From: an uncultured Pseudomonadales bacterium
Lineage (GTDB): Bacteria; Pseudomonadota; Gammaproteobacteria; Pseudomonadales; Pseudohongiellaceae
DNA length: 42,843 bases
Assembly (NCBI GenBank): GCA_949430125.1
Contig: CASQMQ010000049.1
Coordinates: forward strand, 1 to 42,843
Reading direction: 5' to 3'
Part shown: in pieces, positions 1-42,843 of the stretch
How the letters are laid out: each line of letters starts with the position of its first letter
Position numbering within the stretch: the stretch's first letter is position 1
Made by a program: the position numbers and the translations under genes
Notes under the pieces: model-generated
What the model was told of the DNA's origin: nothing
Database searches by the model: none
What the model saw: the letters and a program-made list of their open reading frames with translations, nothing else

Positions 1-1
1 T

Positions 2-1021
2 TCTACCGGCAATATGGGCCCGGAGATGTTGAGTCGCCTCAGACGAGAAGCCATAGACATCTATGCTGGCTATGGAATTACTACGATACAAGACGCGAAC
101 ATCAGCACTGCTTATGCAGATTTGATGCGTGCAGAGGCAGAGGCTGAGCCCTATGCCGTGGATATAGTCGCGTACATAATGGCCAATCCGCTAAGCGATG
201 AAGAGCTGCAGGCGGTAAGCCAGGATGAGAGTTACACGGGTGGTTTTCGCGTCGGCGGAGTCAAATTTACGCTCGATGGTTCGCCGCAAGGCAGAACTGC
301 TTGGATGTCACAGCCCTACACCGAAGGCCCTCCTGGACAGAGTTCGGACTATGTCGCCTATCCTAGTTACAGTCCCGAAGCCTATAAGGCGCGCATGCCA
401 GATTTATTAGCGAGAGGCGTGCCTGTGCTGGCGCATGCGAATGGAGATGCGGCTATTCAGTTGATGATAGAGGGGATCAAAGAGGCTGTTACAGGAAACA
501 CGCTTCCCGATCATCGGACGGTCGCTATTCATGCACAATTGGCGAGGCCGGATCAGTTGGAGCAGTTTAAAGAGCTTGGTATTGTTCCTTCTTACTACGC
601 GGTCCATCCCTATTTCTGGGGCGACTGGCATCGACTCAGTTTCGGTGAACAGCGGGCCAGCTTCATAAGCCCTGTGAAGGCTACAGTCGAGCTTGGCATT
701 CCTTTCACGGTCCATAACGACTCACCGGTCGTGCCACCGGATATCATGCGCCTCGTTTCCATCACAGTGAATCGTCTGACCCGAAGCGGCTATGTGCTAG
801 GGCCAGATCAACGTGCCTCAATAATGGAGGCGCTCTATGCGGTAACACAGGGGGCGGCCTATCAGTATTTTGAGGAAGATGAGAAGGGCTCCATAACGGT
901 GGGCAAGCGCGCAGATCTGGTTATTCTCGAGCAGAATCCCGTAACAGCAGACCCGTTGGGCTTGGAAGACATTGCGATAGTCGAAACTTTCGCCCGAGGA
1001 TTATCTGTCTACAGAAGATAA
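2..1021 (+). CDS. YtcJ-type amidohydrolase, 5' truncated by window edge
   Basis: The C-terminal about 335 residues of a metal-dependent amidohydrolase of the YtcJ/amidohydrolase-3 type. The frame is open to the left edge, so the ATG at 14 is only the first visible Met and not the true start. Counting from that Met, likely metal-site residues are the Lys of the VKF..DGS segment (84), His141 (LAHANGD), His173 (AIHAQ) and Asp236 (VHNDS). The C-terminus has the usual family tail, in which a KGSITVGKRADLVIL-type strand returns to the beta-sandwich. The HxH motif of the N-terminal half lies outside the window. Substrate is unknown; relatives hydrolyse N-acyl or cyclic amide compounds. It resembles the second amidohydrolase at 18.7-20.3 kb but is clearly divergent. 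It ends 36 bp before the next gene on the same strand, so the two may be co-transcribed. Confidence 0.85.
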   Translation, partial: STGNMGPEMLSRLRREAIDIYAGYGITTIQDANISTAYADLMRAEAEAEPYAVDIVAYIMANPLSDEELQAVSQDESYTGGFRVGGVKFTLDGSPQGRTAWMSQPYTEGPPGQSSDYVAYPSYSPEAYKARMPDLLARGVPVLAHANGDAAIQLMIEGIKEAVTGNTLPDHRTVAIHAQLARPDQLEQFKELGIVPSYYAVHPYFWGDWHRLSFGEQRASFISPVKATVELGIPFTVHNDSPVVPPDIMRLVSITVNRLTRSGYVLGPDQRASIMEALYAVTQGAAYQYFEEDEKGSITVGKRADLVILEQNPVTADPLGLEDIAIVETFARGLSVYRR

Positions 1022-1057
1022 GCGATTGAAGAAAAATAATTGAATAAGGAGTAACAA

Positions 1058-1924
1058 ATGAAGGCTGCGTTTATTGGACTTGGAGTAATGGGGTATCCCA
1101 TGGCCGGTCATCTTAAGAATGCTGGCATAGATGTCTGTATCTACAATCGAACTGCCGAAAAAGCGCAGCGTTGGGTAGAAGAGTACAAGGGAAGCATGGC
1201 TCAGAGTCCAGCCGCCGCTGCCAGCGGCTGCGATGTTGTGTTGAGCTGCGTGGGTAACGATGACGATGTGCGCCAGGTTTTGCTCGGCGATGCTGGTGCG
1301 TTGTCGGCTATGCGCTCAGGTACGCTACTAATTGATCATACGACAGCCTCGGCCACGCTAGCACGAGAGATAAATTCGGCAGCGGCTGAGAAGGGAGTTG
1401 GATTTCTCGACGCGCCTGTGTCTGGCGGGCAGGCCGGTGCAGAGAACGGAGCATTGACGGTAATGGTTGGCGGCGAAGATTCGGACTATGAAGCTGCCAA
1501 GCCTGTGTTTGAAAGCTATTCAAAATTCAGTAAATTACTCGGCCCTGCCGGCAGCGGGCAGCTGGCAAAGATGGTGAATCAGGTGTGCATCGCAGGTATC
1601 GTTCAGGGCCTCGCCGAGGGTCTTAACTTTGCACAGAAGGCAGGGCTTGATGGCGAGGCGCTGATAGAGACTATCTCCAAGGGAGCGGCGGGTTCCTGGC
1701 AGATGGACAACCGCTTTGAAACTATGCTCGCAGACCAATACGAATTTGGCTTTGCCGTAGATTGGATGCGCAAGGATTTGGGAATTGCCATTGCCGAGGC
1801 TAAGAACAACGGCGCTGATTTGCCCGTGGCAGAATTGGTGGATAGTTTCTACGCAGAGGTACAGGAAATGGGCGGCGCGCGCTGGGATACCTCCAGCCTG
1901 CTGGCGCGGCTTACAAGAAAGTAA
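1058..1924 (+). CDS. NAD(P)-dependent 3-hydroxyisobutyrate dehydrogenase-family reductase
   Basis: A 288-residue beta-hydroxyacid dehydrogenase. The N-terminal Rossmann fold opens with GLGVMG (residues 7-12). The substrate-binding DAPVSGG motif is at 118-124, and the catalytic Lys is K171 in a GxxxKxxN setting. Length is normal for the 3-hydroxyisobutyrate / tartronate semialdehyde / succinic semialdehyde reductase group. The sequence alone does not say which substrate is used, so no gene symbol is given. There is no signal peptide, so it should be cytosolic, unlike most neighbours. The start is supported by an AAGGAG box a few bases upstream of the ATG. It follows the partial amidohydrolase by 36 bp, which suggests that it reduces an aldehyde or hydroxyacid produced in the same catabolic route; that is inference. 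Confidence 0.9.
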   Translation: MKAAFIGLGVMGYPMAGHLKNAGIDVCIYNRTAEKAQRWVEEYKGSMAQSPAAAASGCDVVLSCVGNDDDVRQVLLGDAGALSAMRSGTLLIDHTTASATLAREINSAAAEKGVGFLDAPVSGGQAGAENGALTVMVGGEDSDYEAAKPVFESYSKFSKLLGPAGSGQLAKMVNQVCIAGIVQGLAEGLNFAQKAGLDGEALIETISKGAAGSWQMDNRFETMLADQYEFGFAVDWMRKDLGIAIAEAKNNGADLPVAELVDSFYAEVQEMGGARWDTSSLLARLTRK

Positions 1925-1932
1925 CAATCCCT

Positions 1933-1968
1933 TAGGAATTCGCTCTCCCAGTGGGGTGCGAATTCCTA
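1933..1968 (+). terminator. Perfect 11-bp inverted repeat after the reductase gene
   Basis: Arms TAGGAATTCGC (1933-1943) and GCGAATTCCTA (1958-1968) are exactly complementary. Inner CTCC/GGGG pairing can extend the stem. It begins 9 bp after the stop codon. No U-run follows, so it is either a non-canonical terminator or an RNA 3'-end stabilising hairpin. The rest of the 1925-2133 gap shows no gene. Confidence 0.45.
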
Positions 1969-2133
1969 CCCTGAGGGTTCGGCTTCCTTAGGGTCTTCAA
2001 CTCCTTTAGAGACGCGCCATTGACGGTCAGTCGGGTAATCCCACAACTCCGTGAATTAGCCGCATTTCTATTGATTCTTGGCCACTAAACCTCTAAGTTA
2101 CGGGCTCAGCATGATTAACCCTTGGGGGATCGA

Positions 2134-3162
2134 ATGAAATCTTCACTACCACTAATTTTAGCGTTTTCAGCCACTTTCTGTAGCTTTGCCATGGCTCAGG
2201 ACGATACTTATGAAGCACCTAAAACCGAATATGGCCATCCAGATCTACAGGGTGTTTGGAACTTCAGCTCGAGTACGCCTATGCAGCGTCCCCAGCAGTT
2301 TGCAGATCAGGAGTTCCTGACGCGTGAGGAGGTTCAGGCTGCTATTGCACGACAAGAAGCGGCAGCAGCTGCTGCAGATGCTGCAGCAGCAATACTTGTC
2401 GTGAATCCGGAAGCTCCAGCTGCTACGGATAATCCTGGCGGTTATAACGATTTCTGGTTTGAGATGGCGAATATTGGCGATACGGTTCGAACTTCGCATA
2501 TTGTGTATCCGCTAAACGGCCGAATTCCTCCTGCCGTAGAGGGTGCGCAGAGACAATTTGGCGGCTTGGGCCCTGATATTCCAAGCACTCGCCCTGTTCG
2601 TTTCGTCGTTGGTGGTATTGCTAAGGATGGACCCGAGGATCGAGGTACTTCTGAGCGATGCTTAGTTGGCTTTAACTCTGGCCCTCCGTTTACACCTAGT
2701 CTGTACAATAACAATGTGCAAATTTTCCAGAACAAGGATACCGCAGTCATCATGACTGAGATGATCCACGATGCGCGCATCGTTCATCTTGGAGACAAGC
2801 CGGAATTATCAGATGATATTCGACTATGGTCGGGCGATTCTCGCGGTTGGTACGAGGGTGACTCACTGGTAGTAGAAACAAAAAATTTCAATGGCTTGCG
2901 ACAGACGTTTTCAAGTACTGGAAATACCATGGACTTGGTATTGACTGAAAAGTTCACACGGACAGCATTTGGTACCGTTGACTACGAATTCACTATTGAT
3001 GACCCGTCTACGTTCACCGACAAGATTACCGCTGTTGTACCGATGACAAAAGTGGCGGGTCAGCTATACGAATATGCTTGCCATGAAGGAAACTACGGCA
3101 TGTTCAATATCTTGCGCGGCAAGCGCATGGAAGATCGTCGGGAAGCCGAAGGCGCACAATAA
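2134..3162 (+). CDS. Exported PDLxGxW-family protein, copy 1
   Basis: A 342-residue secreted protein of unknown function. The ATG at 2134 is chosen over an upstream in-frame TTG because it gives a clean signal peptide (hydrophobic residues 4-20, cleavage about AMA|QDD) and has a GGGGGA box just upstream. Mature landmarks are a PDLQGVW motif (36-42), an Ala-rich low-complexity stretch around residues 70-90, and a WYEGDSLVVET strand near 240. Near the end is a YACHEGNYG segment containing a Cys-His pair. The same pattern of PDLxGxW and W(Y/E)EGDxLVV occurs in the next gene, so the two are paralogs. I recall this layout from large uncharacterised families in marine Gammaproteobacteria and Acidobacteria, but no activity can be assigned. 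Likely periplasmic. Confidence 0.8.
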   Translation: MKSSLPLILAFSATFCSFAMAQDDTYEAPKTEYGHPDLQGVWNFSSSTPMQRPQQFADQEFLTREEVQAAIARQEAAAAAADAAAAILVVNPEAPAATDNPGGYNDFWFEMANIGDTVRTSHIVYPLNGRIPPAVEGAQRQFGGLGPDIPSTRPVRFVVGGIAKDGPEDRGTSERCLVGFNSGPPFTPSLYNNNVQIFQNKDTAVIMTEMIHDARIVHLGDKPELSDDIRLWSGDSRGWYEGDSLVVETKNFNGLRQTFSSTGNTMDLVLTEKFTRTAFGTVDYEFTIDDPSTFTDKITAVVPMTKVAGQLYEYACHEGNYGMFNILRGKRMEDRREAEGAQ

Positions 3163-3232
3163 GGAACAGTCAGTAATTGGGTTATTAAATCTGAAATATT
3201 AGCTAAAAGACAAAAACAATTAAGGGCAGTAA

Positions 3233-4087
3233 ATGAAAACTCTAATTCAAAAACAAATAGCGAAGCTTGGACTATTCACCCTAGTGGGTATTTTCTCGAT
3301 CACGCAGGCAGCTGCGCAAAGTGGTGAGATTCCACGTACACCTAGCGGCAAGCCAGACCTTAGTGGCATATGGCAGGCGATGACATCTGCGCACTATGAC
3401 GTTGAGCCCCATGCGGCATCGGAAGGTCCGCACCCCGGTTTGATGGGAGCGCTCTCTGCAACGCCAGCCGGTTTAGGGATTGTTGAAGGCGGCAGAATTC
3501 CTTACAACGAACAGTCGCTGCGCGTTCGCGATGCTAACAAAGCTAGTGCGCTAGAAAACGACCCACTGACTAAGTGTTATATGCCAGGTGTTCCTCGTGC
3601 TAACTATATGCCTTTCCCTTTTCAGATTGTGCAATCTGAGGGCGTAATTCTTATGGCCTATGAGGTTGCTGAATCAAATCGCATCGTTTACGTCGATCAG
3701 CCAGAACTGGAATCGCAGGTTGACGCATGGATGGGACATTCAAATGCACATTGGGAAGGCGATACACTGGTAGTTCGAGTTTCTGGTCAGATGCCTGATA
3801 CATGGTTCGATCGTTCTGGTAATCACCATAGCTACGAAATGGTAGTTGAGGAGCGGTGGAATCTGATAGGCGCGGACCACGTTCAGTACGAGGCGACCAT
3901 TACGGATCCAAATACTTTTACAGCACCTTGGACCATTAGTTTCCCACTATATCGCCACGTTGCAGATAATATGCAGCTGCTCGAATTCAAGTGCGCTGAA
4001 TTTTCTGAAGAATTTTTGTACGGTGAATGGCGCAAGCCGGGTACGCCTCGAGGCAATCCACCTCAAATAAGTGTTAGTTTAGTTTAA
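3233..4087 (+). CDS. Exported PDLxGxW-family protein, copy 2
   Basis: A 284-residue paralog of the preceding gene, 70 bp downstream and ending in a strong terminator, so the pair probably forms one unit. The signal peptide spans about residues 1-29 (cleavage near AAAQ|SGE). The family motif reads PDLSGIW (41-47), and the second motif is HWEGDTLVV in the C-terminal half. It is about 58 residues shorter than copy 1, mainly through loss of the Ala-rich insert. The C-terminal Cys is kept (EFKCAEF), but the CHEGNYG form of copy 1 is not. A modest GGGCAG box precedes the ATG. Function unknown; probably periplasmic. Confidence 0.78.
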   Translation: MKTLIQKQIAKLGLFTLVGIFSITQAAAQSGEIPRTPSGKPDLSGIWQAMTSAHYDVEPHAASEGPHPGLMGALSATPAGLGIVEGGRIPYNEQSLRVRDANKASALENDPLTKCYMPGVPRANYMPFPFQIVQSEGVILMAYEVAESNRIVYVDQPELESQVDAWMGHSNAHWEGDTLVVRVSGQMPDTWFDRSGNHHSYEMVVEERWNLIGADHVQYEATITDPNTFTAPWTISFPLYRHVADNMQLLEFKCAEFSEEFLYGEWRKPGTPRGNPPQISVSLV

Positions 4088-4121
4088 AAAGGCCTGCGAC
4101 CTAAGTCTCAGGCCTTTTTTT
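4086..4121 (+). terminator. Rho-independent terminator after PDLxGxW pair
   Basis: GGCCTG (4091-4096) pairs with CAGGCC (4109-4114). The stem is extended by an A-run on the left and a T-run on the right, followed by seven T residues. It begins at the stop codon of copy 2. Confidence 0.9.
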
Positions 4122-4683
4122 ATGGCCTGTTATGAATAATTGGATTTATGTTAGCTTGCTGGGAATTGAGCATGTGGAGTCAGAAAATGTTCAGAAGAGC
4201 AGTGATTCATGCAGCACCAGCGCTTATTGCTCTAGCGAGCGAATCTTCTCCGGTTGAGCCTTGTCAGATTTGGATAACAGTTACTCGACTCCGGTAAGCT
4301 CAACAGCCATGATTACAATCGAGGAGGGCTACTCTGTCTTCGATCTGAACACGTCCGACTATCAGCCGATCTGCACGATCGCGACAACGTTGGCGATCTC
4401 GTTATAACAGGAATAGACGAAGTGGTAGATCAGCTTCTGTTATATCGACACTACTGACATGTTATTTCCCCCAGAGAAGGATTGATACCTAGGGTGGGAG
4501 TAGACAAGAGGGCTTTCATTAGGCTACGTGACCTATACACTCATTAATTCAATGAGTTAATAAATAAAAATCAAAACCAAAGTGTGTTAAGAGTGTGATA
4601 ACGATATCGTGTGTATTTTTATCGAACTACTTTGGCCCTTTCTTCTGAGATTTGCCGCTAAAAAAAATAATAAAGAGACTTCT
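4122..4683. other. Long spacer with possible decayed coding remnants
   Basis: About 560 bp without a convincing gene. On the + strand a short ATG frame at 4172 starts with protein-like residues (MWSQKMFRRAV...) and stops after about 38 codons. A second short frame (MITIEEGYSVFDLN...) ends near 4406. An overlapping frame reads DRDNVGDLVITGIDEVVDQLL before it too is interrupted. Such fragments in shifting frames are what a decaying gene looks like, but I could not name a parent family. An AT-rich tract at about 4540-4610 probably holds the promoter of the transporter gene. Confidence 0.35.
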
Positions 4684-5991
4684 ATGGCTACACTTTCACC
4701 CACAAAGGCACGCTGGACAAATCGGTTTTCGTTTTTGATGGTCGGTATTGGCGCTTCCGTTGGCCTCGGTAACCTGTGGCGATTTCCTTTTCAGGCTGGG
4801 GAGAACGGCGGCTCGGCTTTCGTGCTTGTCTATCTGTTGTGCATTATTGGCATCGTATATCCGGTGCTAATTGGAGAGCTTGCTGTGGGCCGACATATGG
4901 GCTTGTCTGCCGTTGGCTCAACCAAAGAAATGGCTCGCGCTGCTGGCCGATCGCCTTGGTGGGGGCTAGTCGGTGGCATTGGAGCGTTAGCGACTTATAT
5001 GGTGCTATGCATCTACGGTGTTATATCGGGTCGAGTATTGGCGTACGCCGTGGCTGGATTTGGCGGCGGTTTTATCGAAGGTTCAGTGCCAGAGGTTTAT
5101 GCGACACCTGTGCGAGCGTTTCTCTGGCAAACGCTATTCATGGTAATAACTGTTGCCATTGTACTGCGTGGATTGCACAAGGGCCTTGAGGGTTTCTCTC
5201 GAATAAGTATGCCTGCGTTTTTTATCATGCTCACGTTGCTTTCTGTTTATTCCATCAGAAACGGTGACGCAAGCGCTGCCATCGATTATCTGCTTAGCCC
5301 CCGTTTTGAAGAATTAACGCCGCAAGTCATGCTAGCCGCCTTCGGACAGGCATTTTTCTCTGTGGTTGTTGGTGGTGCAGCTATGTTGACCTTCGGCGCA
5401 TATTTAGACAAGAAAGCTAACATTGCCAGTGACGGCCTGATCATTGCAACATCCGACACTATTGTGGCCCTTATGGCAGGGCTCATGATCTTCCCTATTG
5501 TTTTCCAGTTCAACCTGGATCCGGCCATGGGTATGGGTTTGATCTTTAGCACCATGCCCCATTCATTTTTGCAAATGCCCGCTGGCTCTATGGTTGGCGG
5601 ACTATTTTTTAGTCTCGCTGCTCTGGGAGCACTCACGTCCTCAATTGCGATGTTGATGCTTGCTGCTGTGGCCGTCGAAGAGCAGTTGTATCTGCAGCGC
5701 AAGACTGCCGTGCTGACGCTAGGCGTAATCGCCTGGGCGGTAGGCGCTGTAAGCGCGTTCTATCCGCATGTAAATGAAGAAATAGATTTCTTTTCAGGGC
5801 AGGTTATGATGCCCATTGGAGGGATATTAATCGCAGTTTTTGCAGGCTGGATAGCTCCGCGAGAAGTTATGCGTGTTGAACTCTCTGGTTTGAGCGATAT
5901 GATGTTTAGCGTCTGGCAGTTTATTGTGAGATACATGGCTCCTTTACTTGTAGGAGGTGTGTTAGTCCTTGGCGTTTCTGCTCGGTTTTAA
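4684..5991 (+). CDS. Sodium-dependent symporter of the neurotransmitter:sodium symporter (NSS/SNF) family
   Basis: A 435-residue inner-membrane transporter with about eleven hydrophobic helices. The family signature is clear in TM1: GASVGLGNLWRFP at residues 23-35, where the unwound helix binds Na+ and substrate, followed by ENGGSAF. The ATG at 4684 is preferred over the in-frame GTG at 4609 because the NSS N-terminus normally begins shortly before the W(T/S)NR segment, and an AAAGAG box lies just upstream. Family members co-transport amino acids or related amines with Na+ (LeuT, TnaT, MhsT). It is somewhat shorter than LeuT (about 510), like many bacterial 11-TM members. Substrate is not predictable; its neighbourhood of secreted peptidases would fit amino-acid uptake. 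Confidence 0.92.
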   Translation: MATLSPTKARWTNRFSFLMVGIGASVGLGNLWRFPFQAGENGGSAFVLVYLLCIIGIVYPVLIGELAVGRHMGLSAVGSTKEMARAAGRSPWWGLVGGIGALATYMVLCIYGVISGRVLAYAVAGFGGGFIEGSVPEVYATPVRAFLWQTLFMVITVAIVLRGLHKGLEGFSRISMPAFFIMLTLLSVYSIRNGDASAAIDYLLSPRFEELTPQVMLAAFGQAFFSVVVGGAAMLTFGAYLDKKANIASDGLIIATSDTIVALMAGLMIFPIVFQFNLDPAMGMGLIFSTMPHSFLQMPAGSMVGGLFFSLAALGALTSSIAMLMLAAVAVEEQLYLQRKTAVLTLGVIAWAVGAVSAFYPHVNEEIDFFSGQVMMPIGGILIAVFAGWIAPREVMRVELSGLSDMMFSVWQFIVRYMAPLLVGGVLVLGVSARF

Positions 5992-6012
5992 AGTCTATAA
6001 TTCGATCAAGCT

Positions 6013-6231
6013 CTAACGTCGCGGGTTAGAGATATAAGCTTCGGCGGCAATAAAGCTAAATGCACTCCAGTTAGGCCCGGATACTATAAGTTGTAATAAT
6101 TCGTCTGAGCGTTGCCTCTCGCCGCTGTAAATAAGGTGATTGGAAATGCCATACGCTACTGCAGCGTTACTAGGACCCTTTACTTTATTAATATTTATTT
6201 TTTCCTCAGATTTAGAAATAGTGTTTGTCAA
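6013..6231 (-). pseudogene. Possible 3' remnant of a TPR-like protein gene
   Basis: A 72-codon frame. Its last about 50 residues (AVAYGISNHLIYSGERQRSDELLQ, then SGPNWSAFSFIAAEAY) have the helix-turn-helix periodicity and wording of the last tetratricopeptide repeats of larger bacterial proteins, as I remember them. The N-terminal 20 residues look unrelated (Lys/Asn-rich). No continuation of a TPR frame is found upstream on this strand between 6232 and 6357. I read it as the truncated tail of a lost gene rather than a functional small protein. A short real gene cannot be excluded. No ribosome-binding site is evident. Confidence 0.4.
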
Positions 6232-6357
6232 TGCATCCTAATTAGATAACAGTGGTTACTGCTAAAAATCAACGTGGAAATAGCCAGGCACGGAGGTTCT
6301 TGGTATCGAAATGAAATTAAGAGCTCAGTGCGGCGTCAATGGAGCCTCGATAGCAGG

Positions 6358-7047
6358 CTACTGTTCATGAACGCTAACAAACTCATTCAGAGCCTTACGT
6401 TTTATATCCGGTATCCGGGTTCCCTTCTCGGGGTAGCCAGTTACGATTACCATCAAGGGTTTTTCTGTAACTGGTCTTCCTAGGATCGTATTCAAGAATT
6501 TCATCGGGCTAGGCGTATGAGTCAGGGTTGCTAGACCCGCATTGTGCAGTGCGGCAATTAACAAGCCGGTTGCAATACTGGCTGACTCCGTTACATAGTA
6601 GTTCTTCTGCTTGTTGCCCTGCCCATCTAGTTTAAATTTTTGCGCGAAAATCACTATGAGAAAAGGCGCGTGCTCGAGAAAGGGTTTGCTCGAGTCTGTC
6701 CCAAGCGGCGCCAGCGCATCAAGCCAGTCTTGAGGAGCACGCTTTCCGTAAAATTCCTTTTCTTCTGTTTCTGCTGCAGATCGAATCTTTCGTTTGATAC
6801 TGGGGCCGCTGATCAAAGCGAAGTGCCAGGGTTGTCTATGCGCGCCGCTAGGAGCGCTGCCACCTGCTGTAAGGCAGGCATCGATTACCTCTCGCGGTAC
6901 TTTTCTAGGTGAAAAGTCACGTACGGTCCTTCTTTTCTGCATTAGCGTATTAAAGTCTATAGCCCGGGTTTTCATTTCGCCTGTAGATAGCTCCTCGAAA
7001 TCTAGTTCAATAGTATTTTTAATCGTATTAGGGGTTTGCTCTGACAT
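6358..7047 (-). CDS. FMN nitroreductase-fold protein of the iodotyrosine deiodinase type
   Basis: A 229-residue flavoprotein of the nitroreductase superfamily that matches iodotyrosine deiodinase (IYD) better than generic nitroreductases. RR (39-40) and [11 protein letters not shown] (64-74) form the FMN site. The active-site lid that is diagnostic for IYD is present: Glu96 and Tyr100 in EEKEFYGKR and Lys121 in [10 protein letters not shown] line up with human E157, Y161 and K182, which clamp the zwitterion of halotyrosine. The tail with GYP and the RIPDIKRK segment also follows IYD. No signal peptide, so cytosolic. Expected reaction: reductive dehalogenation of halogenated tyrosine, or possibly of a related phenol. 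It is convergent with the transporter and divergent from the M14 peptidase gene. The identification rests on my memory of the human sequence. Confidence 0.82.
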
Positions 7048-7240
7048 AGTCTTTCCGCTATCGCTAAATATTTTTTAGGGACTTCGTTTATACCTGCTGC
7101 GTAGGAGTGACACAATACTTTTGACGGATGAGTAGTGTTCTAGATTCAGTAGATTGGGGGCCAGAAAAACGCTAGTCTATTGATGCGAAGTGTAGAATCA
7201 GATTCGCAAAATTGAATTAAACCCAATTCCGAGAGATATA

Positions 7241-9937
7241 ATGCATCTTCGATCACTTTCCTTAGGGACTCTAATAGTATTAAGCATCAGTCTGCCTCTT
7301 CAAGCGCAGGATGATTTCGAGTACTGGCCCGACGCCAATTATGATCCTGCCATCCCAACTGTTCATGAGGTGCTTGGATATCAGTTGGGTGAGCGAATCA
7401 CCTGGCATCGCGATGCGATACGGTATTTTTATGCTCTAGCCGAAGCAGCTCCCGATCGAATTGGAATCGTAGAATATGCACGTACATGGCAGAACCGGGA
7501 ATTGATCTATGCCGTAATATCTAGTGCTGAGAACAGTGCAAATTTGACTGAGGCTAAGATCAATATGCAGGCTCTAGCCGATCCGCGTATTACCAACGAG
7601 GCCGAGGCGAATCAAATTATAGTTGAGCAACCGGCGGTGACTTGGCTTTCTTATGGCGTGCACGGTAATGAAATATCTTCAACCGAAGCATCAATGCTGA
7701 CTGCCTATCATCTTCTCGCATCGCTAGGCGACGCCCGCGTGGATTTAATTCTGCAGAATACCATTGTAGTCTTAGACCCGATGCAGAATCCAGATGGGCG
7801 TGATCGGTTCATTCATAATTTCGTAACTGCAGAGGGTCTGCTGCCAGACTCAGACAGACTTTCGGCAGAGCATGATGAACCTTGGCCGGGTGGTAGAACA
7901 AACCACTATCTCTTTGACATGAACCGCGATTGGTTTATACAAACACAACCAGAGACTCAAGGCCGGACCAAGGCAATGTTGGAATGGTATCCAGTCGCGT
8001 ATGTGGATGCTCATGAGATGGGTTCTGATGGGACCTATTTTTTTGCACCGGAGGCGATACCATACAATCCTCATCTGGCAGAGGCGCAGCGATCAAGCCT
8101 GCAGCTGTTTGGGCGTAATAACGCGCGCTACTTTGATATGTTCGGCTTTGACTACTTTACTCGAGAGGTCTATGACGCCTTCTATCCTGGCTACGGTGCC
8201 AGCTGGCCCTCATATTTTGGCAGCATAGCGATGACCTACGAGCAGGCTTCCGCTCGCGGACTAGTCGTCAGGCAGTATGATGGCAACGATTTGCACTATC
8301 GCTATACCGTTAGAAATCACTTTGTGACTTCACTCGCTACGGCTGAAACGGTTGCGCAGAACAGAGAAAAGTTTCTTCAAGAATTCTATGAATATCGAGT
8401 TAGCGCCATTGAAGAGGGTGAGAATGAAGATATTCGAGCCTATATTCTGCCAGTGCAGACAGATCAAGCTGCTGCAAATAAACTCGCCGGTTTGCTAAGT
8501 CGGCAAGACATTGAAGTGCAGCGAGCACTATCTTCGTTCAATGCCTGTGGCGAATCCTACCAGCCGGGTTCTTTCCTGATTCGTACCGATCAGCCATCCA
8601 AACGCTTCATACGTACCTTACTGGACACTGAAGTTGGCATGGAAGAAGGCTTTCTTGCGGAGCAGGAGCGGCGCCGCGCGCGCAACTTGCCGGATGAGAT
8701 CTATGACGTTACGGCATGGTCGTTGCCACTGATGATGAACGTTCAAACAGATATCTGCGGGCGCATCCCAAGTGGTGATTTCGAACTTGTAGGCACCGAT
8801 CTCGTGCAGCCGGGCAGTGTGACAGGCGGCCGTGCCTCCGTTTCCTATCTTGTTCCATGGGGCTCAGGGCCTGCGGTTAAATTTTTGGCAAGAGCTTTAC
8901 GCGAAGGGTTAGCAGTAAAGAGCAACGACAAGGCGTTCACGAATATTGGCAATGAATATCCTGCGGGAACGCTAATTCTCGATATCATCGATAACCCTAG
9001 CTCTGTGCATGAGACGGTATACCGTCTGGCAGCAGAGACCGGTGCGAATGTGGTCGCCGTTAGCGATAGCTGGGTAACAGATGGGCCGAGCTTCGGCAGT
9101 GCTAACGTTGTAAGGCACAACGAGCCTAAAGTCGCCATGGCCTGGGATGTGCCTACTGCTTCTTACAGTGCTGGCAATACGCGTTTCGTTATCGAGCGTC
9201 AATTTGATTTCCCGATTACAGCAATACGAGTAGACAATCTGCGTTCGGCAAATCTGAATCGGTATCAGGTTCTTATATTGCCTATAATGAATGGTGCGGG
9301 TTACAAGTCAGTGCTTGGCGAATTGGGAATCGAAAACCTAAAGACTTGGGTGAGACAGGGTGGTGTCATCATTAGCCTCGGCAATGCGACGCGTTTTCTG
9401 GCGGACCCGGATGTAAATCTACTTTCCATTCGGCGCGAGCGCGCCGTGCTCCAGGAGGAGGTTGCTGAAACCGAAAATGCAGATGAGACAGAAGAGCCTG
9501 CTGTAGACGGCCAATACCTAACGTCATTGGACCAATATGAAATGCAAACTCATGCCCTCGAGAACTACCCAGATTCTGTCGCCGGCGTGCTGGTGAGAGC
9601 CGATGTAGATCAGGAACATTGGCTTAGTGCAGGGGTAGCGCCTGTGCTTAACGTCTTGGTTCGAGGCAGCGATGTGTATACGCCGGTTCGCCTTAGCGAT
9701 GGCTTTAATGTAGCCCGATTTCAGGGTCCCGATGACTTGCTCGCGAGCGGATATATCTGGGATGAGAATCGCAGGCAACTCGCCTATAAGCCTTTCGTTG
9801 TATCGGAGTCTTATGGCGCAGGAGAGGTTATCGCGTTCACGCAAGACCCAACTGTACGTGCCTATCTGGATGGTCTTAACGTTATGTTGATGAATGCGAT
9901 ATTTAGAGGTGCGGCACACGCGCGACCGGCGCGCTAG
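7241..9937 (+). CDS. Secreted M14-family zinc carboxypeptidase
   Basis: An 898-residue exported metallopeptidase. The signal peptide covers about residues 1-22 (LQA|QDD). The M14 catalytic domain follows: the zinc ligands are His141 and Glu144 in GVHGNE and His258 in VDAHEMG. The substrate-binding NPDGR is at 183-187, and the general-base Glu is E334 in TYEQAS. All key residues are intact. The remaining about 550 residues contain a Rossmann/GATase-like segment (LILPIMNGAGY...) and an acidic linker rich in Glu and Asp near 745-765. The size fits the large secreted M14 proteins of marine bacteria rather than the 300-residue pancreatic type. GAGAGA precedes the ATG. It probably trims C-terminal residues from extracellular peptides in the periplasm. 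Confidence 0.9.
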   Translation: MHLRSLSLGTLIVLSISLPLQAQDDFEYWPDANYDPAIPTVHEVLGYQLGERITWHRDAIRYFYALAEAAPDRIGIVEYARTWQNRELIYAVISSAENSANLTEAKINMQALADPRITNEAEANQIIVEQPAVTWLSYGVHGNEISSTEASMLTAYHLLASLGDARVDLILQNTIVVLDPMQNPDGRDRFIHNFVTAEGLLPDSDRLSAEHDEPWPGGRTNHYLFDMNRDWFIQTQPETQGRTKAMLEWYPVAYVDAHEMGSDGTYFFAPEAIPYNPHLAEAQRSSLQLFGRNNARYFDMFGFDYFTREVYDAFYPGYGASWPSYFGSIAMTYEQASARGLVVRQYDGNDLHYRYTVRNHFVTSLATAETVAQNREKFLQEFYEYRVSAIEEGENEDIRAYILPVQTDQAAANKLAGLLSRQDIEVQRALSSFNACGESYQPGSFLIRTDQPSKRFIRTLLDTEVGMEEGFLAEQERRRARNLPDEIYDVTAWSLPLMMNVQTDICGRIPSGDFELVGTDLVQPGSVTGGRASVSYLVPWGSGPAVKFLARALREGLAVKSNDKAFTNIGNEYPAGTLILDIIDNPSSVHETVYRLAAETGANVVAVSDSWVTDGPSFGSANVVRHNEPKVAMAWDVPTASYSAGNTRFVIERQFDFPITAIRVDNLRSANLNRYQVLILPIMNGAGYKSVLGELGIENLKTWVRQGGVIISLGNATRFLADPDVNLLSIRRERAVLQEEVAETENADETEEPAVDGQYLTSLDQYEMQTHALENYPDSVAGVLVRADVDQEHWLSAGVAPVLNVLVRGSDVYTPVRLSDGFNVARFQGPDDLLASGYIWDENRRQLAYKPFVVSESYGAGEVIAFTQDPTVRAYLDGLNVMLMNAIFRGAAHARPAR

Positions 9938-9982
9938 AACACAATGTATCTAGACTGCTAGAGAATTGCCTCACCTGCTGAT

Positions 9983-10015
9983 TGTCAACTTCCTATAGTG
10001 AATAGTCTATTGACA
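9983..10015. repeat. Nested dyad, possible operator or weak terminator
   Basis: TGTCAA (9983-9988) and TTGACA (10010-10015) are inverted. CTAT (9993-9996) and ATAG (10002-10005) are inverted around the same centre (9999). It lies in the 243-bp gap between the convergent M14 and cupin genes and has no U-run. The rest of that gap holds only the terminator described next. Confidence 0.4.
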
Positions 10016-10130
10016 GTATTGTAGGTATTCATTTCATCTATCAGGTCAAATCCTCCTGCGAATGCCGAGTTGGCACTTCCGTTGCCTATCGAAGTGTTCA
10101 GCCTCGGGGTGTCTTTTAGGAATAAATCGC

Positions 10131-10158
10131 AAGAAAAGGATATCGGCTGTCGATATCC
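10131..10158 (-). terminator. Probable terminator of the cupin gene
   Basis: GGATATCG (10138-10145) and CGATATCC (10151-10158) form an 8-bp stem with a 5-base loop. Read on the minus strand the stem is followed by TTTTCTT. It sits 23 bp beyond the cupin stop codon. Confidence 0.6.
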
Positions 10159-10180
10159 CTGTCTCGATTCAGATCTATTT

Positions 10181-10726
10181 CTACTCCGCGCTGGTTTTTA
10201 TTTCCATTACTTTGTTTGGATCACCTCGAAAGATGATGTAGCTGATCGTGTCGGTTGTCATCTCATGCCAGCCGTGAGGCATACCCTTTGGGATTATTGC
10301 AATATCGCCTGGCTTAACTTTTTGTAGCACGCCGCCACGAATCTCTCCGCGTTCCATTGGTCCTAGCAATGAGCTAACACTGGTTTGCTTGTCGACAAAC
10401 TTTCCACCGGTAACCATAGTGCCTTCGCCAGCAACGATATAATAGATCTCATCGAGGTCTGTGTGCGCGATGCCGGACTCGGTGTCACTGACTTCGGTCT
10501 TGCTGCGCTGAACAACTGACACACCCATGTTTTCTTCACCAACACCAATATGGCGCATGACGATATCACTCACGGTCCTTCCTGTCGTCAAGTTGACGAG
10601 ACCTTGTGTTAGTGTGGCATCGATTTCTGCTTTGCTCATTATGGTAGAGCCGCCGTCGTCGGCATTGCTAGCAACAATGCAGCAGCTTAGTGCTAATGTG
10701 GAAATCAATCGCGTAAAAGTATTCAT
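10181..10726 (-). CDS. Secreted cupin-domain protein
   Basis: A 181-residue protein with a signal peptide (hydrophobic residues 6-20) and one cupin barrel. Cupin motif 1 reads HTDLDEIYYIVAGEG, with metal-ligand candidates His88, Asp90 and Glu93. Motif 2 reads PGDIAIIPKGMPHGW, with His151. The metal-site pattern is complete except that the second His of the HxH is Asp. Many cupins of this sort are sugar or amino-acid modifying enzymes, and others only bind ligands; the substrate is not evident. It lies 102 bp downstream of the dipeptidase gene on the same strand without a clear terminator between, so co-transcription is possible. Confidence 0.8.
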   Translation of the reverse strand: MNTFTRLISTLALSCCIVASNADDGGSTIMSKAEIDATLTQGLVNLTTGRTVSDIVMRHIGVGEENMGVSVVQRSKTEVSDTESGIAHTDLDEIYYIVAGEGTMVTGGKFVDKQTSVSSLLGPMERGEIRGGVLQKVKPGDIAIIPKGMPHGWHEMTTDTISYIIFRGDPNKVMEIKTSAE

Positions 10727-10828
10727 TTTTAATTCCTTGATTGCTTACTAAAGTCAACGATTTTACTATTTTATTTGTGTCAGTAACTGCTGCTCAATGA
10801 AACTAGATTTTTACTGAGACCTTAAAAC

Positions 10829-12196
10829 CTATTCCGCTTGAATCTCAGCTGCTATGCGCTGCACATCGTCAAGCACTCTCAACAGATTGCCACTCCAAAG
10901 CAGACCAATCTGTTTTTCGTTATAACCGCGGCGCACCAATTCTACAGTTACATTAGCTGTCTCCGATGCATCGTTCCAGCCACTGATACCGCCACCGCCA
11001 TCGAAGTCTGAGCTAATACCTACATGTTCTAGCCCAATCAGCTCCACCATGTAGTCGATGTGATTAACAAAATCTACGACATCAACCGGCGCTGCTATCG
11101 CGTTAACCTCGGCTTCCAGACGAGGCGCAGCTATGGCATTAACCTGATCCATGAAGCCGCTGTATATTGATCTTTGTGTTTCACTCAAGGTGCTAATTTC
11201 TGCAAAGCTGAGAACTTCAAAATCTATGTCTGTTGCTATTTCGGCAATCAGGTTACTTCGCGTTTCACTAAATAGCGCATTCTTGTCCGCGTTCAGGTAG
11301 CTGCTAAAGGCTACTGTTTGAACGACGCCGCCATTTTCCTTGATGCGCAGCAATTGCTCATCATCCAGATTGCGGCTGTGTTCGCTCATCGCACGAGCGG
11401 AAGAGTGAGAGGCGACTAGAGGTGCACGAGTTAGATCCAGCATCTGCATGATGGCCTCTTTTGAGGGGTGAGATACATCGATCATGATCCCCCATCTGTT
11501 CATCTCGGCAACGGCTTCTCTTCCTATTTCGCTTAAGCCATCGTGTAGCCAAATATTGTCGCGCTCGCCTGTATTTGAATCTGAGAACTGGCTATGTCCG
11601 TTATGTGCTAACGACATATAGCGACCGCCGCGTTCCTGAAAATCTTTTATGTTGGCCATGTCTAAGCCAATGGGATAGGCATTCTCGATACCAATCATTG
11701 CGACTTTCTTACCCTGAGCTATGATTCTTCTTACGTCATCTGAGGTATAGGCAATCTCGATTAGCTCTGGGGCAATGTCTTCAGCTAAGCGATGAATGGC
11801 ATCGAACTTGTCGATGGCGTTAGCGTATGCTGCGGCATAGCCTTCTGCGTCGAGAGTCGACTGACTGGTGTAGACGATAAACCAAGCCACATCCAACCCA
11901 CCTTGTTCCATCTTAGGTAGGTTCACTTGGGTGTCTAGATCTGAAGTGTAGTTAACCTCGGGCGTAAAATTGCTCGTATTGATGTCCGCGTGAGTGTCTA
12001 ATGTGATGACTCTTTCGTGGATGCCGAGAGCGCGCTCGACTAGCTGTTGTTCAGTCTCTACTGCAACGCTTGCGACTGGCTCGGCTGCCGGGGCAGAGCT
12101 CTGTGTTGGAGCGGCATCTTCACTGCAAGCGGTTAGAAAAGCCGCAAAAAAAGTAATCGCCGTAACTAGCTTTAATGATCTTAGATGGGAAACCAT
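10829..12196 (-). CDS. Membrane dipeptidase (renal dipeptidase, M19 family), lipoprotein
   Basis: A 455-residue zinc dipeptidase anchored as a lipoprotein: lipobox LTAC with Cys24, followed by an Ala/Pro/Ser-rich linker (25-48). The M19 metal site is complete: His69 and Asp71 in DTHAD, bridging Glu171 in IGIENAY, His243 in DVSHPS and His264 in VASHSS. Asp397 lies in the SSDFDG motif. Family members cleave dipeptides, including ones with D-residues, and some act on cysteinyl-glycine after gamma-glutamyltransferase action. A gamma-glutamyltransferase gene is divergently transcribed 370 bp away, so a linked glutathione-type degradation is plausible but inferred. Outer- or inner-membrane, periplasm-facing. 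Confidence 0.93.
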   Translation of the reverse strand: MVSHLRSLKLVTAITFFAAFLTACSEDAAPTQSSAPAAEPVASVAVETEQQLVERALGIHERVITLDTHADINTSNFTPEVNYTSDLDTQVNLPKMEQGGLDVAWFIVYTSQSTLDAEGYAAAYANAIDKFDAIHRLAEDIAPELIEIAYTSDDVRRIIAQGKKVAMIGIENAYPIGLDMANIKDFQERGGRYMSLAHNGHSQFSDSNTGERDNIWLHDGLSEIGREAVAEMNRWGIMIDVSHPSKEAIMQMLDLTRAPLVASHSSARAMSEHSRNLDDEQLLRIKENGGVVQTVAFSSYLNADKNALFSETRSNLIAEIATDIDFEVLSFAEISTLSETQRSIYSGFMDQVNAIAAPRLEAEVNAIAAPVDVVDFVNHIDYMVELIGLEHVGISSDFDGGGGISGWNDASETANVTVELVRRGYNEKQIGLLWSGNLLRVLDDVQRIAAEIQAE

Positions 12197-12565
12197 AGTT
12201 GTAGAGTCTCATTGGTGTGTTGAAAGTAAAGTTAAAAAATCCTTGCTGCTTTATAAACCAAAGCGAGCTGATTGAGAAAAATGCGCTTAGTACTGCGCAG
12301 TCACCGCTGATGAATGTCAGTAAAACTAGCACTTAGAATTGCCTGATTACAATGAATTAACGGAAAAATGACCGATTCGTAGGTCTTTACCTTGGTAAAC
12401 TGCACAATAGTCGAGGGTAAGCCAGATAAAGAGGAGATTTTTGCCCGCTAAACCGATGTTTTCTCGATAGTAGGCACGGTATTATGTCGAGAACGTGAGT
12501 CCTTATGGAGAGAGTTAAGGTCCGTTAGTAAAATGCTGTAATAGCCAAATGTGCTGAGAATTAAT
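12197..12565. promoter_or_regulatory. Divergent intergenic region between dipeptidase and gamma-glutamyltransferase genes
   Basis: About 370 bp between two divergent starts must carry both promoters. No boxes stand out enough to assign. A perfect 10-bp palindrome, ACTGCGCAGT, is at 12292-12301. No convincing gene is seen. Confidence 0.4.
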
Positions 12566-14305
12566 ATGAGAGTCCCTTTTTCAAAATCTGCCGTACTTCT
12601 ACTGTTTGCATATTCCTTCACCGCTTATTCACAGACAACCACAATTAGCAACGAATCGACACAGGAAAACCCGTGGACTTATGGTTTTATGGCCGCGGTG
12701 GCTAACCCGCTGGCCACCGAGGCAGCAGCTCAGATGCTGTCGCGTGGGGGGCATGCAGTCGATGCTGCTATCGCTGCGCATGCCGTACTTGGTTTGATTG
12801 AACCCGAAAGCTCAGGACTTGGAGGGGGGGGCTTCATGTTGGTCTTCGAACGGTCTGACCGGGAAGTGCGTTTTTTTGACGGACGTGAAGCGGCCCCCAG
12901 CGGTGCTCGTGCTGATATGTTCATGAATGGTGATCGCCCCATGGGCTATTTCGATGCAAACCAAAGTGGCAATGCAATCGGCGTACCCAGTGCCATAGCA
13001 CTATATAAAAGCACACATGACACTTATGGCAAGTTACCTTGGGCTGACCTGTTTGAGCCGGCTATCCAATTCGCCGAGCAAGGCTTTGAAGTATCGAGCA
13101 AAATGGCGAGTTATCTCCCTGCTATGGCAAGCCGCAGTCGCCTTGATGAGAATGCAGGGTCGGCAGAATATTTTTACCCCGATGGCGAGCCACTTCAAGC
13201 CGGCGCACTGAATCGAAATCCTGAGTATGCTGCGACTCTTCGTCGCGTCGCTACCGAAGGTCCGGTGGCGTTCTATACAGGCGAAATTGCGGAGTCTATA
13301 GTGGCTGCCGCACAGGCAGGAGATGACGGTGGCACTCTTACCATGGAAGACATGGCCAATTACAAAGTAATAGAGCGGCCTGCTGTATGTGGTCTCTGGC
13401 GTGAACTGAATATTTGCGCGGCGACCCCTCCCTCATCCGGTGCTATGCAGATTATGATAGCCAACCTCTATGATAAATTATTGCCACCCAATCCCACGAT
13501 TACTCAGCGAGTTAAGGCCTTCGTGGATGCTCAGCGACTCGCCTATGCTGACCGCGATTATTATTTTGGTGATCCGGATCATGTAGATGTGCCGGTAGCG
13601 GAGTTAATTGACTCACGTTATTTAGACTATCGCGCCAAAAATCCTCCAGCTCCTAGCGTAGTGCCGGTCCATGGTGACCCTATGCTCGTCTTGGGAAATG
13701 GCAGTGCAGCAGTGTTTGCCGAAGACAGTACCCGTGAGCCTGCCGGCACTACGCATTTTTCTATCGTGGACAGTGAAGGTAATGCAGTCTCAGCCACCAT
13801 GACTGTGGAATCGGCCTTTGGATCCAAACGCTGGGCAGCTGGCTTTGTACTCAACAACGAGATGACAGATTTTGCGCGGACGTATGATCCTGACAAGCCG
13901 GAAGCTGCGAATATGGTGCGTCCCGGTGCCCGACCCCGCTCTTCTATGTCACCTACCATTGTGCTTAACGCAGACAATGATCTGTTTATGGTTACCGGCT
14001 CTCCCGGAGGCAATTCCATTCCCGCCTATACTGCCAAGACTCTAGTGGGTATTGTCGACTGGAAACTGTCAGTGCAGTCAGCGATCAACTTTCCTAATAT
14101 CGTCGCTCGTGGTGAATCCGTGCGCGTAGAAGTTGGGGTGGAGCCAGGCCCAGCCTTGTCAGCCGCATTGACGGAATATGGGTACCAAGTGCGAGAAAGT
14201 CAGGGCGAAAACTCTGGTTTGCATGTTATCTTAGTAGGCGAAAATGGTCTGGAAGGTGCAGCTGACCCCCGTCGACTTGGAACGGTAATGTCTACTACGC
14301 CCTAA
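12566..14305 (+). CDS. Gamma-glutamyltransferase 1 (Ntn-hydrolase proenzyme)
   Basis: A 579-residue exported proenzyme. ATG 12566 is preferred over GTG 12551 because a TGAGAA box precedes it and the signal peptide (about residues 1-22) starts cleanly. The family hallmark is the autocleavage and nucleophile site GTTHFS: Thr395 becomes the N-terminal nucleophile of the small subunit. Arg107 in DGREAAP is the gamma-glutamyl alpha-carboxylate binder. ATPPSSGA and the late SPGGNSIPAY oxyanion region are present. It should hydrolyse or transfer the gamma-glutamyl group of glutathione and related peptides in the periplasm. It is not a recent duplicate of the next gene: outside the catalytic motifs the two are strongly divergent, and they are separated by 229 bp. 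Confidence 0.93.
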   Translation: MRVPFSKSAVLLLFAYSFTAYSQTTTISNESTQENPWTYGFMAAVANPLATEAAAQMLSRGGHAVDAAIAAHAVLGLIEPESSGLGGGGFMLVFERSDREVRFFDGREAAPSGARADMFMNGDRPMGYFDANQSGNAIGVPSAIALYKSTHDTYGKLPWADLFEPAIQFAEQGFEVSSKMASYLPAMASRSRLDENAGSAEYFYPDGEPLQAGALNRNPEYAATLRRVATEGPVAFYTGEIAESIVAAAQAGDDGGTLTMEDMANYKVIERPAVCGLWRELNICAATPPSSGAMQIMIANLYDKLLPPNPTITQRVKAFVDAQRLAYADRDYYFGDPDHVDVPVAELIDSRYLDYRAKNPPAPSVVPVHGDPMLVLGNGSAAVFAEDSTREPAGTTHFSIVDSEGNAVSATMTVESAFGSKRWAAGFVLNNEMTDFARTYDPDKPEAANMVRPGARPRSSMSPTIVLNADNDLFMVTGSPGGNSIPAYTAKTLVGIVDWKLSVQSAINFPNIVARGESVRVEVGVEPGPALSAALTEYGYQVRESQGENSGLHVILVGENGLEGAADPRRLGTVMSTTP

Positions 14306-14534
14306 CGCTGAGGCGTGTTCAGAATTTGGTTTTAGAACAAGAGCGGCCGCGTGGATCATGCGCATTTCACAGGGCTTGTGAAAACCGAAAGCTAAATATT
14401 CTTAACCTTTAGTAGGAGCCCTGATTCTCTGTTTCTGCGGCCATTATGCTTTACTATGTAGCAGCGCAAGGATTCTAAAATAATCTGATTGCAAAAAAGC
14501 AATTTAATCTAGCGCACTATTTGAGAGCAATGTA

Positions 14535-16253
14535 ATGAGTCATCAACTGTTTGGCCGCAAGACCCTAAAGAGCCTAGTATTTTTTCTCAGTTTCCTACTG
14601 ACTTCGACTTCGTTTGCAGAAGGGGGTCGAACGCCGCTGCGAGTTAAGAATGGCATTGTGACAAGTGCTTCGAAACTAGCATCCGAAGTTGGTGTAGAGG
14701 TACTTAAGCAGGGTGGTAACGCGGTTGATGCTGCCATCGCAACTGCATTCGCCTTAGCAGTTACATGGCCTAGTGCGGGCAATATCGGTGGCGGTGGATT
14801 TATGGTCTATCACGGCGATAATGGCCATGCGACTACCTTTGATTTCAGAGAGAAGGCGCCACTTGCTTCTACCGAGCGTATGTATCTGGGTCTCGATGGA
14901 AATGTTGTCGCCAACTCAAACCATATCGGAGCCCTAGCAGTAGGTGTACCAGGAACCGTTGCAGGTTTATGGAAGTCACATCAAGAGCTTGGCAGCCTGC
15001 CCTGGTCCGAACTTGTTGCCCCAGCGGTTAAGCTGGCTCGAGATGGTATTCCCATTAGTTATTCTCTCTACACTGGATTTGCCAGAAGCAAGGGCCGCTT
15101 CGACCAGTATCCTTCCTCCGCTGCCAAATTCTTTAAGGCTGATGGCTCGCTCTACGAGATGGGCGAAACTTGGCGTCAGCCAGATTTAGCTCACACCTTG
15201 GAGCTTATTCAAAACAATGGCGCAGACGGATTCTACAAAGGTGAGAACGCCGAACGCCTAGCGGGTTTCATGGTAGACATTGGTGGAATTATCACCGAGG
15301 AAGATTTACTCAAGTATGAGCCACAAGAGCGCGAGCCCATCCGCGGTACATATCGGGGCTATGACATCGTGAGCATGCCGCCACCAAGTTCTGGCGGTGT
15401 TATTCTGGTTGAGATGTTGAACATACTTGAAGGCTTTGATCTTGCCGACATGGGTCACAATTCCGCTGACTACTTGCATGTTCTAACCGAGACTATGCGC
15501 CGCGCCTATGCAGATCGTGCAGAACATCTAGGCGACCCTGACTTCAATGAAGGCATGCCGCTGCAACGTTTGATGGATAAAGACTACGCAGAGACTCTAC
15601 GTGCTTCCATCGACATGGATGCGGCATCTGAGAGTAGCCCCGCAGATTTCGCGCAGATCTATGAGAGCGAGGAAACTACGCATTTCTCGATTGTCGATAA
15701 AGAAGGCAACATGGTCAGTATGACCTATACGCTGGAATTCGGATACGGCTCTGGAATTGTCGTTGAGGGCGGAGGTTATCTGCTCAACAACGAGATGGGC
15801 GATTTTAATGCTGTGCCAGGTGTCACTACTGCGCGTGGATTAATCGGCACGGCTCCTAATCTGGTCGAGCCAGAGAAGCGTCCGCTGTCCAGCATGACGC
15901 CCACCATTGTTGCGAAGGACGGCAAACCGGTTTTTACGGCAGGCAGCCCGGGTGGAAAGACGATCATCAATACCACCATGCAGGTGATATTAAATGTCAT
16001 CGATCATGAAATGAATATAGCGCAGTCTGTGGAGGCAGGGCGTATTCACCACCAGTGGTTGCCAGATGTAACCAGCATTGAGACCGGCGGGTTATCCCCC
16101 GATACGGTTCGTCTTTATGAAGAGAAAGGCCACCGTGTGACAGAGCGCGGAGAACAGGGAGCTGCTATGGCTGTGTACCATGATCGTGAGAACGGTTTTT
16201 TCGAAGGTGCGGCAGATTCTCGTCGTGGCGATGGCGCTGCGGTCGGTTATTAA
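14535..16253 (+). CDS. Gamma-glutamyltransferase 2 (Ntn-hydrolase proenzyme)
   Basis: A 572-residue secreted proenzyme. The signal peptide covers residues 1-28 (SFA|EGG). Arg105 in DFREKAP binds the gamma-glutamyl carboxylate. The cleavage/nucleophile site is ETTHFS with Thr381, and the GSPGGKTIINT region forms the oxyanion side. It is closer than copy 1 to the classical E. coli Ggt pattern (for example the GGNAVDAAIA and MPPPSSGG segments). A GAGAGC box precedes the ATG. Two different enzymes of this type side by side suggest separate substrates, for instance glutathione versus poly- or other gamma-glutamyl amides; that is inference. A terminator candidate lies about 55 bp after the stop. 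Confidence 0.93.
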   Translation: MSHQLFGRKTLKSLVFFLSFLLTSTSFAEGGRTPLRVKNGIVTSASKLASEVGVEVLKQGGNAVDAAIATAFALAVTWPSAGNIGGGGFMVYHGDNGHATTFDFREKAPLASTERMYLGLDGNVVANSNHIGALAVGVPGTVAGLWKSHQELGSLPWSELVAPAVKLARDGIPISYSLYTGFARSKGRFDQYPSSAAKFFKADGSLYEMGETWRQPDLAHTLELIQNNGADGFYKGENAERLAGFMVDIGGIITEEDLLKYEPQEREPIRGTYRGYDIVSMPPPSSGGVILVEMLNILEGFDLADMGHNSADYLHVLTETMRRAYADRAEHLGDPDFNEGMPLQRLMDKDYAETLRASIDMDAASESSPADFAQIYESEETTHFSIVDKEGNMVSMTYTLEFGYGSGIVVEGGGYLLNNEMGDFNAVPGVTTARGLIGTAPNLVEPEKRPLSSMTPTIVAKDGKPVFTAGSPGGKTIINTTMQVILNVIDHEMNIAQSVEAGRIHHQWLPDVTSIETGGLSPDTVRLYEEKGHRVTERGEQGAAMAVYHDRENGFFEGAADSRRGDGAAVGY

Positions 16254-16264
16254 CAAGTAATTGC

Positions 16265-16301
16265 CAACTGACTTGATGCAGGCTAAACATCAAGTCGGTT
16301 G
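16265..16301. repeat. 14-bp inverted repeat after gamma-glutamyltransferase 2
   Basis: Arms 16265-16278 (CAACTGACTTGATG) and 16288-16301 (CATCAAGTCGGTTG) pair over 14 positions with one G-T wobble and a 9-base loop. No U-run follows, so it is probably an RNA-stabilising or non-canonical terminator element ahead of the next hairpin. Confidence 0.55.
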
Positions 16302-16307
16302 AAAAAC

Positions 16308-16334
16308 AGCCTCGATGTTTGTCGGAGCTTTTTT
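16308..16334 (+). terminator. Probable terminator of gamma-glutamyltransferase 2
   Basis: AGCCTCGA (16308-16315) and TCGGAGCT (16322-16329) form an imperfect stem (one mismatch, one wobble) with a 6-base loop, followed by six T residues. Confidence 0.55.
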
Positions 16335-16405
16335 AGTATCCAGGAGAATATTCCTCCGGATATTCGTGCGTATTCGACTGATTGTCAGTTTCTGTCTGCG
16401 TTAAG

Positions 16406-18634
16406 TTAATTCCCAGGGGAATACTCTTTTTCCAGATTCGCCTCGATATCTTCTCTATAGAACAGCACGTCTCTAAATTCGCCCTGGGTATACATCTCAG
16501 CTTGATCATCGAAATGCGGTGAGTTTGGATCATTGTGCAGTCCGCCTACCGTTATAGCCTTTGCGGTAACTCTATCGCCGAACTCCACCGCTGCGACGAA
16601 ACTGTTGCCGCTGGTGCCGTACATCTTCTTAGTGTTTGGATAAGTTCTGCTACCAAATGATGCTAGCGAACCCCAGCGCGACGATGCGAAGGCTACGGGT
16701 AGGCTTTCTGCCTCATCGTTAAAATTCTGCACGATATCGCCGTTCAACCGCTGATAGCGATTAACCTCTCCCCAAGGAACTCTCCAGTCGCCAAAGTCTA
16801 CTTCTAGCTGGTTTGCTGCCTGGCGCAAGGTAAACAGCTTCTCATCGCTGCTCGCGTTGTTTGCCATATATTCATAGACATTAATATTGGCCGCCGCAGC
16901 GTCGGTGGATACCTCATTCATCAGTATCTGTCCCCAATAGACGGCGAGGGTGGTTGCGGTTGAGTCCAGCGAATACTTGTAGTCCCAGCCTCGAAGCAAT
17001 TCGATGTACTCCAGCGTTTTAGATTGAATCGAGGCTGGAGGCTCGCCTTGTCGGTCTGCAGCCGCAGTGATTAGGAGTGCGGGGATTAGGTCTTCAAACG
17101 CCGTTAGGGTGGGGTCGTAGGCAGCCTCGATAAGCTTGTCTATTGTGAAGTCGCTTCGGTCTTTCAAGACACGAACGGCGTGTATACCACGAGGATTTTC
17201 CGAGTTGTTTGCCATATAGGAAGGGTAGTCCTCAACTCGTGGGCTATATTCCCCTGCCGCCGTGAATGGCCAGTTGTTAGTGTTCTGAATCCATCCATTG
17301 GGTGGGTTCAGCAGGTTAATTATCTCATCGACAGGGTGCAGACCCTGCCATTCCGTAGCCGGGTCACGGCCATCTAGAGGGCTGTTCCAATCGAAGGAGG
17401 TGTCGCGAACCGGAACGAAGTTACCGTGATAGTAGGCAATATTGCCATCGGAGTCGGCATACACTGTATTGTTTGATGAGTTGGTCTGTAGCTCCATGCT
17501 CGCGTAGAACTCAGCATGGTTCTGTGCCTTGGTACGGGTGTAGGATTGAGTGAGAGCCTTAATCGGCTCCTGCATGAGTTTAATGCTCACCCACTTTCCA
17601 TCCTGTTCGCGAATTATTGGTCCGTGATGACTGTGATAGACAGTGAATATTTGTTCGTCAGTATCATCACCATTTTTATATGGAAGGATAATTTCTTTTT
17701 CTATTAGTTTTCGTTCCTCATCTCCGAACAGGTAATAGTAGCCATCATCTTTCTGTACAATGGTTTCGAGATATTCATCGATTGCATCGGCGCGGCTCGA
17801 AGTGTGCATCCAGCCTGCATTCTCGTTGAAGCCCTGATAGATGAAGAACTGTCCCCAAGTAACGGCGCCATAGGCATTCAATCCTTCCTCGCTGACCATA
17901 TGCAGCTCCGAGCGGAAGAAGAAAGAGGTATGTGGGTTTATTAGAAGCAGAGCCTCACCATTCACAGTGTTCGAAGGGGCAATCGCGAAGCCATTGGATC
18001 CGCGTGGCTCGCCATCGAAAATAGATTCGACTTGCGCCACTATGGTGCCGTCACCATAGAAGCGTTGTAGTTCTCGAAGATTGACCCTCTCAATATCGCC
18101 ACCTATGCTACCTTCCGAGAACGTCAACGCCATCCACGGCTCGAAACGATCGATGACTTTTGGTGTCACCTCGGGGTGGGTGTAGAGGTAGTAGTTGAGG
18201 CCATCGGCGAACGCATTCATCAGGGCCCGCAACCACTCGGGGCTCTGGGCATACTGCGCCTGCATATCGGCGGGGTCGATGAACAGCTTCATGCGTAGAT
18301 CGCGAAACAGTTCGGCTTCTCCCTCGGCCTCTGCTAAGCGGCCCATGGCATTGATATAATTTGTCTCGACTCGATTAAAATCGTCCTCGGCCTGTGCGTA
18401 CAGTGTGCCGAATACGGTATCGGCATCTGTCTGTCCATAGATGTGGGCGATGCCCCAGTTGTCTCTGCTGATGGTAACGTTGCTTGCCAGTTGTTCCCAG
18501 CGGGCTAGCTCAGCTGGGTCGACTTGCGGTGAGGATGAAATAGCTTGGCTTACCGATTCAGTCTCTTGTGACAGCGGCGAGCAGCCTGCAAGTAATGTGA
18601 TCAACAACAGTGCTGATAGAGGATATTTCTTCAT
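16406..18634 (-). CDS. Penicillin-acylase-family Ntn hydrolase, lipoprotein (PvdQ/acylase-like)
   Basis: A 742-residue acylase proenzyme of the penicillin G acylase / acyl-homoserine-lactone acylase superfamily. Lipobox LLAGC gives acyl-Cys18, so it is a periplasm-facing lipoprotein. The alpha part contains the NWGIAHIYGQTDAD-type segment (59-72). The autoprocessing site is RGSNGFAIAP, with Ser213 as the future N-terminal nucleophile, followed by the NPHTSF segment and the later conserved NNWPFTAAG region. Family members hydrolyse N-acyl bonds (beta-lactam side chains, acyl-homoserine lactones, acylated peptides); the acyl preference cannot be read here. It lies 58 bp downstream of the amidohydrolase gene, so the two probably form an operon. 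The C-terminal EYSPGN is echoed by EYSPGY in a downstream frame (see findings). Confidence 0.9.
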   Translation of the reverse strand: MKKYPLSALLLITLLAGCSPLSQETESVSQAISSSPQVDPAELARWEQLASNVTISRDNWGIAHIYGQTDADTVFGTLYAQAEDDFNRVETNYINAMGRLAEAEGEAELFRDLRMKLFIDPADMQAQYAQSPEWLRALMNAFADGLNYYLYTHPEVTPKVIDRFEPWMALTFSEGSIGGDIERVNLRELQRFYGDGTIVAQVESIFDGEPRGSNGFAIAPSNTVNGEALLLINPHTSFFFRSELHMVSEEGLNAYGAVTWGQFFIYQGFNENAGWMHTSSRADAIDEYLETIVQKDDGYYYLFGDEERKLIEKEIILPYKNGDDTDEQIFTVYHSHHGPIIREQDGKWVSIKLMQEPIKALTQSYTRTKAQNHAEFYASMELQTNSSNNTVYADSDGNIAYYHGNFVPVRDTSFDWNSPLDGRDPATEWQGLHPVDEIINLLNPPNGWIQNTNNWPFTAAGEYSPRVEDYPSYMANNSENPRGIHAVRVLKDRSDFTIDKLIEAAYDPTLTAFEDLIPALLITAAADRQGEPPASIQSKTLEYIELLRGWDYKYSLDSTATTLAVYWGQILMNEVSTDAAAANINVYEYMANNASSDEKLFTLRQAANQLEVDFGDWRVPWGEVNRYQRLNGDIVQNFNDEAESLPVAFASSRWGSLASFGSRTYPNTKKMYGTSGNSFVAAVEFGDRVTAKAITVGGLHNDPNSPHFDDQAEMYTQGEFRDVLFYREDIEANLEKEYSPGN

Positions 18635-18692
18635 AGTCGCTAACCTGTGCCGTGAAGCATCAGCAATGTGTAACTTAAGTGCGAGCTACAAG

Positions 18693-20348
18693 CTAGTCTG
18701 TAACACGTTGCCCGTTTACCCATGTTTGTCTTACTTCTATCTGCCAGATCTCGCTCTCATCGATCGCGAACATATCTCTATCTAGAATTATAAAGTCTGC
18801 CTTCTTGCCCGGTTCCAAAGTGCCGAGTATATTTTCCTGATGACCCGAGTAGGCTGCGTCGATGGTGAAGCTGGCGAAGGCTTCAATAGCCGTCATCTTC
18901 TCTTCGGGGAACCAACCACCTGGAGGCTGGTTGTTCTTGTCCTGACGAGTGATCGCTGCGTGCAGCCCGAAGAAGGGGTTCGGTGATTCCACAGGAAAGT
19001 CGGACCCGTTAGCTATCAACGCGCCAGCGTCGATTAGCTTGCGCCAAGCATAGGCACCCTGAATACGTATTTCGCCTATCCTGTCGACTGCCATGTTCTT
19101 GTCACTGGTGGCGTGTGTTGCCTGCATCGAAGGGATAACTCCGAGCTCTGCGAAGCGCAGTATGTCCTCATAGCGCAAAATCTGTGCGTGCTCTACTCTG
19201 TGTCTCAAATCTCTAGAGTCCGTTTCGGCGATGAGCTGCTCGTAGTTATCCAATACAGCCATATTCGCATTGTCGCCGATCGCATGAGTATTCACCTGAA
19301 AGCCCGCGTTCATGGCCGCACGCATAAAATATTCAAGACGTTCTGGATTATGCAATAAAAGGCCTGTGTGCCCGGATTGATCGGAATAGTCGTCTATCAT
19401 AGCGGCACCGCGGCTACCCAGTGCTCCATCGGCGGCGATTTTTACGCTGTTCATGGTAAGCGTGTCATCTGCGCTGCGGTAGTGTCCCTCATTGAGGCGC
19501 TGCTCATAGAAACTATCTCCCGCGGATAACATTACGTTGACGCGGATGGGAAGAGTGCCATCGTCTAGCAGCTGCTTGTAAGCTTCTATTGTATCGCTTC
19601 CTGCGCCGGCATCGTGAACGCTGGTCAAGCCCTGTTTTGCCAATTCGAGCATCGCTGTGCGCAGAGCGAATTTTTGTTCTTCCATACTGATTGCTGGAAT
19701 CTGTGATCGAATAAGAGCCATGGCATTGTCGATGAATACGCCGGTAGGGTTTCCGTCTTCGTCACGAATTATTTGACCGCCGTCTGGATCTTCACTTCGA
19801 CGGTCGACTCCGGCCAGTTGCATAGCCGCGCTGTTTGCCCATCCCGCGTGACCGTCTACACGGCTGAGCCAAACAGGTTTGTCTGGCAGGGCCGCGTCCA
19901 AGCTCACTGCCGATGGGAATTCGTTACTATCCCACAGCACTTGATTCCAGCCCCTCCCCTGAATCCATTCAAGCTGTTCGCTATTCTCCGCGAAGTCTAC
20001 GACGCGCTGCACTGCTGCTTGTTCTGTCTCGGTTCCCACTAAATCAACTCGCAACAGACTTAGGCCATAACTTAGAATGTGTCCGTGCGCATCGATCAGC
20101 CCGGGTATTAGCGTCTGACCGTCGCCGTCGATAAGCAGATCTGCCTGTTCTGGTAACTTTTCGCCTTCCGCGAAAACACGATCAACACGATCATCAGTAA
20201 ACTGTATGGCGTTAAACTGCTGTAGCTCGCGGTTCGCGTTGAGCGTGTAGCCATTTACGTTCATGTAGAGGGTAGTATCAGCGGCAAGAGAGGCGCTCAG
20301 GGCGGCTGCCAGTGGCAACACTAGAGCACAAAGGAATAGCTTCTTCAT
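18693..20348 (-). CDS. Secreted YtcJ-type amidohydrolase
   Basis: A 551-residue exported metal-dependent hydrolase. The ATG at 20348 is chosen over upstream in-frame starts because it begins a textbook signal peptide (MKKLF..., cleavage about LAA|DTT) and follows a CCGGAAAC box. The beta-sandwich/TIM-barrel architecture of the YtcJ/AepA group is evident: PGLIDAHGH with metal ligands His88 and His90, later VKIAADGALGSRGA, then a THAIGDNAN His segment, an RVEHAQ His segment and SDFPV with the metal Asp. Relatives act on N-acyl amino acids, formamides or cyclic amides. Its position upstream of the acylase gene suggests sequential attack on acylated amines or peptides; inference only. Confidence 0.9.
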   Translation of the reverse strand: MKKLFLCALVLPLAAALSASLAADTTLYMNVNGYTLNANRELQQFNAIQFTDDRVDRVFAEGEKLPEQADLLIDGDGQTLIPGLIDAHGHILSYGLSLLRVDLVGTETEQAAVQRVVDFAENSEQLEWIQGRGWNQVLWDSNEFPSAVSLDAALPDKPVWLSRVDGHAGWANSAAMQLAGVDRRSEDPDGGQIIRDEDGNPTGVFIDNAMALIRSQIPAISMEEQKFALRTAMLELAKQGLTSVHDAGAGSDTIEAYKQLLDDGTLPIRVNVMLSAGDSFYEQRLNEGHYRSADDTLTMNSVKIAADGALGSRGAAMIDDYSDQSGHTGLLLHNPERLEYFMRAAMNAGFQVNTHAIGDNANMAVLDNYEQLIAETDSRDLRHRVEHAQILRYEDILRFAELGVIPSMQATHATSDKNMAVDRIGEIRIQGAYAWRKLIDAGALIANGSDFPVESPNPFFGLHAAITRQDKNNQPPGGWFPEEKMTAIEAFASFTIDAAYSGHQENILGTLEPGKKADFIILDRDMFAIDESEIWQIEVRQTWVNGQRVTD

Positions 20349-20490
20349 TGTTTCCGGATTCTTATCTAGTTGATCGTTGAGTCTTGATACTAGCAACTTC
20401 TCTCTAGGCTGTCATAACGCTTTGAAGTCGCATTCTTGCTGCTCTAAATAGTGTTAGGCCTTAATGGATTTTTTTCAGGAGGTTTAGACG

Positions 20491-20524
20491 AAAAAAAACC
20501 CGGTTACTTTTCAGTGACCAGGTT
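20491..20524 (-). terminator. Rho-independent terminator of redoxin-cytochrome-monooxygenase gene A
   Basis: Arms 20497-20508 and 20513-20524 pair over 12 positions with one mismatch around a 4-base loop. On the minus strand the stem is followed by eight T residues. It sits 22 bp past the stop codon, separating this gene from the amidohydrolase gene downstream. Confidence 0.85.
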
Positions 20525-20545
20525 TTTACAAACAGCTAGCTAAGA

Positions 20546-22306
20546 CTATTCACCTTCACTTGATTCTGCATCCACATAGCGGAAGAAGCCGAACATCATC
20601 TCTTGCCAAGTTTGCTCACCCCACGAAATCTCTGCTGAGGGATCTGGGTTGTAAGGATTCATCGCAGAATTATCGAACGTGGCGCGGAAGACCATCTCTG
20701 TGCCAGCAGGGAGGAACTTAGGCTCTTTAAAGTCGTAAGTTTTCTGCCAGTTGAACTGATAGTTCGGCACGTTGAGAATCTCTTCTTCCGTTCCGTCAGG
20801 GTAGACGAGTTTGAAGTTCGCATCTTGTCCTCGGTAGTGCATGTGAGGGCCAACCATAGTCAAGTAGGCGTCTTTACGGAATTTCTTAGAAGCCACCATT
20901 TCATGATTTGCTTCGAACGGAGCAATAGCGATCTCGAGATCAGCAGCCGAACCACCTAAAATAGCGCGCTCAGGCTCTTCGTCCCAGAAATGTATACCAA
21001 TTTCAGAAGCATCAACGGTCTCTTTGCCTGAAGAGGTGTAATGCATTTGAAGAATTAGGCCGCTTCCCTGCGCGAGCGGGAATCCTGCGTCGTCTGGGTA
21101 AGTATTGATAGTGTTACCTGGGGCGTACGCACCGAGGCCGATGCCTTGATTAAGAATGCCGAAGGGGTTCGTTCTGCGTCCGCGGCCCGTATCAGGCGCT
21201 TGCGCCCAAGCGATAATGTGGTGCAGAACTGTGGTATCTCCGGCAACGAACTCAACCGCCTTAACCCACTTATCTTCTGGTAGGTCTAAGGGGAGAACGA
21301 GGTTACGGTACTCAACTGTGCCAGTCGCAGGGATAGTCTGCGGTGGGATGTTAACGATCATATCTGGCTCGCCGTGGCCCCATTTAACCGGAGAAATTTT
21401 GTATTCTGCGAGGGGGTCTGTTGAGCTGTCGTTCCCCGCGCCGCTGTCGATCCAATGGACGAGTTTCTGCGTCTCTTCGACAGAGATCTGGTTAACACCG
21501 TGGAACTGGTTCGAATACTCAGCCCCGATCTGTCCTGGCGGCATGCGCTTGGTAATTAGCACTTCACGAATCATTGGCGACCAGCCCTGAACCATTTGAT
21601 GGCTGCTCATTGCGAAAGGGGCTATGCCGCCTTCCATATGGCAGGTAACACAGCGTTCCTTAAGAATAGGCGCAACGTCGTTGGCGTAGGATACTGAAGA
21701 GACAACAGCGGCGCTGGTTGAGAAGTCAATCTCGTCGCCCTTGCTTTCAGCTTGCTCTGCAGCAATGCTTTGACCTGCAATAAACGCGGTTAGCGCGTCC
21801 GCGACATAATGCTCTTTAGCGCGCCTTGCGCGGCTGCCTTGAGAAAAGCGATCGTTAAGTGCGCCTCGGTAAACAACCTCTTTGGCTGTTGGGTCAAGGA
21901 TTGCTACTTCTGCAGTTCGGCTAAGGCCAAGCTCTTTGGCAACCAGTTGTGTGTCATCCATGAGAATACGCAGAGTTATGTCTTCTTTCTCCGCTGCTTC
22001 TCGCATGGCCAGCTTGTCAACGGAGCCAGTTGAATTGATCATTAAGAACTCGACCTTCTGCCCTTCGAATTGCTCAGCGACGTCCGCAAGATCAGAAGCG
22101 GCACGACGTGCGTCTCTGCTTTGGGGATCGTAGGAAAAAAGAACAATAGCCTGTTCGTCGCCATGGCGGCTTAGTTGGAAAAAACGGCCTTCGGAATCAG
22201 TTAATGAGAAATCGCTAATTCGATCAGCGGCATTGACGGACATGCCAACGAAAACTGTCATTAGTGATGCGGCTGCAATCTTGGCAATCATTAAAAACCT
22301 AAGCAT
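20546..22306 (-). CDS. Redoxin-cytochrome c-PHM-like copper monooxygenase fusion, paralog A
   Basis: A 586-residue exported three-module protein. After the signal peptide (1-26) comes a redoxin-fold domain (about 28-180). In it the peroxidatic region reads SYDPQSRDA with no Cys, so it is probably not redox active. Next is a monohaem cytochrome c module: CVTCH at 219-223 and axial-Met candidate M255 in KRMPP. The C-terminal copper monooxygenase module keeps all PHM ligand positions: HH 362-363 and H422 (LQMHY) for CuH, H488/H490 (PHMHYRG) and M570 (WQEMM) for CuM. AGGAGAG precedes the ATG. In PHM the two coppers hydroxylate the alpha-carbon of C-terminal glycine using ascorbate electrons. Here the haem module may supply electrons. 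Substrate unknown. It stands apart from the tandem pair B/C and is divergent from the nuclease-like gene. Confidence 0.88.
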   Translation of the reverse strand: MLRFLMIAKIAAASLMTVFVGMSVNAADRISDFSLTDSEGRFFQLSRHGDEQAIVLFSYDPQSRDARRAASDLADVAEQFEGQKVEFLMINSTGSVDKLAMREAAEKEDITLRILMDDTQLVAKELGLSRTAEVAILDPTAKEVVYRGALNDRFSQGSRARRAKEHYVADALTAFIAGQSIAAEQAESKGDEIDFSTSAAVVSSVSYANDVAPILKERCVTCHMEGGIAPFAMSSHQMVQGWSPMIREVLITKRMPPGQIGAEYSNQFHGVNQISVEETQKLVHWIDSGAGNDSSTDPLAEYKISPVKWGHGEPDMIVNIPPQTIPATGTVEYRNLVLPLDLPEDKWVKAVEFVAGDTTVLHHIIAWAQAPDTGRGRRTNPFGILNQGIGLGAYAPGNTINTYPDDAGFPLAQGSGLILQMHYTSSGKETVDASEIGIHFWDEEPERAILGGSAADLEIAIAPFEANHEMVASKKFRKDAYLTMVGPHMHYRGQDANFKLVYPDGTEEEILNVPNYQFNWQKTYDFKEPKFLPAGTEMVFRATFDNSAMNPYNPDPSAEISWGEQTWQEMMFGFFRYVDAESSEGE

Positions 22307-22822
22307 TTTGCTCTCCTAAAACTTCAAAAATATAAAGTACTGCTTGCTAACCTAGAATGCATATTAGAGTGCAAATCCAAGGAATACTTCCCGAATATTG
22401 GAAAGAGTGTAAATTTTAATAATCGAATAGCTGTTTTTCACCAAATTGGGCTATTTCCAATGATCTGTACGCGGCAGTTGGGAAAATCCTTCGCGATACT
22501 CCTACAAATGTGAAAACCCGCTACCGCGGGAGGGAAGCTAATTATTTGATTCGCTAGCTATACCGTTTAAGCCAAGCAAATCGGCATAGAATCGGCAAAT
22601 CAATTTTTGTGAGGGATGCTCAATTTTTCCTTGTCAGGAAAATGCCCCAAGTGTTGGCAATATGAGGGATACCATAACTCGGACTATAGCGGCTTCACTG
22701 AGCACAATTAGGTCATTGTCAGGCTCGAATTAATGCTCAACCGGTGCTGGAGTTCAGTGGGCTACAGGCGTTAGACTCCATCTTAGTTCCGCGCCTGTCT
22801 AGGCCCTCAGTGAGGTGATAAC
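22307..22822. promoter_or_regulatory. Divergent intergenic region, about 515 bp
   Basis: It separates the paralog A gene (left) from the nuclease-like gene (right) and must carry both promoters. A short hairpin CCCGC/GCGGG is at 22517-22530. A 7-bp inverted repeat ACAGGCG...CGCCTGT is near 22763-22798. No gene, tRNA or known riboswitch pattern is recognised. Confidence 0.4.
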
Positions 22823-23656
22823 TTGTTTTTGAAATGTTCTAAACAGAGAGATATAGTCATTTGCTTAGGGCGTCAGGCGTTCTTGGCAGGCGTTCTCTGC
22901 CTATCTCGGATCGCTGCTCTGGGAGTATTGCTGATTGCCTCCATGTCTCAAAGTCAGGCTGCTGAGCTGCGTATAGCTCATTGCTTGTATGGTTGCCCAA
23001 AAGGGAGCAGCTCAGAGAACCACCTGATTCTTCGTCCTATATACGCACTTTCATACAACACGCGTAACAAGGTTGCGGACTGGGCTGCATATCGGGTTAC
23101 ATCCGGCTCGATAGGAATTGCGTCGAGCCTATCGCGCGCAGTCATGATTGATGACTTCGTCGAGGAGACGCTTAGTGCGGCGGATTTTATCAATGCCGAA
23201 GAGGCTGGATTTACTCGTGCGCAATTAGTGCCGCTGGTTAATTTTGCAGGCACCCCTTACTGGAATGAAGTGAATTATATGAGTAATGCTGTGGCACGCA
23301 GCCAGAATTTGAGCCTAGGTGCATGGTATGGCTTGGAATGGTCAATTCGAAATTTGGTTAACCGGGAGCGAGAAGTATATGTTTTGACCGGGCCTATTTT
23401 TCGAGACTCACCAGTCGTTGCGAGTTTGGAAACACAGACCCAGCACAGGGTGCCAGATGCATTTTTCAAAATTGTAGTCTCGGCAGATAATCGGGCTACG
23501 GCGTTTATCTTCGATCAAGATTTACCCGTACACGTTCATCACTGCGATACCAGAGCCGCTATCGATGAAATTGAAACGGCTACAGGATTAGAATTTTTCC
23601 CTGAAAATCCCAGGCTAGTTTTGGGATTGTTGGACACTAATCTGGGTTGTTTTTAG
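22823..23656 (+). CDS. Exported DNA/RNA non-specific nuclease-fold protein lacking the catalytic His
   Basis: A 277-residue protein with the layout of NUC1/Serratia-type beta-beta-alpha-metal nucleases: AEEAGFTRAQLVPLVNF, then YMSNAVARSQNLSLGAWYGLEWSIRNL and YVLTGPIF. The DRGH catalytic motif of active enzymes is replaced by TRAQ (131-134), so the general-base His is absent, while the metal-binding Asn region (N155/N162) is kept. The TTG start at 22823 is chosen because GAGGTG at 22812-22817 is well spaced from it and no in-frame ATG gives a full signal sequence. The hydrophobic stretch 29-40 with QAA|ELR cleavage gives export. Four Cys in the mature part (CLYGC, HHCDT and LGCF) could form disulfides. 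It overlaps the convergent YajG-like gene by 4 bp. It may be an inactive binding protein, or may use another mechanism. Confidence 0.78.
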   Translation: MFLKCSKQRDIVICLGRQAFLAGVLCLSRIAALGVLLIASMSQSQAAELRIAHCLYGCPKGSSSENHLILRPIYALSYNTRNKVADWAAYRVTSGSIGIASSLSRAVMIDDFVEETLSAADFINAEEAGFTRAQLVPLVNFAGTPYWNEVNYMSNAVARSQNLSLGAWYGLEWSIRNLVNREREVYVLTGPIFRDSPVVASLETQTQHRVPDAFFKIVVSADNRATAFIFDQDLPVHVHHCDTRAAIDEIETATGLEFFPENPRLVLGLLDTNLGCF

Positions 23657-24225
23657 CGAATCTCAGCTAGAAAATAGTCATCGCCGATAAGCTCATTAAT
23701 TAGTCTATCCAGAGCAGCACTTACAGTGACTGCCATGCCTTCGGTGGTAGGAGCTCTGCCGCGACCGAATAGGTTTGTCTGCCACACCGTGCGACTGCCA
23801 CTCATTAGCTGTACAGAGGCGCGCAGTGTTAATTCTAGCGTCTCAACGCCGCCACGATCGATGATCTTTGCCTCAGTAGCCGTTAGGTTTCCCTGTAGGA
23901 ACATATCGCCATCTGCATCCACTAGATTTGCGTTCGCGTTGGCGAAGCCGCTTTGCATGGCATCCTGTATTATTTCAGCGATCGCCTTCTGCGCTTGAAA
24001 TCCATCGGCACCCAAAAGCTGAGCATCTGAAATCAGACGTGGGTTTGCTACTGCGCGACTATCTGTGAATTCGGCAATGCGTAAACTAACTTTCATGTTG
24101 CTTAGATCGGCGCGCGGGTTGCCAGTTTTTTCGTAGTTGATGACAATATCTTCCGCTGCTAGGGCGGGGATGGAGAATAAACTAATGCAGGCGGCACATA
24201 GTGAAATCATATATCGGATTTTCAT
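23653..24225 (-). CDS. YajG-like exported protein of unknown function
   Basis: About 190 residues. The ATG at 24225 is preferred over upstream in-frame starts because it begins a clean signal peptide (MKIRYMISLCAACISLFS..., cleavage ALA|AED). The mature part has an early VSLRIAEFTDSR strand followed by NPRLIS, an IAEIIQDAMQSGF helix, a GNLTATEAKI strand, a LTLRASVQL strand and a WQTNLFGRG turn. This resembles the YajG/Lipoprotein_16 type of small periplasmic proteins, but here no lipobox Cys is present and my confidence in the family is moderate. Its stop overlaps the stop of the convergent nuclease-like gene by 4 bp. An AAGAGAGA box lies upstream of the start at long spacing. Confidence 0.7.
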   Translation of the reverse strand: MKIRYMISLCAACISLFSIPALAAEDIVINYEKTGNPRADLSNMKVSLRIAEFTDSRAVANPRLISDAQLLGADGFQAQKAIAEIIQDAMQSGFANANANLVDADGDMFLQGNLTATEAKIIDRGGVETLELTLRASVQLMSGSRTVWQTNLFGRGRAPTTEGMAVTVSAALDRLINELIGDDYFLAEIR

Positions 24226-24541
24226 GGAGATGAGTCTCTCTTCGTTTATTGATTTAATGTTGGTTGTTGTGACTAATCGAATTTCTAAATTAGCCTTATC
24301 TGTTCGAGTTTTGAGCATAATTGACATGGTAAACATGATCAAGTATCCGAACCGAATAGAGAGTTGTAAAGATGAGCTACTGTTTGTCCTGCGTTCAGTA
24401 TTTTATAGATGGTGCTTATAGAATGTTTCGCGGCTAGGAGGCTATTCGGCAGCCATCAGCAGTTACAGGAAGCCGTTTCTTCACAGCTCAGAATTTCTTT
24501 GGTGATGCTTATAGAACTTTCCCGTAGCAATCGTAGGACAT
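24226..24541. other. Gene-free spacer
   Basis: About 315 bp between the YajG-like gene's start and the PAL-like gene's terminator. It must hold the promoter of the YajG-like gene. Only short overlapping frames are present, and I see no RNA gene. Confidence 0.4.
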
Positions 24542-24575
24542 AAAAAAGCCGTATCGAATTGCTTCGATACGGCTT
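24542..24575 (-). terminator. Rho-independent terminator of the PAL-like gene
   Basis: A perfect 13-bp stem (24546-24558 with 24563-24575) with a TTGC loop. On the minus strand it is followed by six T residues. It is 25 bp beyond the stop codon. Confidence 0.92.
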
Positions 24576-24600
24576 AGTTTAAAACACTCTGAAGAGTTTC

Positions 24601-25791
24601 TTACAGCTCGTCAGCAGGCCAAGTCGGCGCGCGATCTACGACTGTTACCGGGCGAACTCCTTGGTATAGGAATTTCTGTACTCGGCTGCCTTCATAAGTC
24701 TCAGTAGTGTAGATGTTGTTCTGAGAGTCAGTGGCAATACTGTGAGGTGCATAGAATGTACCTGGCTGACGGCCACCTTGACCGAAAGTGTAAAGCACTT
24801 CCATTGACTCACGATCGATTACAGAGATCTTGAAGTTCTGACCGTCTGCAAGATAGATGAACTCTTGCTCAGGGTCGCGTGAGAAAGCGATATCCCAAGT
24901 TGAACCTTGATTCAACGTAGCTGGGTTATAAACAACTTCTCTTACGTAAGTACCGTCTTTGCGGAAGACCTGAACTCGGTCAGCACCACGGTCACACACA
25001 TATACAAGTCCGTCGTTTGAAGGCTCTGCACAGTGAACTGGGCCACGAAATTGCTGAGGTCCAGGCTGGCCAGGAACATAAGTTACATCAGCTTCATCGT
25101 CAGGAGTATTGCCGTAGGCACCCCAGTAGCGCTTGAAAGCACCAGTAGCTACGTCAACAACTGCAACGCGCTTGTTCTGATATCCATCAGCGAAGTAGGC
25201 TTCGTTAGCCTCAACGTCAATGGCGATTTCAGCAACGCGACCGTAATGGGTCTCGCTGTTACTGTTGCGATCTTCGCCTTGCATGCCGATTGTGCGAATG
25301 TATTCGCCGTCACGTGTGAACACAAGAACGTGTGAGTCACCAGCGCCATTACCGCCGATCCAAACGTCACCGTTAGGTGCGATTTCGATGCCGTGGTTTG
25401 ATGCAGGCCAAGTGTAAGGAGCACCTTCAACAGGTCCGCCCCACGCATTGATGATGTTGCCTTCGATGTCGATTTCAATGATTGGTGGTGCAGGAGTACA
25501 GCATTCTGCGACGCCGCCCTGTAGACCGATTTCAGTGTTGCCACCGAACTGAGACGCGTCATTTCTGTGAACAATGAAGATATGATCTCTCTCGTCTACG
25601 TCAACGCCGATTGTGTTGCCCATTGCCCAATGATTTGGGAGTGGCTTAGGCCAGAATGGGTCCACGAGAAAATGTGGTGCCATTACATCGTTAGATGCAG
25701 CGATGCTCGGCTCTTGTATCTTCGATTGTCCAAGACCAAGGACAACCAATGCAACGACCAGAGTTGCCCCTACAATTAATTTCTTTTTCAT
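24601..25791 (-). CDS. NHL-repeat beta-propeller resembling peptidyl-alpha-hydroxyglycine amidating lyase (PAL)
   Basis: A 396-residue exported or membrane-anchored propeller. ATG 25791 follows a strong GGAGGAAAA box and starts a hydrophobic N-terminus (4-20). At least five NHL-like blades are visible. Compared with rat PAL as I remember it, the zinc ligands are matched by H133 (SNHGIEI), H253 (PVHCAEP) and H350 (APHSIAT). The catalytic Tyr is matched by Y204 in ADGYQNKR (rat DGYCNSR), and the catalytic Arg by R76 in IVHRND (rat FHRGD). The Met next to the third His in PAL is Ala here. PAL cleaves hydroxyglycine-extended peptides to amide and glyoxylate. Since PHM-like genes lie on both sides, a paired reaction is plausible. 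NHL propellers are widespread and many have no known activity. Confidence 0.82.
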   Translation of the reverse strand: MKKKLIVGATLVVALVVLGLGQSKIQEPSIAASNDVMAPHFLVDPFWPKPLPNHWAMGNTIGVDVDERDHIFIVHRNDASQFGGNTEIGLQGGVAECCTPAPPIIEIDIEGNIINAWGGPVEGAPYTWPASNHGIEIAPNGDVWIGGNGAGDSHVLVFTRDGEYIRTIGMQGEDRNSNSETHYGRVAEIAIDVEANEAYFADGYQNKRVAVVDVATGAFKRYWGAYGNTPDDEADVTYVPGQPGPQQFRGPVHCAEPSNDGLVYVCDRGADRVQVFRKDGTYVREVVYNPATLNQGSTWDIAFSRDPEQEFIYLADGQNFKISVIDRESMEVLYTFGQGGRQPGTFYAPHSIATDSQNNIYTTETYEGSRVQKFLYQGVRPVTVVDRAPTWPADEL

Positions 25792-26023
25792 TCTTATTTT
25801 CCTCCAAATGCCCGAGTTACGGGGGGTTAACTTTTCCAGAGCAAAGCCGAGTATACTCATTTCTTTGCAGACAGTATACTCACAGGCTAAATTATCCGGG
25901 GCTTGGTGTAAGTATTTGTAACAGCCTTTAGTGGATAGCGATTGATGCGCTAACGAGGACTGTAGCGGTCTTTCTGTATGTCCTGCCTATCTAACTGAAA
26001 TCACTAATAATAAATAAGAAATC

Positions 26024-27403
26024 ATGAAGAAAATCAGCGCTATATTAAGCATAGTTTTACTTAAAAAACTCATTACACCCTGCGTGTTGCTCGCAGCTTT
26101 CTTGATGCCATCACTGAGTTTGGCGCACGATATTCCCAGCCGTGTCACTGTATATGCATTTGTCAAGCCTGAAGGTAATCAATTGACGGCATTACTCCGT
26201 GTGCCTATGGAGGCTTTTGGTGAGATCAGTTTTCCGTTGCGAGGCCCCGGCTATCTTCAATTCTCCGAGGCGGAGTTTGCTCTGAATGATGCGGCTCGTG
26301 TTTATATCACTGAATCTATGCGCTTTTATGAGAACGGTGAGGAATTGACTGAGAAGCAACTGGAAACCGTGCGCGTCTCGCTACCATCTAACCGATCCTT
26401 TACTACCTTTGATGATGCCTTAGAAAATATTCTCAGCCCACGGCTGGAAGATTCGGTGGATTTATTTTGGCGACAGGGTGTGTTGGATGTCATGGTGACC
26501 TATCCCATCGCGTCAGATCAGTCTGAATTCTCCATCAATCCAGAGATAGGAACCTTGTCGAATCAGACCACAACGGTGCTACGCTTCCTATTGCCATCCG
26601 GTGCAGAACGCGTCTTTAACTACTTAGGTAATCCAGGTGTGGTGTTATTGGACCCGCGTTGGTATCAGGCCGCACTTCGATTTGTGAATATGGGCTTCGA
26701 ACATATTCTAGACGGCATAGATCACCTGTTGTTTCTATTCTGTCTCGTGATACCTCTGCGCAGCATGCGGGCGCTAATTCCAGTGGTAACGTCGTTCACT
26801 ATCGCCCACTCGATCACTCTTATCAGCTCGGCATTTGGTATGGCGCCTAACGCGCTCTGGTTCCCACCGTTGATCGAAACCCTAATAGCACTTTCTATTG
26901 TTTACATGGCATTTGAGAATATAGTTGGCGCGAAATTGCAACACCGCTGGGTGGCTGCTTTTGGCTTTGGCTTGGTACACGGCTTTGGTTTTTCTTTCCT
27001 GTTTAGCGACACGCTGCAGTTTGCTGGCGGACATCTATTCTCTTCATTGCTGGCGTTCAATGTCGGTGTGGAACTTGGTCAGATCCTTGTGCTCATTCTG
27101 GTTATTCCTCTGCTGCGCATCCTGTTTCGCTTCTTCGTTCAAGAGCGCGTTGGCACTATTTTGCTGTCCGCTTTGGTGGCCCACAGCGCTTGGCACTGGA
27201 TGCTTGATAGAGGCAACACACTAGCGCAATTTCAAATGCAAATGCCGATCCTCGATTCGATTTTCTTCGCAGGTTTAATGCGCTGGGGCATGATGTTAAT
27301 CGTTATTGGGCTCGCACTCTGGGCAATGTACGAACTTTTCCGTCGATTCTCGCTCGTTGAGAACATGGCTAGTTATGGCGAGAGCCGCGACGCCGAGAGC
27401 TAA
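26024..27403 (+). CDS. HupE/UreJ-type membrane protein with an exported N-terminal domain
   Basis: A 459-residue protein. A signal peptide (about 1-34, SLA|HD) is followed by a periplasmic domain of some 190 residues. About seven transmembrane helices then begin with the HupE/UreJ_2 signature GFEHILDGIDHLLFL. Further His residues in membrane segments (FTIAHSITL, GLVHGFGFSF, LVAHSAWHW) could bind metal. The HupE group is linked to nickel or cobalt uptake, but this two-domain form is common in genomes without hydrogenase or urease. Its substrate is open. Sitting between copper-monooxygenase-like genes, it may handle copper; that is inference. The Shine-Dalgarno sequence is weak (AAGAAA). No terminator is seen in the following spacer. 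Confidence 0.85.
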   Translation: MKKISAILSIVLLKKLITPCVLLAAFLMPSLSLAHDIPSRVTVYAFVKPEGNQLTALLRVPMEAFGEISFPLRGPGYLQFSEAEFALNDAARVYITESMRFYENGEELTEKQLETVRVSLPSNRSFTTFDDALENILSPRLEDSVDLFWRQGVLDVMVTYPIASDQSEFSINPEIGTLSNQTTTVLRFLLPSGAERVFNYLGNPGVVLLDPRWYQAALRFVNMGFEHILDGIDHLLFLFCLVIPLRSMRALIPVVTSFTIAHSITLISSAFGMAPNALWFPPLIETLIALSIVYMAFENIVGAKLQHRWVAAFGFGLVHGFGFSFLFSDTLQFAGGHLFSSLLAFNVGVELGQILVLILVIPLLRILFRFFVQERVGTILLSALVAHSAWHWMLDRGNTLAQFQMQMPILDSIFFAGLMRWGMMLIVIGLALWAMYELFRRFSLVENMASYGESRDAES

Positions 27404-27718
27404 ATCAGAAGTATTTGGATAGCCCTGTTGCCGATGTTATACGTGTTTTCGAGCCGGCTACACATTCCTAAACTATTGAATTAATAAGATCTATTGTCGG
27501 AGTTCGCGCCCATTCAGTTTCAGTTTGTCACTAAGCCTTAAAGTCTGTAGTTGTACGTTAACAAGCAGATTGCGCTAAGCTGCCTGACATTGCTTGAATC
27601 CAGGTCTAAGCAAATTCTGTTGTAGCTTAATTGCAGTGGAGCGAAGTGAGTTCTCAAGAGGAATTGCCGCTCCACTCTCTCACTGAGCAGCGACCTTGCT
27701 AACTGAAAGGTTATTTAA
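27404..27718. promoter_or_regulatory. Leader/promoter region of paralog B with inverted repeat
   Basis: A 315-bp spacer. A 9-bp inverted repeat AGTGGAGCG (27635-27643) / CGCTCCACT (27668-27676) lies about 40 bp before the start codon of paralog B. It could be an operator or a 5' untranslated hairpin. No gene is seen. Confidence 0.4.
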
Positions 27719-29485
27719 ATGAAAAAGCTAGGCGCAGTATTTCTCGTTCTTTTAAGCGGTATCTTCGCGATTCAAGCTCTTGCTGGAGCTGAGCGAGTTG
27801 GAAATTTTGCTCTAATCGATCATGACGGCGTCTACCATCAGTTGCAGAAATATGGCGACAGCAAGGCGGTAGTCATTATTGCTACAGCGGCGAGCTGCAT
27901 CGATAATATTGATCAGCTGCACAAGTATCGTTTGCTGCGTACTACTTGGGAGCAAAAAGGGATTACCTTCCTTGCCATAAATTCCGACGCAAGTGATAGT
28001 CCCGCAGATGTTCGCTTGATGGACAATCTTCACAATTTCGATATACCTATCTTGTTAGATGATAGTCAGCTTGTTGCCGAAAGTCTCGGCCTAAGCAAGG
28101 CTGGTGAGATAGTAGTATTGGAGCCTTCGCGCGGTCAGATTCTTTACCGTGGTGGTTTAGATACTGACCCGGTTCGAGCGCGACCCGCGCTCAATATTGA
28201 GCCCGTAGCAGGTACTACCGTTTTCGCAGATGTGTTGTCCGCGGCGGTTGCCGATGATGCTGCCTCAATCGAGCAAACGATCACTACCGATGCGGTCGGT
28301 TGTGAGCTGCAATTCCCAGCCAGAGAGATGCATGCCAGCTATGCTCCTGACTATGCGACTGAGGTTGCACCAATACTGGAAGAGAAGTGCATTAGCTGCC
28401 ATGTAGAGGGAGGCATAGCACCATTCGCGATGGACTCGCATATGATGGTTCAAGGTTGGTCGCCCATGATGAAAGAAGTCATCATGACTAAGCGCATGCC
28501 GCCTGCTCAAGTTGATCCTAACGTAAAACATTTTATTAACGCTCGTTATATGGATGCGCAGGAGTTGCAAACTCTTGTTCATTGGATAGATTCAGGCTCG
28601 CCTCGTGGCGTCAGTGAAGTCGATCCACTCACTCTAATCGAGCCGCCTAATTCCGTTTGGGAGCTGGGTGAACCCGATTACATAGTCGATGTGCCCGCTT
28701 TTAACGTGCCTGCAACGGGCGTCTTAGACTACGAGCGTGTCACGATCAACCTGCCTTTCGAGAAAGACGTCTGGATTAAGTCCGTGCAACACCTTCCCGG
28801 CGATCGACGTGTTCTTCATCACCTGCTGAGCTATATCGTTCCCGCCGACTATGCTGAAGAAATCGTTGAGGGCGAAAACGACAACTACAGAGAATTTCTG
28901 GAAGGCTATGCTCCGGGAAAAGATGAGGCAGTAACGTATCCTGAAAAAACAGGTGTATTCGTCCCGAAGGGATCGGCGGTGCAAATGTCTCTGCACTACA
29001 CGACATTTGGAAAAGATGTGATCGATAGTACAAAGCTAGGTCTCTATTTCGCAGACACAGAACCCAATTACCAGTACTCGACTTATTCCCTAAGTCATGG
29101 TGGAACTAACATCGTAATTCCACCGGGCGTATCCAATCATGAGATGCGTGCGTCTCACTTGTTCGAGGACGAGGTGGTGTTGCACGGGCTGCGCCCGCAT
29201 ATGCATTATCGTGGCAAGCGCATGCGCTTTAGCGTCGTCTACCCAGATGGCACAAAAGACCAGATCATTAATGTGCCTGATTACAACTTCGCTTGGCAAC
29301 CAACCTACCGACTCTCGGAGCCTATGTTGTTACCCGCAGGTTCTAGAGTGATGATCGAAGGCGCCTTTGATAACTCCCAATATAACCTCGGCAACCCAGA
29401 TCCAGCTGCTGTTGTCACGGGAGGCGCCCAGAGTTGGGATGAGATGTTTATTGGCTATCTCTCCTACAATAAGACCGGCCAGTAG
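27719..29485 (+). CDS. Redoxin-cytochrome c-PHM-like copper monooxygenase fusion, paralog B
   Basis: A 588-residue exported protein with the same three modules as paralog A. Signal peptide 1-23. Redoxin-fold domain about 25-185 with a single Cys60 (TAASCID) at the peroxidatic position. Cytochrome c module CISCH (224-228) with M260 in KRMPP as likely sixth ligand. Copper module with HH 367-368, H426 (SLHY), H494/H496 (PHMHYRG) and M576 (WDEMF). An added Cys195 (AVGCELQFP) precedes the haem module; paralog C has it too, A does not. AAAGG precedes the ATG. It is followed by its own terminator and then by paralog C, so B and C are a tandem duplication with separate transcription. Probably periplasmic. 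Confidence 0.88.
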   Translation: MKKLGAVFLVLLSGIFAIQALAGAERVGNFALIDHDGVYHQLQKYGDSKAVVIIATAASCIDNIDQLHKYRLLRTTWEQKGITFLAINSDASDSPADVRLMDNLHNFDIPILLDDSQLVAESLGLSKAGEIVVLEPSRGQILYRGGLDTDPVRARPALNIEPVAGTTVFADVLSAAVADDAASIEQTITTDAVGCELQFPAREMHASYAPDYATEVAPILEEKCISCHVEGGIAPFAMDSHMMVQGWSPMMKEVIMTKRMPPAQVDPNVKHFINARYMDAQELQTLVHWIDSGSPRGVSEVDPLTLIEPPNSVWELGEPDYIVDVPAFNVPATGVLDYERVTINLPFEKDVWIKSVQHLPGDRRVLHHLLSYIVPADYAEEIVEGENDNYREFLEGYAPGKDEAVTYPEKTGVFVPKGSAVQMSLHYTTFGKDVIDSTKLGLYFADTEPNYQYSTYSLSHGGTNIVIPPGVSNHEMRASHLFEDEVVLHGLRPHMHYRGKRMRFSVVYPDGTKDQIINVPDYNFAWQPTYRLSEPMLLPAGSRVMIEGAFDNSQYNLGNPDPAAVVTGGAQSWDEMFIGYLSYNKTGQ

Positions 29486-29530
29486 ACACGCACTTAGCCT
29501 TCACTTATGGCCTTCACTAGGACCTCCTTT

Positions 29531-29554
29531 AAAAGGCCGATTCGGCCTTTTTTA
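29531..29554 (+). terminator. Rho-independent terminator of paralog B
   Basis: AAAAGGCCG and CGGCCTTTT pair around an ATT loop, with additional T residues after the stem. It lies 45 bp beyond the stop codon. Confidence 0.85.
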
Positions 29555-29763
29555 CTGTGGCAGGGGGGTTAAGCCTCATAGCTTGCATCTGATTCTCGGA
29601 TTTTCTGGCGAAGCCTCGCTAAAAGCTGTGATAGACCTTTCTGCATCCGCGCTATTTTGTTACAAAAAGTAATTTTTCAGGCTGCACATTCCGGCTCACC
29701 TGCGCTAGACTCTTGTGGCTAATAAATACGTTTGCAAATAGCTTGTTTCTTGGAGCACGGAAA

Positions 29764-31467
29764 ATGAATAACCTAATCGGATTTGGAATAGCTCTGATCA
29801 CTTTAGTTCTATCTGCCTCAGCCATGGCGCTGCCAGATAGAGTCGGTGATTTCGGACTTATGGATAGCAGCGGTGAATTTCACCAATTGAGTCGTTATCG
29901 CCATAAAGAGGCACTGGTATTAATGTCTTTCGATAGCAGCTGTTCAGCCATTAATTCCTCCGTAGCGAGCCTAGAGGCTATGGCGTCACAATGGAACGGT
30001 CAGGGTATCGCCTTCGCGTTGATCAACTCCTCGGCAGAGTCAAATATTGAGGCGATTCGATCAGCCAAATCGGCGCTTGGGTCGGATTTGCCCTTGCTGC
30101 TCGACGACGGACAGATCGTTTCAGAAACTCTGTCTCTGACTAAGGCTGGCGAGATCGTTGTCCTTGATCCAGAGCGCCTTACGATTCTATACCGCGGCCC
30201 CGTAACAAGTGCAGCAGCTACATTGTCTAGCGAGTTAGCTGGCACGGTGGAGCGTACAATGATTATTGATGCTGTTGGTTGTGACCTCGAATTCCCAGTT
30301 AGAGAAACTCACGCAAGCGCAGTTCCCGACTATGCGACAGAAGTTGCACCAATCATTGCTGAGCAATGCGCAACTTGTCACCGTGAAGGTGGAATCGGAC
30401 CATTCGCTATGGACAGCCATTTGATGCTACAGGGGTGGTCACCGATGATTCGCGAAACGCTTATTACTAAGCGCATGCCTCCTACACAAGTTGATCCAAA
30501 CATTGGTCACTTCAACAATGCGCGTTACATGACAGATGCCGACTTGCAGACTCTTGTTCATTGGATCGATGCTGGAGCGCCTCGTGGTGCCGCTGCTATT
30601 GACCCGTTAACAGAGATCGATATGCCTAACTGGAAAGAGTGGAGCCTAGGCGAGCCTGACTTCATCATTAAGGCTCCGAAGATGGAAATTCCTGCAACTG
30701 GAGTGCTCGACTACATCGATGTAGACGTTGAGCTGCCTTTCGACGAAGACAAGTGGGTTAAAGCAGTTCAGTTTATTCCCGGTGACGAATCAGTTCTTCA
30801 TCACCTTCTCACATACGTAACTGCACCTGCCGAAAACTTTGACGGCGGAGAAGGCAACACAACTTCTGTTGCTCGTCGTTTCCTCGAGGGTTATGCCCCC
30901 GGAAAGGTCGACGCGATGACATTCCGTGATGAGACAGGCGTGTACATTCCTAAGGATCATAAATTGTCCATGCAATTTCACTTTACAACTAACGGTAAAG
31001 CGACAACGGATGAAACGCTTATTGGTCTGTATATGTACGACGAGCCACCCAAGTACGAGAATTTCACTCGTTCGGTAGCTTCGCAGTTCAAGATCCCTGC
31101 GTACGACCAGGACTATGAATCAGCGGCTCAATACACGTTCGACGAGGACGTAGTAGTAACAGGCCTGCGTGCTCATATGCACTTCCGTGGTAAGGACATG
31201 AAGTTCGCCATGGAAAATGAAGATGGCACAATGACTGATCTGCTTAGTGTTCCAAACTATAGCTACGCATGGCAGCCCACTTATGAATTGGAAGAGCCAG
31301 TGCAGATCAAGGCGGGTACCAAAGTGCATGTTACAGGCGCTTTTGATAATTCCGAGTTCAATCCAGCTAATCCTGATCCTTCTCAGGAGCTTGTTTTTGG
31401 ATTGCAGAGCTGGGATGAGATGTTTATCGGTTATTGGACATACCATGCCGCGGCGCCATCTAACTAA
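29764..31467 (+). CDS. Redoxin-cytochrome c-PHM-like copper monooxygenase fusion, paralog C
   Basis: A 567-residue exported protein. ATG 29764 is preferred over an in-frame upstream start because GGAG is spaced 8 bases from it and the signal peptide (1-22) begins there. Redoxin-fold domain about 25-165 with single Cys60 (DSSCSAI). Cytochrome c module CATCH (202-206) with M238 in KRMPP. Copper module with HH 346-347, H406 (MQFHF), H471/H473 (AHMHFRG) and M553 (WDEMF). It is much closer to B than to A over the haem and copper modules (shared FLEGYAPGK, VDPN and QTLVHWID segments). All ligands are intact, so it should be functional. It is flanked by terminators on both sides and is therefore probably monocistronic. 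Confidence 0.88.
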   Translation: MNNLIGFGIALITLVLSASAMALPDRVGDFGLMDSSGEFHQLSRYRHKEALVLMSFDSSCSAINSSVASLEAMASQWNGQGIAFALINSSAESNIEAIRSAKSALGSDLPLLLDDGQIVSETLSLTKAGEIVVLDPERLTILYRGPVTSAAATLSSELAGTVERTMIIDAVGCDLEFPVRETHASAVPDYATEVAPIIAEQCATCHREGGIGPFAMDSHLMLQGWSPMIRETLITKRMPPTQVDPNIGHFNNARYMTDADLQTLVHWIDAGAPRGAAAIDPLTEIDMPNWKEWSLGEPDFIIKAPKMEIPATGVLDYIDVDVELPFDEDKWVKAVQFIPGDESVLHHLLTYVTAPAENFDGGEGNTTSVARRFLEGYAPGKVDAMTFRDETGVYIPKDHKLSMQFHFTTNGKATTDETLIGLYMYDEPPKYENFTRSVASQFKIPAYDQDYESAAQYTFDEDVVVTGLRAHMHFRGKDMKFAMENEDGTMTDLLSVPNYSYAWQPTYELEEPVQIKAGTKVHVTGAFDNSEFNPANPDPSQELVFGLQSWDEMFIGYWTYHAAAPSN

Positions 31468-31484
31468 GCTTTGGCTTAGCAAGG

Positions 31485-31520
31485 AAAAACCCGGTCATGC
31501 AGATGGCCGGGTTTTTTTTT
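31485..31520 (+). terminator. Rho-independent terminator of paralog C
   Basis: A ten-pair stem ACCCGGTCAT/ATGGCCGGGT (one G-T wobble) with a GCAG loop and nine T residues. The start is 17 bp past the stop. Confidence 0.93.
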
Positions 31521-31720
31521 CGCTCTTAGATAAGTGTTATTGCCCCGGCTGATTAATTGATGACCTTACCCTGCAAAGGGGGCAGGATTCGAGTACTAAC
31601 ACCAGCTGTGAACCCCCCTAATAAAGCCAGTAATTACAAGACTTTCCGTTGTATCGCCGTCCCCTAACTTGCTATGATGCCGCATCTAGATTTCATAATA
31701 ATAATCCCGGAGAGCGCTTT

Positions 31721-33433
31721 ATGTCCTCGATCTTCATCGTCATTTTCGGTCTAGTCGGCTTTTCTTTTGGCTGGTTTGTCTATTCCAAATTCATCGCACA
31801 GAAAATCTATCAGTTAGACCCTGACTATGTGACTCCTGCGCATCGAATCAACGATGGCATCGATTATGTGCCTACTAACAAGTATGTGCTCTGGGGTGCT
31901 CACTTCACGGCTGTAGCCGGCGCGGCACCGATTGTAGGTCCTGCGATCGCGGTATACTGGGGTTGGGTTCCGGCATTATTATGGGTTACATTCGGCAGCA
32001 TATTCTTCGCCGGTGTCCACGACATGGGAGCCTTATGGGCAAGTAACCGCCACGGCGCGAAGTCAATCGGTGCCCTTTCCTCAGATGTCATTGGTAAGCG
32101 TGCGTCTGCCTTGTTCATGGTTATCATCTTTCTGTTGCTGGTGTTGGTTAACGCGATGTTCGCGACCATCATTGCGACAGATATGGTTATCTTCCCTTCA
32201 TCAGTATTCCCCGCTTGGGCCGCAATTCCAGTAGCTATATGCATCGGAATACTGATTCGTAAAAACTACAACCTGTTGCTGATATCTGTAATTGGTGTTG
32301 CGATTCTCTACTTCACGATCTACGTCGGTAGTGTGATGCCTCTGGAATTACCTGGTGATGTTTTTGGTCTGGGTGCCAATGGCAACTGGATTATCCTGTT
32401 GTTTGTCTATGCAGGTATTGCTTCGATGTTGCCGGTATGGCTGTTGTTGCAACCACGTGACTACATCAATGGTGCGCAGCTAGTCCTAGGTTTGTTCGTT
32501 CTCTACAGTGCGGTATTTATCGCGCTGCCAAATGTTTCTGCACCAGCGTTCAATCCGAATCTGGCTGTTGATACGCCGCCCATATGGCCAATTCTATTCG
32601 TCACAATTGCCTGCGGTGCCTTGTCTGGATTTCACGGTATCGTAGCTTCCGGAACCAGTTCTAAGCAGCTGAGCAATGAGAAGGACGCACGCTTTGTTGG
32701 TTATCTTGGTGCGCTTGGTGAAGGTTCGCTGGCATTGATAACAATCGTTGCTGTGACCGGATCGCTCTACGCTGCAACGGGTGCGGAATGGGATGCGATC
32801 TATTCTGGTTACGCGAGCGGCCCTGGGCAGAAAGGCTTTATTGACGGCGGTGCGATTTTGATTTCAACAGGCTGGGGCATCCCCATTGCCTTCTCACAAA
32901 CCATGCTAGCCGTAATGGTGGTGCTCTTTGCGGGTACTACTATGGATGCGGGCTTACGCCTGCAGCGCTACATCATTCAGGAGTGGGGTAGCATTTATAA
33001 CATCGCTCCGTTCAAGAACAACATCGTCGCTACATTAGTGGCAATAGCTGCCTGTTTGATGTTGGCATTCGGTGTGTCCGCGGGTAACTATCCCGGAGAC
33101 GGCGGCGCTTTAATCTGGCCTGTATTTGGTGGCACTAATCAGATTTTGGCTGCGATGACCTTGCTGCTAATTGCAGTTTATCTGATGCGATTAGGACGCC
33201 CGACAAAAGCTATTTTAATGCCAATGATCTTTATCTTCGTAATGGCATTTTGGGCCTCTTGCTGGTACATCGTGAGTCATTATCAGAATGGTCAATGGGC
33301 ATTGGTTGTTATCGAAGTATTGGTGATGATCACTAGCATCATGGTTATGCTGGAAGCACTAGGCGTAATTTCGAAGATCAGAAGTGGCGAGATTGCTGTT
33401 GAATCGTCGGAAGCTGCAAACGCGGGAGAGTAG
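31721..33433 (+). CDS. cstA: CstA-family carbon-starvation permease
   Basis: A 570-residue polytopic inner-membrane protein of the CstA/BtsT family. ATG 31721 is preferred over the upstream TTG frame because GGAGAG is correctly spaced and the N-terminus begins directly in TM1. The family core is visible: TNKYVLWGAHFTAVAGAAPIVGPAIAV, then GVHDMGALW and the later SGFHGIVASGTSSKQL segment. CstA proteins take up peptides or pyruvate under carbon limitation in E. coli. The protein is shorter than E. coli CstA (about 700) at the C-terminal end. Its 5' region carries a GGGGG...CCCCC repeat (31578-31582 with 31613-31617) of unknown role. A terminator follows. With the peptide-hydrolase genes nearby, peptide or pyruvate import is a reasonable guess. 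Confidence 0.88.
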   Translation: MSSIFIVIFGLVGFSFGWFVYSKFIAQKIYQLDPDYVTPAHRINDGIDYVPTNKYVLWGAHFTAVAGAAPIVGPAIAVYWGWVPALLWVTFGSIFFAGVHDMGALWASNRHGAKSIGALSSDVIGKRASALFMVIIFLLLVLVNAMFATIIATDMVIFPSSVFPAWAAIPVAICIGILIRKNYNLLLISVIGVAILYFTIYVGSVMPLELPGDVFGLGANGNWIILLFVYAGIASMLPVWLLLQPRDYINGAQLVLGLFVLYSAVFIALPNVSAPAFNPNLAVDTPPIWPILFVTIACGALSGFHGIVASGTSSKQLSNEKDARFVGYLGALGEGSLALITIVAVTGSLYAATGAEWDAIYSGYASGPGQKGFIDGGAILISTGWGIPIAFSQTMLAVMVVLFAGTTMDAGLRLQRYIIQEWGSIYNIAPFKNNIVATLVAIAACLMLAFGVSAGNYPGDGGALIWPVFGGTNQILAAMTLLLIAVYLMRLGRPTKAILMPMIFIFVMAFWASCWYIVSHYQNGQWALVVIEVLVMITSIMVMLEALGVISKIRSGEIAVESSEAANAGE

Positions 33434-33490
33434 GTGCTGGATTTTATTCAGTAGCTAGGGTGTTATTTAATCCTAGTTCCCAATGTAAAG

Positions 33491-33537
33491 AAGGAGCGAT
33501 CGGATGCTGCTCAAAGCAATATCCACGCTCCTTTTTT
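33491..33537 (+). terminator. Terminator after cstA
   Basis: AAGGAGCG (33491-33498) pairs with CGCTCCTT (33526-33533), followed by a T-run. Confidence 0.8.
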
Positions 33538-33593
33538 ATTAGAAGGTTTTTGTTTGCGAATCATTTCCAATTGCCTGAGTTGCCGCTGAATAT

Positions 33594-34388
33594 ATGGACG
33601 AACAAACGCTTCGAAATCTGCTAAATCTGGAGGCTGAGAAATCTATAGACAAGATTCAGATTTTTGATGAGATCGATTCCACAAATTCTGAAGCACTTCG
33701 GCAAATTCAATCTGGCAATACGCAGAATAGGGTAGTTGTTGCCAGCTCACAAACTGCTGGAAGGGGCCGTCGAGGTCGTCAGTGGGTGAGCCCAAAGAAT
33801 GCGGGCATCTATTTATCTCTGACTCGTCGTTTCTCGATGGAGGCCAATGCGCTGCAAGCTCTATCTCTGGTTACCGCTATTAGCGTGCTCGAGGCACTGC
33901 GGGAATTAGGCGCACAAGGCCTTCAGTTGAAATGGCCCAACGACGTGCTTTTTGAGAACAAGAAGTTATCCGGCATCCTTTTGGAATTGCAGCACAAAGA
34001 CGCAGCACGCTTCGTGGTCTTCGGCATCGGGGTGAATATCGAATTGTCAGCAGATTCACTAGAAAGTATCGATCGACCGGTAACTGACCTGAATAACATC
34101 ATCAGCGAGCCGCCTTCTCGAGTAATTCTGCTCACGGAGCTCCTGAATCAGCTGAGCCGAAATTTAGAGGAATACGAAAACAGCGGATTCTCATCATTTG
34201 AAGAACGCTGGAATTGTCTAGACTGTTATCGAATGAGCGATATCGAAATACAAAATGGTGAAAGGCGACTTACCGGAAAATCGCTGGGAGTGGATTCAGA
34301 GGGTTCATTACTGCTACAAACTGCGAAGGGCATACAACCGATCAGTGGTGGGGAAGTATTTTCGTCGTTGCGTCCGCTTTCAGAATGA
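33594..34388 (+). CDS. birA: Biotin--[acetyl-CoA-carboxylase] ligase, catalytic domain only
   Basis: A 264-residue enzyme that adenylates biotin and transfers it to the carrier protein of acetyl-CoA carboxylase. The biotin-binding loop is GRGRRGR (56-62), KWPND (113-117) provides the active-site Lys, and a small C-terminal SH3-like domain follows (SLGVDSEGSLLLQ). The N-terminal DNA-binding winged helix of E. coli BirA is absent. An in-frame TGA lies six codons upstream of the ATG, so the truncation is real rather than a miscalled start; the protein cannot act as the classical bio repressor. No strong ribosome-binding site is seen. It starts the birA-coaX-SPOR run that precedes the tRNA-tuf unit. 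Confidence 0.93.
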   Translation: MDEQTLRNLLNLEAEKSIDKIQIFDEIDSTNSEALRQIQSGNTQNRVVVASSQTAGRGRRGRQWVSPKNAGIYLSLTRRFSMEANALQALSLVTAISVLEALRELGAQGLQLKWPNDVLFENKKLSGILLELQHKDAARFVVFGIGVNIELSADSLESIDRPVTDLNNIISEPPSRVILLTELLNQLSRNLEEYENSGFSSFEERWNCLDCYRMSDIEIQNGERRLTGKSLGVDSEGSLLLQTAKGIQPISGGEVFSSLRPLSE

Positions 34389-34402
34389 GTATTAATTAGC
34401 AC

Positions 34403-35155
34403 ATGATATTAGAACTTGATGTGGGCAATTCACGGATCAAATGGCGACTGCTTGCAGAGGATGATCTGGCGGTGGTCAAGGCTGGCCATGTGCCCGGATT
34501 TGATGAGTTGCAGCTAGTCACAGAGCTAGACGCAGCAATAACCTTGGCGCGTATGTGCAGTGTGCGTGGCGGTGATGTAAATAAGAGGCTAGAAGATTGG
34601 GTCCGAGCAAAGCACTCAATAGCTCTAGTGCAGGCGAGCGTAACCCAAAGCTGCGGGGGAGTGACCAATCAGTATGCGAATGTCAGCCGGCTCGGTATAG
34701 ATAGGTGGCTAGCTATGCTTGCAGCCTATCGAAGGGCAGGCGGCGCCTGCATGATTATAGATAGTGGGACCGCGCTTACTATCGATGTGGTCGATGCGCA
34801 GGGTCTGCATTTGGGCGGTTATATTATCCCAGGCTTAAGATTGATGCACAGCAGCTTGGAAGCAAACACGGCGATTCGGCTTAGTGACAATTATTCCACG
34901 TATTCCGAAAGTTTGGGCCACTCAACTGATGAGGCCGTATTTAATGGAACTGTGACGGCATTGCTGGCAACAATAAAGCAGCAGAGCGCGTCATTAGCTA
35001 AGGCGGGTGATGTTGAAATTTACTTTGCAGGCGGAGATGCTGAATTACTGCATGGATTAGTGGGCCTTGATAGAAGTGAGATTGTCACTTCTCTTGTATT
35101 TGATGGTCTCGATGTTGCGTGCCCACATCCTGACAGAAATTTAGGAAAGGTTTAG
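34403..35155 (+). CDS. coaX: Type III pantothenate kinase
   Basis: A 250-residue cytosolic kinase catalysing the first step of coenzyme A synthesis (pantothenate to 4'-phosphopantothenate). The acetate-kinase-fold motifs are all present: ELDVGNSRIKW (4-14) with Asp6 for nucleotide/metal, GIDRW (98-102) for pantothenate, and IIDSGTALTID (118-128) with catalytic Asp120. GGYIIPGL and a late FAGGDAE nucleotide loop follow. It starts 14 bp after birA, and the next gene starts 3 bp after its stop, so translation is likely coupled. Confidence 0.95.
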   Translation: MILELDVGNSRIKWRLLAEDDLAVVKAGHVPGFDELQLVTELDAAITLARMCSVRGGDVNKRLEDWVRAKHSIALVQASVTQSCGGVTNQYANVSRLGIDRWLAMLAAYRRAGGACMIIDSGTALTIDVVDAQGLHLGGYIIPGLRLMHSSLEANTAIRLSDNYSTYSESLGHSTDEAVFNGTVTALLATIKQQSASLAKAGDVEIYFAGGDAELLHGLVGLDRSEIVTSLVFDGLDVACPHPDRNLGKV

Positions 35156-35158
35156 GCC

Positions 35159-35836
35159 ATGCGTTATATAGCCATCTTCCTCCTAGTGGCCAATATAGGT
35201 TATTTCTCTTGGGTTCGCTATGCTGCAGAACCCATAGTGCCACGGGTAATCAGTGCCCCCAGGCCTCTGCTAAATAGTGGCTTAACTCTGATCAGTGAAT
35301 ATGAGGCGCAGCTCGCGGCTCAGCCTGCACTGAATTGCTTCACGATTGGGGATTTCAGCACTATGGATGACGCCTCCAGCTTCATCGCAGAGATGGGCGA
35401 GGCAGCATTCGCTTCCAATGTGGTTCTCAGTGGTGATCCGTTGAGCTTACAATATCGAGTTTTCTTACCTCCGGCGTCCTCGCGCGGGATTGCAACTATT
35501 GCCTTAGATGCCCTGAGCGAGGGCCTTATAGCGGCTGATATTGAGAGTGAAATCTACCTAATCACTCGTGGAATGTTGGAGAACGGTATCGCGTTAGGTG
35601 TTTTCTCGGAGCTTGGCGATGCGCAGGCCCTGCGTAATGGGGTTCAGGGGCTGGGTTATGCTCCCCAGATAGAAGAAATACCGCGGTCTACTGACGAAAT
35701 TCAAGTTCAGCTGCAAGTGTTGGAGCAATTTGTCTTAGAAAACCCCGCATGGCTAGATTTGACGGCAGGTCGGCCGAATTTGATCATTACAGAAAATCTC
35801 TGTGAAACGATTGCACAAGGGACTCAATTCCCATAA
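35159..35836 (+). CDS. Membrane-anchored SPOR-like protein
   Basis: A 225-residue protein with an N-terminal membrane anchor (residues 2-18) and a periplasmic part. The stretch CFTIGDFSTMDDASSFIAEMG and the following strands look like a SPOR fold (peptidoglycan-binding, cell-division associated), and a second repeat-like unit ALGVFSELGDAQALRNGVQGLGY follows. A protein of this type after coaX is a common gammaproteobacterial arrangement. The start is 3 bp from the coaX stop. The exact role is unknown; assignment to the SPOR superfamily is by pattern and context. Confidence 0.75.
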   Translation: MRYIAIFLLVANIGYFSWVRYAAEPIVPRVISAPRPLLNSGLTLISEYEAQLAAQPALNCFTIGDFSTMDDASSFIAEMGEAAFASNVVLSGDPLSLQYRVFLPPASSRGIATIALDALSEGLIAADIESEIYLITRGMLENGIALGVFSELGDAQALRNGVQGLGYAPQIEEIPRSTDEIQVQLQVLEQFVLENPAWLDLTAGRPNLIITENLCETIAQGTQFP

Positions 35837-35839
35837 AAT
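35811..35839 (+). promoter_or_regulatory. Sigma-70 type promoter of the tRNA-tuf operon
   Basis: -35 TTGCAC (35811-35816), 17-bp spacer and -10 TAAAAT (35834-35839), followed by a GC-rich GCCGCTCC discriminator typical of stringently controlled stable-RNA promoters. Transcription would start about 45 bp before tRNA-Tyr. It overlaps the end of the SPOR-like gene. Confidence 0.75.
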
Positions 35840-35891
35840 GCCGCTCCTGAGTGAGAGTGCCGAGGATTTTTGACCCTTGGAAGTTCATGTT

Positions 35892-35975
35892 GGAGGGGTT
35901 CCCGAGTGGCCAAAGGGATCAGACTGTAAATCTGACGCGCAAGCTTCGGTGGTTCGAATCCACCCCCCTCCACCA
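35892..35975 (+). tRNA. tRNA-Tyr (GTA)
   Basis: Class II tRNA with long variable arm, 84 nt including encoded CCA. The acceptor GGAGGGG pairs with CCCCTCC. The anticodon loop CTGTAAA has GTA at 35926-35928, and a GGTTCGAATCC T-arm is present. First RNA of a tRNA cluster ahead of tuf. Confidence 0.97.
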
Positions 35976-36008
35976 ACTCATAGCTAGTAGGGGAGTAGAT
36001 TTTTGTAG

Positions 36009-36082
36009 GCGGGTATAGTTCAGCGGTAGAACCCCAGCCTTCCAAGCTGGATACGCGGGTTCGATCCCCGCTACCCGCTCCA
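36009..36082 (+). tRNA. tRNA-Gly (TCC)
   Basis: 74 nt including CCA. Acceptor GCGGGTA/TACCCGC, anticodon TCC at 36041-36043 in loop CTTCCAA, GGGTTCGATCCCC T-arm. 33 bp after tRNA-Tyr. Confidence 0.97.
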
Positions 36083-36202
36083 ATTTAGCTAAAAATTGGA
36101 ACTTTTAGCAAGATGATCAGGTTGCCTGAGTAGCCTGGTCAATGCATGAGGAAGTCGGCACCAGTGCCGGCGTAGGACAGGGGCTGAGATTACTAATGTG
36201 CG

Positions 36203-36278
36203 GCTCGCATAGCTCAGGCGGTAGAGCACTTCATTGGTAATGAAGAGGTCCTCGGTTCAACTCCGAGTGTGAGCACCA
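36203..36278 (+). tRNA. tRNA-Thr (GGT)
   Basis: 76 nt including CCA. Acceptor GCTCGCA pairs with TGTGAGC (one G-T), anticodon GGT at 36236-36238 in loop TTGGTAA. The 120-bp spacer before it contains a small GGCAC/GTGCC hairpin, possibly a processing signal. The Tyr-Gly-Thr-tuf order matches the E. coli tufB operon. Confidence 0.97.
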
Positions 36279-36437
36279 TTCTTTTGGTGAGCAAAACAGT
36301 TCAGGTACAACAGTTAAGATATACAGTTTAAATAGATCGGTAGCAGGTAGTGTTTCTTTATAGTGATTCTAGCTACAAAAACAGAACCTGATTCAAAATT
36401 AATTGATGACGCTTAGAATAGATAGGGGCAGTCGAAG

Positions 36438-37631
36438 ATGGCTAAAGAAAAATTCGAACGAAATAAATTACACGTCAACGTAGGTACGATTGGTCACGTT
36501 GACCATGGTAAGACGACTTTAACAGCGGCTTTGACTCGTGTCTGTTCTGAATTATGGGGCGGAGGAGAAGTACGCGACTTCGCGCAGATCGATAATGCGC
36601 CAGAAGAGCGAGAGCGCGGAATTACTATTTCCACGTCTCATGTTGAATACGATTCGCCTAACCGCCACTACGCACACGTTGACTGTCCAGGTCACGCCGA
36701 CTATGTAAAGAACATGATCACTGGTGCGGCTCAGATGGACGGCGCTATCTTGGTATGTTCGGCTGCAGACGGCCCAATGCCACAGACTCGTGAGCACATC
36801 CTGCTATCTTTGCAGGTTGGCGTTCCTTACATCGTTGTGTTCATGAACAAAGCGGACATGGTTGATGACGAAGAACTGATTGAATTGGTAGAGATGGAGA
36901 TCCGTGAGTTATTGGATCAATACGAATTCCCAGGCGACGATACGCCTATTATTGTTGGTTCTGCTCTTAAGGCTCTTGAAGGCGACACCTCTGATATCGG
37001 CATGCCTGCGGTACAGAAGCTGGTTGAGACTCTAGACAGCTACATCCCCGATCCGGTTCGTGACGTTGAGAAGCCATTCTTGATGCCAATCGAAGACGTA
37101 TTCTCAATCTCCGGTCGTGGCACTGTTGTAACAGGCCGAATCGAGCGCGGAATTGTCAATGTTGGCGATGACTTAGACATTGTTGGTATTAAAGACACAC
37201 AGAAGACAGTTTGTACGGGTGTTGAGATGTTCCGCAAGCTGTTGGATGAAGGGCGTGCAGGCGAGAACGTAGGTGTTTTGCTGCGCGGTACTAAGCGTGA
37301 AGAGGTTGAGCGCGGTCAAGTACTGGGCAAGCCCGGATCTGTAACACCTCATACTAAGTTCGAAGCTGAAGTGTATATTCTGAATAAGGATGAAGGTGGT
37401 CGTCATACGCCATTCTTTAAAGGTTACCGTCCGCAGTTCTACTTCCGTACAACGGATGTGACAGGTGCTTGCGAGCTGCCAGAAGGCGTTGAGATGGTAA
37501 TGCCCGGTGACAACGTGAACATGGTTGTGACATTGATCGCACCGATCGCGATGGATGACGGTCTACGTTTTGCTATCCGAGAGGGTGGCCGTACAGTAGG
37601 CGCGGGCGTTGTAGCTAAGATCATCGAATAA
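36438..37631 (+). CDS. tuf: Elongation factor Tu
   Basis: A 397-residue GTPase that delivers aminoacyl-tRNA to the ribosome. The G1 motif GHVDHGKT, G2 RGIT, G3 DCPGH, G4 NKAD and G5 SAL are intact. Domains 2 and 3 are complete, ending VVAKIIE. The sequence is of gammaproteobacterial type (394-407 residues in the family). GGGGCAG lies upstream of the ATG. It follows tRNA-Tyr-Gly-Thr as in the tufB operon and is followed by a strong hairpin, then tRNA-Trp and secE. The second tuf copy usual near fus/rpsG would be outside the window. Confidence 0.98.
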
Positions 37632-37653
37632 TTTTGGTAAAGACTACTTACTC

Positions 37654-37697
37654 GGCCGAAGCACTCAAAAGGGTGCTTCGGCCTAGTCGTCTTTAGT
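37654..37697 (+). terminator. Terminator hairpin after tuf
   Basis: A perfect 11-bp stem GGCCGAAGCAC (37654-37664) / GTGCTTCGGCC (37673-37683), extendable by two pairs to an AAAA loop. Only a loose T-rich tail follows, so it may terminate partially or serve as a processing site before tRNA-Trp. Confidence 0.7.
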
Positions 37698-37810
37698 GTT
37701 TCTATGATTTTCGTTAGAAGCAAATGAAGATAATAAAGATTTAGCTAGTATTGACCGCCCTTAATTAGCAAGGGGGAATGAGAAGCACCGATGACCTTTA
37801 GAGAAGCAGT

Positions 37811-37886
<76 letters not shown>

Positions 37887-37998
37887 ACTAAAGGCGGGAA
37901 TTCTTCCACTAGCCATAGGGAAGAGAATAAGCAGCGATTAAGGTCGCTGTCGGTGGCGGTTAATTAGATATTTTTCAGTGCAAAGAATAGTAAATATT

Positions 37999-38368
37999 AT
38001 GTCCGAAAAAATAGCAGGCGAAGATGGTAAATTAGATTTAGCTCAAGTGGGCCGTCGTGGCAGCGATTGTGGCTGGCGCGATCTATATTAATTCCTATTT
38101 CGCCGCGGAATCATTATTGGTTAGAACGCTAGGCTTGATTGTAACTGCCGGCGTGGCTGGATGGATTGGCGCTCAGACTATTCGCGGGCGTGCTTTTGTC
38201 AACCTATGCCTAGATGCACGAGTTGAGATAAGAAAAGTTGTTTGGCCAACAAGACAAGAAACTACGCAGACTACGATCGTAGTCCTTATCGTCATATTCA
38301 TTGTAGCTTTTATTCTGTGGCTACTGGATTGGGGATTAAACAGCGTTATTTCATCGATGATCGGCTAG
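37999..38368 (+). CDS. secE: Preprotein translocase subunit SecE, frameshifted as read
   Basis: SecE clamps SecY in the Sec channel. The N-terminal codons are in one frame from ATG 37999 (MSEKIAGEDGKLDL, 14 codons to 38040), and the rest is in the +1 frame from 38042 (LKWAVVAAIVAGA... to the stop at 38368). One extra base at about 38038-38041 (TTTAG instead of TTTA) separates them. Corrected, the protein has about 122 residues (E. coli 127) with three TM helices and the diagnostic EIRKVVWPTRQET segment before the last helix. As read, the first frame stops at 38089-38091 after 30 codons. An unaided in-frame start would be GTG 38057, without a good ribosome-binding site. Since secE is essential, I favour a sequencing or assembly error. 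nusG follows by 9 bp. Confidence 0.85.
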
Positions 38369-38377
38369 AGGCAAAAA

Positions 38378-38911
38378 ATGGCAAAGCGCTGGTACGTAGT
38401 TCATGCCTATTCAGGTTATGAGAAAAAAGTGATGCTTGCACTTGGAGAGCGAATTGCTCTCCGGAAAATGGAAGATTACTTCGATGAAGTGTTAGTGCCT
38501 ACCGAAGAAGTTGTAGAAATGCGCGGTGGTCAAAAGCGAAAGAGCGAGCGCAAATTCTTTCCGGGTTACGTCTTGGTTCATATGGAGCTAAACGACGATA
38601 CCTGGCATTTGGTTAAGGACACGCCCAGGGTTATGGGCTTTATTGGCGGCACGGCAGAGAGGCCCGCACCAATAACGGATAAAGAAGCGAATAAGATTCT
38701 TCAGAGAATGGAGGATAGCGAAGAGGCTCCAACTCATAAGACGATCTACGAGCCTGGCGAGATGGTACGAGTTACAGATGGTCCTTTTAATGACTTCACT
38801 GGTACGGTTGAGGAAGTCAATTACGAGAAGAGTCGATTACGCGTTGCTGTATTGATTTTCGGTCGTTCTACTCCAGTAGAGCTAGAGTTCGGGCAAGTCG
38901 AAAAGAGCTAA
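38378..38911 (+). CDS. nusG: Transcription termination/antitermination factor NusG
   Basis: A 177-residue factor that binds RNA polymerase and couples it to Rho or the ribosome. The NGN domain ([33 protein letters not shown]) is followed by a flexible linker and a KOW domain ([30 protein letters not shown]). Length is normal. GAGGC precedes the ATG, 9 bp after secE, so the two are one operon. Confidence 0.97.
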
Positions 38912-39050
38912 GAGACAGAAAATTTTAGATTCATTGAGGGTATTTAATAACCTTTTAACAAAGTCGATTCCCTCACTAACGTAGGGCGTCGCCGGGGAGT
39001 TTGGTTAGCTGCGAGGCTGAATCGAACGTTTGAACCCAAAGGAGAAAGAC

Positions 39051-39485
39051 ATGGCTAAGAAAGTACTGGCTTATATAAAGCTGCAAGTTGGCGCAGGAAA
39101 AGCTAACCCAAGTCCACCTGTTGGTCCGGCTCTCGGTCAACACGGCGTAAACATCATGGAATTTTGTAAGGCATTCAATGCGCAGACTCAAGGCGTTGAA
39201 GTTGGGCTGCCTATCCCTGTAGTTATCACTGTTTATGCAGATCGTAGCTTCACCTTTATTACGAAGACGCCTCCCGCCTCTGTATTACTGCGTAAAGCAG
39301 CTGGCCTCAAGAAGGGGAGTGGACGTCCAAATACCGAAAAAGTGGGCAAAGTAAATCGCGCCCAATTAGAAGAAATTGCGACCCAGAAAATGGCTGATCT
39401 CACTGCTGCTGATATGGATGCTGCGGTTCGCACTCTTGCTGGCAGCGCGCGCAGCGCGGGCATAGAAGTCGAGGGAGTGGAGTAA
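39051..39485 (+). CDS. rplK: 50S ribosomal protein L11
   Basis: 144 residues. Binds 23S rRNA in the GTPase-associated centre with L10-L7/L12. ATG 39051 is chosen because GGAGAAAG lies directly upstream and [13 protein letters not shown] is the family N-terminus. The [24 protein letters not shown] and [13 protein letters not shown] segments are typical. The 139 bp after nusG probably hold a promoter; no terminator is evident there. The rplA ATG follows by 1 bp. Confidence 0.97.
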
Positions 39486-39486
39486 C

Positions 39487-40185
39487 ATGGCCAAACTATC
39501 CAAAAAACAAAAGCAAGTAGCTGAAAAGGTTGAGGCAGGCAAAGCCTACTCAGTTGAAGAAGCTGTTGCGATTATCTCAGAATTTGCTTCAAAGAAATTC
39601 AGCGAGTCTCTAGACGTTTGTGTGAATCTCGGCATCGATGCGCGTAAATCGGATCAAGCTGTTCGCGGCTCCACAATTCTACCTAACGGCACAGGCAAAG
39701 ACGTTCGCGTCGCAGTATTTGCTCAAGGCGAAAATGCCGAAAAGGCGAAGGCTGCCGGTGCTGATGTGGTGGGCTTCGAGGATTTAGCGGAATCCATTCA
39801 GGCAGGAAACCTGGACTTCGACGTAGTTATTGCAACACCAGACGCTATGCGTGTAGTGGGCAAACTAGGTACGGTTCTCGGCCCAAGAGGTTTGATGCCT
39901 AACCCGAAAGTCGGGACAGTTACGCCAGACGTTGAAACTGCAGTTAAGAACGCCAAGTCCGGCCAGGTTCGATATAGAACGGACAAGAACGGCATCGTTC
40001 ATGGCGGCATCGGTAAAGTGGGTTTTGAAGCTCCTGCCGTTAAGGCAAACCTTGAAGCGCTATTGGCAGACCTAAAGAAGGCTAAGCCATCTGCAGCTAA
40101 GGGTGTCTATATTAAGAAGGTTGTTCTTTCTTCTACGATGGGTCCTGGACTGCAGATAGACCAGTCATCCTTAGAGCTTCTTTAG
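39487..40185 (+). CDS. rplA: 50S ribosomal protein L1
   Basis: 232 residues. L1-stalk protein and, by analogy with E. coli, translational repressor of the rplKA message. Family segments [35 protein letters not shown] and [18 protein letters not shown] are intact. Start ATG one base after the rplK stop region; GGAGTGGAG upstream serves as ribosome-binding site. Confidence 0.97.
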
Positions 40186-40261
40186 CGCTAGCAATAAAAA
40201 ATTCGAAGGGTGATCGTTGTATTGCTCTTCAACAGACTTTGGGGTTTCGCGAAAGCGAAGC

Positions 40262-40333
40262 TGTCAAAGACCGTAGGTGTGACCGCCGAGTTTAGGTTTG
40301 GTCGCTTAATTTCCTACGCAGATGGTGAAGCCC
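40262..40333 (+). promoter_or_regulatory. L10 autoregulatory leader of rplJL
   Basis: The core pairs CGTAGG (40272-40277) with CCTACG (40313-40318) and ends in GCAGATGGTGAAGCCC. This is nearly the same wording as the E. coli rplJ leader, where an L10-(L7/L12)4 complex binds a kink-turned stem and represses translation. It lies in the 256-bp rplA-rplJ gap, which holds no gene and probably the rplJ promoter in its first half. Confidence 0.85.
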
Positions 40334-40441
40334 GATTTAGTGTAATGCTAAATTTCAATCACCGAATAGCAAGGGCATGACGTGAGCATTTGTCATGCTA
40401 AATCGCGGTCGAGTAATCGACCATATTAAGGAGTTTAGCTA

Positions 40442-40972
40442 GTGGCTATTGGACTAGAAGATAAGAAACAAATTGTTTCGGAAGTCAATACGGCTGCTAA
40501 CAGTGCATTGTCTGCGGTACTCGCCGATTATCGGGGTGTAACCGTTAGCGATATGACTGAGCTTCGCAAGAGTGCTAGAGCGAATAATGTTTACCTTCGT
40601 GTTGTAAGAAACACGCTGCTTAAGAAAGCAGTTGAAGGTACTGAGTTCGAATGCATTCAAGAAGTTTTAGTTGGTCCTACGATTCTTGCATTCTCAGAGG
40701 AAGACCCTGGCGCCGCTGCACGCGTGCTGAAGGATTTTGCTAAAGAGAAGAAAGATTTCGAGATCAAAGCACTATCTGTAGGTGGCAAGTTATTGGATGC
40801 CGATCAGATCGACGTGTTGGCGAAGTTGCCGACTCACGATCAGGCTCTGTCCATTCTTATGAGCGTTATGTTAGCGCCTGTAACGAAGCTCGCCAGAACC
40901 ATGATAGAGGTTCCCTCGAAAGCAACACGTGCTGTTGCTGCAGTTCGAGACCAGAAGCAGGAAGCAGCATAG
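40442..40972 (+). CDS. rplJ: 50S ribosomal protein L10
   Basis: 176 residues with a GTG start supported by AAGGAG nearby and by the [13 protein letters not shown]-terminus. Carries the L7/L12 dimers at the base of the stalk and autoregulates through the leader upstream. Segments [22 protein letters not shown] and [17 protein letters not shown] are typical. The C-terminal helix for L7/L12 ([23 protein letters not shown]) is complete. rplL follows 77 bp later. Confidence 0.97.
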
Positions 40973-41049
40973 TTCCTTCGTAGCAGTTTAGAAATTGTAA
41001 AAGATTAAAACAACTTAAATTAATTTATTGAAAGTAGGAGACAAGAGTC

Positions 41050-41424
41050 ATGGCTCTTTCCAAAGAAGATGTATTAGAAGCAATTGCAGACATGTCAGTA
41101 ATGGACGTAGTTCAGCTGGTTGAAGCAATGGAAGAAAAATTCGGTGTTTCAGCTGCTGCAGCAGTTGCGGCGGCTCCAGCGGCAGCAGCCGATGCTGCGC
41201 CAGTAGAAGAGCAGACTGAGTTCGATATCGTTCTAGCCTCTATTGGCGAAAAGAAAGTAAACGTCATTAAGGCGGTTCGCAGTATCACGGGCCTAGGTCT
41301 TAAAGAAGCTAAAGAATTAGTTGATGGCGCGCCATCAACTATTAAAGAAGCTGCTCCTAAGGGAGAAGCGGATGAAGCCAAGAAAGCTTTGGAAGAAGCT
41401 GGCGCAACCGTTGAGCTTAAGTAG
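41050..41424 (+). CDS. rplL: 50S ribosomal protein L7/L12
   Basis: 124 residues. Stalk protein recruiting translational GTPases. An N-terminal dimerisation domain, an Ala-rich hinge ([17 protein letters not shown] region, about 34-52) and a C-terminal domain with [27 protein letters not shown] are present. A strong TAGGAGAC box precedes the ATG, consistent with higher synthesis than L10. Confidence 0.98.
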
Positions 41425-41440
41425 CAAGAATTGCTAAAAA

Positions 41441-41486
41441 ACGACAAGCGCCGGGTGCCGTTAACGCACCTGGCGTTAGTTCGTCG
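41441..41486 (+). terminator. rplL-rpoB intergenic attenuator / RNase III-type hairpin
   Basis: Nested arms ACGAC/GTCGT, AGCGCC/GGCGTT and GGTGC/GCACC form a long stem around CGTTAAC, 17 bp after rplL. E. coli has an attenuator and an RNase III site at the same place, setting the ratio of L7/L12 to RNA polymerase beta. No U-run is seen, so partial termination or processing is more likely than full termination. The remaining spacer to 41617 shows nothing else. Confidence 0.7.
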
Positions 41487-41617
41487 TAATTTCGAGCAAG
41501 AGAAGACCGGCTAATCGCCGCGCATTGTCCAAGTCGTATAGACGAAAGAACATGCAAATCGCAGAAAAATTCTGCCAGTAGTTAATGCCAATAGAACACA
41601 ACGCTAGGAACACACCA

Positions 41618-42843
41618 ATGGCCTATTCGTATACAGAGAAAAAACGTATCCGTAAGAACTTCGGCAAATTGCCAAGTGCGATGGATATCCCTTACCTCTT
41701 ATCTATACAAGTCGATTCCTATAAACAGTTTACTCAGGTTGACGTGCCTGTCGAATCACGTATGGAACAAGGCTTACACGCTGCGTTCAAATCTGTATTC
41801 CCTATCGTCAGCTATTCCGGCAAAGCAGTTCTGGAATATGTTAGCTATAATCTCGGAAAGCCAGCGTTTGACGTCAAAGAATGTCAATTGCGTGGTTCTA
41901 CCTATTCAGTGTCCTTGCGGGTTAAGGTTCGGTTGATTCTTTATGATAAGGAATCAACAACACAAACAATTAAGGATATTAAAGAGCAAGAAGTCTATAT
42001 GGGCGAGATTCCATTGATGACTGATTCGGGTACTTTTGTTATCAATGGTACCGAGCGTGTTGTTGTATCGCAGTTGCATAGATCGCCCGGTGTGTTCTTT
42101 GACCATGACCGTGGTAAGACGCACAGCTCAGGAAAACTACTCTACTCTGCGCGGGTTATTCCTTACCGTGGTTCTTGGCTCGACTTTGAATTCGACCCGA
42201 AAGACATGGTCTATGTTCGAATCGACCGTCGTCGTAAATTGCCTGCGTCTGTCTTGCTGCGCGCATTAGGTTACGGATCTCAAGAAATTCTTGAGATGTT
42301 CTATGACAACAATAGTTTTAAGATTGCTACGAAAGGCAAGGATAAAGAATCGGCTATTTCGTTGAATCTAATCCCTGCTCGTCTGCGTGGAGAAGTGCTT
42401 ACTTTTCCGATCAATGACAAGAAAGGCAAGGAAATCGTAGAGGCTGGCCGCCGTATTACTTCACGCCACGTGCGCCTCATGGAAGAAGCGAAGTTAACTA
42501 CGCTGCTAATCGAGCATGAGTACCTTATTGGTGCCGCACTTGCTGCCGATGTGATCAACGAAGAGACAGGCGAAGTTTTAGTTGCCTGTAATACAGAAAT
42601 CACTGAAGAGGTGATAGAGCAGTTCTTCGAGACCGGCGTAAAGACGTTCGAGACTATCTACACTAACGATCTGGACTGCGGTCCATTTGTATCGCATACA
42701 TTGCGCATCGATGGAACCACTTCCAAGCTGGAAGCTATGGTCGAAATCTATCGCATGATGCGTCCAGGCGAGCCGCCTACAAAGGAATCTGCAGAGAACT
42801 TATTCTCTAATCTATTCTTTTCGCCAGAGCGTTACGATCTTTC
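41618..42843 (+). CDS. rpoB: DNA-directed RNA polymerase beta subunit, 3' truncated by window edge
   Basis: The first 408 codons of RpoB. The start [19 protein letters not shown] is the gammaproteobacterial N-terminus, preceded by an AGGA box at about 8 bp spacing. Segments [26 protein letters not shown] and [14 protein letters not shown] identify it without doubt. The frame stays open to the last base. The rifampicin region (around E. coli residues 507-574) lies beyond the edge. Confidence 0.98.

Follow-up and report, generated by a model that had tools for sequence, protein, structure and literature searches.

PHM and PAL are the animal enzymes that amidate peptide hormones: PHM hydroxylates peptidylglycine with ascorbate, and PAL releases glyoxylate from hydroxyglycine substrates. 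A sequence-only reading of a 42,843-nucleotide stretch of DNA from an uncultured Pseudomonadales bacterium of the family Pseudohongiellaceae (contig CASQMQ010000049.1; the whole stretch is termed the window) proposed that positions 20546-31467 encode a bacterial system of this type, with three haem-fused copper monooxygenases (A, B, and C) around a PAL-like propeller. The question raised by this locus is whether these proteins are relatives of PHM and PAL and whether they are likely to act in a single pathway.

Monooxygenases A, B, and C

Monooxygenase A is encoded on the reverse strand (20546-22306), and B (27719-29485) and C (29764-31467, counted from the first ATG at 29764 of a frame open from 29713) are encoded on the forward strand, the open frames being 586, 588, and 584 amino acids long, respectively. 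Each protein was found to comprise a redoxin-like N-terminal domain, a CxxCH haem c motif together with the Met of a KRMPP motif, and then a PHM-like part, so that the description of the three as haem-fused held. The six copper-ligand positions of PHM (HH / H / HxH / EM), previously said to be kept, were all located in A, B, and C. In B, the haem site is CISCH (residues 224-228; 28388-28402, forward strand), with Met260 as the probable sixth haem ligand. The CuH ligands are His367-His368 (28817-28822) and His426 (28994-28996), the CuM ligands His494 and His496 fall within the motif RPHMH (29192-29206; RVHTH in PHM), and the CuM ligand Met576 within MFIGY (29444-29458; MCNLY in PHM), all on the forward strand. 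The redoxin part has no Cys in A and one each in B and C, and a sequence check found no Cys throughout the PHM part of any of the three.

Pfam and NCBIfam by themselves were too weak to be decisive. The scores of B (23.3 bits) and C (27.2 bits) passed the Cu2_monoox_C cut-off of 23 bits, that of A (16.0 bits) lay below it, and the Pfam N-terminal copper domain was reported in none of the three at E 0.1. Single-sequence searches of the PDB with B and C matched no copper enzyme, and neither did a 43-row profile (A5) at E 1; a 7-row profile (A6) matched DBH as its sole copper enzyme, with the ligands in register. Of A, B, C, and the propeller, structural models covered B and the propeller. A Foldseek search with the model of B returned DBH (E 2.6e-15) and PHM (E 4.9e-15), with TM values to PHM of 0.57-0.65.

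Conservation was followed in 70 aligned relatives, hand-picked out of 117 non-redundant sequences among 153 matches. The CxxCH motif and Met were kept in 70/70 and all six copper ligands in 66/70. The CuM histidines were lost in 3/70, and also in one paralogue in the window's own genome (L045) and one in genome G044 (L283). About 14 paralogues occur in one genome. In two genomes PHM-only genes adjoin a separate redoxin-haem gene, as would be expected of an electron donor.

The residues Arg240 and Tyr318 of PHM, which form its carboxylate clamp, are both matched in B (Arg492 in RPHMH and Tyr580 in MFIGY) and in C; A has Gly/Phe instead, and the pair co-varies among the 70 relatives. The clamp residues in B and C point to a carboxylate substrate, and A probably acts on another substrate than B and C. 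A model in which one PAL is served by three equal PHMs was rejected: the three genes and their ligands are present as first described, but equal roles are unlikely, since the clamp of B and C is missing from A.

The PAL-like propeller

The six-bladed propeller is encoded on the reverse strand at 24601-25791. Its best start was indeed 25791, which is Met24 of the longest open reading frame (open to 25860) and has GGAGG upstream. The HR, HG, DGYxNxR, H, DR, and H motifs aligned with rat PAL (3fvz), and all seven checked residues (the set RHYRHRH) were kept; these correspond to the three zinc His, the catalytic Tyr, and Arg residues of PAL, in agreement with what had been claimed for this gene. 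The third motif reads DGYQNKR. In a search with the structural model, rat PAL 3fvz ranked first (E 6.6e-17, TM to target 0.77). The modelling that had been suggested as a check thus bore out the assignments at the level of fold, with B matching DBH/PHM best and the propeller matching rat PAL best. The fold-match E-values, together with the conservation of the ligands and haem motif in relatives, show that these resemblances are not due to chance.

The same RHYRHRH set was present in 14/14 far homologues from other families. A search of family names and literature found no close homologue of the propeller with a proven other function. Among plasmid matches, two records 24-26% identical to the propeller carry the same superfamily name in public annotation, and the nearer matches (36-47%) are labelled hypothetical or are without annotation; no relative of B was found in the plasmid collection.

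Gene neighbourhood and co-occurrence

Three further genes of the window belong to the conserved core of the cluster. These encode an LptE-like exported protein (23653-24342, reverse strand; a weak Pfam LptE match of 14.3 bits against a cut-off of 23), a HupE/UreJ_2 membrane protein (26024-27403, forward strand, divergent from the PAL-like gene) that is a probable metal carrier, and a CstA-family carrier (31649-33433, forward strand; E 1.9e-129). Linkage was counted on loci selected by the PAL-like gene, since loci selected by the monooxygenase (76, set aside) largely share plain synteny. At the 34 main-type PAL loci flanked by 6 kb on each side, HupE was found at 34, the LptE-like gene at 33, a monooxygenase at 31, and a CstA-type gene at 30; a biotin ligase (21), a nuclease (14), and an amidohydrolase (13) were less constant. 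The corresponding core counts for all 52 main PAL loci, 18 of which are without 6 kb on one side, were 44, 47, 39, and 37.

The class of monooxygenase adjoining PAL differs between genera, and the R/Y clamp class stood beside main-type PAL at 23 of the 40 loci that have a monooxygenase. In four genomes a different monooxygenase stands 3.2-3.6 kb away from a second PAL type (~ 45% identical), and this enzyme was of the R/Y class in all three of the four that were examined. A monooxygenase was present within 6 kb at 3/19 loci of the ~ 45% type and 2/8 loci of a third PAL type (~ 66%). To the left of the window's cluster lie genes for an M14 peptidase, an M19 dipeptidase, two gamma-glutamyltranspeptidases, a penicillin-amidase-family protein, and an amidohydrolase, confirming the presence of the peptide hydrolases remarked on earlier.

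Co-occurrence of the two gene types, also proposed as a check, held inside the host family and failed outside it. Both types were present in 56 of 79 family genomes, neither in 15, and one only in 8 (table 56/6/2/15). Among the 62 PAL-positive family genomes, 10 whose best match is the ~ 45% type were kept in this table and excluded from the main-type counts, and the main-type genomes have the monooxygenase in 52/52 cases. A monooxygenase without main-type PAL was seen in G587 and G610 of the host family, in four genomes of the order (G039, G087, G105, and G134), and in G385; G105 has one propeller match with a mixed profile (4.7e-38), which may belong to any propeller class. Outside the family, 14/14 sampled PAL genomes were without the monooxygenase despite a full PAL residue set. 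The co-occurrence follows genera and is therefore not independent evidence.

A possible pathway and its alternatives

One interpretation of these data, to which we give a probability of about 0.45 on the basis of sequences and models, is that the cluster encodes exported enzymes of the PHM/PAL kind that together carry out an oxidative N-dealkylation in two steps. The PHM/PAL-like system first proposed for the locus is favoured by homology, copper ligands, active-site residues, and clustering in the family; against it stand the clampless A, the varying class of neighbour, and the occurrence of PAL alone elsewhere. The fused haem would stand in for ascorbate and hand single electrons to the coppers, and B and/or C would hydroxylate a terminal glycine, either of a peptide or of a small N-acylglycine, at its alpha carbon. 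The hydroxyglycine would then be cleaved by the PAL-like protein to give a primary amide plus glyoxylate, with HupE supplying metal and the CstA-type carrier importing glyoxylate, a 2-oxo acid like pyruvate. Peptide amidation is put forward as a hypothesis, small glycine conjugates being equally possible substrates, and nutrient scavenging seems a likelier role than signalling, since paralogues are numerous and hydrolases are encoded close by. A complete scheme of bacterial ascorbate-free amidation is rather unlikely as a whole; in it, the PHM-fused c-type cytochrome would pass respiratory electrons to both coppers, a stand-alone PAL would complete the second step, and the glyoxylate would be taken up through a CstA-family carrier.

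It could be that both proteins are enzymes with the PHM/DBH and PAL folds that act on unrelated substrates; their common cluster would then reflect old synteny together with a joint requirement for metal (HupE). The PAL genomes outside the family that are without a monooxygenase would fit, as would the greater constancy of HupE than of the monooxygenase beside PAL (34/34 versus 31/34) and the switching of monooxygenase class between genera. This is harder to reconcile with the monooxygenase in every main-type PAL genome of the family, with two PAL types each near a different monooxygenase, and with the carboxylate substrate to which the clamp in B and C points, and we regard it as doubtful, if a serious possibility. 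The PAL-like protein may instead split alpha-hydroxyglycine or hemiaminals from other oxygenases or the environment, the monooxygenases hydroxylating other substrates. The full PAL residue set does occur in genomes without such a monooxygenase, and one report describes a bacterial hemiaminal lyase, unrelated in sequence, paired with a non-copper oxygenase (PMC12508155); the clustering and co-occurrence in the host family make this explanation improbable. That the fusion proteins handle copper or redox and are not monooxygenases would agree with the CuM histidines lost in L045, L283, and 3/70 relatives and with the few Cys of the redoxin part, but both copper sites are complete in 66/70 relatives and the idea is very improbable.

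A marine bacterial group, then, has PHM/PAL relatives in a recurring cluster, the copper enzyme being fused to a haem protein that may supply its electrons, and a chemistry of the amidation type is plausible. If the N-dealkylation reading is true, free-living marine bacteria would join the organisms that amidate C-termini, or would use this chemistry to break down N-acylglycines, and a function would be given to proteins that now bear family names only. Under the complete ascorbate-free scheme, bacteria would have the chemistry that amidates animal hormones along with an electron donor built into the enzyme, probably in a nutrient pathway. The natural haem-PHM fusion and its natural split into neighbouring genes offer a way to study how electrons reach the two coppers. 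A literature search, whose coverage left out most subscription journals so that absence is no proof, returned no title on a bacterial PHM fused to haem or on PHM and PAL paired in bacteria.

Comparison with known systems

The copper sites of PHM and DBH lie ~ 11 Å apart, and the core of animal PHM is disulphide-bonded. The bacterial proteins resemble the PHM of animal PAM (rat 1phm, 3mll) in the modelled fold of B, in the six copper ligands, and in the clamp Arg/Tyr of B and C. They differ in being encoded by separate genes, in their fusion to a redoxin-like domain and haem c, and in a PHM part without Cys. The window proteins do not retain the cysteines that animal PHM and PAL have in the aligned regions, and the disulphide core characterises the animal enzymes, not the catalysis. 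DBH (4zel), the best fold match to B and its sole profile match with ligands in register, reads SQLHTH at the clamp position, with Q as in the two-domain paralogues where B and C have R. The PAL of animal PAM (rat 3fvz) is the top fold match to the propeller and also matches it by profile, and the propeller shares every active-site residue that was checked; unlike rat PAL it stands alone, has an N-terminal membrane anchor or signal and longer loops, and lacks the Cys of DGYCNSR.

PHM depends on ascorbate for one electron per copper (PMC6123673), and in the bacterial protein the haem would replace it. The methylguanidine-demethylating MgdH/MgdL system (PMC12508155) differs in its iron/2-oxoglutarate oxygenase and in a lyase that its authors state to be without sequence homology to PAL; it follows the same order as the pathway proposed here, namely hydroxylation next to N and then the action of a dedicated hemiaminal lyase.

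Gene layout

The window is one contig (C49) of a 1.95 Mb draft genome (69% complete). Among named organisms, its closest relatives are uncultured Pseudomonadales, OM182 and Pseudohongiella-type Gammaproteobacteria. From left to right, the locus comprises monooxygenase gene A (20546-22306, -), an exported-nuclease-family gene (+), an LptE-like gene (-), the PAL-like gene (24601-25791, -), HupE (+), monooxygenase genes B (27719-29485, +) and C (29764-31467, +), and a CstA-family carrier (+). HupE and PAL are divergent, with a spacer of 163 or 232 bases depending on the start chosen. A is 38% identical to B and 39% to C, while C and B share 48%. At 12551-16253 an M19 dipeptidase adjoins a tandem pair of gamma-glutamyltranspeptidases, an arrangement as for glutathione breakdown. 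A Pfam search with the 346-residue ORF at 2122-3162 gave no match at 0.001.

The PAL-like propeller

The sequence-only reading had assigned PAL's residues to the propeller, and this assignment held: the gene carries the RHYRHRH set as in PAL, and rat PAL was the best fold match (E 6.6e-17) to a model of fair quality (pLDDT 83.8). The family profile matched the rat PAL structure 3fvz at E 2.3e-27, with HR, HG, DGYxNxR, H, DR and H aligned. The seven sites define two propeller classes, RHYRHRH and RHHRHRE. The genome contains 11 propeller matches; among the nine others checked, eight were RHHRHRE and one, at locus L040, was RHERHRH. In the second class (own-genome loci L041, L042, L052, L053, L054 and L056) PAL's Tyr is His and the third zinc His is Glu, and the two changes occur together in the propeller rows checked. 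The L040 gene (7700-9487, own contig C34) fuses its propeller to a metallo-beta-lactamase-fold domain, has Glu for the catalytic Tyr, and lies 2.2 kb from a two-domain monooxygenase.

The monooxygenases and their haem module

B was modelled with confidence (mean pLDDT 89.9, pTM 0.87). The top Foldseek matches were human DBH (E 2.6e-15) and rat PHM (E 4.9e-15), and thioredoxin-like proteins, covering the N-domain, came lower in the list. A profile of seven own-genome paralogues matched DBH (E 1e-4) in an alignment that brings the copper ligands into register, in agreement with the earlier reading of PHM-type copper-ligand positions. The genome encodes 14 PHM-like proteins, eight with a redoxin part (one gene split between frames), five with haem only (one gene cut by a contig end) and one without evident haem, besides one redoxin-only relative. 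At locus L043 (12648-14358, own contig C22) a three-module monooxygenase lies in two frames, through a real break or an assembly error. The paralogues at loci L045 (own genome, 13236-14828) and L283 (genome G044, 1049-2740) have R and N in place of the CuM histidines and retain CuH, the haem motif and the Arg/Tyr positions; they are possibly non-hydroxylating forms.

PHM takes its electrons from ascorbate, one per copper (PMC6123673). CxxCH plus a conserved Met was present in 70/70 relatives. In two sister-genus genomes (G044 and G110) three PHM-only genes, carrying Arg/Tyr and six ligands, adjoin one redoxin-haem gene as separate neighbours (L282:1653-6222 and L287:691-5144); signal sequences were assessed by eye. 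These arrays are a natural split of the fusion. Where one lineage fuses modules that another encodes side by side, the modules usually function together, so the natural reading is that the haem would donate electrons to the PHM part.

Co-occurrence and neighbourhood

In the host family (79 genomes, E 1e-60) 56 genomes had both genes, six PAL only, two monooxygenase only (G587 and G610) and 15 neither (Fisher's test, p 1e-9, although the pattern tracks genera and genomes are not independent). All six PAL-only genomes carry a PAL of about 45% identity. The order (145 genomes, E 1e-15) gave nine with monooxygenase, seven with PAL and five with both, all five from the host family; the phylum (398 genomes, E 1e-20) gave 15 with PAL, three with monooxygenase and only the window's own genome with both. 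The expected co-occurrence was found inside the family, where 52/52 genomes with main-type PAL (not counting the type of about 45% identity) have the monooxygenase, but not outside it: the 14 other PAL genomes of the phylum sample gave no monooxygenase match with a sensitive 70-row profile either, and their PAL-like proteins keep all seven residues. PAL was also present in 25/25 genomes entered via relatives' loci, 22 of them through a locus without main-type PAL in the fetched stretch, though these genomes, which overlap the host family, do not form a sample of their own.

Around main-type PAL (34 loci with 6 kb of sequence on each side) conservation is stronger in the core than in the flanks, and HupE is kept more constantly than the monooxygenase: HupE was present in 34, LptE-like in 33, monooxygenase in 31 and CstA-type in 30, against biotin ligase in 21, nuclease in 14 and amidohydrolase in 13. 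When monooxygenases were classed by the residue pair at PHM's carboxylate clamp, main-type PAL loci with any monooxygenase had Arg/Tyr in 23/40 and Ala/Trp only in 10/40. The Ala/Trp kind is the PAL neighbour at eight loci of genus g2, whereas in G044 and G110 the genes with Arg/Tyr are located elsewhere. In G572, G577, G597 and G601 a different monooxygenase, of the Arg/Tyr class in the first three, is found at a distance of 3.2-3.6 kb from the PAL of about 45% identity.

Proposed pathway and comparison with PHM

Homology and active sites fit an extracytoplasmic oxidative N-dealkylation that acts on a glycine-ended substrate. In this scheme B and C would hydroxylate the substrate, with the haem as their electron donor, and the propeller would act as lyase on the hydroxylated product. 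Since E. coli CstA is by family name a pyruvate/proton symporter, the CstA-family carrier, which scores below that family's cut-off, might take up glyoxylate, a testable guess. The N-dealkylation reading is weakened by genomes elsewhere that have PAL but lack this monooxygenase, and by the shift in monooxygenase class beside PAL.

Arg and Tyr occur together in 47/70 aligned relatives, neither without the other; the remaining pairs are Gly/Phe (n=6, A-type rows), Gln/Trp (n=14, two-domain rows) and Ala/Trp (n=3). Because the 70 rows are related, this co-variation marks clades as well as function. An own-genome paralogue at L040, outside the 70, combines Arg with Trp. At CuM, B reads LRPHMH and DEMFIGY, and PHM reads FAYRVHTHH and DEMCNLY, with Arg two residues before the first His and Tyr four residues past the Met. 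Counted along the chain, the two correspond to R240 and Y318 of PHM, which hold the substrate carboxylate.
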